From assembly GCA_025363755.1 (NCBI GenBank), contig JANYLQ010000032.1, positions 62,001 to 126,000 on the forward strand: DNA of 64,000 nucleotides, in the 5' to 3' direction. The DNA is from Hyphomicrobiales bacterium. GTDB lineage: Bacteria; Pseudomonadota; Alphaproteobacteria; Rhizobiales; Aestuariivirgaceae. How positions within the stretch are numbered: the stretch's first letter is position 1; each line of letters starts with the position of its first letter. The translations under genes were made by a program, and so were the position numbers. Shown piece by piece: positions 1 to 64,000 of this stretch. Below the pieces are notes generated by a model. That model was not told the DNA's origin and did not search any database. It was given only the letters and a program-made list of their open reading frames with translations.

Positions 1-275
1 CCAATACTCTGCCCAACTCTTTCAGTTTTCCAAGCGGCCACACGATTTATGGCACGACTTTTTTTCTGGCAATTGCATTGATCGTAACGCCCAGCATAAA
101 AGGCTCAAGTCGAATTGTGGTTTGGTTTATTGCTGTGTTGTTGGCGTTGCTCGTTGGAGCATCGCGTATATTCTTGGGGGTGCATTATTTTTCTGATGTG
201 GTGGGCGGATATCTTGTTGCGGGCTTTTGGCTGACGCAAAGTTGGAACTTCTCAAAGAAATTATATCTTCAATAG
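1..275 (+). CDS. PAP2-family phosphatase, C-terminal part (gene starts before the window)
   Basis: The reading frame is open from position 3 to the stop at 273-275, so only the C-terminal 90 residues are visible. Two signature blocks of the PAP2 / type 2 phosphatidic acid phosphatase family are present: SFPSGHT near the start, and SRIFLGVHYFSDVVGG later, whose His is the expected nucleophile. Hydrophobic segments between and after them fit membrane helices. Family members remove phosphate from lipid phosphates such as phosphatidate or undecaprenyl pyrophosphate at the membrane. The exact substrate cannot be told from this fragment. Truncation is due to the window edge, not to damage. Confidence 0.85.
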   Translation, partial: NTLPNSFSFPSGHTIYGTTFFLAIALIVTPSIKGSSRIVVWFIAVLLALLVGASRIFLGVHYFSDVVGGYLVAGFWLTQSWNFSKKLYLQ

Positions 276-395
276 TTTTTTCGTTCTGAAGTCTCAAGTT
301 CTCGCAATTACTTTCGGCTATTGAACCATGCCTTGCGCTTTAAACCGTGATTTGATTTAACGATTAGCTCCCGCAGCATCAAAAAGAGGTACCCC

Positions 396-1778
396 ATGAC
401 AACCCATTTCGACGCCATCATCATTGGTTCTGGCCAAGCGGGGCCGTCACTTGCCGAGCGGCTTTCGAACGCGGGGCGCAAAGTTGCAATTATCGAACGC
501 GAAAATTTCGGCGGCACTTGTGTAAACAATGGCTGCGTTCCAACAAAGACCATGCTGGCCTCTGCTTATGCTGCCCATTTGGCGAGTCGCGCTTCAGAAT
601 ACGGCGTTGAAATTGAGGGGTCCATCAAGGTCGATATGGCACGCGTTATGGCCCGCAAAGATGCGATCGTTGAAAAATCGCGCAATGGTGTCGAAAATTG
701 GATGATGGGCTTAGAGAATGGAAAAGTTTACCGTGGGCATGCGCGGTTTACAGGCCCCAAAAGTGTCAGTGTCAATGAAGAGACTATTTCTGCCGATAAT
801 ATTTTCATTAATACGGGTGGTCGCGCGTTTGTGCCACCAATTCCTGGTGCCGACAAAATTCCATATCTTACCAATGCCTCGATGATGAGCGTTAATTTTC
901 TGCCTGAACATCTTGTGATCATCGGAGGCAGCTATATTGGGCTTGAGTTTGCACAAGCTTTCCGTCGATTTGGTTCGCGTGTGACGGTGATTGAAATGGC
1001 CGACCGTTTGATTGCGCGCGAAGATGATGATGTGTGTTTGGCCGTGCAAGACATCCTCGAAAAGGAGGGCATTGATGTGCGGCTCAACGCCAAAAATTTG
1101 TCGTTCGATAAGTCGGGCGATGTTATTCATGTGAATATTGAAAGCAAGACTGGAGCAGCGCGGATTGATTGCAGCCACGTGTTGATGGCCGTTGGACGGC
1201 AACCCAACACCGAAGATCTGGGGCTCGATAGAGCAGGCATTGCTACTGATGCGAAAGGCTTCATCATCGTTGATGATCAATGCCGCACCAATGTTGATGG
1301 TATATGGGCGATGGGCGATGTGAATGGTCGTGGCGCGTTCACGCACACGTCTTACAATGATTATGAGATTGTTGCGGCCAACTTGCTCGACAATGACCCG
1401 CGCCGGATTTCAGACCGCATCTCTTGCTACGGCCTGTTTGTTGATCCGCCTTTGGGCCGCGTGGGATTAAGCGAAAAAGAAGTGCGCGCCAAGGGCATCA
1501 AAGCGCTGGTTGCAAAGCGCATGATGACCTCAATCGGCAGAGCCCGTGAGCGCGGCGAAATCCAAGGTTTTATGAAAGTTATTGTGGATGCCGAGAGCAA
1601 AAAAATTCTGGGCGCGGCCATTCTTGGTATTGGTGGCGACGAAGTTGTGCATGCGTTTCTTGATATTATGGCAGTGGGTGCGCCCTATACGGCGATCTCG
1701 CGGACAATGCATATTCACCCCACTGTGTCAGAATATTTGCCAACAATTTTGCAGGATTTGAAGCCACTGGAAGCATAA
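396..1778 (+). CDS. FAD-dependent disulfide oxidoreductase, mercuric reductase / lipoamide dehydrogenase-like
   Basis: This is a 460-residue class I pyridine nucleotide-disulfide oxidoreductase. It has an N-terminal FAD-binding GSGQAG (residues 11-16), the redox-active pair C42 and C47 in GGTCVNNGCVPTK, a second NAD(P)-binding Rossmann motif GGSYIGLEF near residue 170, and the C-terminal HPTVSEY block that supplies the catalytic His/Glu of the partner subunit. The length is normal for the family. GAGG about 8 bases before the ATG supports the start. There is no MerA heavy-metal domain and no C-terminal Cys pair, so true mercuric reductase activity is unlikely, and no dehydrogenase-complex genes lie nearby. 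The physiological disulfide substrate is unknown. Confidence 0.85.
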   Translation: MTTHFDAIIIGSGQAGPSLAERLSNAGRKVAIIERENFGGTCVNNGCVPTKTMLASAYAAHLASRASEYGVEIEGSIKVDMARVMARKDAIVEKSRNGVENWMMGLENGKVYRGHARFTGPKSVSVNEETISADNIFINTGGRAFVPPIPGADKIPYLTNASMMSVNFLPEHLVIIGGSYIGLEFAQAFRRFGSRVTVIEMADRLIAREDDDVCLAVQDILEKEGIDVRLNAKNLSFDKSGDVIHVNIESKTGAARIDCSHVLMAVGRQPNTEDLGLDRAGIATDAKGFIIVDDQCRTNVDGIWAMGDVNGRGAFTHTSYNDYEIVAANLLDNDPRRISDRISCYGLFVDPPLGRVGLSEKEVRAKGIKALVAKRMMTSIGRARERGEIQGFMKVIVDAESKKILGAAILGIGGDEVVHAFLDIMAVGAPYTAISRTMHIHPTVSEYLPTILQDLKPLEA

Positions 1779-1893
1779 TACTGGCGTCCTCTACTGCGTA
1801 GCGGGAGAGGAAAGAGGCCTGTTGCAAAACAACGGGATAGGTGAGGGGTCATGGACGAGAGGTCGCATTTCAATAACTCGAATAATTAGTGGG

Positions 1894-1922
1894 GTGCAGT
1901 CCAAGGGTGTCACCGTAACCCC
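1894..1922 (+). repeat. 30-bp repeat, left copy (GTGCAG..TGTCACCGTAACCCC)
   Basis: This direct repeat is nearly identical to 4283-4312: one base is missing and one is substituted over 30 positions. It carries an internal inverted repeat, GGGT..ACCC around GTCACCGTA. The two copies have the same orientation and bracket the DUF6492 and GT4 genes. The core TGTCACCGTAA recurs at 61425-61435 on the other strand. The nature of the element is not known. Confidence 0.6.
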
Positions 1923-1941
1923 GTGCCACAGCTTAATCGAT

Positions 1942-2811
1942 TTATTGCCTCAGCCGAATGGCTTGTTGGAGCTCATCTGCGTAAGCTTCGATCGGAATGC
2001 CGATCAAGGATTGGATGCAAACCGCCACCTGTTCAGGATCCAAACTGGAACAGAAATCGGCGATGTCCGTGGTCTTGGCCGTTTCCTTCGTCCACAGGGT
2101 TTTGCAATAGATGGTGTTATCTTCGTAGAGATGCGGATTTGATTTCTGGATGTAGTTTACAAATAAAATATAGAGCACGTATTCAGCGAACATGATCTTG
2201 GACCCGATGGCTTCGTGCCATGGCTTCTTGTGCAATTTGGAAATATAGTCTTGCATTGCAACAACCGTTGCGCGATGCCAAGTTACAAATTGATCTTCAG
2301 AGACGCACCTTGTTGCTTCATGGGCAGATAAACCCAACAATTTAAGGCTGGTGCTGTTCATTTTATTGTCAGAATGCAGTGGAGATTCCACCGAACTGAA
2401 TCTTATTTTACCCTCACGTGAAAATGTTTGGATATCGAATGGCTTGAGAAAAAAAATGTCGGAATCTAAAAACATCATGGCTTCTTGCTTTACATAAGAC
2501 GCCATCATAATTTTTACAAATTGCTGCATCTGCCATCCGAAAATAGGGCCATGACGCCAAGACCACCAAAGCCGCCCCAGCCGCATGAAAGGCACTTTGC
2601 CCACATAACACATACCCCACGGTAATATATCAGCTCTATTGACGACTGTGCGCTGCGGCCCTGCCAGAGACGCAAAGAGCGGAATGTCCACCGGATCGAC
2701 CACGACATAGTGATGCCAAGGCCCGCTCAAAAAAACATCCATACTGCGGCACAGAAGTTTGCAACGTTCAAGATCAAGATTATAGCTCGGCGTTATAACT
2801 GCCCAATTCAT
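1942..2811 (-). CDS. DUF6492-type glycosyltransferase-like protein
   Basis: The protein has 289 residues and starts MNWAVITPSYNLD, a start typical of nucleotide-sugar-dependent GT-A enzymes. A DSD motif in MMFLDSDIFFLKP (about residues 113-125) resembles the DxD metal/nucleotide-sugar site, and a WH/SEDQF region follows. It matches my recollection of the DUF6492 family, which is often found in capsule and polysaccharide loci. No signal peptide or membrane segment is apparent. It is divergent from the GT4 gene at 2953, with 141 bases between the starts, so the two may share a control region. The acceptor and sugar are unknown. The ATG at 2811 is the only good in-frame start. Confidence 0.6.
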   Translation of the reverse strand: MNWAVITPSYNLDLERCKLLCRSMDVFLSGPWHHYVVVDPVDIPLFASLAGPQRTVVNRADILPWGMCYVGKVPFMRLGRLWWSWRHGPIFGWQMQQFVKIMMASYVKQEAMMFLDSDIFFLKPFDIQTFSREGKIRFSSVESPLHSDNKMNSTSLKLLGLSAHEATRCVSEDQFVTWHRATVVAMQDYISKLHKKPWHEAIGSKIMFAEYVLYILFVNYIQKSNPHLYEDNTIYCKTLWTKETAKTTDIADFCSSLDPEQVAVCIQSLIGIPIEAYADELQQAIRLRQ

Positions 2812-2952
2812 TTATCGCTGGTTCCATGCAAATAACGGAAGCCATAGTAGCTGGCTTCTCGCGATGCAATAATATTCACGAATTACTGGCCTCTTTCCAG
2901 CCAAATTGAGTAGTGTATTGCAATGCAAGGCGGGCATGATTAAGCGATTGAT

Positions 2953-4110
2953 ATGATCTATGTTGACTGTTCTCAGTTGTCGCGTTTTGTCCGTAATGGG
3001 AAGCCTGTCTCCGGCATCCAAAGGTTGACTTTGAACAGTGTTGTGGGTTTGCATGAGTTGCTCGGTGAAGAGCAGATCAAAACACTGGTCTTTGACGAAG
3101 AGAGCGCCACGTTTCATTGCATTTCGGTTGACGGACTTTTTACTGGAGACAAGGGCAAACCTGCGGTATTTCGCATGGAGGATCGCCTACTCTTCATGGA
3201 ATGGTATTGGAACCAAGCGGCGTTTGAGGCTGGCTTGAAGGCGGGGAAAAGTGTCCGCGCCAAACATTTCAGATTCATCCATGACGTCATCCCCGTGGCG
3301 CGGCCAGAGTTTGTGAGGCCAGCGAACACGCGCCGTTTTCGCGCCAACACCGAACTGGCATTGGCTGCTGCGGATGTAATCTTGACGAATTCTGATTTCA
3401 GCAAACAGGACATTCTCAAGCATTTTCCGATTTCAAAATCACGGCCCATCGCAGTTTTGAAATTGGCGCATGAGTTTGCAGTAATTGATACTCGCGGCAA
3501 AATTATAAAGGCAGGACCAACGGTAAAATTTTTAAAGTCTGATCTGAAGATAAAAGTTGCTTCACTCGCAGACCAAAAATTTGTGCTGATGGTAGGAACT
3601 TTGGAAGAGCGGAAGAACACGCTGCTTGCCGTAAAAGTTTGGCAGCGCCTATACCGCAAACATGGTTCAAAGTTGCCCAAGCTCGTTCTGGTCGGATTCC
3701 ATAGCGCACATAGTCTGCCCTACACAGCTTCGTTGATTTTAAGAACGGCTTTGAGCCAAAATATTCTTCACCTCAGCAATTGCAGCGACACGGAACTTGC
3801 TTGGCTTTATCAACAAAGCCTGTTTTCAATTTATATTAGCCAATATGAAGGCTGGGGCCTGTCAATTGGAGAAAGTCTTTGGTTCGGCAAGCCAGTCGTA
3901 TCGCAGAGTAATTCATCGTTGCCGGAAGTAGGCGGCGAGCTTGTGGATATGGTGGATGGTGAGGATCTAAAAAGACTAGAGAGACACTTTGAGCGACTGA
4001 GTTTTGATGTCGAGTATAGGAACCGGAGAAGCGCCTCAATAGCATCCGCCCCATTGCGTAATTGGAAGCAGTTTGCAGAACGGCTCGCACAAAATTTAAC
4101 CAACGCGTAA
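2953..4110 (+). CDS. GT4-family glycosyltransferase
   Basis: A 385-residue GT-B type glycosyltransferase. The C-terminal nucleotide-sugar-binding half is clear: the block KFVLMVGTLEERKN at about residues 208-221 starts the second Rossmann-like domain, and YEGWGLSIGESLWFGKPVV at about residues 297-315 is the E-x7-E signature of retaining GT4 enzymes. It is followed by SLPEVGG. The N-terminal half (MIYVDCSQLSRFVRNGKPVSGIQR) looks like mannosyl/rhamnosyl transferases of O-antigen loci. With the divergent DUF6492 gene it forms a two-gene glycan module. No transporter or polymerase genes are near, so the glycan is undefined. Confidence 0.8.
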   Translation: MIYVDCSQLSRFVRNGKPVSGIQRLTLNSVVGLHELLGEEQIKTLVFDEESATFHCISVDGLFTGDKGKPAVFRMEDRLLFMEWYWNQAAFEAGLKAGKSVRAKHFRFIHDVIPVARPEFVRPANTRRFRANTELALAAADVILTNSDFSKQDILKHFPISKSRPIAVLKLAHEFAVIDTRGKIIKAGPTVKFLKSDLKIKVASLADQKFVLMVGTLEERKNTLLAVKVWQRLYRKHGSKLPKLVLVGFHSAHSLPYTASLILRTALSQNILHLSNCSDTELAWLYQQSLFSIYISQYEGWGLSIGESLWFGKPVVSQSNSSLPEVGGELVDMVDGEDLKRLERHFERLSFDVEYRNRRSASIASAPLRNWKQFAERLAQNLTNA

Positions 4111-4438
4111 AAATCTAAAGCTCAGCTTATGGATCAAAAACATGACCCAAGCGAAAGATGCTGGCCCTCCTGTTAAGGACGAAGGCTCTCAACAATAACG
4201 TGGCGCGGTCCAAAAAGGGAAAAGTCTTTGTAGATTACCGTCAGATACTCTGTCACAGAAATTACCGTGTCTCAATTATGGAGTGCAGACCAAGGGGTGT
4301 CACCGTAACCCCATGTACGGATCTCGCGTCCCAAAATGAGACTCTTTTTAACGCTCCGTTAAAGACTCCTCGTGATTTTACCTTTAATTTATGCTAATCT
4401 GACGCCAAGGGGCTGATATCCGTGTAGGAGTAAAAAAA
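4111..4438. other. 328-bp intergenic region between the GT4 gene and a small secreted protein
   Basis: No convincing coding sequence was seen. The region holds the right copy of the 30-bp repeat (4283-4312) and, just before the next gene, a purine-rich ribosome binding site (AGGAG at 4426-4430). Short partial echoes of the repeat core, such as ATTACCGTGTC at 4261-4271, precede the repeat. Confidence 0.5.
4283..4312 (+). repeat. 30-bp repeat, right copy
   Basis: Direct repeat partner of 1894-1922, in the same orientation and 2.4 kb downstream. It contains GGGGT and ACCCC arms around GTCACCGTA, so single strands could form a short hairpin. Confidence 0.6.
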
Positions 4439-4867
4439 ATGAATCGGGCAATGACCTTAAAGATTTTAATGGGGGTTGCGGCGTTATCGGCAATTACGAC
4501 AATCAATTTTCAACCTCAATCGGCCGCGGCTTTCTCTATAAAGGCCTGCTTGAAGGGGCATTCATTGCTTGAATGCCAATGCGAGCGCGCCATCGATATT
4601 GGAACAACGGCAGCATTGAAGAGGTTTGTTGACATCTATGGCCGCACAAATACTGCGTGTAATGCCGAAGCTTCGACCCTGAAAATAAAAGTACCTGCCA
4701 AACCGACACCGGCAGCTGTTGTGGCGGCCAAGAATAATAATGGTCTAGGAAACGGCAATGAAGGCAACTGCACTGGCTCTGGTTGCAGTGATTCATCCAA
4801 CCCGGGCAATGGCGGCACTTCTGGCGGTGGCTCGACAGGTGGCGGCAAAGGCGGCGGCAAGAAGTAA
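4439..4867 (+). CDS. Small exported protein with Gly/Asn/Ser-rich tail
   Basis: A 142-residue protein of unknown function. Residues 1-33 form a Sec signal peptide (MNRAMTLKILMGVAALSAITT, hydrophobic core, then AAA before FSIKAC). The mature part has four Cys (KACLKGH, ECQCER, TACNAE) in a small conserved-looking domain. From about residue 95 to the end it turns into a low-complexity tail rich in Gly, Asn and Ser, with two more Cys (NCTGSGC) and a basic GGGKGGGKK end. AGGAG lies 8 bases before the ATG. Tails of this kind are common on secreted alphaproteobacterial proteins. A periplasmic or surface location is inferred. Confidence 0.7.
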   Translation: MNRAMTLKILMGVAALSAITTINFQPQSAAAFSIKACLKGHSLLECQCERAIDIGTTAALKRFVDIYGRTNTACNAEASTLKIKVPAKPTPAAVVAAKNNNGLGNGNEGNCTGSGCSDSSNPGNGGTSGGGSTGGGKGGGKK

Positions 4868-4990
4868 TATCTTGCTAAATTGACGACTACGAAATCAAAC
4901 AAGCAGACGACAGTGACAGGCCAACACTGTTATGTCCGGTTGCCTTAATGGAGCGACGACTTTCGTCAGTGCTTGTCAGTCAGACCTGAT

Positions 4991-5455
4991 TCACGTTGCG
5001 GATTTCGCCTGTGTGGCACAAGGTTTCAGAAAGCGGCTGGCGTAGGCATAATCCATCGTTATCAGTTCGGTGCTCAAGCCATGATTAGTCTTGATCCAAG
5101 ATCTAACCCAAGGTGGATATTTCATCAGCAGGATGCGCGTCGCATCTTGCACCGTTTGCGCGTCGTCAGCGATGGGGAGATGGAACCTGAAATAGGCGTC
5201 CTGCGTCAGGCAGAGCTGGCTTGGTGGAAGCCCAAGATAAAGCGTACAGGCAGAGTCACAGCGTCCGATGAATTGAAGCTGCGTGTGGCTCTCGCGGAAC
5301 TGAACTTGCTTCAGAAGGTATTGAATAATTTCGCCGCCCGAGTCTTCGGCAATTTGAACTGATGCTGGCTTTACGGGTGGTGACACGGATGCCGCTTCGG
5401 CACTTGTCAGGGTGACTAACGCACAGGCTAGGCCTGCTAATTTCCTGATTGACAC
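4991..5455 (-). CDS. Exported protein of unknown function, ClpP/periplasmic-hydrolase-like
   Basis: I chose the GTG at 5455 because GGGAG sits 9 bases upstream and translation then begins with a normal signal peptide (basic SIRK, hydrophobic LAGLACALVTL, cleavage near SAEA). The protein has 154 residues. The mature region contains GRCDSACTLYLGLPPSQLCL followed by YFRFHLP. This resembles, from memory, the small periplasmic proteins related to the ClpP/crotonase fold, where a Ser after a Cys-rich turn may be nucleophilic (DSAC). It lies downstream of, and in the same direction as, the promoter at 6034-6062, with a damaged small gene between. The function is unknown. Confidence 0.55.
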   Translation of the reverse strand: MSIRKLAGLACALVTLTSAEAASVSPPVKPASVQIAEDSGGEIIQYLLKQVQFRESHTQLQFIGRCDSACTLYLGLPPSQLCLTQDAYFRFHLPIADDAQTVQDATRILLMKYPPWVRSWIKTNHGLSTELITMDYAYASRFLKPCATQAKSAT

Positions 5456-5575
5456 AACAAACAACTCCCAAGCCCTCACGCTGTGGAAAAGCGTTGCTTG
5501 AAAGTAGCATTGGAGCGGTAAAGAATAGTTCAACGAGATTGGTCAATTGATAACAATTGGCACGGTGCTTCGTGC

Positions 5576-5804
5576 TCAGGCTCCGACAAAGGCAATAAAC
5601 GCGACTAAGAAGCGTTTACGGATATCGGTTTTCTCGTTGAGAACTTCGCCGCTCGGTTCTGCGATGGTGAGCGAGATAGGGAACAGGAATTACGATGAAG
5701 CGGTGGACGATGCCCGCATACGGCATGTGGTGGGCCAAGATGAGTCTGTTGAAATAACCAATGGAAACGCCGACCAACATGATGAAGATTATAACAAACG
5801 ACAC
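5576..5804 (-). pseudogene. Small membrane protein gene, apparently frameshifted
   Basis: The start is GTG at 5804, with GGGAG 11 bases upstream. It gives a hydrophobic N-terminus (SFVIIFIMLVGVSIGYF) and continues as HHMPYAGIVHRFIVI. The same frame then turns into a basic, low-quality tail (HHRRTERRSSQRENRYP) ending at 5616. In another frame, opening just after that point, the sequence reads LFPISLTIAEPSG and ends KRFLVAFIAFVGA with a stop at 5576-5578, a plausible second membrane helix. One indel near 5690 would join the halves into a protein of about 75 residues. This is inferred from reading-frame character only. It could also be a sequencing error or an intact 68-codon gene. Confidence 0.35.
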
Positions 5805-6033
5805 GAATACACGATCTCCCAATTGGTCTTGAGGAATGATAACGCGGCAAATATCTCAATTTTGAAGTTTGACCACGGTGACAGCTCACAAAATTCTTAG
5901 GAATATCATTTAAAACAATTGATTAGAATATTTCTATCGCACCTCACCCCAACGTCGTCTTCCTGATGGGCTCAAGACTGTTGTTGAAAATGGGGAAGCT
6001 CCTGAATGGTGATCCATTTGTGGAGTATGGCAA

Positions 6034-6062
6034 GATATAGCAACTTCACCGTACGCTGTCAA
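6034..6062 (-). promoter_or_regulatory. Sigma-70 promoter in module A
   Basis: On the minus strand a perfect -35 TTGACA (6062-6057) is followed after exactly 17 bases by TATATC (6039-6034). The same hexamers and spacing, with TACATC as -10, occur in copy B, and the bases next to TTGACA (AGCTTGACAGCGTACGGTG) are identical. It points away from rpoH, toward the small genes at 5.8-5.0 kb, or drives a short RNA. Confidence 0.7.
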
Positions 6063-6140
6063 GCTAAAAATCCTATTAAATGCTAAAAAATCATAACCTA
6101 TTGAAATCCCGCCAAAACTTCGAACGCGCTAAAAACGCAA

Positions 6141-6166
6141 AAGGCCGGATGTTTCCATCCGGCCTT
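6141..6166 (-). terminator. Rho-independent terminator after rpoH
   Basis: Perfect 11-bp stem AAGGCCGGATG / CATCCGGCCTT with a 4-base loop. In the minus-strand direction it is followed by TTTTGCGTTTTT. It lies 35 bases past the rpoH stop. The stem differs from its duplicate at 61696-61721 by compensated base pairs. Confidence 0.85.
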
Positions 6167-6201
6167 AATTACGCAAACTCACTTAAACTAACGGTCTTAC
6201 C

Positions 6202-7131
6202 TTAAGCTCCAGCCCCCGCTAGCAGCGGTGTGCCTTTGGGCAGCATCGCTTTCTGGGCGGCATTCTTCACAGCTTTCTGCAGCTTCTCAAATGCGCGCAC
6301 TTCAATCTGCCTAATGCGTTCGCGGCTCACGTTGAATTCCTTGGACAGGTCATCAAGAGTTGATGGTTCATCCTGAAGTTTGCGGGCTTCGATGACACGG
6401 CGTTCACGGTCGTTCAGTTTGCTCAGGGCTTCACCGAGCAGGCCGTGGCGCATTTCGGATTCTTGGGCGTCAACCAGCACAGTCTCTTGTGTGTCGCTGT
6501 GATCAACCAGAAAATCCTGCCATTCGCCTTCGCCGTCAGCATCATTGCGCAAAGGCGCATTGAGAGATGTGTCGCCACCCATACGGCGGTTCATCGAGAT
6601 CACGTCTTTCTCGTCCACGCCAAGGGTCTTGGCGATGTATTTGACTTGATCTGGTTTCAGATCACCTTCATCGAGAGCTTGGATTTTACTTTTGATGCGG
6701 CGCAGATTGAAGAACAGTTTCTTCTGGCTTGCAGTCGTACCAATTTTTACTAGCGACCATGAGCGCAACACATATTCTTGGATCGAAGCTTTGATCCACC
6801 ACATGGCGTAAGTTGCCAGTTTGAAGCCTTTGTCGGGCTCAAATTTCTTAACGGCTTGCATCAGGCCAATATTGCCTTCCTGGATCACTTCGCCCACCGG
6901 CAGGCCATAACCCCTATAACCCATGGCGATTTTGGCCACTAACCGAAGATGGCTGGTGATGAGTTTGTGCGCAGCTTGGGTGTCACCATGCTCTTTCCAG
7001 CTCTTGCCGAGCATATATTCTTCCTCAGGCGCCAACATCGGGAATTTGCGGATTTCTTGCAAATACCGGTTAAGGCTGCCATCAGCACCAGAAATCATAG
7101 GTAAATTCATTGACTTAGCCAATTTTTCCAT
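6202..7131 (-). CDS. rpoH: RNA polymerase heat-shock sigma factor RpoH (sigma-32)
   Basis: About 309 residues. Region 1.2/2.1 begins with LNRYLQEIRKFPMLAPEEE. Region 2.4 carries ATYAMWWIKASIQEYVLRSWSLVK, with the QEY..RSW pattern typical of sigma-32, and the RpoH box region (FFNLRR) follows. Region 4.2 is a helix-turn-helix (LSKEFNVSRERIRQIEVRAFEKL). It directs core polymerase to heat-shock promoters. It lies downstream of rluD in the same direction, a gene order I recall from many alphaproteobacteria. Two ATGs are possible, 7131 and 7110; homologues' N-termini fit 7110 slightly better, and neither has a strong ribosome site. A longer GTG version from 7200 lacks a ribosome site and is rejected. 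Confidence 0.9.
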   Translation of the reverse strand: MEKLAKSMNLPMISGADGSLNRYLQEIRKFPMLAPEEEYMLGKSWKEHGDTQAAHKLITSHLRLVAKIAMGYRGYGLPVGEVIQEGNIGLMQAVKKFEPDKGFKLATYAMWWIKASIQEYVLRSWSLVKIGTTASQKKLFFNLRRIKSKIQALDEGDLKPDQVKYIAKTLGVDEKDVISMNRRMGGDTSLNAPLRNDADGEGEWQDFLVDHSDTQETVLVDAQESEMRHGLLGEALSKLNDRERRVIEARKLQDEPSTLDDLSKEFNVSRERIRQIEVRAFEKLQKAVKNAAQKAMLPKGTPLLAGAGA

Positions 7132-7167
7132 CCTTTTCGGCCGTCTTTTGGCGGCCCCGCTGCAACA

Positions 7168-7190
7168 GATATAGGGTGCGCTTTCAAAAT
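7168..7190 (-). promoter_or_regulatory. Possible heat-shock type promoter of rpoH
   Basis: On the minus strand CCTATATC (7175-7168) lies about 37 bases before the ATG at 7131, with a CTTTT stretch roughly 18 bases upstream. The -10 resembles the alphaproteobacterial sigma-32 form (CCTATAT), but the -35 is poor. This is a tentative reading. Confidence 0.25.
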
Positions 7191-7237
7191 TAAAAGACAC
7201 TTTTATTGTTGCAGATTAGTAAATGTTGTTACGACGC

Positions 7238-8236
7238 TTAAGTTCCAGCGGATTGCAGCTTTAAATCATGGAGAAGTTGTGACAACGGTTTTGGCAGTTT
7301 GGCCTCAAAACGCAGATGTTTCCCAGTCACCGGGTGGTCAAAACCCAGCACGGCGGCGTGTAAAGCCTGTCCTCTCAGATAGTTAAGGCTGTTTCTTGCG
7401 GCTTCCGCAAGTTTGACTTTGGAGGTTGAAAAGCCTGCTCCATAGGTTCCGTCGCCCAAAAGTGGATGGCCGATATGCGCCATGTGCACGCGAATTTGAT
7501 GGGTGCGGCCGGTTTCGAGGTTGCAGCGCACCAAACTGACAATCGTTGGTTTGCCGAACTCTTCGATTGTTTCATAATGCGTGATGGCTTCGCGGGCCAT
7601 GGCAGAGTTGGATACAGCCATTTTCTGGCGGTTACTGGCGGAGCGGTCTAACCCAGTGGCAATTGTTCCCTGGCGGCGCTCGGGCTTACCCCAGACGAAA
7701 GCCAGATATTCCCGTTCCATCCGGCCATCGCGGCCATGGCTGGCAAATTGTTCGGAGAGTCCAGCGTGAGCTTTATCGTTTTTGGCGACCACCAGAAGCC
7801 CCGATGTATCTTTATCCAAGCGGTGCACAATGCCGGGGCGTTTGACGCCGCCGATGCCAGACAGGCTGGCACCGCAATGAGCGATTAGGGCGTTCACCAA
7901 TGTGCCGTTTTCATTACCAGCGCCAGGGTGCACCACGAGGCCTGCTGGCTTGTTGATGACGATGAGATGTTTGTCTTCAAAAACAATGTCCAGCTCAATG
8001 GCTTCGCCCTGCGGCTCGGCGGGCGCGGCTTCGGGGATGGTAACTTCAATGAGTTGGCCCGGCTTTAATTTCGCGCCGCCGTCATCAACCACTTTTCCGT
8101 CCACGCGCACACGGCCATCCGCGATCAGCTTTTGAAAGCGAGCCCGGCTGATATCGACAAATGCGATGGCCAGAGTTTTATCAAGGCGTGCGGATTCTGT
8201 GGCGTTGGTCTTCAGGGCTTGTTCGGTGTCAGACAT
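7238..8236 (-). CDS. rluD: Ribosomal large subunit pseudouridine synthase, RluD/RluA family
   Basis: The 332-residue protein has an N-terminal S4 RNA-binding domain (about residues 18-80, RARFQKLIADGRVRVDGKVV). The catalytic pseudouridine synthase domain follows, with the family signature GIVHRLDKDTSGLLVVAK near residue 135-152; its Asp is the catalytic residue. A later TGRTHQIRVHMAHIGHPLLGD block is also diagnostic. The enzyme isomerises uridines, in RluD at helix 69 of 23S rRNA (E. coli positions 1911, 1915, 1917). The ATG at 8236 gives a normal N-terminus. It probably shares transcripts with rpoH 106 bases downstream. Confidence 0.88.
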   Translation of the reverse strand: MSDTEQALKTNATESARLDKTLAIAFVDISRARFQKLIADGRVRVDGKVVDDGGAKLKPGQLIEVTIPEAAPAEPQGEAIELDIVFEDKHLIVINKPAGLVVHPGAGNENGTLVNALIAHCGASLSGIGGVKRPGIVHRLDKDTSGLLVVAKNDKAHAGLSEQFASHGRDGRMEREYLAFVWGKPERRQGTIATGLDRSASNRQKMAVSNSAMAREAITHYETIEEFGKPTIVSLVRCNLETGRTHQIRVHMAHIGHPLLGDGTYGAGFSTSKVKLAEAARNSLNYLRGQALHAAVLGFDHPVTGKHLRFEAKLPKPLSQLLHDLKLQSAGT

Positions 8237-8284
8237 GGGCGGCCTATAGCATAGCTAATCTTGATGTGGTGCGGTTAGTTGCGA

Positions 8285-9409
8285 TCATTCACATAGCTGC
8301 CCATCATTAAGCACATCGGCAATTTTCCCTTTGGCAAACACGGCGGCCTTTGCGGGGGTGACTCCTAGATATTTCACATAATAAGCCGTCATTTCTGACT
8401 CGGTAGCGTGGATCGTTTTTTTCTTCACACCGGCGAGAGCGTGATCTTGGTCCTTGGCTTGAGGCGGTGCTACTCTGTAATCTTCAATGGCACGCGCTGA
8501 TGGGGAGAGCACTTTATCAACTGCGACGTTGAAGCTGCGATATGCTGAAAAGCGTATTGTCCCGTCACAGGTCGGCCAAGCCTTGTTGATTTGCCGAACT
8601 AAGTAATCGAGGTTTGGCGTCGGGGGCGCGGTAACGCTGCAATTGCTATTGATAATGAAATTATCCGCTGTTGATCCGAAATAAGAATTGGTGGCATCAA
8701 TTAAACTTTGATGTGTCACGATGTAGCCACAAGGTATGGGCGTAGTTGCATCAAATGTCGTAGCACGAAAAAAACCAGCGAAGTCACGGCTGGATTTCAA
8801 AATGTCTTCCGGTTTAGATATGCTTCCATCCTCAAAAAGCTCGGCGTTGAAATGTTTGCTAGGATCGGCATTTGCTTTTTTCTGGATATCTTCAAAAACC
8901 GGAATCACCAGCTTTATGATTTTTTCGCGCTTTTCAGAAAGTTCAGCGGTGAACCAGTCCGCACCATCAGGTTCGGACGCGAAGATTGAAAGCGCCTCAT
9001 AGTAGGGTTCGGTCTCAACGTTCTGGTCGTGTAAAATCTTGAGCGCAGCTTCGGGTGCCTTTGGCATTGCTGAGAAAGCCAGTTCAAGGTTGCGGGCTTT
9101 GTAAAGTTTAAGCACACAGCTGGCTCTTTTGTCGGCTGCCAATGCCAAACAATCTTTGCGGTTGGCAAGCCAGCCCTTTTGTTTGGCAATTTCTCCGGAC
9201 GGGCCTTTGCCAAACATACTGATACGGGCAACGGCAAAAAGTTCCGCCATAGTCGCGTCCTGCGCCTTAATGTCTGCGTCGGCGCATACTATTTTGTCCA
9301 CGTAGTTTGCGGCTTTGCTGCAATCGATACCTTCGGCCTTTGCAGGGTGGCAGAGTGCGAACGGAGCGGACATTGCAAGAGCGGCGAGAAGGTGTTTGGT
9401 TTTTTTCAT
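8285..9409 (-). CDS. Exported LprI-like (DUF1311) protein with a long C-terminal extension
   Basis: 374 residues with a Sec signal peptide (MKKTKHLLAALAMSAPFALCHPAKA). Residues about 28-105 match the lysozyme-inhibitor LprI / DUF1311 pattern: DCSKAANYVDKIVCAD, then MAELFAVA, QKGWLANRKDCL and SCVLKLYKAR, with Cys spaced for disulfides. The remaining 270 residues, with three or more further Cys (IPCGYIVTH, NSNCSVTA, WPTCDGT), match no family I recognise. Typical LprI proteins are about 120 residues, so this is a fusion or extension. It ends 49 bases from the rluD start in the same direction. A periplasmic role is inferred; the function is unknown. Confidence 0.65.
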   Translation of the reverse strand: MKKTKHLLAALAMSAPFALCHPAKAEGIDCSKAANYVDKIVCADADIKAQDATMAELFAVARISMFGKGPSGEIAKQKGWLANRKDCLALAADKRASCVLKLYKARNLELAFSAMPKAPEAALKILHDQNVETEPYYEALSIFASEPDGADWFTAELSEKREKIIKLVIPVFEDIQKKANADPSKHFNAELFEDGSISKPEDILKSSRDFAGFFRATTFDATTPIPCGYIVTHQSLIDATNSYFGSTADNFIINSNCSVTAPPTPNLDYLVRQINKAWPTCDGTIRFSAYRSFNVAVDKVLSPSARAIEDYRVAPPQAKDQDHALAGVKKKTIHATESEMTAYYVKYLGVTPAKAAVFAKGKIADVLNDGQLCE

Positions 9410-9596
9410 GATATGATTGGATTAAAATATTTATGGTGGCATTAATACTGGCAATTTCTTCAAAGATTGTCACCCGCCTTCACACGACCCGCACATTTCC
9501 AGACAAAGCCGTATTAGTCTTTGCAATTGCATCCCTCCCCAATTTCAAAAAATTGTGATTTCATTTTTGATAAAGGACAAGTTTTTTACTTGTAAT

Positions 9597-9641
9597 CTTA
9601 CGCTGTAAGTTTTAAGTATAACTTATACCTTACAGCGTAAG
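9597..9641. promoter_or_regulatory. Twin palindromic operator, probable TetR site
   Basis: CTTACGCTGTAAG (9597-9609) and CTTACAGCGTAAG (9629-9641) are exact reverse complements separated by 19 bases. Each is itself a CTTAC-N3-GTAAG palindrome. The spacer also holds GTATAA-C-TTATAC. The operator sits just before the AhpD-like gene (9663). The TetR gene at 10212 is the obvious candidate to bind it. Confidence 0.7.
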
Positions 9642-9662
9642 GTAAATTTTGAGGAGACAAAA

Positions 9663-10109
9663 ATGAAGACTACGATGAAAACAATATTCACAGTGGCTTG
9701 GGTTTTAGGAAGTTTGGTAGCGGCAGCGCAGGCCGACGATATGTCTGCGCAGAGAAAGATGATTTATGGAGACATCACAAAAAGTTTTGGCGCAGTTCCA
9801 AGTTTTGTTAAGCAGTTGCCAGATGCGGCACTTGCTGGGTATTGGCAATTGGAGAAAGACTTAGAACTCTCAAACAAGACTGCACTGCCGGGTAAAACCA
9901 AGGCCTTGATTGCCCTGGCTGTGGCTGCGCAAATTCCATGCGAATATTGCATTTGGTCAGACACAATGACGGCCAAGCAGCTGGGTGCCAGCGATGCTGA
10001 GATTGGTGAAGCGGTGGAAATGGCAGCCCTCACCCGGTTCTCGAGCACGACTCTTAATGGACTGCAAGTTGACTTTGCTCAGTTCAAAAAAGAAATGGGC
10101 GGACAGTGA
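9663..10109 (+). CDS. Exported carboxymuconolactone decarboxylase / AhpD-like protein
   Basis: 148 residues, starting with a signal peptide (MKTTMKTIFTVAWVLGSLVAAAQA). The mature protein has the AhpD-fold CxxC motif in PCEYCIWSDTMTAKQLGAS. AhpD-like proteins usually read CxxCxxxH, but here the His position is Asp (CIWSDT), so the proton-relay His is missing. Upstream is GFGAVPSF-like sequence (KSFGAVPSFVKQ), typical of the family. GGAG lies about 7 bases before the ATG. It follows the twin operator and precedes the TetR gene, from which a hairpin separates it. A periplasmic thiol peroxidase-type or stress role is inferred. Confidence 0.75.
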   Translation: MKTTMKTIFTVAWVLGSLVAAAQADDMSAQRKMIYGDITKSFGAVPSFVKQLPDAALAGYWQLEKDLELSNKTALPGKTKALIALAVAAQIPCEYCIWSDTMTAKQLGASDAEIGEAVEMAALTRFSSTTLNGLQVDFAQFKKEMGGQ

Positions 10110-10132
10110 CTTCGTATTGGCTAATCATTCCG

Positions 10133-10168
10133 CCACTGGTTTGATCAAACAGACCAGTGGATTGTTTT
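10133..10168 (+). terminator. Hairpin between the AhpD-like gene and tetR
   Basis: Perfect 8-bp arms CCACTGGT (10133-10140) and ACCAGTGG (10153-10160) with a 12-base loop, followed by ATTGTTTTGC. This is a plausible terminator or attenuator lowering tetR expression relative to the upstream gene. Confidence 0.5.
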
Positions 10169-10211
10169 GCAACGCATTGCGCGGGCAAACAGTTGCGGGC
10201 TAATTATCTGG

Positions 10212-10859
10212 ATGAAAAAGCGAATCTCGAAACGGCAGCCTTTGAATAGTGCAACGATCGCGTTAGAGGCTTTGGCTATTGCAGATGCTCAAGGCTTAGA
10301 AAAGTTGAGCTTTCGAACTCTTGCTCAAAAATTGAAGTGTGAGGCGATGAGCCTTTATCATTATTTTCCAAGCAAGGCGCACTTGATGGATGCTATGACC
10401 AATATCTGTTTGGCTGAAATCGAATTTCCAGATAGCCAGAGGCCATGGCAAGAGCGGATGCGAGAGCTTGGTTGGAACTACCGCAAAATGGCATTGCGAC
10501 ACCCCGGATTTTATCCTTTCCTTGCGGTATACCGCATGAATTCTTTGGAAGGCTTGAATGTTCTCAATCAGGTTTTAGATGTGTTTGAAGCAACCGGGCT
10601 TGATGTGGAAATGCGGGCGCGGCAGTTTAGAATTTTTGGTTATTTCCTCGTTGGCAATTGTTTAGATGAAACCATCGGTTATGCCAAAGGGCCATCGGCA
10701 GCAGAGCCCGTTCCCAATGAACTAGCAGCGCAGAAATTTCCCGCCATCATGGTGGTGGGCCGGTTTTTCAGTCCAGCTCATCATGCTCGAACGTTTGAAG
10801 TTGGCCTTGAAGCGATGATTTCCGAAATTGAACGACTGGTTGCGCTCCCTGAGAAATAG
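10212..10859 (+). CDS. TetR-family transcriptional regulator
   Basis: The start is ATG 10212 (MKKRISKRQPLNSATIALEAL). A longer frame from 10167 overlaps the hairpin and is not favoured. The N-terminal TetR helix-turn-helix runs over about residues 10-55: IALEALAIADAQGLEKLSFRTLAQKLKCEAMSLYHYF spans helices 1-3 and ends in the typical LYHYFPSKAHLMDAM. The C-terminal ligand domain (to residue 215) is of the larger TetR_C type, with HPGFYPFLAVYRMN. The twin palindrome upstream of the AhpD-like gene is the probable operator, which would make this a self-controlled two-gene unit. The inducer is unknown. Confidence 0.82.
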   Translation: MKKRISKRQPLNSATIALEALAIADAQGLEKLSFRTLAQKLKCEAMSLYHYFPSKAHLMDAMTNICLAEIEFPDSQRPWQERMRELGWNYRKMALRHPGFYPFLAVYRMNSLEGLNVLNQVLDVFEATGLDVEMRARQFRIFGYFLVGNCLDETIGYAKGPSAAEPVPNELAAQKFPAIMVVGRFFSPAHHARTFEVGLEAMISEIERLVALPEK

Positions 10860-10873
10860 AATATAGATAGCAA

Positions 10874-11001
10874 CAGTTTTTAGAAAAACTGCTTAGGACG
10901 ATTTGAAGGCAAATCGCTTTAGTGGCAGTTTTAAGAAAAACTACTTAGGACGATTTGAAGGCAAATCGTTTTAGAGGCAGTTTTAAGAAAAACTGCTTAG
11001 G
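10874..11001 (+). repeat. 52-bp tandem repeat, 2.5 copies, abutting tRNA-Glu
   Basis: Copies at 10874-10925 and 10926-10977 differ at only a few positions, and a third partial copy (10978-11001) runs into the first bases of the tRNA. Each unit holds two hairpins: CAGTTTT..AAAACTG and CGATTT-gaaggc-AAATCG. The array fills the gap between tetR and the tRNA. Confidence 0.85.
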
Positions 11002-11074
11002 TCCCTTCGTCTATCGGTTAGGACGGCAGCCTCTCACGTTGCAAAGGCGGGTTCGACTCCCGCAGGGATCACCA
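11000..11074 (+). tRNA. tRNA-Glu (anticodon CTC)
   Basis: The cloverleaf is complete. The acceptor stem is GGTCCCT (11000-11006) with AGGGATC (11064-11070), including one G-U pair. The D arm is GTCT..GGAC, the anticodon stem GCAGC/GTTGC has loop CTCTCAC (anticodon CTC), and the T arm GCGGG/CCCGC has loop TTCGACT. Discriminator A 11071 and an encoded CCA (11072-11074) follow. It decodes GAG. Confidence 0.93.
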
Positions 11075-11172
11075 CAAAGAAATTAAGCAATTGAAATTGT
11101 TGTTTTAATTTAAAAGCGGGACATAATCTTGGGTCTATGTTCGTGGATTCATAAGCGCTCAATAGATTTTTT

Positions 11173-11337
11173 TTAAGATTGTGAGGAAGGCGATATTATA
11201 TCATCCGCTTCCAAAATGCGTGCGGCTGCGCCATCGAGATCATCATACTGATCTGAGGTCAGACTCCAAAAAAATGCGGCCAGTCCCAAAATGCCAAGGC
11301 CTAGGGCTACTGGAATGAGTACAACCAAACTGGTCAT
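11173..11337 (-). CDS. ccoS: cbb3 oxidase maturation protein CcoS/FixS
   Basis: A 54-residue protein, the last gene of the operon. MTSLVVLIPVALGLGILGLAAFFWSL is an N-terminal membrane helix, followed by the CcoS signature SDQYDDLDGAAARIL. CcoS is needed for assembly of heme-loaded CcoN in the cbb3 oxidase. Its ATG overlaps the ccoI stop in an ATGA arrangement, so translation is coupled. The length is typical (50-60 residues). Confidence 0.88.
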   Translation of the reverse strand: MTSLVVLIPVALGLGILGLAAFFWSLTSDQYDDLDGAAARILEADDIISPSSQS

Positions 11338-13634
11338 GCGGCTTTTTTCCATATGTTAGGGACAATAATGGGCGACTGAGATTGGCTCCGTTTTTCGTCC
11401 GTGCGACCAGCAAGGTAAAGCCGCATTGAATTCCCTACCACCAAAATGGAAGAGCTCGACATTGCAATTGCTGCAATGAGCGGATTTAATGCTCCTGCGA
11501 CGGCGAGAGGTACCGCGAGTAGATTATAAGCGATTGCCAAGCCAAAATTTTGTTTCACGATGCTCTGGGTACGGCAGGCAATATTATATGCGTTGTAGAC
11601 AGACATCAAATTATCACTGGTGAACACAAAATCAGCCGCCATGCGGCCCGTGTCTGATGCTGAAGCCGGAGCCATTGAAACATGAGCCGCAGCCAACGCT
11701 GGCGCATCGTTCAAACCATCACCCACCATCAGCGCTTTTCGGCCTAAGTCTGCTTGGGTCTTTAAATAAGCCAATTTGTCACCGGGCCGCAAACCAAACT
11801 TTACAGAAACTATGCCAACAATGGCTGCGACTTTAGCAACAGCAATTGCTGAATCCCCGGACAGAATTATGTTTGATATTTGTGCGTCCGTGAAAGCTTG
11901 CACAGTCTCACGCGCACCGACACGAAGTTCTTCGTTCAATTGCACATGGTATAGAGAACTACGGCTCCAAGCAAAGCCAAGCCCTCCTCCCGCTAGCTGG
12001 CGTTGACCATTTGCTGCAACTTCAGAAGCCCAAGATTGCCGACCCAGCCTTGCCAGGCGTCCATCGACATAACCTTCCACGCCGAAACCCGGAATCTCGT
12101 GAAGCAATTTGATACCAACATAGGGTTGTTCAGAAATACCTCCGGCGAGTGATTGGGCTGCGGGGTGAATGCTGCGCAGCGCGAGAGCTTTTGCAATGCG
12201 CGAAAGTTTCCCTGATGGAATTTCATTCATTCCAATAGTAGCTTGGTTTGACGTAAGCGTTCCTGTTTTATCAAATGCTACAGAATCTATTTCAGCTAAA
12301 CGCTCCAGCGCAGAGCCATCTTTCATCAAAACACCAATGGAAGACAGGCGCGATGCCGCTATCACGTGGGCAACAGGAACGGCCAAACCTAAGGCGCAAG
12401 GGCAGGTGATGATGAGAACCGAAATTGCAACAGTGATGGCCTCGTGCCAGTTGCCTGATGTTGCACCCATCCATCCCAGAAAACTCGCGAGCGCAACAAC
12501 ATGCACAAAAGGCGCATAAAGCTTAGCAACCCGATCTGCCAAGCGTACATATTGCCCGTGACCGTTTTCAGCGGCCTGCATCATTTGCAGTACTTCGGCC
12601 AAAAAGGAATCCTTTGCTTCACGTACAACTTCTATATCAATTGATCCGGTAAGGTTGAGAATGCCGGCTTCAAGGCTTGATCCTTTGGTGACAACAGTCG
12701 GCGCGCTTTCACCTGTGACCAATGCACGATCCACATCGCTTACACCGTCAAACACAATACCATCAACAGGAACACGCTCACCCGCCACGACCCGCACAAT
12801 CATGCCGGGATGAATGCCTTCAATTGGTAAGTATGAAAGCGACCCGTCGGCTAAAACCACCAAGCCGCCTTTGGCAGAAAGCCTAGCCAGCCGTCCAACG
12901 GCATCGCGCGCTTTGCTGCGCATAAGATGATCGAGAGTGCGCCCGATGAGTAGGAAAAACAGAAGTGACACCGCGGCATCGAAGTAGGCATGGCCACCAC
13001 CCAAAAAACTTTCATACAGTGACATGGCAGTTGCCAAAATAACGCCCAAGGAAATAGGCACGTCCATATTCACACGGCGATGTTTCAGCGCGGCAGCAGC
13101 GCTGTGAAAAAATGGACGGCCTGAATAGGCAACGGTGGGAACGGCAATGATAGACGACAAATAGTGAAAAACTTCAGTTGTGGCAGGCCCTGCACCAGAC
13201 CAAACCGCTACCGAAAGCAACATAATGTTGGCAGTAGCAAAACCGGCAACGGCAAGTGAACGGACCAAATTTTTGAATTCCGGATCACCAGAAATTATCG
13301 TCTCGTCATCAAGAGTGTGAACGGCAAAACCCGCGTTTTCTAACGCCTGAACAAATTTTAGGGGTGATTGTGTGCCATCGGCTAACGTTATGGTCGCGCG
13401 TTTTAACGATAGGTTAGCGCGAGCAGATTTGATGCCTTCAACTTGTGCCAAACGCCTTTCAATTGTTGAAATGCACTGGCCACAGTGGATGGCAGGAATT
13501 GACACGGTATAAAGCGCCGATCCATCGGTCAGCAGCCGCGATTGCGCACGCAATTCCTGAACCAGTTGGTTTTCTTTATTTAAAATTTGTTCAGCTGCCA
13601 ATTGGGCAGGAAGCGAGCCAGCGCAGCACGACAT
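11334..13634 (-). CDS. ccoI: Copper-exporting P-type ATPase CcoI/FixI for cbb3 oxidase
   Basis: The ATG at 13634 is one base past the ccoH stop, behind GGGGAG, and gives 766 residues. The N-terminal heavy-metal-associated domain has HCGQC (about residue 50). Membrane segments follow, with the CPx metal-path motif TCPCALGLAVP, the phosphorylation site DKTGTLT, an HP motif (SIHPAAQ) and GDGLNDAPALA in the nucleotide domain. It also starts with MSCCAG, as FixI proteins often do. It delivers copper for the CuB centre of cbb3 oxidase. It lies between ccoH and ccoS with overlapping ends. Confidence 0.92.
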   Translation of the reverse strand: MSCCAGSLPAQLAAEQILNKENQLVQELRAQSRLLTDGSALYTVSIPAIHCGQCISTIERRLAQVEGIKSARANLSLKRATITLADGTQSPLKFVQALENAGFAVHTLDDETIISGDPEFKNLVRSLAVAGFATANIMLLSVAVWSGAGPATTEVFHYLSSIIAVPTVAYSGRPFFHSAAAALKHRRVNMDVPISLGVILATAMSLYESFLGGGHAYFDAAVSLLFFLLIGRTLDHLMRSKARDAVGRLARLSAKGGLVVLADGSLSYLPIEGIHPGMIVRVVAGERVPVDGIVFDGVSDVDRALVTGESAPTVVTKGSSLEAGILNLTGSIDIEVVREAKDSFLAEVLQMMQAAENGHGQYVRLADRVAKLYAPFVHVVALASFLGWMGATSGNWHEAITVAISVLIITCPCALGLAVPVAHVIAASRLSSIGVLMKDGSALERLAEIDSVAFDKTGTLTSNQATIGMNEIPSGKLSRIAKALALRSIHPAAQSLAGGISEQPYVGIKLLHEIPGFGVEGYVDGRLARLGRQSWASEVAANGQRQLAGGGLGFAWSRSSLYHVQLNEELRVGARETVQAFTDAQISNIILSGDSAIAVAKVAAIVGIVSVKFGLRPGDKLAYLKTQADLGRKALMVGDGLNDAPALAAAHVSMAPASASDTGRMAADFVFTSDNLMSVYNAYNIACRTQSIVKQNFGLAIAYNLLAVPLAVAGALNPLIAAIAMSSSSILVVGNSMRLYLAGRTDEKRSQSQSPIIVPNIWKKAA

Positions 13635-13635
13635 T

Positions 13636-14121
13636 TCAGTTGCTCCCCTCAACGTTCAGCCTGAACGGCAAAATAAGATCTGCGTGGCCTTGAATTTTTC
13701 CGGTGATATTTCCTATCCAGATGCCAGGAGCAATTTGCACATCTGCACCATAACGACCATCCGTTTCCGGGGATAAATGCAGAATAGAATCTTGTGCACT
13801 TTCTGCGGGTCTTCCCAAAGATATTTCTATGTCTGACGCGAGCGCTGCTTTGCCGTCTGCTAAAAACAGCTCTAGTTGCAAGTGTCCTGATTTGTAGTGC
13901 AGCGTGTGACTGATGCCAACGCGCGCCTTCGACAATCGTTCGGTATCAATATTAAAGCTCTGACTTGCAACATAGGAGTTTTCGACGACAAGTCCCGTCC
14001 AGCTGCGATAGGCAGAAACGGCAAGCATGGCATTGACAGCGAATACCACCGCGAAAAAACCTACAATGATAAGGCTCATATGCCATCCTGTGAATGGCTT
14101 GCGCGGCGCTGTTTGTGTCAT
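13636..14121 (-). CDS. ccoH: cbb3 oxidase accessory protein CcoH/FixH
   Basis: 161 residues with one N-terminal membrane anchor (GWHMSLIIVGFFAVVFAVNAMLAVSAYRSW, about residues 12-41) and a periplasmic domain that includes SYVASQSFN, a conserved FixH block (usually NSY..SQxYN). FixH proteins associate with the oxidase and stabilise its assembly. Its start overlaps the ccoG stop (14118-14121), and its own stop is one base before ccoI. This is strict operon coupling. Confidence 0.88.
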   Translation of the reverse strand: MTQTAPRKPFTGWHMSLIIVGFFAVVFAVNAMLAVSAYRSWTGLVVENSYVASQSFNIDTERLSKARVGISHTLHYKSGHLQLELFLADGKAALASDIEISLGRPAESAQDSILHLSPETDGRYGADVQIAPGIWIGNITGKIQGHADLILPFRLNVEGSN

Positions 14122-15680
14122 TGGCTTATTCCCGGCACTTCGAATTGTGCATTGTAGTGATCGGCTTCAAAAGATTGTGGATCGTTTACTGAAATTGTGA
14201 AAGGCGTTTGCCCCGTACGCAGCATCTGTGGAGGTTGGCTGATGAACACGTGAAGGGCGCGTAATTTATCCGGTTCAACTTCAATTACGGTACTGCGACC
14301 ACTCGTATCTTTCAGCTCTGCAATCGTCATCGTGGCGCCGGGCAAGCCTTGAAGTGAGAGAATAATTGCGCGGGGTTCTTGCACCATATTGAGTAGTTTT
14401 ACAGTGTATCCATTGCGGATTGATCCATCGGAAAGTTTGACAGCTATGGGGTTGCGATCGTGCTGCACGTCAAGCCTTAAGCGATCTCGCGTTACGAGAA
14501 AATATAACATAGCAATGCCGATAGAGCTCCACAGGCTCACATAGAGCAACGTTCTAGGCCGTAAAAATACATGCCAATCGAAATGCTTTACAGCATCAAC
14601 AAACACGCCGGAAGCGTTGCGGATTCGGTTCGGAATAATCGCGCCATTTGCATCTTTGGCCAAGGCCATGTTGTGATTATAGTCGCGCAACGTAGAGTAT
14701 GAAATCAAGCCTCGCGGTTTTTCGAGGCGGTCCATAATATTGTCGCAAGCATCAATGCAGAGGGCACAGGTGATGCACTCCATTTGTTGTCCATTGCGAA
14801 TGTCTATGCCTGTCGGACAAACAGCAACACACGCATTGCAATCAACACAATCACCAGAAGCAATTCTTTGGGCCGCTGCCTTCTTTGATCCGTGGCTTCT
14901 GGGTTCACCGCGCCAATCATTATAAGTAACAACAAGCGAATCCTCGTCCAACATCGCAGCTTGAATGCGTGGCCATGGGCACATGTAAATGCAAACCTGT
15001 TCACGCATTAATCCGCCAAAGACATAAGTTGTCGCCGTTAAAACACCGACTGTGGCATAAGCTACCAATGGTGCTTGGCCAGTTAGGAAGCTGGTCAACA
15101 AGGTGGGTGCATCGGCGAAATAGAAAATCCATGCCCCACCTGTGGCAATGGCGATCAAAACCCAGCTTGCGTGTTTGAGAAGTCGAAGTGTTACTTTACG
15201 CAGCGACCACGGTGCTGCTTCAAGCTTTATGCGTGCATTGCGATCACCTTCAAAATATTGTTCCACGGCGATGAATAGATCTGTCCAAACCGTTTGGGGG
15301 CAGGAATAGCCACACCATGCACGACCCACGACCGAGGTGACAAGAAACAGGCCAACACCCGCCATGACCAGAAGACCAGCAATATAGAAAAATTCCTGTG
15401 GCCAAATTTCAATGAAAAAGAAATAGAAACGCCGATGGGCAATATCAATCAACACCGCTTGGTTTGGGGCGTAGGGGCCGCGATCCCAACGTAACCACGG
15501 AGTTACGTAATAGATGGCAAGCGTTACCACCATGATGACCCATTTGAGCCTGCGGAATTGGCCTTGCACACGCTTGGGATAGATTTTAGTGCGCGCTGAA
15601 TAGAGCACCGCGCCTTTGGCTTTGGCCCCGGTGTTTACGGCCTCAACAGGTTGCTTTTCGATGATGGTGTGAACTGTCAC
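14118..15680 (-). CDS. ccoG: CcoG/FixG polyferredoxin, cupric reductase of cbb3 assembly
   Basis: I chose the GTG at 15680, two bases past the ccoP stop, giving 520 residues (VTVHTIIEKQPVEAV). Several membrane helices lie in the N-terminal 300 residues, with a conserved CGYSCPQTVWTD block. Two 4Fe-4S motifs follow: CVDCNACVAVCP and CITCALCIDACD. A C-terminal Ig-like domain ends the protein. CcoG is reported to reduce Cu(II) to Cu(I) for oxidase assembly. A longer ATG form inside ccoP is possible but would overlap 40 bases. Confidence 0.9.
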   Translation of the reverse strand: MTVHTIIEKQPVEAVNTGAKAKGAVLYSARTKIYPKRVQGQFRRLKWVIMVVTLAIYYVTPWLRWDRGPYAPNQAVLIDIAHRRFYFFFIEIWPQEFFYIAGLLVMAGVGLFLVTSVVGRAWCGYSCPQTVWTDLFIAVEQYFEGDRNARIKLEAAPWSLRKVTLRLLKHASWVLIAIATGGAWIFYFADAPTLLTSFLTGQAPLVAYATVGVLTATTYVFGGLMREQVCIYMCPWPRIQAAMLDEDSLVVTYNDWRGEPRSHGSKKAAAQRIASGDCVDCNACVAVCPTGIDIRNGQQMECITCALCIDACDNIMDRLEKPRGLISYSTLRDYNHNMALAKDANGAIIPNRIRNASGVFVDAVKHFDWHVFLRPRTLLYVSLWSSIGIAMLYFLVTRDRLRLDVQHDRNPIAVKLSDGSIRNGYTVKLLNMVQEPRAIILSLQGLPGATMTIAELKDTSGRSTVIEVEPDKLRALHVFISQPPQMLRTGQTPFTISVNDPQSFEADHYNAQFEVPGISQ

Positions 15681-15681
15681 C

Positions 15682-16554
15682 CTATTCACCGCCACCCAAT
15701 GAATGAACATAGACTGCAACATCTTTGACGGATATTTCGCCCAGTTTTTTACCCCAAGCAGGCATCATTCCGTGTCGTGGATTATTGATCTGGCGTTCGA
15801 TGGCGGCCAAGTCTCCGCTATAGGCCCAAATGGCATCATTAAGTTTTGGCGCACCAAATTCAATCTTCCCGTCGCCAGTATCACCATGACACGCAGAACA
15901 GTTGTCCTTAAACACGCCTGCGCCAACTGCTGCCAGTTTGGGATCAGCGTCTTGTTTGGAAATCTGCCGCACAAAATTTGCAACAGCGCTGATTTCATCG
16001 GGCTTTAAGATAGCATCTTTGCCAAAGTTGGGCATTTGTGATGAATGCGTATCTGGATCAGATGTATCGCGGATGCCATGTGTAATGGTATGCAGAATTT
16101 GATCAGGTTTTCCGCCCCACAGCCAAGCGTTGTCGTTGAGATTTGGAAAGCCAGCGCTGCCTTGAGCGCCTGATCCATGGCATGTTGCACAATGCACTTT
16201 GAATATGGAAGATCCAGCTGCGACAGCAAAACCGCGTAATTTTTCATCTGCCAATATTGCATTTATGTCGTGGCTTTTGATCTCAGCGAATTGTTCGGCT
16301 TTTGCTTGTTCAGCGGCATCAAGCTCATGGCGAATATCGACTCGGCTTGACCAATTCCAAATACCTTTGCTGGCGCTGGTGAAGCCGGGCCAAGCTGGAT
16401 AGACAATCGAGTAAACAGCGGCAAAGGCAATGCAGGCGTAGAATGTCCACAACCACCAGCGGGGAAGGGGATTGTTAAGTTCCTTTATGCCGTCCCAGCT
16501 ATGACCGGTTGTTTCTACACCTGAAACGCTATCAATTTCGTTGTGGTCGGACAT
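15682..16554 (-). CDS. ccoP: cbb3 oxidase diheme cytochrome c subunit CcoP/FixP
   Basis: ATG 16554, 290 residues. The N-terminal domain has SWDGIKELNNPLPRWWLWTFYACI, the diagnostic FixP stretch leading into the membrane helix. Two c-type heme sites follow, CATCHG (about residue 125) and CSACHG (about residue 220), with downstream Met ligands (MPNFGK, MPAWGK). It passes electrons from cytochrome bc1 to CcoO/CcoN. Its start is two bases after the ccoQ stop, behind GAGG. Confidence 0.93.
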   Translation of the reverse strand: MSDHNEIDSVSGVETTGHSWDGIKELNNPLPRWWLWTFYACIAFAAVYSIVYPAWPGFTSASKGIWNWSSRVDIRHELDAAEQAKAEQFAEIKSHDINAILADEKLRGFAVAAGSSIFKVHCATCHGSGAQGSAGFPNLNDNAWLWGGKPDQILHTITHGIRDTSDPDTHSSQMPNFGKDAILKPDEISAVANFVRQISKQDADPKLAAVGAGVFKDNCSACHGDTGDGKIEFGAPKLNDAIWAYSGDLAAIERQINNPRHGMMPAWGKKLGEISVKDVAVYVHSLGGGE

Positions 16555-16556
16555 CT

Positions 16557-16712
16557 TCAATCCTCTTTGAACGGAATGGAGGCAGCGTCGTTATATAAAC
16601 TGCGAGCAGAAGGACGCAGTGCCCACAATCCGGCAGACACGAAGAATAGAAACATCATAAGAAGAACCCAACTATCTGCGAATTCGCGTAAGAAATTATA
16701 ATCGACATTCAT
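16557..16712 (-). CDS. ccoQ: cbb3 oxidase small subunit CcoQ/FixQ
   Basis: A 51-residue protein in the gap between ccoO and ccoP. It starts MNVDYNFLREFADSWVLLMM, has one membrane helix (WVLLMMFLFFVSAGLWALRP) and a short cytoplasmic tail ending IPFKED, all typical of CcoQ. GAGGAG stands upstream of the ATG. CcoQ stabilises the CcoNOP core, especially the link to CcoP. Confidence 0.88.
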   Translation of the reverse strand: MNVDYNFLREFADSWVLLMMFLFFVSAGLWALRPSARSLYNDAASIPFKED

Positions 16713-16723
16713 GGTGCATCTCC

Positions 16724-17473
16724 TCAACGATCATCTTGGGTGGGGTTGTATGCCGAGTAATCAACCAAGGTTCCGAGCATTTGCAGATAGGCAACTAAGG
16801 CATCCATTTCAGTCAGGTGATTAGGATCGCCATCAAAATCAGCGGCCACTGCTTTAGGATAACGTTTCACCATCGCCGCGCTATCTGCTGTTGGATCAGT
16901 CTGCGTGCGCATATCAGTTGCAGCATTAACAATCATCTCATCGGAGTAGGGAACGCCGACATCACGATTTGCGACCAAATGGGAGGCTATTGCGTTGATA
17001 TCAAGTTCTTTATCAGCAAGGAACGCATAAGTTGGCATCACTGACTCTGGCACCACGGAGCGCGGATCTTTCAAATGCTGCACATGCCATTCATTGGAAT
17101 ACCGGGCACCAACACGTGCAAGATCTGGGCCTGTGCGCTTTGAACCCCATTGGAAGGGATGATCAAACATTGATTCAGCGGCCAATGAATAATGGCCGTA
17201 ACGCTCAACCTCGTCGCGGAACGGACGTATCATCTGGCTGTGGCAGAGATAGCAGCCTTCGCGCACGTAGATGTCACGGCCGGCAAGTTCCAGAGGTGTG
17301 TATGGCCGCATGCCTTTGACATGCTCAATCGTATTTTCCAGCCAGAACAAAGGTGCCACTTCAACAAGACCACCGACAGTTACGACAAGAAGCGACAATA
17401 CCAAGAGCAGAGTCACGTTTCGTTCAATAATGGCGTGGCGGCTGAGGAGCGTTTTTTTGGCGGTGTTGGACAT
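16724..17473 (-). CDS. ccoO: cbb3 oxidase monoheme cytochrome c subunit CcoO/FixO
   Basis: 249 residues. It has an N-terminal membrane anchor ([25 protein letters not shown]) and the heme c motif [12 protein letters not shown], which follows GRDIYVREG exactly as in other FixO proteins, with [10 protein letters not shown] downstream. The Met ligand is in [10 protein letters not shown]. The subunit carries electrons from CcoP to the CcoN core. It starts nine bases after the ccoN stop. Confidence 0.93.
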
Positions 17474-17482
17474 TTTATTTCC

Positions 17483-19120
17483 TCAACGGGCTGGTTGCAG
17501 CGTGGCCGAGTCAAAAGGGATAGACTCTTCGCCCATGGGCACTTCGCTGCGAAGCTCGCCCCGGATTGTTTTGTAGATGTTGAATACCATCACCAAGGCA
17601 CCGGAGAGGTACATCAGGCCACCAAACATGCGCATGACGTAGTAGGGGTGCATGGCCGCCACAGTTTCGGCGAAGGAATAAACGAGGAAACCTTGGTCGT
17701 TATACTCGCGCCACATGAGACCTTGCATGATGCCCGATACCCACATGGCCGAGATGTAGACAACGATGCCAAGTGTGGCCAGCCAGAAATGCCAGTTGAC
17801 CAGACGCAGACTATAGAGGCGTTCGCGATTCCAAAGTTTCGGGACAAGGTGATAGATCGCACCGAATGAAACCATACCAACCCAGCCCATCGCACCTGAG
17901 TGCACATGGCCAATCGTCCAATCAGTATAGTGGCTCAGGGCATTGACAGATTTGATCGACATCAACGGGCCTTCAAAAGTGGACATTCCATAGAATGCGA
18001 GGGACAGCACGAACATGCGCAAAATCGGATCGGTGCGCAGTTTGTCCCATGCACCTGACAGCGTCATCAAGCCGTTGATCATGCCTCCCCATGAGGGCAT
18101 CCACAGCATGACTGAAAATACCATGCCAAGCGTTTGCGCCCAGTCGGGCAAAGCGGTGTAGTGCAGGTGATGGGGGCCAGCCCAGATATACAGGAATATC
18201 AAAGCCCAGAAATGGATGATAGAAAGGCGGTAAGAATAGATCGGGCGACCAGCCTGCTTTGGCACGAAATAATACATCATGCCCAGAAAGCCAGCTGTAA
18301 GGAAAAAACCTACCGCGTTGTGGCCATACCACCACTGTACGAGCGCATCCTGCACTCCCGAAAATGCGGAATAGGATTTGCTGCCAAGGAAAGACACGGG
18401 TACGGCCATATTGTTGACCAGGTGCAACATGGCAACTGTGACGATGAAGGATAAATAGAACCAGTTGGCCACATAAATATGAGGTTCTTTGCGCTTAACC
18501 AGTGTGCCAAGAAACACCGCGAGATAGGCCACCCAGACAATCGTCAACCAAATGTCCACATACCATTCTGGCTCGGCATATTCACGGCCTTGGGTGATGC
18601 CCAGTAGATAGCCAGTTGCTGCCATCACGATAAAAAATTGATATCCCCAAAATACAAACCACGCGAGATTTCCACCCCAGAGTCTTGCGCGACAGGTGCG
18701 TTGAACCACGTAGAATGAAGTGGCCATGAGTGCGTTGCCGCCAAACGCAAAAATTACAGCGGAGGTGTGTACTGGCCTCAACCTGCCAAAATTGAAATAG
18801 GGTTCAAGATTAAGCAAGGGCCAAGCAAGTTCTGAGGCAATGACCACGCCCACCAAAAATCCGGCGATGCCCCAAAACATCGCGGCAATCACGCCATAAC
18901 GCACCACGCCATCAAGATATTTGGATTGGTCTTCGACCGGGAAGGAATAGCCATTTGCCGCGAATTTTACATTACGGAACGCAAAAATTGTGGCGATGCC
19001 AAGCACAGCAAATGCCACCCACATGTGTGCACGAAAAGCTTCGTCTCGGCCTATTGCCGCTCCTAAAAGTGCTGTAAAAGTTGCCACAGAAATTGAGATG
19101 GCGACATTCATATTTTTCAT
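17483..19120 (-). CDS. ccoN: cbb3-type cytochrome c oxidase catalytic subunit CcoN/FixN
   Basis: ATG 19120 ([12 protein letters not shown]) has GGAAGG eight bases upstream; the longer TTG frame is rejected. The protein has 545 residues and about 12 membrane helices. Heme-copper ligands are visible: [15 protein letters not shown] for low-spin heme, [15 protein letters not shown] for the CuB/Tyr region, and the HH of [15 protein letters not shown], plus [18 protein letters not shown] for the heme pair. It is the high-affinity O2-reducing proton pump used at low oxygen. It is first gene of the operon, with an FNR box about 90 bases upstream. Confidence 0.95.
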
Positions 19121-19206
19121 ATGGCAGACCTTCCGGCAGAAGTTTGAGAAAACGCAACAGCCTAATGTTGCTAGTCTGTATTTTGCAGAATTGGCGGAGC
19201 TCGACA

Positions 19207-19220
19207 TTGATCCAGATCAA
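19207..19220. promoter_or_regulatory. FNR/FixK box between ccoN and the hemerythrin-like gene
   Basis: TTGATCCAGATCAA is a perfect TTGAT-N4-ATCAA palindrome, the consensus for FNR/FixK-type activators. It sits between divergent ccoN and the gene at 19290, close enough to serve both. FnrL, encoded at 19752-20516, is the likely ligand. Confidence 0.9.
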
Positions 19221-19289
19221 TGACGGGTCGTGGAATTTGGTCGAGTTTGAAGGTTTTCCCCCATGCGGTGAATCAGAGGTGTAATTCTC

Positions 19290-19748
19290 ATGACGAAACC
19301 CGCCGAAGCTTCACTCGCTGCGATGCTAGTTAGGCACTTTGATGCTTTGCAAAATTTGTGCAGCGATTTGGAAGCGATAGCAGATGCGTTGCCTGCGTCG
19401 ATTAACGTTCAAGCAAGCTTAGGCGTTGCGCAAAATATTATGGCAATTGTAAAATCTGCGCATGAGTTTGAAGAGCAGAAAATATATCCAGCTTTGCATC
19501 GGTTCGAGCAACTAAATGTTGCAATGAATGAAAATATTGAACGCTTGAGATTTGAACATTGGGCAGATGAAGACTATGCCCAAGAAATCTATTTGGCGCT
19601 TCGAGATTTTATTTTATCTCAAAATAGGGCAAAAGCGGAAACGCTGTCTTGGATGCTGCGGGGTTTTTTTGAAGGCATGCGCCGCCACATTGCTTTTGAG
19701 CGCGTGGTGATTCTTTCAGTGATCGCGAAAAGTGAGAGTTCTGTCTAG
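19290..19748 (+). CDS. Hemerythrin-like (HHE) protein
   Basis: 152 residues, no signal peptide. Spaced His and Glu residues fit a four-helix HHE cation-binding fold: RHFDALQNL near the N-terminus, AHEFEEQKIYPAL about residues 67-79, RFEHWADEDY about 95-105 and RRHIAFERVVIL near the end. Such proteins bind a di-iron centre and O2 or NO, or repair iron-sulfur clusters. AGAGG precedes the ATG. It is divergent from ccoN across a shared FNR box and converges on fnrL with three bases between stops, so a role in microaerobic or NO physiology is inferred. Confidence 0.65.
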   Translation: MTKPAEASLAAMLVRHFDALQNLCSDLEAIADALPASINVQASLGVAQNIMAIVKSAHEFEEQKIYPALHRFEQLNVAMNENIERLRFEHWADEDYAQEIYLALRDFILSQNRAKAETLSWMLRGFFEGMRRHIAFERVVILSVIAKSESSV

Positions 19749-19751
19749 TGT

Positions 19752-20516
19752 CTAAAGTTTCGGCAGTTCTTCGGCTTCAGCAAGTTTGCGAAGCATTGGC
19801 AGATCAATAATTTCACAAGTGCTGTTGTCAATTAAAGCAATTACTTTACTTTGTCGCAATTTGGTGATTTGGCGGCTGACGGTTTCCAACGTCAGGCCTA
19901 AAAAATCTGCAATATCTGATCGTTTAAGTGGAAATTGAAACCTAATCATTTGGCCTTTTGAAAGCGCATCAGGGTCGATATGCAATGCTGTAAAGTAAAT
20001 AAAACTGGCCACGCGTTCATTTGCAGTCTTTCGTCCTAATGCCAACAACCAGTCTCGAGCGTCGTCTAATTCACGCAAATTTTGTTGATGCAGACGGTGC
20101 TCTAAATCAGGAGCTTCGGCGATCAAAGATTCCAGGGCCTTGCGCGGAAAAGAACACAGCTTGAGATCAGTCGCTGCTTCAATGGAGGTCTTGTTTGTTA
20201 TATCAAAAGGCCTTCCAACGAGATCTGGCGCAAATTGTAAGGCAACAATTTGTTGTCGACCATCAGCCATGAGTTTGGAAAGTTTGACAATCCCGCTGAT
20301 GATATTTGAGTAAGCAACAGGTTTGTCGCCTTCCATCCCAAATTGTTGCTCTGCCGGAATCGATTGCATTGTTGTGTTTTTGCTCAATGTGCTGAGCTGG
20401 GAAGGCGTTAGCGCGCCACAGATACCCTTGTGTCGCGCCTCGCACGAGCGGCACACAATTGGAACATCCGAATTATGAATGTCAAATCGTTGAGGTGATG
20501 AAGTTGAAGCTGACAT
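19752..20516 (-). CDS. fnrL: Oxygen-sensing Crp/Fnr regulator (FnrL/FnrN type)
   Basis: 254 residues. The N-terminal cluster-binding Cys are VCRSCEARHKGIC (three Cys, about residues 22-34), and a fourth is in LKLCSFPRK (about residue 130), the pattern of true FNR proteins with a 4Fe-4S oxygen sensor. The cyclic-nucleotide-like beta barrel follows, and the helix-turn-helix is KRSDIADFLGLTLETVSRQITKL, whose E..SR contacts TTGAT half-sites. FixK proteins lack these Cys, so this is a direct O2 sensor. It is expected to activate ccoNOQP from the box at 19207. Confidence 0.9.
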   Translation of the reverse strand: MSASTSSPQRFDIHNSDVPIVCRSCEARHKGICGALTPSQLSTLSKNTTMQSIPAEQQFGMEGDKPVAYSNIISGIVKLSKLMADGRQQIVALQFAPDLVGRPFDITNKTSIEAATDLKLCSFPRKALESLIAEAPDLEHRLHQQNLRELDDARDWLLALGRKTANERVASFIYFTALHIDPDALSKGQMIRFQFPLKRSDIADFLGLTLETVSRQITKLRQSKVIALIDNSTCEIIDLPMLRKLAEAEELPKL

Positions 20517-20581
20517 GTTACACGATGTTGCGGACTAATTAGCCAAAATGCAAGTCGAACTGTTTTGCGACTGTTTGGAAA

Positions 20582-21502
20582 TCAGTACCTCGGACGTAAA
20601 TCGAAGCTGCTCGAAATTGCTATAAGCCAGTCCCAGGTGTCCTTGGTCGTTGGTTCGGAATGCTCCTTGAGCGTTGATACGGCAAACCAGCTATGCCCCG
20701 TTTTCAGGCTATGGAGATGAGGCTGCATGAGCACTTTTTCCGCCAATAGTTTTTGCACGAGTGGTAAACTTGCAAGCGCAACTCCATGCCCAAGTATGGC
20801 AGCTTGAAGTGCCAAATCGCTGTTGTTAAAGTCTAAACCTGTTGAAATTTCTCCAACGGCTACGCCAGCGCTCTCGAACCAATCATTCCAACCTTCTGAC
20901 CTTTCGTCATGGATGAGTGGAAATCTGGAAAGCTCTGCAGCGCTTCCAACTTCGCATTTCATGAGCGCAGTAGAGGCGACCGGAACCAAAGCATCTTCAA
21001 ACAAAGTTTGTGCAATCAGAGCCGGGTTAACCTCGCGGGCTCGTGTAATTGCAATACTGACTTCCATTTCCTCGAAATCGACTTCTGCTCCAGATGTGTC
21101 GATCCACGGGTCACAGTTTGGCACAGCTTTTTTTAATTCAGCGAGCTTGGGCAAAAGCCAACGCGCCGCAAAATCATGTGGTGCATAGATCACGACACTT
21201 CCAGGTTTGCGAAATGGCTCAAGCCGCTTGTATCCAGCTTCCAACTGCTCCAGCGACCTGGCAACACTGCGTTGATAATCTCGTCCAGCATCAGTGAGGC
21301 GAATGGACCTTCCGTGCCTGATGAACAGCGGTTGGCCGATGCGCTCCTCCAGCAACCGTATTTCATGGCTGATAGCACTTTGTGATAGGCCAAGTTCGTC
21401 CGCCGCCTTGCTGAAGCTTTCGAGCCGTGAGGCGGCCTCGAAACCCATGAGGTACTGTAGAGGCGGGATGTTGCGAAATCGTCTCATATGAATGTTATTC
21501 AT
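20582..21502 (-). CDS. LysR-family regulator of the agmatine/polyamine operon
   Basis: 306 residues. The N-terminal winged HTH reads SFSKAADELGLSQSAISHEIRLLEERIGQPLF (about residues 30-61), the LysR signature. The following effector domain resembles the GcvA subgroup (ARWLLPKLAELKKAVP). It is divergent from aguA with 85-97 bases between starts, the usual layout for a LysR protein acting on its neighbour. ATGs at 21502 and 21487 are both possible. Control of the agu-pot genes by agmatine or a related amine is inferred, not shown. Confidence 0.85.
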   Translation of the reverse strand: MNNIHMRRFRNIPPLQYLMGFEAASRLESFSKAADELGLSQSAISHEIRLLEERIGQPLFIRHGRSIRLTDAGRDYQRSVARSLEQLEAGYKRLEPFRKPGSVVIYAPHDFAARWLLPKLAELKKAVPNCDPWIDTSGAEVDFEEMEVSIAITRAREVNPALIAQTLFEDALVPVASTALMKCEVGSAAELSRFPLIHDERSEGWNDWFESAGVAVGEISTGLDFNNSDLALQAAILGHGVALASLPLVQKLLAEKVLMQPHLHSLKTGHSWFAVSTLKEHSEPTTKDTWDWLIAISSSFDLRPRY

Positions 21503-21586
21503 GTTTAGTGGTTGTGCTTCTCATTTGCAAGAAGACGGTGCGATGCGGCAAAGTGTGGTTCAAACCAATTGAAGAAAGTTTTTTCT

Positions 21587-22624
21587 GTGAACAAAAATAT
21601 GAATGAATTTCAAGCAGAAATTGTTTTTCGCAAGCCTGCTGAATTTGACAGACACCAGCGCACATGGATGATTTGGCCGCACCGCGAAGACCTCTATGAA
21701 GCCCGCCTCGCCCCCATGCAGCGAGAATATGTTGAGATCGTTGGGGCGATTTCACAGTTTGAACCCGTTACGGTTGTCGCGCATCCCGACCACGCAGAAA
21801 CCGCGCGCGAACAGCTCGGCAATCTTGCAGATGTAGTGGTTATGCCCGTCGATGACTTTTGGACACGCGATTGTGGCCCTTCATTTGTGGTCGGGCAAGA
21901 CGGAGAACTTGCCGGCGTGAACTGGCATTTCAACGCATGGGGCGGCAAGCACGCGCCGTGGAATGAAGATGACAAACTGGCAGGCCGCATCTTGCAAAGA
22001 GAAAACGCAGCTATGCGTAATTCATGGCTCACATGTGAAGGTGGATCGTTTGCATTGGATGGCGAAGGCACCTTGATCATCACTGAAACCAGTATTCTCA
22101 ATCCCAATCGCAATCCGGGTGTGAACAAGGCGCTTGCTGAATCTGAACTCAAGGCGATGTTGGGTGTTGAGAAGGTGGTCTGGCTGCCGGGCGATCCCAT
22201 GGACAAGGAGACCGACGGCCATATTGACGGTATGTGTGCATTTGTGAGACCAGGCGTGGTTCTCTTCGAAAGCAACCCCAACCCTTCTGATCCTCATTAC
22301 CGCGTCCTTAAAGAAAATCTGGCTTGTCTACTCAGTCAAACGGACGCGAAAGGCAGGTCCTTTACAGTTCTGCCGCTTGAAGAGGCCGTGGATGCCACCA
22401 TCACCAGCAATATTTTCTGCCGCTCATATATCAATTTTTATATTGCCAATGGCGGGGTGATTGTCCCTGGTTATGGGATTGCCAGTGACGCCAAAGCGCT
22501 AGCCACAATTCAGGCCGCCTATCCTGATCGTAAAGTCGTAATGGTGCAGGTCAATTCCATTGCGGCAGGTGGTGGCGCCATCCACTGTATTACGCAGGAA
22601 CAACCGGTGTCGAGGATAGCATGA
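21587..22624 (+). CDS. aguA: Agmatine deiminase (cytoplasmic)
   Basis: I chose the GTG at 21587, with GAAGAAAG before it; ATG 21599 (MNEFQAEIVF) is the alternative. About 345 residues of the PAD_porph / agmatine deiminase family. All active-site blocks are present: DDFWTRDCGPSF, CEGGSFALDGEGT, TDGHIDGM and the catalytic Cys in GGGAIHCITQEQP. The enzyme hydrolyses agmatine to N-carbamoylputrescine and ammonia. It is first of a tightly packed plus-strand operon (overlaps of four bases with the next gene), with N-carbamoylputrescine amidase two genes on. Confidence 0.9.
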   Translation: MNKNMNEFQAEIVFRKPAEFDRHQRTWMIWPHREDLYEARLAPMQREYVEIVGAISQFEPVTVVAHPDHAETAREQLGNLADVVVMPVDDFWTRDCGPSFVVGQDGELAGVNWHFNAWGGKHAPWNEDDKLAGRILQRENAAMRNSWLTCEGGSFALDGEGTLIITETSILNPNRNPGVNKALAESELKAMLGVEKVVWLPGDPMDKETDGHIDGMCAFVRPGVVLFESNPNPSDPHYRVLKENLACLLSQTDAKGRSFTVLPLEEAVDATITSNIFCRSYINFYIANGGVIVPGYGIASDAKALATIQAAYPDRKVVMVQVNSIAAGGGAIHCITQEQPVSRIA

Positions 22625-23733
22625 ACCGTCGCAATTCGATGAAAGCCGCTGCAGCGAGTTTTTTCGCAGGATCATTTGGTAATTCCGCACTTGCATCTAA
22701 TTTGACTTCGGCAAAGGCAGCAGGATTTCAAATGCCGTTGGAGTCAGTTCCGCATTTGAGAACCTTCATGCAATGGCCCGCCGTTAAATCAATTTATGGA
22801 AGTCAAGATGACCTCGATGCTGTGCGTGAGAAGATCGCGTTGATTGCCAACAGCATTGCAAAGTTCGAATCGGTTGTTCTGTTGGCGAGGCCAGAGCAAG
22901 CAGAAGATGCCAAGACGTATCTGAAAAGTGGTGTGGAAATTTGGCCGATGGCTGTGCAGGATTTGTGGTGCCGCGACAGTGGACCAACGTTCGTCGCTAA
23001 CGCCGCAGGACAGATCGCGACCAGTGAATTAAATTTCAACGGCTGGGGTGAAAAGCAACAGCATGAAGATGATGCACAGATCGCGCGACGTGTTTCAGAG
23101 AAACTCGGTCTGCCCATATTTGAAAATGCAGTGAAGGGCGAAGGCGGGGGCGTTGAAAACGACGGTGAAGGAACTTTGATTGCCCATGCCAGCTGTTGGG
23201 TCAATTCCAATCGTAACACCGGCACAGAGGACGATATCGGAAAGCTTTTGTGCGAGGCGCTTGGGGCTGACAAAATGATTTGGGCAACTGGTGTCAAAGA
23301 TGCAGATATAACTGACTATCACATCGATGCCTTGGCACGGTTTGTGAAGCCAGGCCAAGTTTTGATCCAACTGCCGGAAAAAATCATTGATGGTGATCCG
23401 TGGTCGGCTGCCGCTTTTGAAACTTATGAAGTATTGAAGAAGGCGACAGATGCACAAGGCCGCAAGCTTGATATCGTGGTCATTCCAGATCCAATCAACA
23501 TCCGGTCACGATCCAAGGACTTCGTTTCGAGCTACGTGAATTACTTCGTATGCAATGGTGCCGTGATCAGTGCAGAGTTCGGTGACGACAAGGCTGACGA
23601 AAAAGCGGCGCAGATATTGGGGCAACTCTATCCGGATCGTGAAGTGGTCAGCCTCAACGTTGACGCTATCGGTGAATCAGGTGGTGGTATTCACTGTTCC
23701 ACGCAACAGCAACCTTTGGGAAAAACATCATGA
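22621..23733 (+). CDS. Second agmatine deiminase-family protein, apparently exported
   Basis: 370 residues. It is a divergent paralogue of the preceding gene with an extra N-terminus, MNRRNSMKAAAASFFAGSF followed by GNSALAS, which looks like a twin-arginine or Sec signal peptide with cleavage near ALA-S. Catalytic blocks remain: QDLWCRDSGPTF, GEGGGVENDGEGT, TDYHIDAL (the usual Gly before His is Tyr) and GGGIHCSTQQQP. The activity could be agmatine deimination in the periplasm, or action on arginine or peptidyl-arginine. Its ATG overlaps the aguA stop (ATGA), and its own stop overlaps aguB, so it is an integral operon member. Confidence 0.75.
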   Translation: MNRRNSMKAAAASFFAGSFGNSALASNLTSAKAAGFQMPLESVPHLRTFMQWPAVKSIYGSQDDLDAVREKIALIANSIAKFESVVLLARPEQAEDAKTYLKSGVEIWPMAVQDLWCRDSGPTFVANAAGQIATSELNFNGWGEKQQHEDDAQIARRVSEKLGLPIFENAVKGEGGGVENDGEGTLIAHASCWVNSNRNTGTEDDIGKLLCEALGADKMIWATGVKDADITDYHIDALARFVKPGQVLIQLPEKIIDGDPWSAAAFETYEVLKKATDAQGRKLDIVVIPDPINIRSRSKDFVSSYVNYFVCNGAVISAEFGDDKADEKAAQILGQLYPDREVVSLNVDAIGESGGGIHCSTQQQPLGKTS

Positions 23734-24614
23734 GCCAGCTCGTTGTCGGCGCTGTACAAATTTCTTGCAGTGATGATCTGAATGCCAATCTCGACAAAAT
23801 TGAACTTCATGTAAGAGAGGCTGCACGACGTGGTGCAAAATTGGTAGTGCTTCAGGAGCTGTTTGAAGGGCCCTATTTTTGTATCGATATTGATGCCGCG
23901 CATAATAGACGCGCCAAGCCTTTCAAAGGGCATACAACAGTGGCTCGCTTATCCAGTCTCGCGAAAGAACTTGGCGTGGTTTTGCCTGTTTCTTTTTTTG
24001 AGGAAGACGGTAGCCGCCGTTTTAATTCACTCACGATGATTGACGCCGACGGCAAATCACTGGGTCTTTACCGTAAAAGTCATATCCCTGATGCGCCCGG
24101 CTATAGCGAGAAATTTTATTTCGCGAATGGTGATACGGGCTTCATGGTTCACGATACAGCTATTGGCAAAATTGGTGCAGGTATCTGTTGGGATCATTGG
24201 TTCCCAGAAGCGGCCCGCTGCATGGTTTTGCAAGGTGCGGAGATTTTGTTTTATCCGACAGCAATAGGCTCCGAGCCGTCTGACCCTGCGTGGGATTCGC
24301 GGGACCACTGGCAGCGTGTCATGCAAGGCCATGCCGGAGCCAACATTACGCCACTCATAGCTTCCAACCGTGTTGGTATTGAAACTGGCAAGAGCGGATC
24401 GATGGTATTTTATGGCTCGTCTTTTATCGCGGATCATACGGGTGCCAAACTTGCTGAAGCAGACCGCGTGACAGAAGGCGTCATCACAGCAAGTCTTGAT
24501 ATGCAAACGATTGCAAACTTGCGGCGTATGTGGGGTGTTTTCCGCGATCGCCGCAATGATCTCTATGGCGAAATAGCCAAGCCATCGCCCATGCGACTTT
24601 TGCCAGTAGCATAA
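23730..24614 (+). CDS. aguB: N-carbamoylputrescine amidase
   Basis: 294 residues, carbon-nitrogen hydrolase family. The catalytic triad is visible as Glu in VVLQELFEGPYF, Lys in LYRKSHIPD and Cys in GICWDHWFPEAAR. The DHW after the Cys and the PGYSEKFYF loop are typical of N-carbamoylputrescine amidases rather than of nitrilases. It converts N-carbamoylputrescine to putrescine, CO2 and ammonia in the cytoplasm. Start codon ATG 23730 overlaps the preceding stop. It completes the agmatine-to-putrescine route. Confidence 0.92.
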   Translation: MSQLVVGAVQISCSDDLNANLDKIELHVREAARRGAKLVVLQELFEGPYFCIDIDAAHNRRAKPFKGHTTVARLSSLAKELGVVLPVSFFEEDGSRRFNSLTMIDADGKSLGLYRKSHIPDAPGYSEKFYFANGDTGFMVHDTAIGKIGAGICWDHWFPEAARCMVLQGAEILFYPTAIGSEPSDPAWDSRDHWQRVMQGHAGANITPLIASNRVGIETGKSGSMVFYGSSFIADHTGAKLAEADRVTEGVITASLDMQTIANLRRMWGVFRDRRNDLYGEIAKPSPMRLLPVA

Positions 24615-24637
24615 AATAACAAACAGGGAGAACGACT

Positions 24638-25726
24638 ATGAGCATCAAATCATTTGTGTCCGGCCTGGCACTTCTCGCCGCCATGACTGGCACTTCATTT
24701 GCGGGCGAAGTGAGGCTGTATTCTTGGGAGGCCTATTTTGGTGCAGACTCAGTCAAGAAATTTGAAGCGGAAACAGGCAACACGGTGACTTATGACGTGT
24801 TTGACTCGAATGACACTGTCGAAACCAAAATCCTGGCGGGAAATTCAGGCTATGACGTGGTAACCCCAAATCTCTCACCTCATTTGGCTCGCCAAATTCC
24901 CTTGAAGGCTTGGGGTGAATTAGACAAGGCACGGCTTCCAAATTTGGGCAACCTTGATTCAGCGCTCATGGCAAAAGTTACCGAGGCTGATCCAACTGGC
25001 TTTCACGCCGTTCCGTGGATGTGGGGCACGACAGGCGTTGGCCACAACCAAGAAAAAGTCAAAGCCATCATGCCTGATGCGCCCGTTGATTCATGGAAGA
25101 TGGTATTCGATCCAGAGGTGGCTGCCAAATTCAAGGATTGCGGTATTTCGGTTCTTGATGATGCTGAGCAAGTTCTGGGCAGCGCGCTAATCTATCTTGG
25201 TCTTGATCCTGACACGGATGATCCGGAAGTTTTGGAAAAGGCTGTTGATCTGGTCTCCAAAGTTAGGCCCTTTATTCGCCAGTTCCACGGTTCTAACTAC
25301 ATCGCTGGCCTTGCTGCGGGCGATCTTTGCGTTGCCATGGGTTATTCTGGCGATATGCAAGTGGCCACTAACCGCGCCAAAGAAGCTGGCAATAATTTTG
25401 TCATCGCCTACCGCATTCCAAAGGAGGGCAACCTGGTCTGGTTTGATACGTTGGCCATTCCGTCAGACGCTCCCAACCGGGACGCGGCCCATGCTTTCAT
25501 CAACTTCATGATGAAGCCGGAGATCGCTGCCTCTGCTGCCAATGAGACGGGCTTTGCTACGGCGAACAAGGCGGCACTTGGGCTTGTTGATGAAAAAATC
25601 AGAGGCAATCCAAACTATTATCCTTCACTTGAAGCGCAGAAGAAATTTCATTTGCCAAAAGTGAAAAGTGAAAAGACCGACAAGATGTGGCAACGGGCCT
25701 GGAACCGGGCCAAGGGCATTGAATAG
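24638..25726 (+). CDS. Periplasmic polyamine-binding protein, PotD/PotF family
   Basis: 362 residues with a signal peptide (MSIKSFVSGLALLAAMTGTSFAGE). The mature protein begins VRLYSWEAYFGADSVKKFEAETG, the classic start of PotD/PotF binding proteins, and has YDVVTPN and VPWMWGTTGVGHN, which line the polyamine site in that family. It captures putrescine, spermidine or a relative and feeds the permease encoded 13 bases downstream. AGGGAG lies before the ATG. Substrate may extend to agmatine, given the operon. Confidence 0.88.
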   Translation: MSIKSFVSGLALLAAMTGTSFAGEVRLYSWEAYFGADSVKKFEAETGNTVTYDVFDSNDTVETKILAGNSGYDVVTPNLSPHLARQIPLKAWGELDKARLPNLGNLDSALMAKVTEADPTGFHAVPWMWGTTGVGHNQEKVKAIMPDAPVDSWKMVFDPEVAAKFKDCGISVLDDAEQVLGSALIYLGLDPDTDDPEVLEKAVDLVSKVRPFIRQFHGSNYIAGLAAGDLCVAMGYSGDMQVATNRAKEAGNNFVIAYRIPKEGNLVWFDTLAIPSDAPNRDAAHAFINFMMKPEIAASAANETGFATANKAALGLVDEKIRGNPNYYPSLEAQKKFHLPKVKSEKTDKMWQRAWNRAKGIE

Positions 25727-25739
25727 GGTTTTCTGAAAG

Positions 25740-27449
25740 ATGGCACGGGACGGCGCTACCAACAGACGGATCGTCGTCGTCCCCTATCTTTGGCTGATCA
25801 GTTTTTTTGTTATTCCGTTTCTACTCATACTCAAAATCAGCCTGTCTGATCAGGCACGCGCTAGGCCGCCTTATATTCCGCAACTGGACGTAACCAAGGG
25901 TGTTGAAGGTTTTTGGACATTCCTCACAGCTCTCGATTTTGAAAACTATGTGACGCTGCTGACTGATGGCTACTACTTTCGCTCCTACCTGCTGTCGCTC
26001 GAAACTGCGGCAATTGCCACCGCACTTACCCTGCTGATTGCCTATCCCATGGCTTACGGTCTTACACGGGCACGGCAGAAATGGCGGAATCTGCTTTTGG
26101 CGCTTGTTGTCTTGCCATTCTGGATCAGCTTTCTGATCCGCGTATATGCATGGATGGCCATTCTCAAACCTAATGGGTTTCTTGATATGGTGGGGCAAGG
26201 TTTAGGCTTCAGCGCGGGGGCATTCGCGTTGCTCAACACTAAAAGCGCCGTCATTATCGGAATTGTTTATTCATATTTGCCTTTCATGATCCTGCCGCTG
26301 TTTACGGTGTTGGACAAACTGGACGACTCGCTCCTTGAGGCATCGCGTGATCTGGGTGCCTCCACTTTGCGAACATTTATTTCAATTACCTTGCCACTTT
26401 CGCTGCCGGGCATTTATGCAGGATGTTTGTTGGCTTTCATTCCGATGATCGGCGAATTCGTCATTCCTGATCTTCTTGGCAGCAATGACACGGCCCTGAT
26501 CGGCAAAACCCTGTGGACTGAATTTTTTAACAATCAGGATTGGCCTTTGGCTGCGTCCATCGCTGTTGGCATGTTACTGCTTCTGCTTTTACCAATTGTT
26601 GCGCTGCAAAAAGCCCAAGCCAAAGCGGATGTACGCCAAGCCTCGCAGGTGTCAGTGGGTGGTCGGCGTTTTTCATCCCTTAACTTTGCAGCAGTCGTAT
26701 TCGGCCTTGGCTTTATCTATCTGCCAATATTTCTGGTCATGATATTCAGCTTCAACAACAGCCGTCTCGTGACCGTGTGGGCTGGCTTTTCGTTGAAATG
26801 GTATGGTGTTTTGTTTCAGAATACACAGCTTCTGTTGAGCGCGTGGCTGTCATTCAAGCTGGCCTTTGTGTCAGCGACTGCAGCAACAATCATTGGCGTC
26901 ATGGCGGCAATGACGCTTGTGCGTATCAAAAGCTTTCGCGGCAAGAAACTGTTTGGCTTTCTCGTTCTTGCTCCTATCATTATTCCTGAAATGGTAATCG
27001 GTCTTGCTTTTTTGCTATTATTTGTGGCGATTGATTTGCCGCGCGGCTTCCTCACGTTGTTTCTCGCACATACGACATTTGGTCTCTGCTTTGTCGCTGC
27101 GACCGTGCAGGCGCGGCTCAGTGGCTTTGATTCGACCTTGGAGGAAGCGTCTTCCGACCTTGGTGCCAGCAGACTGCAAACTTTTTGGCGCATTACGTTT
27201 CCACTTATTTTGCCGGGTGTGTTGTCCGGCTGGGCTCTTGCCTTTGTCCTGTCATTTGATGACCTGATTATTTCCAGTTTGGTGACCGGCCCGGGTGCCA
27301 CCACACTCCCGATGCGCCTCTACAGCCAAATGCGCCTTGGCGTAACGCCTGAGGTCAATGCTGCAAGCACGTTGATGGTTCTTGCTGCGGTTATAGTGCT
27401 TTTCGTCACTCTCTGGTTCGGGCCAAAGCGTGGCGCAGAGCAAATATGA
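25740..27449 (+). CDS. Fused polyamine ABC permease (PotH-PotI in one chain)
   Basis: 569 residues, about twice a normal PotH or PotI. Residues 1 to about 300 are PotH-like (NRRIVVVPYLWLISFFVIPFLL, then the EAA loop EASRDLGASTLRTFISITLP). From about residue 305 a PotI-like half begins (FSSLNFAAVVFGLGFIYLPI, FSFNNSRLV), with its own EAA loop EEASSDLGASRLQTFWRITFP. Each half has about six membrane helices. The frame is continuous, with no stop or shift. No ATPase gene (PotA/PotG) follows; the operon ends in a hairpin, so the ATPase must come from elsewhere. Confidence 0.88.
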   Translation: MARDGATNRRIVVVPYLWLISFFVIPFLLILKISLSDQARARPPYIPQLDVTKGVEGFWTFLTALDFENYVTLLTDGYYFRSYLLSLETAAIATALTLLIAYPMAYGLTRARQKWRNLLLALVVLPFWISFLIRVYAWMAILKPNGFLDMVGQGLGFSAGAFALLNTKSAVIIGIVYSYLPFMILPLFTVLDKLDDSLLEASRDLGASTLRTFISITLPLSLPGIYAGCLLAFIPMIGEFVIPDLLGSNDTALIGKTLWTEFFNNQDWPLAASIAVGMLLLLLLPIVALQKAQAKADVRQASQVSVGGRRFSSLNFAAVVFGLGFIYLPIFLVMIFSFNNSRLVTVWAGFSLKWYGVLFQNTQLLLSAWLSFKLAFVSATAATIIGVMAAMTLVRIKSFRGKKLFGFLVLAPIIIPEMVIGLAFLLLFVAIDLPRGFLTLFLAHTTFGLCFVAATVQARLSGFDSTLEEASSDLGASRLQTFWRITFPLILPGVLSGWALAFVLSFDDLIISSLVTGPGATTLPMRLYSQMRLGVTPEVNAASTLMVLAAVIVLFVTLWFGPKRGAEQI

Positions 27450-27466
27450 GTATTGATGTTTGAGCT

Positions 27467-27491
27467 GGGAGCGGCCAACTTGGTCGCTCCC
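27467..27491. terminator. Hairpin between convergent permease and sugar-binding-protein genes
   Basis: Arms GGGAGCGGCC and GGTCGCTCCC pair over 10 bp with one G-U and an AACTT loop. There is no T-run on either side, so it is probably a bidirectional or Rho-assisted end point. Confidence 0.5.
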
Positions 27492-27507
27492 AAGACCTGT
27501 GATGCTG

Positions 27508-28794
27508 CTACTTTACGGCAGTGATCGCTTTAACCAATTCTGCAACGGCATCTGATGATGACATTTCAGAATTGAAATGTTTGGTTACGACGTCGGTGAT
27601 TGCTCCAGTTACAGCGGCATTTGCTGCGTGAGTGTAGGCAACTGTTGGCACGACCGTATTTGCTTTGGATGCTTCGGCTAAATCTGCAATATTCTTCTTT
27701 GCGCAGGAATCAAGGCCATCTTCGGGAGTTCCGATCACTGCTGGAATGGAGCCTTTGGCAATGTTGAACTTGTTTTGCACGCCCTTGTCCATGATTGCGT
27801 TTGCCAATACCGCTTGTGCCTTTTTGGCTTCGTCAGTTGGTTGCTCAAACATGGAGAACGAATTGACCAGGAATGCAAAGTCTCCTTGCGTACCTGGAGA
27901 AGGGAAGCAGAGGAAGTCTACATCCGCTTGTTTTTTTGCGTTTGTAAATTCGCCTTTTGACCAGTCTCCCATGATTTGCATGGCAGCTTTGCCTTCAATC
28001 ACCATCGCTGTTGCAAGGTTCCAATCGCGCCCGGAGAAATCTTTATCGACCATTCCACGCAATAAACGCATTTCATCAAAAACTTTGACCATCGTATCGC
28101 TGCTCAACGTGCCTGCATCGAGATCTACGAAAGCCTTGCGGTAGAAGTCTGGCCCACCAATTCCTAAAGCAACGCTATCAAAAAGTGTCACATCTTGCCA
28201 AGCTTGGCCACCATGGGCCAGTGGGATGATGCCCGCAGCTTGGAATTTTGGAGCAAGCGCATTAAATTCCTCCCACGTTTTTGGTGGTTGAGCTCCGATT
28301 TTTTCAAATGCTGCCTTTGAAGCCCAAACCATGTTCACGCGGTGGATGTTGGTCGGAGCAGAAACCCAGCGCCCGTCTACTTTAACAAACTCTTTGACTG
28401 CTTCAGGCAACGCGTGCTCCCAATCACCTGCTTTGGCGATTTCTCCAAGATCGGCCAGCATTCCAGCCTTGGCCCAATCAATGATATTCTGGCCCAACAT
28501 CAGCATGGCCGCTGGCGGGTTACCAGCAGCGATACGGGCTTGAAGTGCCGCTTTTGCCGCATCGCCACCGCCGCCTGCAACAGGAGCGTCAACCCACTTA
28601 ACACCAGCGGCTTCAACTTTATCTTTGACCGCCTTAAGAGCGGCCGCTTCACCGCCTGTCGTCCAGAAATGCATAACTTCGACAGACCCATCGGCAAAGG
28701 CAGGCAGGCAGAATGAAGAGCTTGCCAACAGGCCAGTGACCAGAGAGGCCGCAGCAATTGACCGAATACGTTTAACTCCAGAAATATAGTTCAT
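27508..28794 (-). CDS. Sugar ABC transporter binding protein, GtsA-like
   Basis: 428 residues with a signal peptide (IRSIAAASLVTGLLASSSFCLPAFA). The mature chain starts VEVMHFWTTGGEAAALK and contains APVAGGGGDAAKAALQ, PAAMLMLG, IPLAHGGQAWQD and GRDWNLATAMV, blocks shared with GtsA-type glucose/mannose-binding proteins of the MalE superfamily. It is separated from its permease and ATPase genes, which lie on the other strand from 33051, but the divergent promoter region carries the same operator as theirs. The sugar cannot be fixed from sequence alone. Confidence 0.85.
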   Translation of the reverse strand: MNYISGVKRIRSIAAASLVTGLLASSSFCLPAFADGSVEVMHFWTTGGEAAALKAVKDKVEAAGVKWVDAPVAGGGGDAAKAALQARIAAGNPPAAMLMLGQNIIDWAKAGMLADLGEIAKAGDWEHALPEAVKEFVKVDGRWVSAPTNIHRVNMVWASKAAFEKIGAQPPKTWEEFNALAPKFQAAGIIPLAHGGQAWQDVTLFDSVALGIGGPDFYRKAFVDLDAGTLSSDTMVKVFDEMRLLRGMVDKDFSGRDWNLATAMVIEGKAAMQIMGDWSKGEFTNAKKQADVDFLCFPSPGTQGDFAFLVNSFSMFEQPTDEAKKAQAVLANAIMDKGVQNKFNIAKGSIPAVIGTPEDGLDSCAKKNIADLAEASKANTVVPTVAYTHAANAAVTGAITDVVTKHFNSEMSSSDAVAELVKAITAVK

Positions 28795-28868
28795 TAGGTT
28801 CCTCCAAAAACTGTTCGTTGTTTTTACCGGTCTCGATTACATTAGACTGGTTAGTTACTTAGCATTTA

Positions 28869-28882
28869 TTGGAACGTTCCAA
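28869..28882. promoter_or_regulatory. Probable LacI-family operator 1
   Basis: TTGGAACGTTCCAA is a perfect 14-bp palindrome with central CG, the usual form of LacI/GalR operators. It lies in the 196-bp gap between the divergent binding-protein gene and lacI-type regulator. A near-identical site is at 30477-30490. Confidence 0.75.
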
Positions 28883-28990
28883 ATGTCAAGTAAAAGATTG
28901 AATTTGGTGGAGTTGATGAGAACTGTAGATTTTTGGTTGTTGAAATTAGGCATACGAGCTAGAGAAGATCGTTCCATACTGGATATTTGA

Positions 28991-30061
28991 ATGCTGAAAT
29001 CGAATAAGACTTTGCGAAAATTAATGGCGGCTAAGGTATCGACCCCCAAATCTCGTGCAACAATTATTGATATTGCGCGTGTGGCGGGGGTATCGAAATC
29101 GACTGTCTCATTGGTTTTGCAAGGTAGTTCGTTGGTTCGAAAAGAAACCCGCGAAACGGTTCAAAATGTAATTGAACAATTGGGTTATGTTTACAACCGC
29201 TCGGCGGCTGGCTTACGCCAGGCAAAATCTGATTTTGCTGGCATTGTCATCGGAGATTTGAGCAATCCGTTCTTTTCGGAACTGGCAGCGGGTATCGAAG
29301 AAGTCTTGGCGGGATATAACATGTTGCCCGTTTTAGCCAACGCGAATGAAGACCCTGTTCAGCAGGCGAATGCGATTCGCGCTCTGCGCGAGCATGGTGT
29401 GGCCGGTATTGTGCTTAGTCCTGCCAGAGGAACGACAGCGTGGACAATATCGGAGTCGTTCCCCAAAGGCTTGCCCGTCGTTGTGGCAATGTGTGTGGTC
29501 GATGACTGCCCTTTTCCCTATGTTGGCCCTGATAATATTTCTGGTTTTCTTCAAGCAACCGGTCATTTAATTGAGCTTGGTCATAGGTCGATCGCTTTCT
29601 TGGGGGGTGATAACAGTTTTGCTGTCCAAAAGGAGAGAATTGAGGGCTGGCGTAAAGCGCACCGTGATGTTGGCCTGGTTGCTGATGACAGGCTGATCAT
29701 AAATTCTGCACCATCGCGGCAAGGAGGGGCAGAGGCAATGGAGATTGCGTTGTCGCACCCGCAAAAACCGACTGCAGCAGTTTGTCATAATGATGTGGTT
29801 GCACTGGGTGCCTCTCGCTTGCTTCACGAGTCTGGTTTGAGTGTTGGTCGCGACTTTTCCATTGTTGGTTTTGATGACATTGCTGAAGCTGCGTATGCAT
29901 TCCCTCCTTTGACGACTGTGAGCGTTGGCACTCGTAATATGGGGATGGAGGCGGCCAAGCGTTTGGTTCAATTGATCAAGGGCGAGGCAGTTGATTCACG
30001 CAAGTTTCTCGGAGAAACAAAATTGATTGTTCGGCAGTCTACTGGCCCTTGTAAAGTTTGA
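28991..30061 (+). CDS. LacI-family transcriptional repressor
   Basis: 356 residues. The N-terminal HTH and hinge read TIIDIARVAGVSKSTVSLVLQGSSLVRKETRE (about residues 24-55), followed by a periplasmic-binding-protein-like effector domain (FAGIVIGDLSNPFFSELAAGIEE; later HNDVVALGASRLLHESG, VGFDDIAEA). Starts at ATG 28991 or 29024 are both possible; the latter trims a non-conserved tail. It probably represses the divergent gtsA-like gene and the downstream dehydrogenase-transporter operon through the two TTGGAACG sites. The effector is presumably the transported sugar or a product. Confidence 0.88.
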   Translation: MLKSNKTLRKLMAAKVSTPKSRATIIDIARVAGVSKSTVSLVLQGSSLVRKETRETVQNVIEQLGYVYNRSAAGLRQAKSDFAGIVIGDLSNPFFSELAAGIEEVLAGYNMLPVLANANEDPVQQANAIRALREHGVAGIVLSPARGTTAWTISESFPKGLPVVVAMCVVDDCPFPYVGPDNISGFLQATGHLIELGHRSIAFLGGDNSFAVQKERIEGWRKAHRDVGLVADDRLIINSAPSRQGGAEAMEIALSHPQKPTAAVCHNDVVALGASRLLHESGLSVGRDFSIVGFDDIAEAAYAFPPLTTVSVGTRNMGMEAAKRLVQLIKGEAVDSRKFLGETKLIVRQSTGPCKV

Positions 30062-30071
30062 GAATTGAAAC

Positions 30072-30380
30072 ATGATTAGACATATCGTACTCATAAAATT
30101 CAAACCTGAAACCAGTGAAAGTCAGATCAAAGCAATTTTCATTGAGCTTGATCACATACGCTCAGAAATTTCTGGCATGGGGACAGTTCAAAGCGGACGC
30201 AGCGAGAGCCCGGAGCACATCGAACGTGGATTTATGCATGGTTTCACGATCGATTTTGAAACCTGGCAAGACCTTGGCGCATACCAGAATCACCCGAAAC
30301 ACCAAGCAACAGGTGCTAAAATTGTTGCAGCCGCGGCAGGCGGCATCGACGGCATTTTGGTTTTTGATTTTGAATTCTGA
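30072..30380 (+). CDS. Dabb-family (stress-responsive alpha/beta barrel) protein
   Basis: 102 residues, beginning MIRHIVLIKFKPETSESQI, the standard Dabb start. Other family blocks are the central HGFTIDFETWQDLGAYQNHPKHQA and the end GGIDGILVFDFEF. These small dimeric barrels often accompany sugar catabolic enzymes, and a few are enzymes or ligand-binding proteins. It starts 10 bases after the LacI gene, so the two are likely cotranscribed. Its precise role is unknown. Confidence 0.8.
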   Translation: MIRHIVLIKFKPETSESQIKAIFIELDHIRSEISGMGTVQSGRSESPEHIERGFMHGFTIDFETWQDLGAYQNHPKHQATGAKIVAAAAGGIDGILVFDFEF

Positions 30381-30476
30381 TACGCGAATTTATTTTCTCA
30401 ATATCACCCGATAGCGCCGTAAATTTGCGAGAAAATTGAGATATCTGACGCTTCAGAGATTTTTTGTTTGACTAAT

Positions 30477-30490
30477 TTGGAACGATCCAA
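30477..30490. promoter_or_regulatory. Probable LacI-family operator 2
   Basis: TTGGAACGATCCAA differs from the site at 28869 by one base. It lies 49 bases before the dehydrogenase start and so can block the promoter of the 30.5-37.3 kb operon. The two copies define a small regulon for the adjacent LacI protein. Confidence 0.75.
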
Positions 30491-30520
30491 TAGTAGACCA
30501 ATTTAATAGATCAAGAATAA

Positions 30521-31543
<1,023 letters not shown>

Positions 31544-31546
31544 ACG

Positions 31547-33058
31547 ATGTCGCATTATATTACGCCAAAAATTTTAGCAGGTTACGTTGCACCAGAGTAC
31601 ATGATGTTGATTGATGGTGCGTGGCAAAAATCGCAGTCTGGCGAAACCTCAAGCAGGCTGGCACCGGGGCACGGTACGATTGTTGGCCGTTATCAATCGG
31701 CCACGGTTGCCGACGCAAAATTGGCGATAGCATCTGCACGCAAAGCATTTGATCATGGGCCTTGGCCGCGTATGAAGGCCGCTGAGCGTTCAAAATTTTT
31801 GCATAAAGTTGCAGACTTGATTGAACAAAACCGGGAAAAAATTGCGCATTTGGACACGATTGAGAGTGGAAAACCCATTCAACAAGTTCTCAGTGAAATT
31901 GATGGCGCTATTGATATCTGGCGCTATGCCGCCTCTCTCGCGCGAACACTTTATGGCGAAAGTTACAACAATCTGGGTGAGCATACACTGGGCATAGTCT
32001 TGCGCGAACCGATTGGCGTTGTATCAATCATCACCCCATGGAATTTCCCATTCCTGATTGTTTCGCAAAAGCTGCCTTTTGCGCTCGCAGCTGGCTGCAC
32101 GGCGGTTGTTAAGCCGTCCGAATTGAGTTCAGGCTCAACTCTATTTTTGGGTCAGCTGTTATTAGATGCTGGTTTGCCAACGGGTGTTGTGAATATCATC
32201 AGCGGCAAAGGGGCGGTCTTTGGTGACGTCCTTACGGGTGATGCTGACGTTGATATGATTTCATTTACGGGATCGACTGGAGTCGGTTGTTCCGCCATGG
32301 CCATAGCGGCCAGAACGATGAAGAAAGTGTCGATGGAACTAGGCGGAAAGAATCCGCAGATTGTTTTTCCCGACGCTGACCTTGAGGCTTTTGTGGATGC
32401 GGCAGTGTTTGGCGGTTACTTCAATGCAGGGGAATGCTGCAACGCGGGTTCTCGTCTTATTGTTCATGAAAGCATCGTGGAAAATGTAACCGATCGTATC
32501 GCCAGCCTATCCAAAAGAGTGCGAGTAGGTGATCCCCTCAACCCAGAAACGCAAGTGGGTGCCATCATCACTCCCCTCCATTTTGAAAAAATATCATCTT
32601 ACATCGCGGGCGCAAAAGAAGAGGGCGCTGAAGTCGCATTAGGTGGAGAGCGCCTTGATCTTGGCATGGGTGATTATATGGCGCCTACAATTCTCACCAA
32701 CGTGAAACCAGAAATGAAAGTTGCGCATGAAGAAATTTTCGGTCCTGTCATCTCCATTTTGAAATTTGAGATAAAAACTGAAGCCCTCGACATTGCCAAC
32801 TCAACCCAGTTTGGATTGTCTGCAAGTGTTTGGTCTAAAGACATCGATACCTGTTTGGAGATATCGAGAGGCGTTCGGGCTGGCACCGTGTGGGTTAATA
32901 CATTTATGGACGGAACTCCGGAATTGCCGTTCGGAGGTGTCAAACAATCTGGGCTTGGCCGGGAACTGGGCCGTCATTCGGTAGAAGATTACACCGAGTC
33001 GAAAACACTCAACATCCATCAAGGTGCACGCACTTCATGGTGGGTTAGCAATGCTTGA
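31547..33058 (+). CDS. NAD(P)-dependent aldehyde dehydrogenase
   Basis: 503 residues, full-length ALDH superfamily. It has the NAD-binding PWNFPFLIVSQKLPFALAAGC, the glycine motif FTGSTGVG, catalytic Glu in SMELGGKNPQIVF and catalytic Cys in NAGECCNAGSRL, where two adjacent Cys replace the more common QCC. The C-terminus has PELPFGGVKQSGLGRELG. It oxidises an aldehyde to an acid; in this operon a product such as glycerate, passed on to the glycerate 2-kinase at 35976, would make sense. It starts three bases after the dehydrogenase stop. Confidence 0.9.
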   Translation: MSHYITPKILAGYVAPEYMMLIDGAWQKSQSGETSSRLAPGHGTIVGRYQSATVADAKLAIASARKAFDHGPWPRMKAAERSKFLHKVADLIEQNREKIAHLDTIESGKPIQQVLSEIDGAIDIWRYAASLARTLYGESYNNLGEHTLGIVLREPIGVVSIITPWNFPFLIVSQKLPFALAAGCTAVVKPSELSSGSTLFLGQLLLDAGLPTGVVNIISGKGAVFGDVLTGDADVDMISFTGSTGVGCSAMAIAARTMKKVSMELGGKNPQIVFPDADLEAFVDAAVFGGYFNAGECCNAGSRLIVHESIVENVTDRIASLSKRVRVGDPLNPETQVGAIITPLHFEKISSYIAGAKEEGAEVALGGERLDLGMGDYMAPTILTNVKPEMKVAHEEIFGPVISILKFEIKTEALDIANSTQFGLSASVWSKDIDTCLEISRGVRAGTVWVNTFMDGTPELPFGGVKQSGLGRELGRHSVEDYTESKTLNIHQGARTSWWVSNA

Positions 33059-33974
33059 TGACCAAACATCAAAGCAAACTTTCACCAGGGTTTTGGCAAG
33101 ACGTCGTTTTGCAGATATCCTCCCCAAACTGGTATTAGCCCCCAGTTTTGCCATTACTCTGGTGTTTGTCTACGGCTTCATATTGTTCACGGGAGCTCTG
33201 TCTTTGACAGGATCTAAACTGCTTCCCGACCTCACAAAATGGGTTGGCCTTACCAATTACGAACGACTGTTCGACCATCCAAATTGGTGGATTTCTCTTG
33301 GCAATCTCGCGATCTTTACGTGTTTATATATTACAATTTGTTCTGTTCTTGGTCTCGCACTGGCGATCCTGCTTGATCAAAAAATTCGCGGTGAAGGTGT
33401 ATTGCGCCCGATCTATCTTTATCCCATGGCGCTGTCGTTTATTGTCACGGGTGTCGCATGGAAGTGGTTTCTTGATCCCGGCATTGGCCTCGAGCATGTG
33501 ATGAAATTGTGGGGCTTTGAAAGTTTTTCCTTCCGGTGGATCAAAGACAGTCAATTTGCAATTTACACAATTGTGATCGCCGCCATTTGGCAATCTTCTG
33601 GATTTGTTATGGCGATGTTTTTGGCAGGTCTCCGCGGTGTCGATAATGAGATCATCAAAGCAGCGCAAATTGATGGCGCATCAAACTGGACGCTCTATCG
33701 CCGCATCATCATTCCGATGATGACGCCGGTCTTTTTGTCTGCGTTTGTGGTGTTGGCCCATCTTGCAATCAAGTCCTATGATTTGGTTGTTGCGATGACA
33801 GATGGTGGTCCAGGCACGGCAACATGGACGCCTGCATTGTTCATGCAAAAATTTACATTTGGTCGCAATGAAATGGGCATGGGATCGGCATCAGCAATCA
33901 TCATGTTGATGATGGTTGCTGCTGTTATCGTTCCATATCTTTATTCTGAACTTGCAAAGAAGAAATCATCATGA
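33051..33974 (+). CDS. Sugar ABC transporter permease, GtsB/UgpA type
   Basis: ATG 33051 overlaps the aldehyde dehydrogenase end by eight bases, giving 307 residues. It has six or more membrane helices and the EAA cytoplasmic loop NEIIKAAQIDGASNWTLYRRIIIPMM, which contacts the ATPase. TDGGPGTATWTPALFMQKF near the C-terminus is typical of carbohydrate permeases of this class. It pairs with the next gene. An upstream start at 33024 would lie inside the preceding gene and has no better ribosome site. Confidence 0.9.
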   Translation: MLDDQTSKQTFTRVLARRRFADILPKLVLAPSFAITLVFVYGFILFTGALSLTGSKLLPDLTKWVGLTNYERLFDHPNWWISLGNLAIFTCLYITICSVLGLALAILLDQKIRGEGVLRPIYLYPMALSFIVTGVAWKWFLDPGIGLEHVMKLWGFESFSFRWIKDSQFAIYTIVIAAIWQSSGFVMAMFLAGLRGVDNEIIKAAQIDGASNWTLYRRIIIPMMTPVFLSAFVVLAHLAIKSYDLVVAMTDGGPGTATWTPALFMQKFTFGRNEMGMGSASAIIMLMMVAAVIVPYLYSELAKKKSS

Positions 33975-34852
33975 GTTCCTCTCAGAGCCAGCAAGCTGTA
34001 AAAATGGGCTTTGCCACGCGCTTATTGGTCTACGGAATTCTATTGATAGTTGCGATCTTCTATCTTTTGCCGCTCTATATCATGATCGTGAATTCCTTGA
34101 AGCCTCTTGTCGAAATTCAGCAAGGCAACATGCTTTCTCTTCCCCATGAATGGACTGTTGCAGCGTGGTCAAGTGCTTGGTCAACTGCACAAATTGGTGT
34201 TGAACCTACAGGCCTTAAACCCTATTTCTTGAATTCTCTTTTGATGGTCGTTCCTGCCGTTTTTATCGCAACCATGCTCGGCGCCTTGAATGGGTATGTG
34301 CTTACCAAATGGCGGTTCAGAGGCAGCGAAATCATCTTCGCTATGATGTTGCTCAGTTGCTTTATCCCATTTCAAATTGTGATTATCCCATCCGCACGTC
34401 TTTTGGGATTGGCTGGTCTATCAGGAACGATCGCTGGACTGGTTGCAATCCACACGGTCTATGGTCTTGGATTTACAACATTGTTCTTCAGAAATTTTTA
34501 CGAAGCGTTTCCAACAGAATTGGTGCGCGCGGCGCAAATGGATGGGGCCAGATTTTTTCAAACATTTTGGCGCATTCTACTTCCTAATTCCGGTCCGATT
34601 ATTGTGGTTACTGTGATTTGGCAATTTACCAACATCTGGAATGATTTTCTGTTTGGAGCGTCTTTCTCCGATGCTGACTCGCAGCCGATGACTGTTGCTT
34701 TAAATAATCTCGTAAACTCTTCCACTGGCGTGAAGGAATATAACGTACACTTTGCTGGCGCTATCTTGGCCGCACTCCCCACACTTTTGGTTTACATTTT
34801 GTCGGGCCGTTACTTTGTTCGCGGTCTGATGGCAGGATCGGTAAAAGGTTAG
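33971..34852 (+). CDS. Sugar ABC transporter permease, GtsC/UgpE type
   Basis: 293 residues with about six membrane helices. The N-terminal helix FATRLLVYGILLIVAIFYLLPLY precedes IVNSLKPLVEIQQGN, standard for MalG-type permeases. The EAA loop is PTELVRAAQMDGARFFQTFWRILLP. The C-terminus YILSGRYFVRGLMAGSVKG is the hallmark end of carbohydrate permeases. ATGA overlap with the upstream permease shows coupled translation. It forms the inner-membrane channel with the preceding gene product. Confidence 0.9.
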   Translation: MSSSQSQQAVKMGFATRLLVYGILLIVAIFYLLPLYIMIVNSLKPLVEIQQGNMLSLPHEWTVAAWSSAWSTAQIGVEPTGLKPYFLNSLLMVVPAVFIATMLGALNGYVLTKWRFRGSEIIFAMMLLSCFIPFQIVIIPSARLLGLAGLSGTIAGLVAIHTVYGLGFTTLFFRNFYEAFPTELVRAAQMDGARFFQTFWRILLPNSGPIIVVTVIWQFTNIWNDFLFGASFSDADSQPMTVALNNLVNSSTGVKEYNVHFAGAILAALPTLLVYILSGRYFVRGLMAGSVKG

Positions 34853-34854
34853 TC

Positions 34855-35970
34855 ATGTCATTTCTCAACATTCAAAATCTTTCGAAAAACTATGGCACGG
34901 TGCCAGTCCTCAAGAATATCTCCTTGGAAATAGAGGAGGGTGGATTTCTGGTTCTTGTCGGGCCATCAGGCTGCGGTAAATCCACTCTCCTCAATACAAT
35001 TGCAGGATTGGAAGCAATCAACGAGGGCACAATAACGATAAGTGCAAAAGATGTTAGTCAACTGCATCCGTCTGAACGTGATATTGCAATGGTGTTTCAG
35101 TCTTACGCGCTCTATCCAAATATGACAGTCGCCGGAAACATCTCTTTTGGCATGGAAATGCGCGGCGTTCCACGCGATGAGCGAGATCGTTCCGTCAAAC
35201 AGGTTTCCGATCTTTTGCAGATTGGACATCTTCTTAATCGGAAACCGGGGCAGCTTTCAGGCGGTCAACGCCAACGTGTTGCTATGGGGCGGGCACTCGT
35301 GCGCAAGCCACAAGTATTTTTGTTTGACGAACCACTTTCCAATCTCGATGCTAAGCTCCGGGTTGATATGCGGACTGAAATTAAGCGTCTGCATCAGCGG
35401 CTCAAAACGACGATTGTTTATGTGACCCATGACCAGGTGGAGGCGATGACATTGGCCACAAAGATTGCCGTTCTGAAAGACGGCGTGTTGCAACAATTTG
35501 GATCGCCTGCTGAAATTTACAATGATCCAATCAACATGTTTGTGGCTGACTTTATGGGTTCGCCCGCGATGAATTTATTGAAGGGAAAAATGTCTGTAAC
35601 TGGTGGCAAGACTCAACTTATGCTGGGCCAAAATGAAGAGCGCTGCGTTTCGATCGACCTGAAGCAAACATCTGCTGCCCTGAAAATTTACAAAGATAAA
35701 GATGTGATTTTTGGAATCAGGCCGGAGGCGTTGACCGATTTTGCGAGCGCCTCCTACAACGGCGCGTCGATCGTCAAAGTCAATTGCCTGATTGAGGTGG
35801 TGGAGCCTGCAGGTTCTGACACTTTCGCAATTACCAAGCTCGGCGGAAAAGAGGTGGTGGCTCGTTTGCGTGCTGATGCAAATGTGCAGGCGGGGCAGTA
35901 TAGCGATCTGGCTTTTAATTTAGATAAAGCGGTGTTTTTTGATCCCACGTCGCAGTTGCGCATCGCATAG
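34855..35970 (+). CDS. Sugar ABC transporter ATPase, UgpC/MsmK/GtsD family
   Basis: 371 residues. Walker A is GPSGCGKST (about residues 37-45), Q-loop VFQSYALYPNMTV, signature LSGGQRQRVAMG, Walker B VFLFDEPLSNLD and H-loop YVTHDQVEAMT. From about residue 240 a TOBE-type regulatory domain follows (NLLKGKM, FGIRPEAL). ATPases of this class can serve several permeases. It starts two bases after the permease stop. It might also energise the polyamine permease upstream, though that class normally has its own. Confidence 0.92.
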   Translation: MSFLNIQNLSKNYGTVPVLKNISLEIEEGGFLVLVGPSGCGKSTLLNTIAGLEAINEGTITISAKDVSQLHPSERDIAMVFQSYALYPNMTVAGNISFGMEMRGVPRDERDRSVKQVSDLLQIGHLLNRKPGQLSGGQRQRVAMGRALVRKPQVFLFDEPLSNLDAKLRVDMRTEIKRLHQRLKTTIVYVTHDQVEAMTLATKIAVLKDGVLQQFGSPAEIYNDPINMFVADFMGSPAMNLLKGKMSVTGGKTQLMLGQNEERCVSIDLKQTSAALKIYKDKDVIFGIRPEALTDFASASYNGASIVKVNCLIEVVEPAGSDTFAITKLGGKEVVARLRADANVQAGQYSDLAFNLDKAVFFDPTSQLRIA

Positions 35971-35975
35971 CTATC

Positions 35976-37262
35976 ATGTCACTATCTGAGGCGCTCCTCA
36001 AAGATCCAAGGAAATTACTTGTTCAATTGTTCAATGTGGCAGTGAGTGCGGGCAACCCGCTGCCCGGAATAAAAAGACACTTGCCTGCTATGCCGAGAGG
36101 ACGAACCATTGTTGTTGGGGCCGGCAAAGCTGCGGGACAGATGGCCGAAGCACTTGAGTCTGTTTGGAATGGACCACTGGAAGGAACCGTTGTTTCTCGG
36201 CATGGGACTTCTGCGAACTTGAAGCAGATTGAGTTTCTGACAGCGTCTCATCCAGTTCCTGACGAGGCGGGTTTGGTCGCTTCCGCTAAACTGCTCGATC
36301 TGGTACGGAATCTTACAGCCGATGATCTGGTGATTGCACTTATTTCTGGTGGTGGTTCTGCACTTCTGCCAGCACCGCAAGATGGGTTATCTTTGGAAGA
36401 TGAAATATTCTTGAATGAATCTCTGCTGCGTTCGGGTGCTCCGATCTCTTCCATGAATGCAGTTCGAAAGCAGGTTTCAAAAATCAAAGGTGGAAGGCTC
36501 GCGATTGCAGCTTATCCTGCAAAGGTTGTTACGTTTGTCGTTTCCGATATTCCAGGTGATAACTTGTCGCTTGTCTCAAGTGGACCGACGATTCCAGATT
36601 CAAATACCATCCAAGATGCTTTACGATTTTTGCAACAGTTTAACATTCCGATCTCGGCTGGACTTTCTAAGTTTTTTTCGAAGGCTGATGGTGCGCCGCT
36701 ACCAACAGATGAAAGACTTGAGCGAAATGATATTTATCTTGTTGCTTCGGCGGGCCAGTCTCTGGAGGCTGCTGCTGCTTTTTCGAGAAGTCTTGGCATA
36801 CCTACATACATCCTTTCAGACGCGATTGAAGGTGAAGCTCGGGAGATTGCGAAAATGCACGCGGCCATTGCCCGTGAAATAAAACATAGAAATCAACCAT
36901 TTAACGCGCCGTGTCTATTGCTCTCTGGAGGCGAAACGACTGTAACAATCGGACAGCAAGGCGAAGGTAAAGGCGGACGCAATTCTGAGTTTCTGTTGAG
37001 TTTTGCGGAGAACATTTCGGGCATTAAAAAAATTCATTGTTTGGCAGCAGATACCGATGGAATTGATGGTTCAGAGATTAATGCAGGTGGCATTGTCGAC
37101 GGAACAACGTCTGAGCGAATTGTGAAAGCCGGTGGAAACATTGCCAAACTTCTGGCGAAACATGATTCCTGGACAGCACTTAATCTTGCGGATGATCTCT
37201 TAACCACAGGTCCGACAGGAACCAACGTGAATGATTTTCGCGCAATACTGATCACTCAATAG
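35976..37262 (+). CDS. Glycerate 2-kinase (MOFRL family, GckA/TtuD type)
   Basis: 428 residues. The N-terminal domain has IVVGAGKAAGQMAEALE and LISGGGSALLPAPQDGLSLEDE, with the conserved K and GGGSAL motifs of the family. The C-terminal MOFRL domain includes LLSGGETTVTI, GKGGRNSEFLLSFA and AADTDGIDGSEINAGGIVDGTT. These enzymes phosphorylate D-glycerate to 2-phosphoglycerate; some older annotations call them hydroxypyruvate reductases. It is last in the sugar operon, so the pathway probably delivers glycerate to lower glycolysis. Confidence 0.9.
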   Translation: MSLSEALLKDPRKLLVQLFNVAVSAGNPLPGIKRHLPAMPRGRTIVVGAGKAAGQMAEALESVWNGPLEGTVVSRHGTSANLKQIEFLTASHPVPDEAGLVASAKLLDLVRNLTADDLVIALISGGGSALLPAPQDGLSLEDEIFLNESLLRSGAPISSMNAVRKQVSKIKGGRLAIAAYPAKVVTFVVSDIPGDNLSLVSSGPTIPDSNTIQDALRFLQQFNIPISAGLSKFFSKADGAPLPTDERLERNDIYLVASAGQSLEAAAAFSRSLGIPTYILSDAIEGEAREIAKMHAAIAREIKHRNQPFNAPCLLLSGGETTVTIGQQGEGKGGRNSEFLLSFAENISGIKKIHCLAADTDGIDGSEINAGGIVDGTTSERIVKAGGNIAKLLAKHDSWTALNLADDLLTTGPTGTNVNDFRAILITQ

Positions 37263-37297
37263 ATGGTCCCACTGTTAATGCGGCCAGTGAACTTATC

Positions 37298-37318
37298 TCA
37301 CTCACTGAAAGTGAGTGA
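37298..37318 (+). terminator. Hairpin after the sugar operon
   Basis: Perfect arms TCACTCAC and GTGAGTGA with a TGAAA loop, 36 bases past the glycerate kinase stop. There is no T-run, so termination would have to be Rho-assisted. It separates the sugar operon from the dehydratase cluster. Confidence 0.4.
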
Positions 37319-37468
37319 CTCAAAGCCCGTTAAAGCGGTTATCCCCTTGGCAAGCTGTATGTTCATTACAATCGAATTCCGCTTAAACACTTAGCCATAT
37401 CGAAATCAATCTACACTTGCCTCGAGCAAGACTTGACTCTTAAGGCATCCTCCACGCAAACTTGGTCT

Positions 37469-39736
37469 ATGGTCAGTGCTGATAATCCAAATCGATGGCG
37501 GCGATATGCGGATTGGGACGAGCGTCCGCTGCGTTTAGACAAGTTCGCCAAGGAAGACCCGGCTAATGGATTTTCAGCCTTTTCAAGTCCTGCTGATCCA
37601 AAGCCAAGCGTGAAAATCAGCGCGGGCTCTATCGTCAGCATGGACGGTGTGTTGGCTCATGATTTCGATATGATCGATGAATTCATTGCGCGCCATCATA
37701 TTGATCCTGCGATTGCTGAAGAAGCCATGGCGATGAACTCTGGGCAGGTTGCCCGCATGTTAGTTGATATGAATGTGCCACGCGAAGCTTTGGTGCGCTT
37801 GGCGCATGGCATGACACCGGCAAAACTGGCCGATGTTGTTTCGCGTTTGAACGCGCTGGAAATTGCGTTTGCCTATTCTAAAATGCGGGCTCGTAAAACG
37901 CCTGGCAATCAGGCGCATGTGACCAATGCGAAAGACGATCCACTTCAGCTCGCCGCTGATGCGGCAACAGCGGTAGCCTTTGGTTTTGATGAAATTGAAA
38001 CAACAATGCGTGTGTCACGCAACGCATGGTCAAATGCTGTGGCTTGTGCAGTGGGTTCGGCTGTGGGGCGTTGGGGTACATTATTTCAATGTTCGAGCGA
38101 GGAAGCCGAAGAGTTGCGCATCGGTATGGCGGGCTTTACATCCTATGCGGAAACCGTTTCAGTTTATGGCACGGAGAAGACTTTTATCGATGGTGATGAT
38201 ACGCCATGGTCAAAGGCGTTTCTCGCCGCCGCCTATGCCTCTCGTGGCATCAAAATGCGGTGCACCTCTGGCGCGGGGTCTGAGTTGCTGATGGGCTTTC
38301 ATGAATCCAAATCATTGCTTTACCTCGAGGCACGCTGCTTATGCTTGCAGCGCGGTATGGGTGTGCAGGGTACCCAGAATGGCGGCATTGATGGTGCGCC
38401 TTTAACAGCCACAATTCCGGGCGGCGTTCGTGAATTGATGGCCGAAAACTTGATCGCAGTTTGGCTCGATCTCGAATGTGCGTCGGGCAATGACGCACGC
38501 TCAACTGAATCTGAAATTCGTGTGGGCGCAAAAATTCTGCCCTATCTCATTGGCGGTTCTGATCTCATCTGCTCTGGCTTCGGCTCTATTCTGGCTTATG
38601 ATAATTCTTTCAATCCATCGCTCTTTAATGGCGAAGAGATGGAGGATTATTTAGTGCTGCAACGCGATTTTGAAGCTGATGGCGGGTTGACACCTCTACC
38701 TGAATCAAAAGCAATCGATCTGCGCCGCAAGGCTGTCGATTGCATTGCTGCGGTGTTTGAAGAATTAGAGCTGGGCCAGCCCACTGCTGATATGAAACAA
38801 AGCGTTGTCATTGCTTCTGGTTCAAACGAAACGCGCAGCTATATGCCCCGCGAAGTGGCGGGTATCAGCGAGGCAATCAAAGATCGCGGTATAACGGTTG
38901 TGGATGTAATCAAGGCTTTGGCAAAACGAGGGTTCAGGGAGGAAGCCGAAAACCTTTTGAACGTTGTGAAGCTTCGTGTCTCCGGTGACTATCTGCAAAC
39001 CTCGGCCATGGTGCGACATGGAAAAGTGGTAAGTGCCATCAACGATCCCAACACATATCAAGGGCCTGGAACAGGTTACCGCGTTTCCGAATCTCGCCGT
39101 CTTGAAATCAATTCTATCCGGGATGTGCTCGATCAAGATGAAGTGCTGCGCTCTGAAGCAATGCATGAAAAAGAAGAGGCGCGGCGCATTGGTTACCGCG
39201 TGATTGGCGAGGCCCTTCCGAGCGATGATAAAAATGAAATCGTCATTGGTATCAGTCCGGCCTTTGGCTTGAAGCTTTTCCAGACGACTGCAAGCCACAG
39301 GCTTTCCGATATTTTGAAAAATATGATCACTGCAATCGAAACTCGTGGTTTGAAGGCGCGTATTGTGCGCTTCAATCACACGGCTGACACATCCTTCCTC
39401 GGGCTGTCTGCCGCGCGCCTTTCAGGCTCTGGCATTGGCATTGGAATTCAGGCCAAGGGTACGGCGGTCATCCATCAACGTGATCGTTTGCCACATAACA
39501 ATCTGGAACTGTTTTCGAACGCGCCGATTACTCAGCTCGAACACTATAAAGGTTTCGGTGCCAACGCCGCCGCTTACGCTTTAGGTGAAATGCCGGAACC
39601 CGTCGTTGTTCCGACCAGAGGAGAAGCCATGGGCTCGCGCTATCATGCGCGTGTTGCATTGATTTACGCAATTGAAACGGCGCTCACATCGGAAGGTGCT
39701 GCACCTCAAAACATCGAAGTGAAATTCAAATTATGA
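37469..39736 (+). CDS. B12-dependent diol dehydratase, alpha and beta subunits fused, altered substrate pocket
   Basis: 755 residues from ATG 37469 (TTG 37433 is possible). Residues up to about 575 align without gaps to PduC/PddA over the catalytic region, and from about 588 to the end (EIVIGISPAFG, RLSGSGIGIGIQAKGT, PHNNLELFSNAP) to the medium subunit PduD. Residues equivalent to Klebsiella His143, Glu170, Glu221, Gln296 and Asp335 are all kept. Ser301 is Asp (codon 38388-38390) and Gln336 is Ala (38495-38497), so the pocket around substrate C3 differs. The enzyme uses adenosylcobalamin to dehydrate a 1,2-diol to an aldehyde. The small subunit follows with a four-base overlap. No shell genes or reactivase are present. 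Confidence 0.88.
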   Translation: MVSADNPNRWRRYADWDERPLRLDKFAKEDPANGFSAFSSPADPKPSVKISAGSIVSMDGVLAHDFDMIDEFIARHHIDPAIAEEAMAMNSGQVARMLVDMNVPREALVRLAHGMTPAKLADVVSRLNALEIAFAYSKMRARKTPGNQAHVTNAKDDPLQLAADAATAVAFGFDEIETTMRVSRNAWSNAVACAVGSAVGRWGTLFQCSSEEAEELRIGMAGFTSYAETVSVYGTEKTFIDGDDTPWSKAFLAAAYASRGIKMRCTSGAGSELLMGFHESKSLLYLEARCLCLQRGMGVQGTQNGGIDGAPLTATIPGGVRELMAENLIAVWLDLECASGNDARSTESEIRVGAKILPYLIGGSDLICSGFGSILAYDNSFNPSLFNGEEMEDYLVLQRDFEADGGLTPLPESKAIDLRRKAVDCIAAVFEELELGQPTADMKQSVVIASGSNETRSYMPREVAGISEAIKDRGITVVDVIKALAKRGFREEAENLLNVVKLRVSGDYLQTSAMVRHGKVVSAINDPNTYQGPGTGYRVSESRRLEINSIRDVLDQDEVLRSEAMHEKEEARRIGYRVIGEALPSDDKNEIVIGISPAFGLKLFQTTASHRLSDILKNMITAIETRGLKARIVRFNHTADTSFLGLSAARLSGSGIGIGIQAKGTAVIHQRDRLPHNNLELFSNAPITQLEHYKGFGANAAAYALGEMPEPVVVPTRGEAMGSRYHARVALIYAIETALTSEGAAPQNIEVKFKL

Positions 39737-40158
39737 CCCGCAAATTGACATTGGCTGATTATCCACTGGCCGAAACCCGCAGCGCTGAAGTCAAAGGTAC
39801 ACGCGGAAAATCATTGGACGATATTTCTTTGGATGCCTTGTTGAATGGTGATGTGACCATGGAAGACTTGCGCATCACGCCAAAAGCACTGGCCGATCAG
39901 GCTGAAATTTCACGCGCTGCAAACCGTCCAACACTCGCATTGAACTTCGAACGTGCCGCTGAACTCGTGAATGTGCCGCAAGATTTTATTATGAGTTCAT
40001 ATGAATTGCTGCGGCCCGGACGTGCCAAAACAAAGCAGCAGATTTTGGATGTGGCGAAAATATTTCGGAACCAACATAAAGCGCCGGCGATTGCTGCATT
40101 CTTTGAAGAGGCGGCGGAAATCTACGAACGCCGCGGCCTTTACACCCATCGTTTTTGA
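39733..40158 (+). CDS. Diol dehydratase small (gamma) subunit, PduE-like
   Basis: 141 residues, the third subunit of the dehydratase. It has YPLAETRSAEVKGTRGKSLDDISLDAL, matching the PduE pattern of YP..E..P..V.T..GK...DI.L, then DLRITPKALADQAEISRAANRPTLALNFERAAEL and the C-terminal LRPGRAKTKQQILDVA..YE. It is helical and packs on the alpha subunit. ATGA overlap with the fused alpha-beta gene shows coupling. The N-terminal encapsulation peptide known from microcompartment PduE/PduD is not evident. Confidence 0.88.
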   Translation: MTRKLTLADYPLAETRSAEVKGTRGKSLDDISLDALLNGDVTMEDLRITPKALADQAEISRAANRPTLALNFERAAELVNVPQDFIMSSYELLRPGRAKTKQQILDVAKIFRNQHKAPAIAAFFEEAAEIYERRGLYTHRF

Positions 40159-40165
40159 GGAACCA

Positions 40166-40864
40166 ATGAACTGGAAAACTGAACACCGCTCGATCTACTA
40201 TGCAACGGCACCTGAACCTGATGATATGAAGCTTTTGCCCAGCGAAACCGCCTTGCTGGTGATTGATGTCCAAAACACCTATCTTGAAAGGCCTGACCGC
40301 GATTTGCTTTCCAAAGTCGAGCAAGCGCATTTTGATTTATGGTCTCCGTTTCATTCACGTATGCATAGTCAGGTCATCCCTCGGACGTCGGAAATTCTAA
40401 AGCTTTTTCGCGCTCATCACATCGAGTGCTTGTTCGCCCGTATTGCATCTCACACCAAAGATGGTCGGGATCGTTCCTTGTCTCAGAAAATGCCGGGATG
40501 GAATAATCTGTTGTTACCAAAGAACGATCAACCCTCGCAAATTGTGGCGCAGCTTGCACCAGTGGGCGATGAGATTGTTGTAACAAAGACAACAGACTCA
40601 GCATTGACCGGCACCAATCTGCGTTTGATCCTCCATAATCTCGGCATAAAGAATCTGATCTGCGTTGGAATTTTTACGGATCAGTGTATTTCTTCAACTG
40701 TGCGCAGCTTGGCTGATGAAAGTTTCAACGTGATTGTTCTCGAGGATTGCTGCGCGGCAGGTTCAGATGAGTTGCACAGAAAGGAGCTGGAAATCATAAA
40801 CATGATCTATTGTCATGTGATGAGCAGCGCAGAAGTTGTGCAAATGATGGGCTTGGCAAAGTAG
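40166..40864 (+). CDS. Isochorismatase-family cysteine hydrolase
   Basis: I chose ATG 40166 with GAGG just upstream, eight bases after pduE; the longer frame inside pduE is rejected. 232 residues. The catalytic triad fits: Asp in LLVIDVQNTYL, Lys in VVTKTTDSALTGTNL and Cys in GIFTDQCISSTVRSLAD. The family includes nicotinamidases, N-carbamoyl amidohydrolases and ureidoacrylate amidases, so an amide or carbamoyl C-N bond is a likely target. Within a putative amino-alcohol cluster it could unmask an N-acyl or N-carbamoyl amine. The substrate is unknown. Confidence 0.8.
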   Translation: MNWKTEHRSIYYATAPEPDDMKLLPSETALLVIDVQNTYLERPDRDLLSKVEQAHFDLWSPFHSRMHSQVIPRTSEILKLFRAHHIECLFARIASHTKDGRDRSLSQKMPGWNNLLLPKNDQPSQIVAQLAPVGDEIVVTKTTDSALTGTNLRLILHNLGIKNLICVGIFTDQCISSTVRSLADESFNVIVLEDCCAAGSDELHRKELEIINMIYCHVMSSAEVVQMMGLAK

Positions 40865-40952
40865 GATTTTTGCAGCAGTATCCACGCTTGGTTGAAGTTC
40901 CAGTATAGGGGCGGGCCAAATTAGGGGAACGTGAAACAAACGGAGGGGCAAG

Positions 40953-42467
40953 ATGTCTCAAGCAAACGCAACAGGTGCGATCGATATTTCGCATAACAAA
41001 GGCGTGGATCGCCTTCAATCCAAAGCGGTGGGCCTTATTGGTGTACTGTTTTTAACCGTCACGGGTGCAGCACCCATGTCTGCCATGTTGGGCAACGTGC
41101 CTTTCGCTGCAGGTTACGGCATTGGCTCGCATACGCCAGCTGCATTTTTGCTGGCCACCATCGTGCTTACACTCTTCTCAGTCGGCTATGCCGCAATGGC
41201 AGGACGCGTTTCAACGGTGGGTGGTTTTTATTCATTCATCAGCCAAGGACTTGGCCGTGAAGTTGGCATGTCGGCGGGTTTAACTTCCCTTGTTTGTTAC
41301 AGCATTTTTGAATCTTCCCTTTATGGCTTGTTTGCCTTTTTCGGCAACGCGTGGCTGAAATCGCATTTTGGAATTGACGTGGGTTGGCTGTGGCTGGCGC
41401 TTGCTGCTGTGATCGGCGCAGGACTATTCAGCTACCGTGACGTGAAGTTATCTGCTGCTGTTCTCGGTGTGGCGCTGGTTGCTGAAGTCGCCATGCTGGC
41501 AATTTTCGCGTTGGGCGTGGTTTTTGCAAAGACTGGCACAAATTTCAGCGGTGAATATCTCAACGTATTCAATGTCGCCGTTCCGGTGGCCGCACAAAAA
41601 GTTGGCGCGGTGGATATTCCTGTCGGTGCTGCTGCGGTTGGCATATTCATGGCCTTCTGGTCTTGGGTCGGTTTCGAGATGGCACCAAACTATGCTGAAG
41701 AATCACGCGATCCAAAACGCGTGGTTCCGCGCTCACTTTATTATTCAGTGATTGGTCTTGGTTTGTTTTACACATTGATCAGCTTTTGCGTGGTTTCTGC
41801 TTATCCAACGGAAGGTGATATGTTGGCCAAAGCGTTTAGTGACTCGGGCAACTTCTTCCTTGATCCACTCAATCAATTTGTCGGTGGATGGGCCAAGGAA
41901 CTGATGAGCTTGCTTATCCTCACCAGTTCATTTGCGTGTGGCATGGCATTCCACAACACGGCTTCGCGTTATATGTATTCGCTTGGTCGTGAGGGCGTTC
42001 TGCCTTCTGCACTCGGCAATACACATGACACTTACAAAAGCCCTCATACCGCTTCAATTGTGCAATCTGGTTTTGCTGCTTTGTGGATAGTGCTTTATGC
42101 ATTCTTCTACGGCACCAATGATCCAAATGCCCAAGCCTATCTGGGCGTTTATACGTTGTTTGCAGTGTTGGGCACTGGACTGTTGCTGGTTCTGCAAGCT
42201 GTGGTTTCCATTGCGATCATCCGCTATTTCCAAAAGAATGGCGGCGGCAATGTGTTCTCAACTATGATCGCACCCGCAATTTCTTTCGTGGTGCAACTGG
42301 TGTTGGTGTGGATGTTGATCAGCAATCTTTCAACACTGGGCGGCCAGACTTGGTTGATCTGGACTGGCGCTGCCGTGATCTTGATTGGTCTCATTTGGGG
42401 CTTTGCTTTGAAGTCGATGAACCCAACGGGTTATAACAACATTGGCCGCATGGTGAATGAAGGTTAA
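40953..42467 (+). CDS. APC-superfamily amine/amino-acid permease
   Basis: 504 residues with about 12 membrane helices. The first segment, VGLIGVLFLTVTGAAPMSAMLGNVPFAAGYG, carries the APC substrate-backbone loop (TGAAP), and SVGYAAMAGRVSTVGGFYSFISQGLG is the typical helix 2-3 region. The middle has FWSWVGFEMAPNYAEESRDPKRVVPR. Relatives import amino acids, ethanolamine or other amines. A permease for amines, not diols, next to a diol dehydratase is one clue to an amino-alcohol substrate. An A/G-rich ribosome site (GGAGGGG) precedes the ATG. Confidence 0.85.
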   Translation: MSQANATGAIDISHNKGVDRLQSKAVGLIGVLFLTVTGAAPMSAMLGNVPFAAGYGIGSHTPAAFLLATIVLTLFSVGYAAMAGRVSTVGGFYSFISQGLGREVGMSAGLTSLVCYSIFESSLYGLFAFFGNAWLKSHFGIDVGWLWLALAAVIGAGLFSYRDVKLSAAVLGVALVAEVAMLAIFALGVVFAKTGTNFSGEYLNVFNVAVPVAAQKVGAVDIPVGAAAVGIFMAFWSWVGFEMAPNYAEESRDPKRVVPRSLYYSVIGLGLFYTLISFCVVSAYPTEGDMLAKAFSDSGNFFLDPLNQFVGGWAKELMSLLILTSSFACGMAFHNTASRYMYSLGREGVLPSALGNTHDTYKSPHTASIVQSGFAALWIVLYAFFYGTNDPNAQAYLGVYTLFAVLGTGLLLVLQAVVSIAIIRYFQKNGGGNVFSTMIAPAISFVVQLVLVWMLISNLSTLGGQTWLIWTGAAVILIGLIWGFALKSMNPTGYNNIGRMVNEG

Positions 42468-42487
42468 TCAGTATACGGATTAATTCT

Positions 42488-42520
42488 GGGGCAGTGGCAA
42501 CGCTGCCCCATTTTTGTTTT
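42488..42520 (+). terminator. Rho-independent terminator after the permease
   Basis: Perfect 7-bp GC arms GGGGCAG and CTGCCCC around an 8-base loop, followed by ATTTTTGTTTT. It lies 20 bases past the permease stop and 10 bases before the SDR start, so the SDR may be expressed by read-through or have a promoter within the hairpin region. Confidence 0.8.
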
Positions 42521-42530
42521 GGAGCGTTGC

Positions 42531-43301
42531 ATGACAACATCATTGATGGGCCGTTCGGTTTTAGTCACAGGTGGCAGCAAGGGCATAGGTAAAGGCATTG
42601 CGCGGGTGTTTGCGGAAGCAGGAGCCAAGGTGGCAATTATGGCTCGGCATTTCGATCAAGCGCAAGCCGCAGCTGAAGACATTGGTCATGGTGCCTTTGG
42701 CATCGCAGGCGATGTCACTTTGCTCGTCAGTTTGGAAGCGGCAATGGCGAGTGTGATCAAACAAAACGGTGCACTTGATGTGCTCTGCGCCAATGCGGGC
42801 ATATTTCCGGCCGCGCGCTTAGAAGAAATGAGCGAAGCCCAATGGGATGAGGTGATGGATACAAACCTCAAAGGAACCTTTCTAACTCTAAAAGCAGCGA
42901 TCCCTTATTTGAAAAAATCAGATCAAGGTCGCGTAATCATCACATCGTCCATTACTGGCCCGGTGACCGGCTATCCCGGTTGGACACATTATGGCGCATC
43001 AAAATCCGGCCAGCTTGGCTTTATGCGAACAGCGTGTTTGGAGCTGGCCAAATATGGCATTACAGTCAACGCGGTGATGCCCGGCAATATTATGACCGAA
43101 GGTTTGGTTGGTAATGGTGAAGCCTACATCAAATCCATGGAAGCCTCGGTACCCTTAAAGCGCTTGGGCACGCCTGAAGACATCGGCCATGCCGCTTTAT
43201 ACTTCGCGTCGAAAGAAGCCGCCTATGTGACAGGCCAAACGATTGTGGTCGATGGCGGGCAGATTTTGCCTGAGAGTTTGGAAGCACTTAATCAGGCGTA
43301 A
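42531..43301 (+). CDS. Short-chain dehydrogenase/reductase
   Basis: ATG 42531 behind GGAG; 256 residues. Classical SDR: TGGSKGIGKGIARVF (cofactor loop), NAGIFP for the NAG motif, Ser in IITSSITGP, then Tyr and Lys in YGASKSG. The C-terminus YVTGQTIVVDGGQILPE is standard. It oxidises an alcohol or reduces a ketone or aldehyde with NAD(P)H. An SDR is also found beside kinase and class III PLP genes in mycobacterial aminopropanol loci, where it acts as 1-amino-2-propanol dehydrogenase; that role is possible here. Its 3' end overlaps the convergent kinase by 10 bases. Confidence 0.85.
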   Translation: MTTSLMGRSVLVTGGSKGIGKGIARVFAEAGAKVAIMARHFDQAQAAAEDIGHGAFGIAGDVTLLVSLEAAMASVIKQNGALDVLCANAGIFPAARLEEMSEAQWDEVMDTNLKGTFLTLKAAIPYLKKSDQGRVIITSSITGPVTGYPGWTHYGASKSGQLGFMRTACLELAKYGITVNAVMPGNIMTEGLVGNGEAYIKSMEASVPLKRLGTPEDIGHAALYFASKEAAYVTGQTIVVDGGQILPESLEALNQA

Positions 43302-44299
43302 TCACGCAAGTAATTATCACACAGAGCCGTGGTTCCTTCGGTGTAGGGCAGCCCCATGGATTTGGCCAAGTCTGTTTCGGAATGCGAACCAATCCACGCC
43401 ACAAGCAGCAAGCGGCGTAACATCACAAAAGTTGGGATTTCATCTGCGTCAGCTTTTGCCAGAGTTGCAGCTTTGCGGTAGCCATGCTTCCAAGCCTCGA
43501 TCAACTCCGGTACCTGTGGCTCATGTTCGTAAAATGACACGGGCGTTGCCGCATCATACATAAACCAACCAAAACCGCAGTCATCAAAATCAATGGTTTT
43601 GACGCTCTCACCATCCATCAACAGATTGGCCAAGCGCAAGTCACAATGGATTAAACCAAATCGATCCGCGCCCATGCCATAAGCCGCCAAGCGCTTGCCA
43701 ATGGCATCAACCGTACGGCCAAAGAGTTTTTGTTTTGCTGGGTCAACCCCCATGCCATCTCGCCATCTGCCCCAATGCGGTTTGTCCTCACCCAAACTGG
43801 TTTCAAAATTCCATGTCAAACGCGTGAAGTATGAAGGACGTTGCCATTGCTTTGAATGCTGATGCATCCTTGCTGTTACTTCTCCCAACACTTCAAATGG
43901 CTTTGCTAGATCTTGACCTATGCCAGGTTCCGCGCCGGTTTCCCAATCCGATAAAACCACGTGTCGCGGCGCTTCTAACTGCTTGTGACCGACCTTCTGA
44001 ATGATCTCGCCATCTAATCCCTTCACGGGTTTTGGTGTAACCACAACACCCGCATCACGCAGCGCCATCAACCACGCAAGCTCAGACTTGATTGCCGCTT
44101 TAGAATGATACCCGTCTCGGTGAATGCGCAAGGCCCAGCGCTGGCCATCTGTCGCCTCAACCTTATATGTGGCATTCTCCGACAGATTGATCATCTTCAC
44201 TGTTAAAGGCTTCGGTAAATTATAATGCGCTGTTGCGGCTTGCGCTACCTCAAGTAAAATTTGTAATTGTTCGTCATTCGGCAAAATATCAAACTGCAT
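43292..44299 (-). CDS. APH/choline-kinase-fold kinase, probable amino-alcohol kinase
   Basis: 335 residues. The ATP-binding N-lobe includes ENATYKVEATDGQRWALRIHR. The catalytic loop LIHCDLRLANLLMDG has the HxDxxxxN pattern (His, catalytic Asp, Asn), and KTIDFDDCGFG carries the metal-binding Asp. This is the aminoglycoside phosphotransferase / homoserine-kinase-like fold, which also contains ethanolamine and hydroxylysine kinases. It is translated directly after a class III PLP enzyme (TAATG overlap); that pairing is known for kinase plus phospho-lyase routes that turn O-phospho-amino alcohols into aldehydes. The actual amino alcohol is inferred only. Confidence 0.78.
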   Translation of the reverse strand: MQFDILPNDEQLQILLEVAQAATAHYNLPKPLTVKMINLSENATYKVEATDGQRWALRIHRDGYHSKAAIKSELAWLMALRDAGVVVTPKPVKGLDGEIIQKVGHKQLEAPRHVVLSDWETGAEPGIGQDLAKPFEVLGEVTARMHQHSKQWQRPSYFTRLTWNFETSLGEDKPHWGRWRDGMGVDPAKQKLFGRTVDAIGKRLAAYGMGADRFGLIHCDLRLANLLMDGESVKTIDFDDCGFGWFMYDAATPVSFYEHEPQVPELIEAWKHGYRKAATLAKADADEIPTFVMLRRLLLVAWIGSHSETDLAKSMGLPYTEGTTALCDNYLRDYA

Positions 44300-45579
44300 T
44301 ACTTGGCCTTTTCATTGGCGAACATCAATTCACGCGCGCGCGGCATGGCAGCATCGTAACGCTCCAGAATTTCGGTGCATAGCTCAGGCGAAAGTAAAAC
44401 TCCGGGCTTCCATTGCAGCACGCGCTTATCCAACGAAGAGAAAATGGCCCACACACCATTTTCATAAAGGGCCCGCGAAACAGCTACAGCCCCTTCGGGC
44501 TTGGCATATTCAAGACCAAGGATAAGCCCGCGTTGGCGCACACCTGTAAAAATATCGCCATGCCGCTTCATCATTTCGGCCATGCCATCTTTGAAGAAGT
44601 TCGTCACAGAATGAACATTTGCAATAGTTTCGGGGCGCTGCAAGATCTCGATCATTTTATGCGCTACAATGCAACCGAGCTCTGCGCCGCCTGTTGTGCT
44701 GATATGAGCTGCACCATCTTCATGCAGCCAGCCCCCCGTGCGCTCGTTCAACAAACAGGCGCTGATCGGATAGATGCCGCCTGTCAAACCCTTGGCTGTC
44801 ACCATAATATCGGGCTGAATGCCATAGGACTGCCAGCCCCACATATGCCCCGTGCGCATCAATCCGGTTTGCACTTCATCGGCAATATACATCGTGCCGT
44901 ATTTTTCACACAGCGTTTTGCAAGCGGCGAGATAACCGTCAGCCGGCATCGGAAAGCCATAAGTGGCTGGTATTGTTTCCATGATCAAGGCAGCAACATC
45001 GCCGACCTTTAAAGCATTCTCCAATGCATCCAAATCGTTGAACGGCACTTGGATGAAAACATCTGGTTGATCGGCTAAAAATATTTTCGTGAAGCGATCA
45101 TCACCTGTTGCAACCGAAAGACCGGAATGGCCGTGATAGCCTTTGATGATCGAAACAATCTTGCGCCGTTTGGTGGCATAACGCGCACTCTTCAAGGCTA
45201 TCTCGACGGCCTCTGCACCGCCCGCGCCAAAAACGGCGTAAGTCATGCCGGGCGATATATTGATCAGAGATTCAGCCAAGGCCGTGCGTGCAACCGAAGG
45301 GAACCAATGATTGCCCATATCAAAATGGTCGAGCGCGTTTTTGAGCGTATCAACAAGCTCGGCATTGCGATGGCCCAGATTATATGTGCCGCCATTCAAA
45401 TGCAGGTCAATCAGCCGCCTGCCATCCATATCATAAATGAAATAGCCCTCGCGCTTGTCGATCACCAAATCAATGCCAGCCTTGGCCCAGAATTTGGTTT
45501 TTTGGGGGTTCCAATATTTGATTGATTTCTCAATCATCTCCGCCTTGGACGAAAATTTGAATCCGCCATAGTCAAACAT
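44299..45579 (-). CDS. Class III PLP enzyme, aminotransferase or amino-alcohol-phosphate phospho-lyase
   Basis: ATG 45579 behind GGGAG, 426 residues. The fold-type I class III pattern is complete: GGAEAVEIALKSAR, the YHGHSG substrate loop, IADEVQTGLMRTG with the Asp that holds the PLP ring nitrogen, and the Schiff-base Lys in VTAKGLTGGIYP. Class III enzymes mostly transaminate omega-amines, but a subgroup eliminates phosphate and ammonia from phosphoethanolamine, phosphohydroxylysine or aminopropanol phosphate. Pairing with the kinase makes lyase activity the more likely choice. It is first of the two-gene minus-strand operon. Confidence 0.8.
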   Translation of the reverse strand: MFDYGGFKFSSKAEMIEKSIKYWNPQKTKFWAKAGIDLVIDKREGYFIYDMDGRRLIDLHLNGGTYNLGHRNAELVDTLKNALDHFDMGNHWFPSVARTALAESLINISPGMTYAVFGAGGAEAVEIALKSARYATKRRKIVSIIKGYHGHSGLSVATGDDRFTKIFLADQPDVFIQVPFNDLDALENALKVGDVAALIMETIPATYGFPMPADGYLAACKTLCEKYGTMYIADEVQTGLMRTGHMWGWQSYGIQPDIMVTAKGLTGGIYPISACLLNERTGGWLHEDGAAHISTTGGAELGCIVAHKMIEILQRPETIANVHSVTNFFKDGMAEMMKRHGDIFTGVRQRGLILGLEYAKPEGAVAVSRALYENGVWAIFSSLDKRVLQWKPGVLLSPELCTEILERYDAAMPRARELMFANEKAK

Positions 45580-45711
45580 CAAAATCTCCCAGCCCGCCTT
45601 ATTTAGCTCTGAACATCAAACATAAACTAAAGCTTGTGTCATGGCATAGGGCAATCTCAATCTGCCGTGAGGTCGCAACTGCGCGGCGCAGAACGCCAGT
45701 AACTTCAGTCG

Positions 45712-46641
45712 TTATTTTTCGCTGCCGCCCTGCAAAGCCTTAATCCGTTGGGTGAGGGAGATGATGTTGGCTTTCGCCGATGGCTTTATTGGCGTGGGCG
45801 CAGGGTAAATTGGCGGGGGCTTTCGGTCAAGCATACTATCGAGAGCTTCGAGTTCTAGCGTCATCGCCTCGGCTTCGCGTTCTGCGTCAGCGACCTTGTC
45901 GCTCAACATTGCTTGGTGATTCAAAGCCACCTCTTGTGTCATATTCATCAATGGCGTGTTTAAGTTTTGCACATTGCCATCTTGATGGTCAATCATTTGT
46001 GCAGAGATGGACGAGAGTTCAGCGATGCGGCGCTTGATGCGAAGTTCACCTTTATCGGGGTCTTGTACTATTACCGGAGGCATTGAGTTAAGGCGTAAGC
46101 TGGATTGTAATTCTTCGTTTAGTCGGCCAACCATGCCATTCTTTTCGCGCAGGTTCAAAGTGAGTTGCGAAACAGACTGCGTGAGTTTCGTGATTTCCAG
46201 ATCCTTGCCAATGTTGCTCGCTGTCAATTGGCTCAATGTCGATGCGCCAGCTTCAAGATCAGCTTTATGCGCTTCAACTTGCGAATTCAGAGCGGCTACT
46301 TCACGGTCACGAATTGTCAAAGTGGCTTCGCTGGTTTCCAATTGTTGGATTAATGATTGCACGCGGTTGCGGCTGCGTGAGACCTCGGCCATTTGCTCAG
46401 TCATGCGGGCTTTGATATCTTCTAAGCGCAGCTCCAGCTTGCGGGCCATCATCGCGTGCTCGGCGCGCAAGCGGTCTCGGTCGGCTTGCAGCTCCAACAT
46501 TTGCACGGGAATATTTTTGGCGTTGCGGCGGGCACCCAAAGCTATGGCCACATTCCACATTCCTCGGCCAAACAGCAGCGCTAATAACAACGCCAAAACA
46601 AACCCTAAGGCCACCAACATCAGCGTCTCAGTTTGAGACAT
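45712..46641 (-). CDS. Membrane-anchored long coiled-coil protein
   Basis: 309 residues from ATG 46641 (an ATG at 46653 is also open). One N-terminal membrane helix (LMLVALGFVLALLLALLFGRGMW, about residues 7-29) is followed by ALGARRNAKNIPVQMLELQADRDRLRAEHAM and some 200 residues of heptad-rich sequence high in Glu, Leu, Arg and Gln, predicted coiled coil. The C-terminus is Pro-rich (RKPPPIYPAPTPIKP) and ends in a short helix, IISLTQRIKALQGG. I recall similar hypothetical proteins in Rhizobiales but no assigned function. A scaffold role at the inner membrane is conceivable. Confidence 0.7.
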   Translation of the reverse strand: MSQTETLMLVALGFVLALLLALLFGRGMWNVAIALGARRNAKNIPVQMLELQADRDRLRAEHAMMARKLELRLEDIKARMTEQMAEVSRSRNRVQSLIQQLETSEATLTIRDREVAALNSQVEAHKADLEAGASTLSQLTASNIGKDLEITKLTQSVSQLTLNLREKNGMVGRLNEELQSSLRLNSMPPVIVQDPDKGELRIKRRIAELSSISAQMIDHQDGNVQNLNTPLMNMTQEVALNHQAMLSDKVADAEREAEAMTLELEALDSMLDRKPPPIYPAPTPIKPSAKANIISLTQRIKALQGGSEK

Positions 46642-46825
46642 AAAACCACCCATATTTACGAATTGCTAACCTTTAGCATTTGAACAGCATGAACACGACT
46701 CTTGCGTTTGAATAATATTAACGCAGATTTGGGTCTACAGCGATGGGTAGAGGTGTGGCTTTTGCAGTTTATATTTTTGCAATAGTGGTCTGAAACGTCA
46801 AAATTCCGTCAAAGTCCGAGTTACC

Positions 46826-47419
46826 TCAGAACGGGTTCCACGTGGCGCGTGGTGAATATTTCAGATAGCCAATATTGGCACCCAAACGAGCGCCCACACC
46901 GGTGCGGATCGGCGCCAAGGTGATATTATCTTTGCGTTGGAAGTTCACGCCCACACCGCCCACAAGATAAGCCGTGCCTTCAACGCCCGCAAACCGATCA
47001 TAAAGATCTTCTGGTGATTGCGAGTTATATACCAAAGTCAACGTACGCGAGCCGTTGCCTCCAAAGTCGAAGCCAACTGATGGCCCCTGCCAGTAAATGT
47101 GTTTCTTTGCACCATTCTTGTAATAAATAGTGCCTTCGCCATAGCGAAGGCCGCCCACAAATGCGCCAGAACCCTCTTCGCCCACAATGTAAGCTGTCGG
47201 TTCGCCTTCGTTCTGAAATACATATTCAATAGCTTGGGCTAAGCCACGGCTGGTCTTACCAAAAAATTGGTGACCCTGGGCCATGATTTCATCGGTTGTG
47301 TAGGTGCTGCGCTTGGGCGCGCGTGTTGCGGTGCTGGTGGTTTGAGCCATCGCGGTAGTTGTGGCAACCGTGGCGCTCAAAGTGAGCATTAGTGCGAAAG
47401 AGCGAAAAAATGTGTGCAT
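46826..47419 (-). CDS. DUF1134 exported protein
   Basis: ATG 47419 with GAGG upstream, 197 residues. A signal peptide (MHTFFRSFALMLTLSATVATTTAMAQ) is followed by TYTTDEIMAQGHQFFGKTSRGLAQAIEYVFQNEGEPTAYIVGEEGSGAFVGGLRYGEGTIY, the conserved DUF1134 core. Gly-rich strands (GPSVGFDFGGNGSRT; AYLVGGVGVNF) follow. The family is common in Alphaproteobacteria and its biochemical role is unknown. It is flanked by unrelated genes and is probably monocistronic. Periplasmic location is inferred from the signal peptide. Confidence 0.85.
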   Translation of the reverse strand: MHTFFRSFALMLTLSATVATTTAMAQTTSTATRAPKRSTYTTDEIMAQGHQFFGKTSRGLAQAIEYVFQNEGEPTAYIVGEEGSGAFVGGLRYGEGTIYYKNGAKKHIYWQGPSVGFDFGGNGSRTLTLVYNSQSPEDLYDRFAGVEGTAYLVGGVGVNFQRKDNITLAPIRTGVGARLGANIGYLKYSPRATWNPF

Positions 47420-47548
47420 GATAAACCTCAACTCAATAGTGCCTTGGTTTGACCCGAGATAAGGGCGCGGCCATGGCGGAATTCCGTCCATGCTGTGGTT
47501 TTGCCCGTTTTGGCTTTCAACTTGGTTAATAAAATCGAAATTTCGTAT

Positions 47549-48388
47549 TTAAGCTGAAGCAATGAAAGCTGGATTGTCAAAGCCGCGCTGGGTTTTGCCA
47601 TAAACCAAAGGTTCGCCTGTGGCGCAATTCACCTTGCCACCAGCCGCCATCAACACGGCTTGGCCAGCTGCTGTGTCCCATTCCATGGTGCGGCCAAAGC
47701 GCGGGTAAATATCAGCCTCACCTGCAGCAATGGTGCAAAATTTAAGTGACGATCCAGCACCGATGATTTTCTTTACCGTCAGCGTAGCGAGATATTCCTC
47801 GGTCTTGGCATCACGGTGTGAACGGCTTGCCAGCACAGTTGCACCATCAGCGGGCAGGGCGCGCGTTTTCATGGATTGCCAAACAGCGCTGCTCAGTGGA
47901 TCAGAAACGCCGAGTGTTGAAAGCTGAGCGCCGTGGTTTTGCTCGCCCAAGAACATGCGAGGCAATGCAGGTGCATAGACGACGCCCAAAACCGGCAAGC
48001 CATTTTCAATCAATGCGATGTTGACCGTGAACTCGCCGTTGCGCGAGACAAACTCCTTTGTGCCATCCAGCGGATCAACCAGAAAAAATCGCTGCGCCAC
48101 AGTTGGAATTTTGCCAGCGGAAGCGGCTTCTTCGGCGACGACTGGAATGTCGGGCCAATGTTTTTTTAACTCGCCCAGAATAATGGTTTCTGCTTGCTCA
48201 TCGGCAATTGTCACAGGCGAAAGATCGGCCTTTTGGTTAGCGCTGAATTCGGTGCAATAGATTTCCATAATCTTGGCACCTGCACGCTGGGCGATATCGG
48301 CCAAAATGAGGGCGCGTGAGGACGGAGTAATGTTTTTCAAAGTGAACCTTCGGGGGCTGAAGTTTGAGCGCTCTATGGTCTCATTCAT
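47549..48388 (-). CDS. cysQ: 3'(2'),5'-bisphosphate nucleotidase CysQ
   Basis: 279 residues of the inositol monophosphatase superfamily. Metal sites are visible: VVAEEAAS (first Glu pair), the signature DPLDGTKEFVSRNGEFTVNIALIE (about residues 104-127), and WDTAAGQAVLMAAGG near the C-terminus. TKEF with N/GEFTVNIAL is characteristic of CysQ rather than of inositol phosphatases. It hydrolyses 3'-phosphoadenosine 5'-phosphate to AMP and phosphate, relieving inhibition in sulfate assimilation. No cys genes are close. A start further in is possible, since the first 15 residues look non-conserved. Confidence 0.9.
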   Translation of the reverse strand: MNETIERSNFSPRRFTLKNITPSSRALILADIAQRAGAKIMEIYCTEFSANQKADLSPVTIADEQAETIILGELKKHWPDIPVVAEEAASAGKIPTVAQRFFLVDPLDGTKEFVSRNGEFTVNIALIENGLPVLGVVYAPALPRMFLGEQNHGAQLSTLGVSDPLSSAVWQSMKTRALPADGATVLASRSHRDAKTEEYLATLTVKKIIGAGSSLKFCTIAAGEADIYPRFGRTMEWDTAAGQAVLMAAGGKVNCATGEPLVYGKTQRGFDNPAFIASA

Positions 48389-48464
48389 GGGCCTTCGTCA
48401 ATACGACATTGAAGGCTACAATTTGATATAGCTACGCCTACGAATCACTTTTTGGAATCATTTC

Positions 48465-49100
48465 ATGACCGCTTTAACTCGCCTTTCCGATCTCGATCTT
48501 TCAGCCCTTTTGTGTTCGCGAGTGTGTCACGATGTAATCTCACCCGTGGGTGCCATCGCCAATGGCTTGGAATTGATGGACGATCCTGAAAATGATGCGG
48601 ATATGAAAGCCTCGGCTTTAGATATGGTGCGCTCTGCCGCCAAATCCGCCACTGCAAAATTAAAATTTTGCCGCATTGCTTTTGGTGCTGCGGGTTCTGC
48701 TGGTGCTCAGATTGATATGGGTGAGGCAGGGGATATTGCAAAAGCATTTGTTGGCGAGGAAAAGATCAAGCTGGATTGGCAAGTACCGCGCGAAAATCGC
48801 CCGAAGCAAGATGTGAAGCTGTTGCTCAACATGTTGCTGCTCGCAATTGACGCTCTGCCTCGTGGTGGTGTCATTACTATGACTGGTGAAGGCAATGGCT
48901 TTGTGGTGAAAGCCAAAGGTGATCGTGCGAAAATTAAAGAAGCGATGGCCTCGGTGATTTCAGGGCAAACAGATTTGGCCACACTCGATGCCAGATTGGT
49001 TCAACCCTATTACGCGCGCGTGTTAAGCGAAGCGCAAAATATGAAGCTTTCAATGGCCATGGAAGGGGATGATACTGTGGTGGTGGCGGCGGCAGCCTAA
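48465..49100 (+). CDS. chpT: Histidine phosphotransferase ChpT
   Basis: 211 residues, no membrane segments. The N-terminal dimerisation helix holds the phosphorylated His in SRVCHDVISPVGAIANGLELM (about residue 22), with D-x-S-P-x-G as in ChpT proteins. The C-terminal half is a degenerate kinase ATPase-like domain (LLNMLLLAIDALPRGGVITM). In Caulobacter it passes phosphate from CckA to CtrA and CpdR. Here ctrA lies 3.5 kb away and sciP 13 kb away, an unusually compact cell-cycle region. Divergent from cysQ. Confidence 0.88.
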   Translation: MTALTRLSDLDLSALLCSRVCHDVISPVGAIANGLELMDDPENDADMKASALDMVRSAAKSATAKLKFCRIAFGAAGSAGAQIDMGEAGDIAKAFVGEEKIKLDWQVPRENRPKQDVKLLLNMLLLAIDALPRGGVITMTGEGNGFVVKAKGDRAKIKEAMASVISGQTDLATLDARLVQPYYARVLSEAQNMKLSMAMEGDDTVVVAAAA

Positions 49101-49435
49101 ACCGCCCGTCCGTGTTCGCGCCATAGTTTAAGTGCATTTTCCCAATTTGGTGCTTCGTCAGCATGAAAGCCATAAACGCTTCCAGAGCCTAACGATTTAT
49201 AGTTCTTCATAGCTTTGAGATGTGCGCCGCCTCTGAGATAGGCGAGCATCGAATCTTTATCGCGCCAAACTGAAAGCGTGTGATGGGTGCCGTCCACTGA
49301 TCTGGCGTCAGCACTAATGTTTCCTGCCGCTTTCTTAGCTTGCATCATGGCCGGGACAGTGAGACACCAAAAGCGCATTGTCGCAAATCCGGATTTCACG
49401 CGCAGTCCAGTGATGGAAATGTAGAGTTGGTTCAT
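49097..49435 (-). CDS. DUF3291/monooxygenase-like small protein
   Basis: 112 residues. It has MNQLYISITGLRVKSGFATMRFWCLT, then HHTLSVWRDKDSMLAYLRGGAHLKAMKNYKSLGSG and PNWENALKLWREHGR. The pattern resembles the DUF3291 or spheroidene-monooxygenase-like ferredoxin-fold barrels, where WxxxxxxxxY..H is typical. There is no signal peptide. The start overlaps the upstream TetR stop, so the regulator and this protein form one operon. The catalytic function is unknown. Confidence 0.6.
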   Translation of the reverse strand: MNQLYISITGLRVKSGFATMRFWCLTVPAMMQAKKAAGNISADARSVDGTHHTLSVWRDKDSMLAYLRGGAHLKAMKNYKSLGSGSVYGFHADEAPNWENALKLWREHGRAV

Positions 49436-50052
49436 AACTTAGCACTCATTGTTGAACCCGTGTTGGGCGATGGGTTGGAGATCAACGCGCCAGCGATAAT
49501 CAGCCGCACGACGCGCACAAGATCAGACAGTAAATTCTTATCGGCCTTTTGCAGTTCAAAACCATGCATGGCAAATTCTAGGCTGCGCGCAAGTTCCAGC
49601 GGGGTGATGTTGTCGCGCAAAACGTCACCGCTCGCCGCGCAGAACGATGTAATTGTTTGGACAAGAAGTTCGAGTTTTTGATCGTTGAAACTTTGATAAA
49701 GGTCGCGGGTTTGGCGTTGGCGCTCCGACAAAATTTCTGCAGCGTGGAGCGGACTTTTCAAGCAATCAATCAGATAGTCGAAGCGTGCTACAATTTGCGC
49801 TGTGATGACGTCGGCTAATCCCTTGCCTGCATTTTCTTGGGCGAGGCCCGCTGCTTTTTCTGCGGCGTAAGCGCCTTCATTTACCGCTGCAATGCAGGCT
49901 CTGAAGATCGCCTCTTTTGAATCATAATGATGATAAAGCGCCTGGCGCGTTAGGCCTGCTTCCTGCGATATCAGCTCCATGGATGAGCCACGATAACCAT
50001 ACTGGCCAAAAATGGTGATAGCCGCTTCGATAATGCGTTCACTTGAATTCAT
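49432..50052 (-). CDS. TetR-family regulator
   Basis: 206 residues. The N-terminal HTH reads IIEAAITIFGQYGYRGSSMELISQEAGLTRQALYHHYDSKEAIF (about residues 7-50). The C-terminal domain (LQENAGKGL onward) shows no recognised ligand family. It is divergent from the extended SDR at 50154, and the 101-bp gap carries an ATTTGACA..TGTCAAAT inverted repeat that is its likely operator. It probably controls itself, the small barrel protein and the reductase. Confidence 0.85.
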   Translation of the reverse strand: MNSSERIIEAAITIFGQYGYRGSSMELISQEAGLTRQALYHHYDSKEAIFRACIAAVNEGAYAAEKAAGLAQENAGKGLADVITAQIVARFDYLIDCLKSPLHAAEILSERQRQTRDLYQSFNDQKLELLVQTITSFCAASGDVLRDNITPLELARSLEFAMHGFELQKADKNLLSDLVRVVRLIIAGALISNPSPNTGSTMSAKL

Positions 50053-50059
50053 AAGACAT

Positions 50060-50088
50060 ATTTGACAATTTTTGCTGAAATGTCAAAT
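50060..50088. promoter_or_regulatory. Inverted repeat, probable TetR operator
   Basis: ATTTGACA (50060-50067) and TGTCAAAT (50081-50088) are exact reverse complements with a 13-base spacer, eight bases before the TetR start codon and 66 before the divergent reductase. The left arm also contains TTGACA, so operator and promoter may coincide. Confidence 0.6.
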
Positions 50089-50153
50089 TTTTGTTGACAG
50101 ATAGGGTCCACTTCGACTTTAACAATGAAGAAAGTACAGTTGGAGTTGTTGTC

Positions 50154-51185
50154 ATGAGTGATCTTATTCTCGTCACGGGGGCGTCAGGCTATGTTGCTGG
50201 ACATATTATTTTGCAATTGCTGGTGCGAGGTTACAGGGTTCGCGGAACAATCAGGTCACTCACGCGTGCGGATGAAATTCGCCATTGGCTAGAAAAAGCG
50301 CATGGGGCCAGCATTTCCAAAGAAGCTCTTGATCTGGTTGAAGCTGATCTTAATTCTGATAAGGGTTGGGACACAGCTATGCAGGGCGTGCGCTATGCGC
50401 TGCATGTCGCTTCGCCTTTTCCACCCAGTATTCCTAAAAATGTTGACGAGTTGATAGCGCCTGCACGTGATGGAACGTTGCGTGTCATGTATGCAGCGTC
50501 ACGTGCCAAAGTTGAACGTGTCGTGCAGACATCGTCTACAGTCGCGATTGCTTATGGGCATGACAATTTGAGCGGACGAGTATTTACAGAAAAGGATTGG
50601 ACGAACTCTGATCATCCAGAAATCAACGCATACGCTAAGAGCAAGACGATCGCTGAACGCGCGGCTTGGGCGGAATTGGCTAAATTGAACCGCGCGATTG
50701 AATGGGTTGTTATCAATCCTGGTGGAGTTTTGGGGCCGGTCTTTGACAAAGATGCAAGTGCGTCGGTTGATATTGTCAAAAAACTTTTAGATAAATCCGT
50801 GCCAGGACTTCCACGGTTTGGATTCCCTATTGTCGATGTGCGTGATCTTGCTGATTTGCACGTGCGCGCAATGCTTGATCCCAAGGCGGCGGGCGAACGT
50901 TTCATCGCGACTGGCCAATTTGTATGGATGGCCGATATTGCAGCGATGCTCAAAACCCATTTGGGTGCTCGCGGAAAAGCAGTCCCATCGCGCAAGTTGC
51001 CAGATTTTATGGTGCGATTGGTGAGCCTGTTTGATCCGGTTGTTCGGTCACAACTTCATGAGCTTGGCAAAGTCAGAAACCTATCATCCGATAAAGCAAT
51101 TAAAATTTTAGGTTGGAAGCAGCGCCCGCTGCAAGAAACCATAATTGATACTGCTACCAGTCTGTTCGCTGTTGGAGCAGTTTAG
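50154..51185 (+). CDS. Extended SDR, dihydroflavonol-reductase-like NAD(P)-dependent epimerase/dehydratase
   Basis: ATG 50154 behind GGAG; 343 residues. N-terminal LVTGASGYVAGHIILQLLVRGYRVRGTIRS is the Rossmann motif of dihydroflavonol/cinnamoyl-CoA reductase relatives, with HVASPFPPSIP next. The active site is Ser-Thr in TSSTVAIAYG and the YAKSKTIAE (Tyr-x3-Lys). It probably reduces an aldehyde or ketone with NADPH. Regulation by the divergent TetR is likely. Substrate unknown; such enzymes often clear reactive carbonyls. Confidence 0.82.
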   Translation: MSDLILVTGASGYVAGHIILQLLVRGYRVRGTIRSLTRADEIRHWLEKAHGASISKEALDLVEADLNSDKGWDTAMQGVRYALHVASPFPPSIPKNVDELIAPARDGTLRVMYAASRAKVERVVQTSSTVAIAYGHDNLSGRVFTEKDWTNSDHPEINAYAKSKTIAERAAWAELAKLNRAIEWVVINPGGVLGPVFDKDASASVDIVKKLLDKSVPGLPRFGFPIVDVRDLADLHVRAMLDPKAAGERFIATGQFVWMADIAAMLKTHLGARGKAVPSRKLPDFMVRLVSLFDPVVRSQLHELGKVRNLSSDKAIKILGWKQRPLQETIIDTATSLFAVGAV

Positions 51186-51269
51186 GGCTCGACGACATGC
51201 GAGTAAGGCTTGCGGCATCGCCAATAGAATTATGTGGCGATAAGATTATAGTTTGGCTAATTTTTTAAA

Positions 51270-51737
51270 ATGTCCCAATCTCAAAACGCGTTATACCAAG
51301 GCGCACTTCTCTTAGGTCTCGCTGGTCTATTGCCGCAGGTGGCAGCTTGTATTCTCGCGCTGACCAATAACGACTTGGCCATGTATGGACTGGTTTCCGG
51401 CTTTGCTTATGCGGCTCTGATTTTCAGTTTTATTGGCGGCGTGTGGTGGGGCCAGGCTCTTGTTGCCCCAACCAAACACGCATGGATATTTGTTGCAGCA
51501 GTCTGCCCAAGTCTCATTTCATGGGTTGCGGCTTTGCTGCTATTTTTAAATTTGAAGTGGTGGCCTTATGCCGTAAGTGCAATTGCAATAGGCCTTCTAC
51601 TTTCACCCCTCATCGATTTACAAATCAGCAAAGTGCTGGCCCAACCTCGAGGCTGGATGAGGTTGCGTCTGACACTATCGATTGGCTTGGGTTGCCTGAC
51701 CTTGTTGATGGCCACATTAACATTGCACGTGGGTTAA
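51270..51737 (+). CDS. DUF3429 membrane protein
   Basis: 155 residues with four or five membrane helices. YGALIFSFIGGVWWGQAL-like sequence (YAALIFSFIGGVWWG), then CPSLISWVAALLL, matches the DUF3429 family, whose hallmark is F..G..WG. No enzymatic motif is known. It overlaps by four bases with the convergent nei gene at its 3' end. An orphan gene with no obvious partner. Confidence 0.75.
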   Translation: MSQSQNALYQGALLLGLAGLLPQVAACILALTNNDLAMYGLVSGFAYAALIFSFIGGVWWGQALVAPTKHAWIFVAAVCPSLISWVAALLLFLNLKWWPYAVSAIAIGLLLSPLIDLQISKVLAQPRGWMRLRLTLSIGLGCLTLLMATLTLHVG

Positions 51738-52522
51738 ATTTCCGGTGGCACTTGGCATATGTCGCAGCTGAAAACGCGCCTTGCCGCCATTTCGAACTTA
51801 CGGATTTCAGAGCGGCAAGAAGGACAGGTCTCCTTGGCAAAAATATTGAAGCGTTCGCCATAGCGTGTTTTCGATTTTGTCACATTATCGACAGTGATGA
51901 TTGAATTATGCTTCACCCCAAGCTGCAAAAGCTTCACGGCATCGCTCCAAATACTGTCAAATGATACACGGTCGAGAGATTTTCCAGGCAATGCAGGATG
52001 AACTTTTTGTCGCCATAAAATTTCCGTGCGGTAGATATTGCCAATTCCGGCAATGACCGATTGATCCATTAAAAGCTGCCCAATCGAAACACGACTTGCC
52101 TTGATCTTCGCCCAGGCTTTTTCAGGGTCAGCATCTTCTCTCAGCACATCAGGGCCGATGCGGTTGGTCAAGGCCTTCAGCCCAGCCCGATCTAAAACTT
52201 CGCAAGTATTAGGTCCATTAATATCGACCACATGGCTGTTGCTCAGCAAGCGCACACGCACAGCCCCGCGCGGTTCTTTTGCTGGCACTTTGGCCGTTCT
52301 GAACTGGCCATAAAGCCCGAGATGAATGTGAAGCGCTGATCCCATTTGAAAATGATACAGCAAATGCTTGCCATATGCCTCAATCGCCGTGCAGGTCTGT
52401 CCGCTCAGTTCTTCTGCTCCAGCACTAAAGCGCCCTTGAGGCGATGTTACTACGAGCCTCTTTCCAACAAGCATTTTGCGCTGGTCAATTGCTGCGCGAT
52501 GTATGGTGTGTCCTTCGGGCAT
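51734..52522 (-). CDS. DNA glycosylase/AP lyase, Nei (endonuclease VIII) family
   Basis: I chose ATG 52522 because the protein must begin MPEGHTIHR: after Met removal the Pro is the catalytic nucleophile and the Glu assists. A much longer frame upstream is rejected. 262 residues. The helix-two-turn-helix region has SVIAGIGNIYRTEILWRQKVHP, and the C-terminal zinc finger is CPSCRSEIRKFEMAARRVFSCDIC. PEGHTI and the finger form indicate the Nei branch rather than MutM. It removes oxidised pyrimidines and cuts the abasic site. Confidence 0.88.
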   Translation of the reverse strand: MPEGHTIHRAAIDQRKMLVGKRLVVTSPQGRFSAGAEELSGQTCTAIEAYGKHLLYHFQMGSALHIHLGLYGQFRTAKVPAKEPRGAVRVRLLSNSHVVDINGPNTCEVLDRAGLKALTNRIGPDVLREDADPEKAWAKIKASRVSIGQLLMDQSVIAGIGNIYRTEILWRQKVHPALPGKSLDRVSFDSIWSDAVKLLQLGVKHNSIITVDNVTKSKTRYGERFNIFAKETCPSCRSEIRKFEMAARRVFSCDICQVPPEI

Positions 52523-52587
52523 TGTAAGTCTAAGAGTGGGGGCGTTTGGGTAATGAGTCCATGTGGCATTGATGCATGTCAAAAAAT

Positions 52588-52614
52588 AAAGCCCGGACTT
52601 GATGTCCGGGCTTT
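52588..52614 (-). terminator. Rho-independent terminator after ctrA
   Basis: Perfect 11-bp arms AAAGCCCGGAC and GTCCGGGCTTT with a TTGAT loop, followed in the minus direction by ATTTTTTG. It is 23 bases beyond the ctrA stop and separates it from nei. Confidence 0.88.
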
Positions 52615-52637
52615 CAAGTTTGGTGCATTGTAAATAA

Positions 52638-53363
52638 TTAAGCGATGCGCAGCATCTCTTCGTCGTGTTCGTGTCCTGGCATTGGCGGTGCGCCCTCGCG
52701 CAGCACGTAACCACGGCCCCAGACTGTTTCGATAAAATTCTTGCCCTCTGCAGCGTTGGCCAGCTTCTTGCGCAGCTTGCAGATAAACACGTCAATGATT
52801 TTGAGTTCAGGTTCGTCCATGCCGCCATAAAGGTGGTTGAGGAACATTTCTTTTGTAAGTGTCGTACCCTTGCGGAGCGATAGCAGCTCAAGCATCTGAT
52901 ATTCTTTGCCAGTGAGGTGCACACGTTGGCCACCCACTTCAACAGTCTTGGTATCGAGGTTCACCAGCAATTCGCCAGTGAGGATAACCGATTGGGCATG
53001 GCCCTTTGAGCGACGGACAACTGCGTGGATGCGAGCGACCAGTTCATCCTTGTGGAAAGGCTTGGTCATATAGTCATCAGCGCCAAAGCCCAGACCCTTC
53101 ACCTTATCTTCAATGCCTGCAAGGCCAGACAGGATGAGGATTGGTGTGCCAACTTTCGAGACACGCAGACTTTTTAAAACTTCATAGCCAGACATATCTG
53201 GCAAATTGAGATCGAGCAAAATGATGTCGTAATCATAAAGCTTGCCCAAATCGACGCCTTCTTCACCAAGGTCAGTCGTATAGACATTGAACCCTTCGGA
53301 TTTGAGCATCAACTCAATCGATTGAGCCGTTGCTGTGTCATCCTCGATCAACAAAACCCGCAT
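52638..53363 (-). CDS. ctrA: Cell-cycle master response regulator CtrA
   Basis: 241 residues, OmpR type. [63 protein letters not shown] is the highly conserved CtrA receiver start (acidic ED pair, phosphorylated Asp in LLDLNLPD). The winged-helix domain includes [53 protein letters not shown], near invariant in alphaproteobacteria. The usual C-terminal AA degradation signal is replaced by EEMLRIA. It controls replication, division and flagellar genes. ChpT (48465) is its phosphodonor and SciP (61744) its inhibitor. Confidence 0.96.
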
Positions 53364-53464
53364 GCGAATCCCCTTCTATGCCAATCCCTCGTCGCCCGAG
53401 AGACCCTGAATTTTCCGCCAGCCCCATTTTGGGAAACCGACATCATGAACCATTAACTCTGAAT

Positions 53465-53500
53465 GTTAAGATAGACTTATAAAGGTTAACAAAACCTAAT
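53465..53500 (-). promoter_or_regulatory. Two tandem CtrA-binding boxes
   Basis: Read on the minus strand the sites are ATAAGTCTATCTTAAC and ATTAGGTTTTGTTAAC. Both match the TTAA-N7-TTAAC consensus except for one base (ATAA) or a transposition (ATTA) in the first half, and keep TTAAC exactly. They are spaced 20 bases apart, two helical turns, about 100 bases upstream of ctrA. Confidence 0.55.
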
Positions 53501-53674
53501 CTGTCTCACTCAATTCTTAATGACCTACTCACTACCTATTGTAGTCACTTAACCTCGACCCCCTAAATCTAGTGGTTGAGGATCCCGCGTTAAGCCATTT
53601 TTTACGGTAACCATTTGTTAGTGCGCAATTTACTTGGTCTTAAACCTGCTTGTTCATGATGATCTTTGAAAAGC

Positions 53675-53722
53675 GATTCACCACAGCTAGTTGATTCGTG
53701 GAATCGTGAATAGAGTCGAGTC
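53675..53722. promoter_or_regulatory. Cluster of five CcrM (GANTC) sites
   Basis: GATTC at 53675 and 53693, GAATC at 53701 and GAGTC at 53713 and 53718. Random expectation for a GANTC site is one in 256 positions, so five in 48 bp is strongly enriched. CcrM methylation at such sites times ctrA transcription in Caulobacter. Confidence 0.7.
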
Positions 53723-53764
53723 TAAGTAAAAAGGCGAATTATTTCGCCGGTGTGTTGAGTAAGG

Positions 53765-54172
53765 ATGGGTAGAGTAATGCGTTCACGTGAAAGTCTTTTG
53801 CGGTTAAACCGTTTCCGGGCCGAAGATTGCCGCAGGCAAGTGGCTGATATGGATCTGATGATCCAAGATTTGATGCGCAAGCATGATGACCTTGATGCGC
53901 ATGTAAAGTTTGAAGAGCAGCGCACTGGCGTGAGCGACATCAACAATGTGAATTATTCAATGGCCGCCAAATCAGTACGCGGGCGCCGCGATAATATTTT
54001 AAAAACCGTTGGTGAATTGCGCGACCAGCATGATTCGATGATCGAGCGTTTGAAAGAAGCCGAAGCCGACTTACGCAAAGTTGAAATGCTCGTTGAAAAA
54101 GAAACACCAACCGCAAAGCCTATTATGCCCGACATGACGGGTCGCATTCCGGTTCATGCATTAGTAAGATAA
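53765..54172 (+). CDS. fliJ: Flagellar export chaperone FliJ-like coiled-coil protein
   Basis: 135 residues from ATG 53765 (ATG 53777 is also possible). It has no membrane segment and is mostly helical coiled coil with many charged residues: ESLLRLNRFRAEDCRRQVADMDLMIQDLMRKHDDLDAHVKFEEQRTGVSD and RRDNILKTVGELRDQHDSMIERLKEAEADLRKVEML. It resembles the FliJ proteins that sit next to ctrA in Rhizobiales. FliJ helps couple the FliI ATPase to the flagellar export gate. No other flagellar genes are in the window. Identification rests on context plus coiled-coil pattern. Confidence 0.7.
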   Translation: MGRVMRSRESLLRLNRFRAEDCRRQVADMDLMIQDLMRKHDDLDAHVKFEEQRTGVSDINNVNYSMAAKSVRGRRDNILKTVGELRDQHDSMIERLKEAEADLRKVEMLVEKETPTAKPIMPDMTGRIPVHALVR

Positions 54173-54193
54173 GAAAAAAAGTTGCTTCAGATT

Positions 54194-54219
54194 GGCCGGG
54201 AATTTCCCGGCCTTTTTAT
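54194..54219 (+). terminator. Rho-independent terminator after fliJ
   Basis: Perfect 9-bp arms GGCCGGGAA / TTCCCGGCC with a single T between, followed by TTTTTATT. It ends the fliJ transcript 22 bases after the stop. Confidence 0.88.
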
Positions 54220-54267
54220 TGGTGGGGGGGCGGGGGGTGCTATTTGTATTTTTTCAAAACTATAAAT

Positions 54268-54342
54268 CGTCATGCCCGCGAACGCGGGCATCTGTGTTTT
54301 GTATCAAAGATAACGCAGATGCCCGCGTTCGCGAGGATGACG
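54268..54342. repeat. Palindromic REP-like element
   Basis: Two 27-bp arms (54268-54294 and 54316-54342) are reverse complements at 25 positions. Each arm carries an inner GCCCGCGAACGCGGGC palindrome, so each can form a GC-rich hairpin. The shape and the arm CGTCATGCCCGCG are typical of bacterial extragenic palindromes. It sits between fliJ and the sulfotransferase-like gene. Confidence 0.8.
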
Positions 54343-54376
54343 ATAAGGGGTCGGATTGTTCAAATTTAATCAAGAT

Positions 54377-55090
54377 CTAAAGCGCAAAAGCCTTCAATTT
54401 CTCATAATAGGGTCTCGCTTGGTCGGCCACCTTGTGCAACGTGGCACCGAGTGAAATTTCTCGCTCAGCCTGCTTCTCAAATCCTGTCGATTGCCAAACC
54501 GCATTATACCAATGCGGTGCCCACACGCCGTCGCATGATTTCTGACCCTTGGCCCAATGCAGCATTGCTTCATCAAACGGAATTGCCAGTGCCGGACAAA
54601 GCTTCACTAAACTTTCGCGTGGATTTTCAAGATGAAGGTCAGCATCCACCACGGGCGGCGCATGGCCCAAGTGTTGTGCGACTTCATCAAAAATTTCTGC
54701 TTGTTCAACAAAGCCAATCGCATGAAGTGAAACTTCATCATGCTTCTTGGCATAAGACGCCAAAACCTTTTCCGGCGACCGTATTAAGAACGAATTCGTC
54801 AGGGTACGGATGAATTTACGGCTAAAATTGGCCAGCATGTGATGCGTCATGTGCTTTTGGTAAAATATTGGCTTTTCACTTTGGCTAGCGCAACGCTTTG
54901 CGACCTCCGACCAATCTGTTTCACAGCTTTGTAAAATATTTTCGCGCATCGGATGTGTCAGTCCTGATTCTTTCAGATAGGCCCCGTAGAAAGGTTCATC
55001 CCAGGCCACGCAATCACTGCGGTTGGCAAATGAATACATCATAGCCGTTGAGATGTTACGCGGCCCTGACCACATTGCGATATTTGTCAT
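54377..55090 (-). CDS. P-loop sulfotransferase-like protein
   Basis: ATG 55090, 237 residues. N-terminal MTNIAMWSGPRNISTAMMYSFANRSDCVAWDEPFYGAYL has the PRNxST loop of sulfotransferase-like P-loop proteins, and KHMTHHM and FLIRSPEKVLASYAKK follow, where the R.S..V...S pattern binds PAPS in relatives. It is the third gene in a minus-strand operon with a class IV aminotransferase and a LysE exporter, joined by four-base overlaps. I recall plant branched-chain aminotransferase-like proteins fusing such a domain to a class IV aminotransferase, which suggests a functional link. Activity is unknown. Confidence 0.7.
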   Translation of the reverse strand: MTNIAMWSGPRNISTAMMYSFANRSDCVAWDEPFYGAYLKESGLTHPMRENILQSCETDWSEVAKRCASQSEKPIFYQKHMTHHMLANFSRKFIRTLTNSFLIRSPEKVLASYAKKHDEVSLHAIGFVEQAEIFDEVAQHLGHAPPVVDADLHLENPRESLVKLCPALAIPFDEAMLHWAKGQKSCDGVWAPHWYNAVWQSTGFEKQAEREISLGATLHKVADQARPYYEKLKAFAL

Positions 55091-55689
55091 TTCAAATTCC
55101 CAGTCGAGACAAAAAACCAGATTGCAGCCAGTGCGATGGCGACAGCCAAACAACGGCGCACCAATACTGCTTGCGGCGAATGCTCCAACCAATTGGATAA
55201 GCTGCCTGCAAGAACAGCGATTGAAGCATGAATGAAAGTTGCGATGATCACATAGATTGCGGTGAGCAACGCCACTTGTTGATGAGGATGATCGGGTATG
55301 ACTATAAATCGTGGAAGAATGGCTGCATAAAATAAATACGCTTTAGGGTTCAGAACGTTGCTGATCAGGCCTTGAGCGAAATAGGCGCCGTTGGATTTTA
55401 TTTCAATTTTTTCAGCCGCATTAGAATCGACCCAAGCATCATAGGCCAGATAAAAAAGATAGAGTGTTCCAACCCAGCGCAAAGCTGTGATCAACGAGGG
55501 ATAATTATCAAATAGCAATGTGAGGCCAAGGCCCGCCACAATACCTGCAAAGGTCAACCCTAAGCATATTCCTGCAACAGCGGCCAGAGCTGAAACCCGA
55601 CCACGTGTTGCACCAAGCACAGCCAGCCATGTCATGTTTGGGCCGGGCGTTAGTTCAATAATGACGGATGCAATAATGAATTCAAACAT
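55087..55689 (-). CDS. LysE-family amino-acid exporter
   Basis: ATG 55689 (a GTG at 55692 is in frame), 200 residues. FEFIIASVIIELTPGPNMTWLAVLGATRGRVSAL with the TPGPN motif is the LysE/RhtB signature. About six membrane helices follow. NVLNPKAYLFYAAILPRFI contains the second conserved block (NPKA). It exports amino acids or derivatives to the periplasm. The start overlaps the upstream aminotransferase stop (TGATG) and its stop overlaps the sulfotransferase-like start (ATGA). The substrate may be a product of the adjacent aminotransferase. Confidence 0.87.
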   Translation of the reverse strand: MFEFIIASVIIELTPGPNMTWLAVLGATRGRVSALAAVAGICLGLTFAGIVAGLGLTLLFDNYPSLITALRWVGTLYLFYLAYDAWVDSNAAEKIEIKSNGAYFAQGLISNVLNPKAYLFYAAILPRFIVIPDHPHQQVALLTAIYVIIATFIHASIAVLAGSLSNWLEHSPQAVLVRRCLAVAIALAAIWFFVSTGNLK

Positions 55690-56639
55690 CACAAAGTTCG
55701 CGTGGCGTCACGCTTGGCCAAAGTTTTATAGGCTTCGGAAAGTTTGCGCGTAATCTCTCCCGCACCACTCCAATCATCGTTCGACAGTGGATGGCGCACC
55801 GGCCTGCCATCAATGATGCGCACTGGCGTTGTGCCAGCAAAGGTACCGGTGACGAAAGCCTCATCTGCGCCGTAGACATCATAAAGCGAAAAGTGTTTTT
55901 CAAAAACCGGAATAGAAAGATCGTGGCACAGGCGGATGATATTCCCGCGCGTAATGCCGGGGATGCAATATTGCCCCGTGCTCGTCCACACTTCGCCCCG
56001 CCGTATGATAAAGAAATGGGTTGAGTTACAAGTGGCCACAAAGCCATGCGGGTCAAGCATCAAGGCTTCATCTGCACCAGCATTGGTTGCTTGAATACAG
56101 GCAGTGATGCAATTGAGTTTCGAATGTGAATTAAGCTTCTGGTCTTGGACGTCGGGATAACCACGGCGCACATTCACAGTGTGCAAGCTCAAACCTTTTT
56201 CAAATTTTTCAGGGTTTGGATTTTTGTGTTCGGGGATGATTACGATTGTTGCGGGTGTGATCGTGACTCGTGGATCTTGATAAGGTGTGGCCTTCACACC
56301 GCGTGTGACCATCAATCTTACATGCACACCATCACTCATCTTGTTGGCATCGATGCAGGCAAACAGACGATTCACCAATTCATCGGGGCGCAAACCAATA
56401 TCCATAAAAATCGCCTTGGCCCCTTCATAGAGCCGTTCAATATGTTCGCGCAAAAATGGCACGCCGCCATTCACCAGCCGAAGCCCCTCCCACACGCCGT
56501 CACCCAAAATAAATCCGGAATCAAAAACCGAAACCACGGCTTTCTCGCGCGGCAGTAATTCGCCATTCACCGAAATTAAAATATGTGCGTTGCGCGGATC
56601 AACCGCGATGTCGTGGATGGATTGGCTTTGCGTGTTCAT
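55689..56639 (-). CDS. Class IV PLP aminotransferase (branched-chain or D-amino-acid type)
   Basis: ATG 56639, 316 residues. ISVNGELLPREKAVVSVFDSGFILGDGVWEGLRLVNG is the standard N-terminal block. The Schiff-base Lys is in QDQKLNSHSKLNC, and ADEALMLDPHGFVATCNSTHFFII holds the Glu that grips the PLP ring nitrogen. The FAGTTPVRIIDGR loop near residue 270 is typical. Substrate may be branched-chain, D-amino or aminodeoxychorismate type; the motifs do not decide between them. First in an operon with LysE and the sulfotransferase-like gene, divergent from hutD. Confidence 0.85.
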   Translation of the reverse strand: MNTQSQSIHDIAVDPRNAHILISVNGELLPREKAVVSVFDSGFILGDGVWEGLRLVNGGVPFLREHIERLYEGAKAIFMDIGLRPDELVNRLFACIDANKMSDGVHVRLMVTRGVKATPYQDPRVTITPATIVIIPEHKNPNPEKFEKGLSLHTVNVRRGYPDVQDQKLNSHSKLNCITACIQATNAGADEALMLDPHGFVATCNSTHFFIIRRGEVWTSTGQYCIPGITRGNIIRLCHDLSIPVFEKHFSLYDVYGADEAFVTGTFAGTTPVRIIDGRPVRHPLSNDDWSGAGEITRKLSEAYKTLAKRDATRTL

Positions 56640-56684
56640 GTATGCATCATGCCGCGCGCGCAGCAAAAGATAAAGGGGCCAACC

Positions 56685-57257
56685 ATGCTACGATTAATCC
56701 GCCAGTCTGAAATGCTTGAAGGCCCGTGGCGTAACGGCATGGGTGTGTCGTGGGAGATTGCATCGCACAAGGAGCCCGGCGCTGCCGATTTTTCCTGGCG
56801 TTTTGCCAAAGCAAGAATTGACCGTGATGTACCATTTTCAATCTATCCGGGCATGGACCGCGTGTTCATGCAGATTTCAGGTAATGGCTTGGATTTGGAA
56901 TTTGAGGGCGGGCACGTATTACAAGTTCATGAAAGCAACGTGCCCCACGCCTTTGCCTGCGATATTCCACTGAATTGCAAATTACGAGGTGGCCCGTGTT
57001 TTGATCTCAATCTTTTCACAACACGCGGGGTATATGAGGCGCAGGCAAGTGTATTAAGATTGAGTGGGATGGAGACGCTTGATCTCGCGAACATCGAAGC
57101 CGTTTTTTTCGCTCTCGAAGGTTCGGTGGTGCTGAGCGGGCAGGGCGGGGCTATTCAGTTGCAAGCGGGTGATGCTGCTGTGGCAACATTGGAACAGGTT
57201 ACAACTGTAGCCGGAAATTCAGCGTCGTTGTTTGTCGGAATTCTGCAACACCTCTAA
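56685..57257 (+). CDS. HutD-family cupin protein
   Basis: I chose ATG 56685 with AGGGG upstream, giving 190 residues (MLRLIRQSEMLEGPWRNGMGVSWEIA). The block PWRNGMG, then FSWRFAKARIDRDVPFSIYPGMDRVFMQISGNGLDLEF, is the HutD/Ves (DUF886) cupin pattern. HutD is thought to help histidine utilisation regulation, but no hut genes are nearby, so the annotation describes the fold only. It is divergent from the aminotransferase operon with 45 bases between starts. Confidence 0.8.
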   Translation: MLRLIRQSEMLEGPWRNGMGVSWEIASHKEPGAADFSWRFAKARIDRDVPFSIYPGMDRVFMQISGNGLDLEFEGGHVLQVHESNVPHAFACDIPLNCKLRGGPCFDLNLFTTRGVYEAQASVLRLSGMETLDLANIEAVFFALEGSVVLSGQGGAIQLQAGDAAVATLEQVTTVAGNSASLFVGILQHL

Positions 57258-57296
57258 ATAAATAATTACTTGAAACCCACAACAGCAACGCGAGCG

Positions 57297-58103
57297 TTAT
57301 TCCACCCCCATAACCAACCCTTCTATGTCATGTTTTTGTGTTGGTGGAATCAGAGTTTCCACTACCTTGCAAATCAGATGTTGGCGTGTGATTTCAGGCA
57401 GGGCATCGAAGTAGTCCTTTGTTACCATCATATCATGCAAAGCCGCGTGGCCAGCCCCTGGAGCATCTATACCCAGCACCAAAACCGGTCGTGCGATGGG
57501 CGAGGCGTGCGTTGTTCCACGGTGGATGGTCAGCGCCGAACGGCACGAGACATCGCCTCTTTGCGGAAACTTGCGAATTCCGCGCTCAGCAAATTTGGGC
57601 CATTCATCTTTCTCTGGAAACATTTCATGTTTCCAGCTGCGCCCATCTTCCCATTGCGTACCAACCGCAATTTCAAAGGGCCCCATATCTGGCGTCACGT
57701 CAACGCCGGTCAAATTAAAAGCCAGCGAGGTAATGCGCTTGTCTTTAAACGTTTCAGGCGGTGACGGAAAATCGCGGTGCCATGGCTGGTTTTTGGCACC
57801 TTGAAAGGGCACATCAAAACCGATTTCCACAATCTCATATTGCGGGCCACACACAGCACTCGCCATCTCAACCACCCAAGGGTGCGATGTGAGATCAGCA
57901 AAACCGCGAAAATCTTGCGGGTGAATTTCCACATACCAGCGCCGCGGGCCCCGACCCACCGCACCACCCGGCCGTTGAATGGCCGACCAAAAAGCCGTCA
58001 TCATATCCTCGTGCATGTCATCCACCCACGCAGTCGAGAAGGCAGACTTCAGCCCAACAATACCGTCTTGATAAAGTGTTTTTACATTTTCTGATTGGGT
58101 CAA
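57297..58103 (-). CDS. PhyH-family Fe(II)/2-oxoglutarate dioxygenase
   Basis: 268 residues beginning at TTG 58103, behind a GAG. The iron ligands are His and Asp in WHRDFPSPPETF and the distal His in IHRGTTHASPIARPVLVLG, with the Arg that binds 2-oxoglutarate right after. Phytanoyl-CoA dioxygenase relatives hydroxylate lipids, amino acids or secondary metabolites. No pathway context is present, so the substrate is unknown. The TTG start is less certain than the domain call. It is convergent with hutD and separated by 39 bases. Confidence 0.75.
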   Translation of the reverse strand: MTQSENVKTLYQDGIVGLKSAFSTAWVDDMHEDMMTAFWSAIQRPGGAVGRGPRRWYVEIHPQDFRGFADLTSHPWVVEMASAVCGPQYEIVEIGFDVPFQGAKNQPWHRDFPSPPETFKDKRITSLAFNLTGVDVTPDMGPFEIAVGTQWEDGRSWKHEMFPEKDEWPKFAERGIRKFPQRGDVSCRSALTIHRGTTHASPIARPVLVLGIDAPGAGHAALHDMMVTKDYFDALPEITRQHLICKVVETLIPPTQKHDIEGLVMGVE

Positions 58104-58663
58104 ATTGCTACTCGCGCATTTGGGATTGTTGGTTCGATAATGGCTTTGTTCAATGAAAGATTAGCCAAGTTGCAAAGGCTAAGACTAACACATAACCAAA
58201 TGGAAGTATATTTGAGTATTTTCGATAGCCTTGGCTCGATTGGGATTTTGTAGCGTCCGCAAAACGCAAAAAGTGGTATTTTGCTGTCTTCATTAAAAGC
58301 CACGCATGTTGTGGCAGCTTCCCCAAAGGTAAGCACGAAGTTCAGTGCTAGACTAAAATTTTTCGCGCCTCTCCCTTGGAGAAGCTGTCGCAAGGCGACC
58401 AATGAGGTTCCTTGCCGCTAGCCCGAAATTCAGTTAGGTGCGACGGCAACGTAATGCATAATCCAGCGTGATCTGATTAAGTTGATTGCTAAAAAATTTG
58501 TATCCAATACATACGGGTTGGTCTCTCTCGCAAAGACTTTAGTGCATCTCGGCGAAACCATTATTATTTGTCCGTGCTCTTTGATAAGGCGCTGCCAACC
58601 TTGTAAGTCTCATATTATTGTGCTTACAAATGCAATGACTGAGATCGAATTTTAGGGTTTAAA
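58104..58663. other. 560-bp non-coding gap before the histidine kinase
   Basis: I find no gene here. A 100-codon minus-strand frame at 58100-58402 has no ribosome site and an implausible composition. A small palindrome TGTAT-CCA-ATACA is at 58499-58511, and AGGG lies seven bases before the kinase ATG at 58664. Nothing else stands out. Confidence 0.4.
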
Positions 58664-60022
58664 ATGGTTCGCATTCTGGGACCTCGACTCACCATTTTTC
58701 CGATAACTGTGGGCTTTCTCGCTCTTGGGTTGATGTTGGTAACGACTTTCTGGCTTAATTCTCGCACCCAAGCACTTTTTGACGACGTGGTGACGTTGCG
58801 GGAGGTTCGTAAGGAAGCGGCGGATTTGCGCACAGCTTTACTGACCGCTGAGTCCAGTCAGAGGGGTTTTCTCTACACGCAAAATGAGGTCTATCTTGGT
58901 CCTTTTGATGCAGCCAAATCTCAAGCCATAAAGCAGATGAAGCTTTTGCAATCGGGTCTCTCATTGTTTCCAAACCTCCAAGGCGCGAGCCAAAGGTTGG
59001 GCGACGTAGTAAATCAGAAAATCCAAGATATGGATCAGACGGTGTCCATTCAACAAGCTCGGCAATATGCTCAAGCGCTCGCACTTGTCAAAACCGATCA
59101 TGGCAAAGCCCTCATGGACGAAGCAAGCGTTTACCTTAGCGGGATTATCCGCGCCGCAGACGAGAGGCTTCTTGATCGTGTTGCAGAACAGCAAGAAACT
59201 GCGGGCCTGCTCAAACTGGTTTCCGTACTTAGCACCCTCGTTATTTTGGCGGTCGTTGCAATTGTAGCGAATATTCTGACGAACTACACGCGCGGGTTAA
59301 CAGCAGCTGAGCGGGAGGTGTCGGAACTCAACGAACATCTTGAGGAACGCGTGCAGCATCGCACCGATGAACTTGGACATGCCAATGAACAACTAAAGGC
59401 GGCAAGAGACCGTGCGGAGGCATTATTATCGGAAGTCAATCACCGTGTTGCGAACAGCCTCACGATGGTGTCCACAATTGTGAATATGCAGGCGAATTCT
59501 GTAAAAGACTCGGCAGCAAAGAATGCTTTGGCCGAAACAAGAGATCGGATTTATGCAATATCTCTTGTCCACCGAGAACTTTACACTACGGGCGACGTTC
59601 GTTTTGTCGTCCTTGACGATTATCTGGGTGGCTTGCTGTCGCATCTTCAATCTTCGGTAAACGACGATATGCGTGGAATTATACTGAAGCCTCGATTTGT
59701 CTCGGTCAAAATGCCTATCGATCAGAGCATAAGTTTGGGTGTTGTCTTAAACGAATGGGTCAGCAACGCCCTGAAATATGCCTATCCCAGCGGCAAGGGA
59801 GAAATTCGAATTGACCTGAAGACTATTGGTGAAAACCGAGCCGAATTGATTGTTGCCGATGATGGGATCGGCATTGATCTGCAAAGAAAAACGCAGGGCA
59901 CAGGATTTGGAACTAAAATCATAGGCGCCATGGTGATTAGTCTGGCGGCAGAAATGGAATATGAACAAGGGACACCGGGTACAATAGCCAGACTTACGTT
60001 TCCGCTCACGCAGTTTGCCTAA
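58664..60022 (+). CDS. Sensor histidine kinase with CHASE3 and HWE/HisKA_2 domains
   Basis: 452 residues. An N-terminal membrane helix (FPITVGFLALGLMLVTTFWL) is followed by a CHASE3 sensor region (about residues 40-180, with AESSQRGFLYTQNEVYL, its diagnostic piece) and a second helix (LVSVLSTLVILAVVAIVANIL). A coiled linker leads to the phospho-acceptor His in LLSEVNHRVANSLTMVSTIVNMQ, typical of HisKA_2, and the ATPase N box ISLGVVLNEWVSNALKYAYP. The C-terminal DDGIGID and GTGFGTKII complete it. No response regulator is adjacent. It may pair with a general-stress PhyR system or a distant regulator. The periplasmic CHASE3 could take a signal from the neighbouring binding protein. Confidence 0.87.
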   Translation: MVRILGPRLTIFPITVGFLALGLMLVTTFWLNSRTQALFDDVVTLREVRKEAADLRTALLTAESSQRGFLYTQNEVYLGPFDAAKSQAIKQMKLLQSGLSLFPNLQGASQRLGDVVNQKIQDMDQTVSIQQARQYAQALALVKTDHGKALMDEASVYLSGIIRAADERLLDRVAEQQETAGLLKLVSVLSTLVILAVVAIVANILTNYTRGLTAAEREVSELNEHLEERVQHRTDELGHANEQLKAARDRAEALLSEVNHRVANSLTMVSTIVNMQANSVKDSAAKNALAETRDRIYAISLVHRELYTTGDVRFVVLDDYLGGLLSHLQSSVNDDMRGIILKPRFVSVKMPIDQSISLGVVLNEWVSNALKYAYPSGKGEIRIDLKTIGENRAELIVADDGIGIDLQRKTQGTGFGTKIIGAMVISLAAEMEYEQGTPGTIARLTFPLTQFA

Positions 60023-60056
60023 AGATACGCCATTCCATACGCGGCAACAACCGTCA

Positions 60057-61223
60057 TCATTTATTGTCTTCCGACGACCATGGAAAATTTATATATTGGT
60101 CCCGGGTATCATAACAAATATTGCCATACATATTTAGATACGCTGCACGGCGACCCGGATCTGCGAAAACAGAGGCCGGATCTGCGAGGTCGGACTCATA
60201 TTGGCGTATGTTCTCCTTCGTTAATGAACTGGGCAGAATGTCCATCGCTTGGGGAATGCTTTTTCCTTCTAACCAATCGGCCCCATACTCTCCCATCGCA
60301 TAGCCAAACACAGGGGATGAGAGCGCAATACTGGCTTTGAACGGGCTGTCACCTTTCTTTATTTCAGAAACTGCGTCAGGTTCTCCGTCAATGCCACCCA
60401 AAAACTGATCTGGGCGATCCTTTCCCGCCGCTCGCAAAGCTTTAAGCGCACCTAACACCACCGCATCACCGCCCAGCACTACGTCAATATCGGGATTAGC
60501 AAGTAAGATCATGTTCATCGTCTTGAAGCCACCTTCTTTGCTCACAGGATTGGCTGCGATATCGGCAACGATTACAACGTTAGGAAGAGCACTCAGTCCG
60601 TCGCGCATCGCCGCAAATCGAGGTGCCAAGAATTGCATCGTATCTTGTGTCAGCAGTACCACAGTGGCCTTGCCGCCCAGCTTGGAATTAATATGTGCTA
60701 TTGCTGCATCGGTGAGTGCTTTGCCGGCGGCATATTGTGGAGCATTGAGCAACAAGGTTGCTGGAGGCGGGACGATTGTTCCAACAAATGCGCCAGACCA
60801 AATTACTTCTTGAAGGCTGGAACTTACGGCTGCTGGATTAGATGATGTAGCGATCAGCACTCCGCCTTTGTCGCTCCGAAATTCCTGTATCTGCTTTACT
60901 GCAGCTGGCACGTCGTTTTCAACAATAACTCTGTGATAGCCCAACCCTCGATCCCGCGCTGCAGCGCCTAAACCAAGGTTGACACCCTCAAGAAATTCAC
61001 GCTCGTTTTCTTGCACGTAGGTCAAATTTTTGGTTAGGCCTAGAGGTTTATTGCAAGGTGTGGCATTTGGATTATAAGTCGGTAGGACAATAGGCTGGCT
61101 GATACCTTGTGGCCCATCTCCTGCGGCCACTGCAAATTGATTTGATAGAATGAGCACAAGCAAAATTGACCAGCTTAGCTTAAGTGACGGGAAAACACGC
61201 AAACCTTGTTTTTTTGCAGACAT
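60057..61223 (-). CDS. Orphan sugar-type periplasmic binding protein (PBP1 family)
   Basis: ATG 61223 gives 388 residues with a signal peptide ending AVAAGD. The mature protein has the Peripla_BP_4/RbsB pattern: LTYVQENEREFLEGVNLGLGAAARDRGL, IEVVDVVLGGDAVVLGALKALRAAG-like (DIDVVLGGDAVVLGALKAL) and FLGGIDGEPDAVSEIKKGDSPFKASIALSSPVFG. No permease or ATPase gene is linked. It converges with the CHASE3 kinase, their stops only about 35 bases apart. An orphan binding protein near a sensor kinase suggests a possible chemosensory or signalling role rather than uptake. Confidence 0.75.
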   Translation of the reverse strand: MSAKKQGLRVFPSLKLSWSILLVLILSNQFAVAAGDGPQGISQPIVLPTYNPNATPCNKPLGLTKNLTYVQENEREFLEGVNLGLGAAARDRGLGYHRVIVENDVPAAVKQIQEFRSDKGGVLIATSSNPAAVSSSLQEVIWSGAFVGTIVPPPATLLLNAPQYAAGKALTDAAIAHINSKLGGKATVVLLTQDTMQFLAPRFAAMRDGLSALPNVVIVADIAANPVSKEGGFKTMNMILLANPDIDVVLGGDAVVLGALKALRAAGKDRPDQFLGGIDGEPDAVSEIKKGDSPFKASIALSSPVFGYAMGEYGADWLEGKSIPQAMDILPSSLTKENIRQYESDLADPASVFADPGRRAAYLNMYGNICYDTRDQYINFPWSSEDNK

Positions 61224-61586
61224 AAAACCCTCTACTCGAACTTGACATTGATAGTGGCTAAAAATCGACAACAAACTTAAGCGAAGACTAGATTAGGCAA
61301 AAACAAAATCCAAGCATTATGCAGTTCCTCAATTTTGATTCAGCTAGCGGATATTCTTCTCATTGTAGGAGCCATAGCCACAGATGCATCCAGAATTACA
61401 GAATTACAATGACAAATTACGAAATTACGGTGACAGTGCATTGAATTGATGGTTTTATCTAATATATTCAATAATTAGTTTAATATCATGAGATATTCCA
61501 CCCCAACGTCATCTTCATGATGGGCTCAAGACTGTTGTTGAAAAGGGGAACCTCCAAAATGCTAACCCATTTGTGGAGTATGACCG

Positions 61587-61615
61587 GATGTAGCCCATCC
61601 ACCGTACGCTGTCAA
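61587..61615 (-). promoter_or_regulatory. Sigma-70 promoter in module B
   Basis: On the minus strand -35 TTGACA (61615-61610), 17-base spacer, -10 TACATC (61592-61587). Hexamer positions and most of the spacer match copy A. It points toward the orphan binding-protein gene 360 bases away. Confidence 0.65.
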
Positions 61616-61695
61616 GCTAAAAATCCTATTTAACGCTAAAAAATCTTAACCTATTGAATCTCCACCTAAACTCGCAACCCCGCCCCAAAACGCAA

Positions 61696-61721
61696 AAGGC
61701 CGGAGATTTCTCTCCGGCCTT
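61696..61721 (-). terminator. Rho-independent terminator after sciP
   Basis: Perfect 11-bp arms AAGGCCGGAGA and TCTCCGGCCTT around TTTC, followed in the minus direction by TTTTGCGTTTTG. Compared with copy A the inner stem bases changed on both arms together, keeping full pairing. Confidence 0.85.
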
Positions 61722-61743
61722 ATTTACGCAAACTAACCTAAAA

Positions 61744-62019
61744 CTACTGACGGTATTGCTGGATGCGCGTGGTGCGCAGGCCGGCAAGGCCGTGACGCTC
61801 GATTGAGCGCTGCCATCCCAAATATTCCTCTACGGTGAGAGTATAGCGAGAGCAGGCTTCCTCTAAACTCAATAGCCCGCCTCTGACGGCTGCCACCACT
61901 TCCGCTTTACGGCGGATCACCCAGCGGTGTTGGCCGGGTGGGGGCAAATCGGCAATCGTCAAAGGGCTGCCATCAGGACCGATGACGTAATTGACGCGTG
62001 GACGCAACTGACCGTTCAT
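61744..62019 (-). CDS. sciP: CtrA inhibitor SciP (DUF1153)
   Basis: ATG 62019 gives 91 residues, the usual size. Sequence: YVIGPDGSPLTIADLPPPGQHRWVIRRKAEVVAAVRGGLLSLEEACSRYTLTVEEYLGWQRSIERHGLAGLRTTRIQQYR, with the RRKAEVVAAV..G..S.EEAC.RY.L..EE trimmed helix-turn-helix typical of SciP. In Caulobacter it blocks CtrA from activating transcription and also binds DNA. ChpT, CtrA and SciP all lie within 14 kb here. It is divergent from mnmA. Confidence 0.92.
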   Translation of the reverse strand: MNGQLRPRVNYVIGPDGSPLTIADLPPPGQHRWVIRRKAEVVAAVRGGLLSLEEACSRYTLTVEEYLGWQRSIERHGLAGLRTTRIQQYRQ

Positions 62020-62215
62020 TAACGCATACTCACACAAACTGACTTGTAAGGGCTGCAACAGGCGGCTCTCACACGCTCATAGCTTTGACATGATGAGATT
62101 AAAATTGAGCTAAGCGAAAATGAACAAATTACAAATTGGATGGAAAATTTGCACCAATTCGGAACAGATCAAGGCATATCTTGCACATTCACGCATTTCC
62201 GCCCATTTAGGCCTT

Positions 62216-63403
62216 ATGAAAATCGCTTCTGCCATTATTGACCGCGTTCATGCCGCCATGAATTTGCCCGGCAATCCGAAAGACCACCGGGTTGTGGCGG
62301 CGATGTCGGGCGGGGTTGACTCCTCCGTGGTGGCCGGGCTTTTGAAAATTGCGGGCTATGATGTGGTGGGGATTACGCTTCAGCTTTATGATCATGGTGA
62401 AGCCATTCGCCGCAAGGGCGCTTGTTGTGCCGGTCAAGATATCCATGATGCAAGGCGCGTGGCCGCGGCTCTCGATATTCCGCATTATGTGTTGGATTTT
62501 GAATCGCGCTTCAAGGAAGCGGTGATTGATGATTTTGTTGAAAGCTATTTGCAGGGTTCAACACCCATCCCTTGTGTGAAGTGCAATCAGACAGTGAAAT
62601 TTGCTGATCTGCTGGCGCGCGCCAAAGATTTGGATGCTTCGTGCTTGGCCACAGGGCATTATATTGAAAGCCGCGTGCGCGATAATGGCGGCCGTGATTT
62701 GTTTACGCCTGCTGATATGGCCCGCGACCAAAGTTATTTCTTGTTTGCAACTTCGCAAGCCCAAATTGATTTCCTGCGTTTTCCGCTTGGGCAATTGCCT
62801 AAGAGTGAAGTGCGCGTTGTGGCGAATGAGCTTGGGTTGATTGTTGCCGATAAGCCAGACAGCCAAGATATCTGCTTTGTGCCTGAAGGGCGTTATGCCG
62901 ACGTGATTTTGAAAATCCGGCCAGACGCGGCAGAGCCGGGCGACATCGTTCACCTCGATGGTCGTGTGCTAGGCCGTCATGAAGGGATCATTCATTACAC
63001 CATTGGCCAGCGCAAAGGTTTAGGGATCGGCGGTGGTGACCCGCTTTATGTTGTGAAGCTTGATGCTGCTCAGAAGCGTGTGATTGTGGGACCACACGAA
63101 GCGCTTATGCAGCGGGATATTCCTTTGCAGTCGGTTAATTGGTTGGGTGCAGCACCGATTTCAGAAGACCCGCAACCCGTATTTGTGAAAATTCGCTCAA
63201 CACGGCCAGCGGTGGAAGCTTCGTTACGGCGGTCTGGTGATAATGTCATCGTGACGGTTCCCAACGGAGAGTATGGTGTTTCGCCCGGACAGGCTTCAGT
63301 TTTTTATGAAAGTGCTGGCACAGGCGCGCGTGTTCTGGGCGGCGGATTCATTGCGCTGGTGCGAGATAAACAAAACAAGCCTTCCCGAAACTTCTTGTAT
63401 TAA
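62216..63403 (+). CDS. mnmA: tRNA-specific 2-thiouridylase MnmA
   Basis: ATG 62216 with AGG upstream, 395 residues. The PP-loop SGGVDSSV binds [13 protein letters not shown] contains the first catalytic Cys, [11 protein letters not shown] is the conserved tRNA block, and the second Cys is in [25 protein letters not shown] and the C-terminal barrel are typical. It thiolates U34 of tRNA-Lys, -Glu and -Gln using sulfur relayed from IscS. An earlier start at 62120 adds a non-conserved N-terminus and is rejected. Confidence 0.93.
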
Positions 63404-63450
63404 CGACAATTTTTAGCGTATTTGCGACGCTCCAACGGAGATGTCTTATT

Positions 63451-64000
63451 TTGAAGTCAGAAACTTTACAGCGCATGGACGAAGATGATGTGCGCAAAGC
63501 CTATAAGCGCTGGGCGCCTGTATATGACGCAACATTTGGGAAGTTGGTGCGAGCTGGCATGCGCAGCTCTGTTAAAGAAGCCAATCAGTTTTCTGGTCGC
63601 TTGCTTGATGTTGGTGTTGGCACAGGATTGGCCCTGCCACATTACGAACCGCATTTGCGCGTGACGGGTATTGATTTGTCAGCAGAAATGTTGAAGCGGG
63701 CGAAGTCTCGCATTGCCAAAGCAAAATGTACGAATATTGAATTGCTGCTCGAAATGGATGCAGGAAAGCTGGAATTTCCAGATGAAAGCTTTGATATTGT
63801 CGTAGCGACGTATGTTTTGACGGTTGTGCCTGAACCAAAGAAAGTCATTGAAGAACTGGCGCGGGTGACAAAAGTTGGCGGCACTGTTATCATTGTCAAT
63901 CATTTTAGTGTTGAGAATGGATTGCGCGGTGCCATTGAAAAAGGTTTTGCAAAACACGCAACCAAACTCGGCTGGCGTCCGGAATTTCCGATCGAAACAG
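63451..64000 (+). CDS. Phospholipid N-methyltransferase-like SAM methyltransferase (runs off the window)
   Basis: The frame is open from TTG 63451 (with GGAG about 10 bases upstream; ATG 63475 is the alternative) to the window edge, about 183 codons. RKAYKRWAPVYDATFGKLVR is typical of PmtA of the Rhodobacter type, LLDVGVGTGLALPHY is the SAM motif I, and TGIDLSAEMLKRAKSR and FDIVVATYVLTVVPEPKKV are motifs II and III. PmtA methylates phosphatidylethanolamine to phosphatidylcholine. The C-terminus is missing, so a UbiE-type alternative is not excluded. Confidence 0.75.
   Translation, partial: MKSETLQRMDEDDVRKAYKRWAPVYDATFGKLVRAGMRSSVKEANQFSGRLLDVGVGTGLALPHYEPHLRVTGIDLSAEMLKRAKSRIAKAKCTNIELLLEMDAGKLEFPDESFDIVVATYVLTVVPEPKKVIEELARVTKVGGTVIIVNHFSVENGLRGAIEKGFAKHATKLGWRPEFPIET

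Follow-up and report, generated by a model that had tools for sequence, protein, structure and literature searches.

A fused adenosylcobalamin-dependent diol dehydratase with a clade-wide pocket aspartate, and its possible role as an amino-diol dehydratase beside an amino-alcohol gene module

The 64,000-nucleotide stretch of DNA analysed here (the window) encodes a B12-dependent diol dehydratase in which alpha and beta are fused, the catalytic residues are intact, and the substrate pocket carries a change that is real and clade-wide, centred on an aspartate at the position of Ser-301 in PddA of Klebsiella oxytoca. Our preferred reading, to which we give a probability of roughly 0.4, is that this adenosylcobalamin enzyme acts on a vicinal diol with an ammonium group on C3, as an added entry to an amino-alcohol module, and works without a reactivase. 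The dehydratase genes are:

37469..39736, + strand, alpha-beta fused B12-dependent diol dehydratase (PF02286 and PF02288 in one chain; ATG at 37469)
39733..40158, + strand, dehydratase small (gamma) subunit (PF02287; its ATG overlaps the alpha-beta stop)

All three domain families of the B12 diol and glycerol dehydratases (PF02286, PF02288 and PF02287) were found in the window, with the beta subunit, a separate chain in canonical PduCDE and DhaB, fused to alpha; the alpha-beta frame is also open from a TTG at 37433. Against NCBIfam models, the large part scored above its cut-off (859.5 versus 788), and the medium part (181.1 versus 248) and the small subunit (168 versus 196 for the best model) scored below theirs. 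The nearest solved sequences were glycerol and diol dehydratases, and the top five PDB entries were deposited as one alpha+beta chain, which we take to be engineered fusions. A cobalamin adenosyltransferase family member (PF01923) is present in the window genome. A fold model reached a mean pLDDT of 54.7, with residues 139-409 below 50 and the barrel unusable for placing side chains.

The PddA sequence used as the reference is identical to 1DIO chain A at 554/554 residues. The alpha part was identical to it at 269 of 553 aligned positions (48.6%). In the MAFFT alignment the offset stayed constant at 7 from PddA 141 to 374, giving the gap-free stretch previously described across His-143, Glu-170, Glu-221, Gln-296 and Asp-335, and the catalytic and Ca residues Gln-141, His-143, Glu-170, Glu-221, Gln-296, Asp-335 and Ser-362 are all kept in the window enzyme. 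Its pocket differs from that of PddA by L203S, S301D, C302G, I303A, G304P, Q336A, T337R, H340E and M373S. Positions 301 and 336, named in the initial annotation, are indeed the substituted ones in the alignment to the 1DIO chain A sequence; the Ala codon lies where it had been placed, and the Asp codon, previously given as 38388-38390, is corrected below:

38390..38392, + strand, Asp codon at PddA position 301 (window residue 308), from the alignment to PddA
38495..38497, + strand, Ala codon at PddA position 336 (window residue 343), from the alignment to PddA

Ser-301, Gln-336 and Met-373 are identical in the five canonical enzymes compared, and all three are altered in the window enzyme, which therefore lacks the Ser-301 and Gln-336 pair that marks the C3 side of canonical PduCDE and DhaB. 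In the accessible text of PMC7674605, the C3 hydroxyl of glycerol points to Ser-301 in the known enzyme, in agreement with the earlier description of intact chemistry beside an altered C3 side of the pocket. The same text tabulates S301A and Q336A variants (its prose has Gln335 where the table has Q336A) and gives, for the S301A/Q336A double mutant, a change in Km for 1,2-propanediol from 0.06 to 2.4 mM. Judged from the residues lining the pocket, an amino-diol may be the substrate that fits best: Asp-301 would hold the ammonium group, and the small residues at 336 and 373 would widen the cavity. The substrate would be 3-amino-1,2-propanediol or an N-substituted relative, and the fused alpha-beta chain with gamma would perform the standard radical chemistry, with hydrogen abstraction from C1, migration of the C2 hydroxyl and loss of water to give an aldehyde. 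To our knowledge, 3-amino-1,2-propanediol is not a common nutrient, which counts against this reading.

Conservation of the pocket was examined in relatives from a collection with one genome per species. Among the best 80 of 158 relatives found, D301, G302, A303, P304, S203, E340 and S373 are each present in 80/80, A336 and R337 each in 79/80, and the catalytic and metal residues in 80/80. A set of 90 sequences comprised these 80, an Agrobacterium plasmid, sampled genomes and one viral-collection contig, minus L059; L059 (one internal stop) and the partial L098 and L099 were excluded from the tree, the 90-sequence counts and the clustering test. The 90 sequences are not all independent (L088 and L011 are apparently one locus), and D301 occurs in every one, distant members included. 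Position 336 was A in 86, T in 2, S in 1 and C in 1; position 337 was R in 88, K in 1 and A in 1, hence basic in 89/90; and position 203 was S in 87 and I in 3. The signature is firm for D301 and softer for A336.

The five canonical enzymes have 301 invariant columns, and in the D301 clade 37 of these have switched and are fixed to at least 95%. Such columns made up 5 of the 8 within two residues of 301 or 336 (expected 1.0, p 0.0009), 6 of the 15 within five residues (p 0.005), and 0 of the 15 within two residues of 141, 143, 170, 221 or 362; these p values are indicative only, since the regions were picked after the change at 301 and 336 was known. A FastTree phylogeny of the alpha part, rooted on the five canonical enzymes, placed all 90 D301 members together, with a node support of only 0.596. 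One enzyme from the class of the window, L093, is fused yet has S301, with A336, M337 and L373. Fusion and D301 are therefore separable, and fusion as the cause of D301 is ruled out.

The D301 family is mostly alphaproteobacterial. Of 398 genomes sampled from the phylum of the window, six contained PF02286: five from its class with fused D301 enzymes, and one with an unfused 557-aa S301 enzyme. In the class sample it was found in 9 of 385 genomes (six D301, one fused S301, two partial); G000 and G056 belong to both samples. A viral collection held one copy, 84% identical, and a plasmid collection only two records of 93 at 60-80% identity, one of which was examined. D301 was read in the relatives compared here, a set without actinobacterial RMM2 or mycobacterial fused dehydratases.

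Downstream of the dehydratase, the window carries:

40166..40864, + strand, isochorismatase-fold hydrolase (recurrent neighbour, 53/80 loci; start picked by similarity to relatives)
40953..42467, + strand, APC-family permease (other loci have a PotD-type ABC transporter in the same place)
42531..43301, + strand, SDR oxidoreductase (best PDB matches 3rih, 3pk0, 6ci8 and 6ci9)
43292..44299, - strand, APH-fold kinase (best PDB match 6ef6)
44299..45582, - strand, class-III PLP enzyme (PF00202; occupies the place of the RMM aminotransferase-like enzyme)

The kinase matched 6ef6, which we take to be the Mycobacterium smegmatis aminopropanol kinase of the RMM system, at E 3.4e-85 (next 7.5e-18). The SDR matched 3rih, 3pk0, 6ci8 and 6ci9 at E 1.2e-87 to 5.9e-83 (next 9.8e-48), 6ci8 and 6ci9 presumably being the M. 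smegmatis aminopropanol dehydrogenase. The nearest structures to the PLP enzyme were PigE-type (4ppm, which we assume to be PigE), putrescine and acetylornithine aminotransferases. It shares only 24% identity with the phospholyase-type enzyme encoded on the Agrobacterium plasmid, and its gene position suggests a lyase role. The dehydratase would be an added entry to a module of amine uptake, SDR, kinase, phospholyase-type PLP enzyme and aldehyde dehydrogenase, resembling RMM2 and here shell-less. Upstream, sugar-type genes at 27508-37262 (binding protein, LacI, Dabb, Gfo/Idh, aldehyde dehydrogenase, CUT1 transporter and glycerate kinase) were considered as the dehydratase pathway and rejected: seven of nine clusters occur in only one or two compared loci, and the other two are the broad aldehyde dehydrogenase (10 loci) and ABC ATPase (37 loci) families.

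Neighbours were counted in the 43 of the 80 loci with at least 9.9 kb on each side (full flanks), using identity cut-offs set after locus gene content had been seen and in loci that share ancestry and hence are not independent. These contained isochorismatase in 32, a glutamine-amidotransferase-like gene in 5, SDR in 37, kinase in 31, the window-type PLP enzyme in 22, a phospholyase-type PLP enzyme in 7, a PduP-like gene in 13 and shell-like genes in 16. An APC permease was present in 13 and a PotD-type binding protein in 23, never together; among the seven loci with neither, L035, L051 and L081 show PotBC-like genes towards the edge of the region examined. One or more of the kinase, PLP enzyme and SDR genes were present in 41/43, leaving only L056, with a Liv-type transporter, a glutamine-synthetase-family gene and an Fe-ADH instead, and L057, with zero module genes despite its full flanks. 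Taking the 80 loci together, a gene for amino-alcohol metabolism or amine transport is present in 67; the 13 that have none are all shorter than 13 kb except L056, L057 and L067 (14.8 kb). In L064, L065, L067 and L069, all short or partial, the sole adjoining gene encodes an aldehyde dehydrogenase.

Beyond the 80, the D301 loci L104 and L105 have a full or partial module, as does L101, seemingly the same locus as L011. In the divergent D301 lineage of the Agrobacterium plasmid, a different APH-fold protein adjoins a phospholyase relative (5g4i, E 1e-105; 6tor, E 2e-100). At the D301 locus L103 the module is limited to an SDR (58%) and a PotD-like gene (72%), about 8 kb away. At L102 a sugar-type ABC transporter is accompanied by an SDR whose likeness to that of the window is only 33%, with no kinase or PLP gene found across 19.9 kb. 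No amino-alcohol neighbours were found across 19.9 kb around the fused S301 enzyme, or in the canonical S301 loci L084, L085 and L086 (14-18 kb), L084 having ABC genes 34-43% like the queries.

The module also occurs on its own. Kinase, PLP enzyme, SDR and PotD-type transporter genes occur together on plasmids of Agrobacterium fabrum C58, which also has the isochorismatase, and A. tumefaciens CFBP5877, and the incomplete gene tables of these plasmids list no dehydratase within about 9 kb. The likewise incomplete table for Rhodococcus jostii pRHL2 (kinase and shell genes) lists none within about 10 kb, and an Acinetobacter ursingii plasmid has a kinase and an aminotransferase-family gene without one. 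The neighbours are therefore no proof of amine binding by the dehydratase, which looks like an added entry to the module. The amine-bearing substrate suggested in the initial annotation thus gains from the neighbourhood, with its 6ef6-like kinase, 6ci8/6ci9-like SDR, class-III PLP enzymes and APC or PotD transporters, and is weakened by the module standing without a dehydratase in Agrobacterium, by the few D301 loci without the module, and by the possibility that Asp-301 binds a hydroxyl.

The same observations bear on a plain 1,2-propanediol or glycerol dehydratase, which would provide a second feed of propanal (or 3-hydroxypropanal) into a pipeline taking propanal from 1-amino-2-propanol. 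A module complete without the dehydratase in Agrobacterium plasmids would suit such a separate feed, as would the kept Ca and catalytic residues; moreover, the accessible texts describe fused enzymes as glycerol dehydratases (PMC4777399), allow a bifunctional RMM2 (Axen et al., PMC4207490) and report that Paracoccus yeei TT13 has RMM2 and grows on 1,2-propanediol (PMC8156839). However, PMC5773746 reports no pdu operon in TT13 and routes propylene glycol to pyruvate, the three pocket residues common to the five canonical enzymes are all changed, and a carboxylate beside the methyl group of propanediol would be unfavourable, so that we regard this explanation as unlikely. Less probable again is that the enzyme dehydrates a neutral or acidic diol with a longer chain or more hydroxyl groups, such as a butanetriol or a dihydroxy-acid, with Asp-301 binding a hydroxyl or pairing with Arg-337: the room left at 336 and 373, the near-constant basic residue at 337, and the sugar-type ABC transporters adjoining the divergent D301 members L083 and L102 would suit it, but in 36 of the 43 full-flank loci the transporter is of the APC or PotD type. 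A further alternative, in which the fold serves much as an ammonia-lyase and converts a 1,2-amino alcohol to aldehyde and ammonia without the kinase, would agree with the neighbourhood but is very improbable, given the retained Ca ligands and catalytic residues of diol binding, the location of Asp-301 on the C3 side and the redundancy it would impose on the kinase and PLP enzyme.

Returning to the amino-diol reading, the gene order of close relatives relates the window to microcompartment loci. L003 to L007 (81-88% identical) combine the window gene order with shell-like genes beside the kinase, PotD-type transport replacing APC except in L004; shell-like here denotes two queries, of which BMC2 has no Pfam match and was included by resemblance. 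L004 runs dehydratase, gamma, isochorismatase, APC, SDR, followed on the other strand by kinase, shell-like genes, PduP-like enzyme and PLP enzyme, and the window order is that of L004 minus the shell and PduP-like genes, as also in L002 (98%) and several Mesorhizobium loci (84%). PF00936 gave no match in the window genome or in the genomes of L002 and of the Mesorhizobium loci searched; it was present in 27 of 48 relatives' genomes and absent from 21, genome completeness not being given. In L051, the isochorismatase and dehydratase genes share a single co-directional run with transporter genes, SDR, kinase, PLP enzyme, PduP-like enzyme, a BMC-domain protein, EutN and BMC-H. The RMM2 gene set of SDR, phosphotransferase, aminotransferase-like enzyme, permease and diol dehydratase is complete in the window, and a PduP-like CoA-acylating aldehyde dehydrogenase was not found in its locus. 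Because shell genes lie between kinase and PLP enzyme in several close relatives, the window looks like a shell-less RMM2-type locus.

The diol dehydratase reactivase DDR (PF08841) had no match in the window genome, nor did EutA, considered as a substitute. Among 48 relatives, none was above the cut-off and one weak match fell below it; none was found in nine sampled genomes with full-length fused genes, at least one of which seems to be among the 48 too, or in the Agrobacterium plasmid record, which covers the plasmid and not the chromosome. In the 12-genome reactivase set, G588 and G719 carry only partial dehydratases. As a positive control, DDR was found in 3/3 canonical plasmid records and one canonical genome. 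The accessible text of PMC4777399 likewise describes the reactivation factor as absent from Mesorhizobium, Mycobacterium and Hyphomicrobium, and that of PMC7674605 describes reactivation as a beta-subunit swap and leaves the effect of fusion on it unsettled. Since reactivation is thought to swap beta, an alpha-beta fusion would fit reactivase loss: with beta tied to alpha, the swap would be unusable, and the D301 enzyme would run without the usual reactivase. Extended to the whole clade, the proposal that D301 enzymes form a new substrate class of B12 dehydratase, the amino-diol dehydratases of RMM2-type loci, with or without a shell, and reactivase-free owing to this tie, is more tentative. 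Inactivation of B12 dehydratases is a known limit in 1,3-propanediol and 3-hydroxypropionate production, and natural fused enzymes without a detectable reactivase bear on how these enzymes cope with it.

The initial annotation called the specificity undescribed, which goes too far: PMC4777399, as far as its accessible text goes, already reports the fusion, the lack of a reactivase and an active site called 'slightly different', and PMC4207490, likewise, the RMM2 diol dehydratases. Neither S301D nor an amino-diol substrate for a diol dehydratase was mentioned in the open-access literature searched. The fixed acidic residue, the strand and order shared in several lineages, and the contrast with the fused S301 enzyme make the substrate directly testable.

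The K. oxytoca diol dehydratase (1DIO) and the glycerol dehydratases in the PDB share the domain set, catalytic and metal residues and gamma subunit of the window enzyme, which differs in its alpha-beta fusion, in S301D, Q336A, M373S and neighbouring substitutions, and in having no reactivase match in its genome. The RMM1 or aminoacetone-utilisation module of M. smegmatis has, on the PDB identities assumed above, the same kinase and SDR subfamilies. Unlike the window, RMM1 is described without diol dehydratase genes (PMC4207490, accessible text); titles on the M. smegmatis kinase and 1-amino-2-propanol dehydrogenase appear among the references seen in PMC8007038. Fused 'glycerol dehydratases' of Mesorhizobium loti, Hyphomicrobium and Mycobacterium are described in the accessible text of PMC4777399 (citing Liu 2010); the Mesorhizobium and Hyphomicrobium relatives compared here are fused and D301 like the window, and that text treats them as glycerol dehydratases, in contrast to the amino-diol reading. 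The RMM2 loci, in the accessible texts (PMC4207490, PMC8217296, PMC8156839), have the same SDR, phosphotransferase, aminotransferase-like enzyme, permease and diol dehydratase; the window differs from them in its genome lacking PF00936 and its locus a PduP-like gene. Axen et al. (PMC4207490, 2014, accessible text) thought the RMM2 diol dehydratase unused or part of a bifunctional compartment, and these loci have carried an unexplained diol dehydratase since that description. In L035, L051 and L081 the dehydratase is co-directional with the shell, SDR, kinase and PLP genes, unlike in the loci of Axen et al.

A second natural alpha-beta fused dehydratase is encoded in a genome of the same class as that of the window (locus L100, 9900-12565), and carries Ser301, Ala336, Met337 and Leu373 (Klebsiella oxytoca PddA numbering). 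The amino-alcohol neighbours, namely SDR, APH kinase and class-III PLP enzyme genes, were absent from the 19.9 kb around this Ser301 enzyme, and no match to the diol dehydratase reactivase (PF08841) was found in its genome.

At another compared locus (L056, 2566-12696), the genes ahead of the dehydratase code for a Liv-type ABC transporter, a member of the glutamine synthetase family and an Fe-ADH. Similar clusters were found at L046, and Fe-ADH is also present at L021. The L056-type arrangement might represent a gamma-glutamyl-amine variant.

On Rhodococcus jostii pRHL2 (L109, 2549-8038), four shell-region genes are each listed twice under identical protein accessions; between the two listings lie an aminotransferase-family gene and one for a microcompartment protein. 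By eye, end helices are visible on a 146-aa protein (N-terminal; L051, 7621-8061) and a PduP-like enzyme (C-terminal; L035, 5391-6965); these look like encapsulation peptides. No such helix was seen on the dehydratase by the same inspection.

Immediately upstream of the dehydratase in the window (27508-37262) are genes for a binding protein, LacI, Dabb, Gfo/Idh, an aldehyde dehydrogenase, a CUT1 transporter and glycerate kinase, whose conservation with the dehydratase is mostly absent. Further upstream (21512-27449), two adjacent PAD_porph-type deiminase genes stand ahead of genes for a carbon-nitrogen hydrolase and for the binding protein and permease of an ABC system, an arrangement resembling degradation clusters of the agmatine type.
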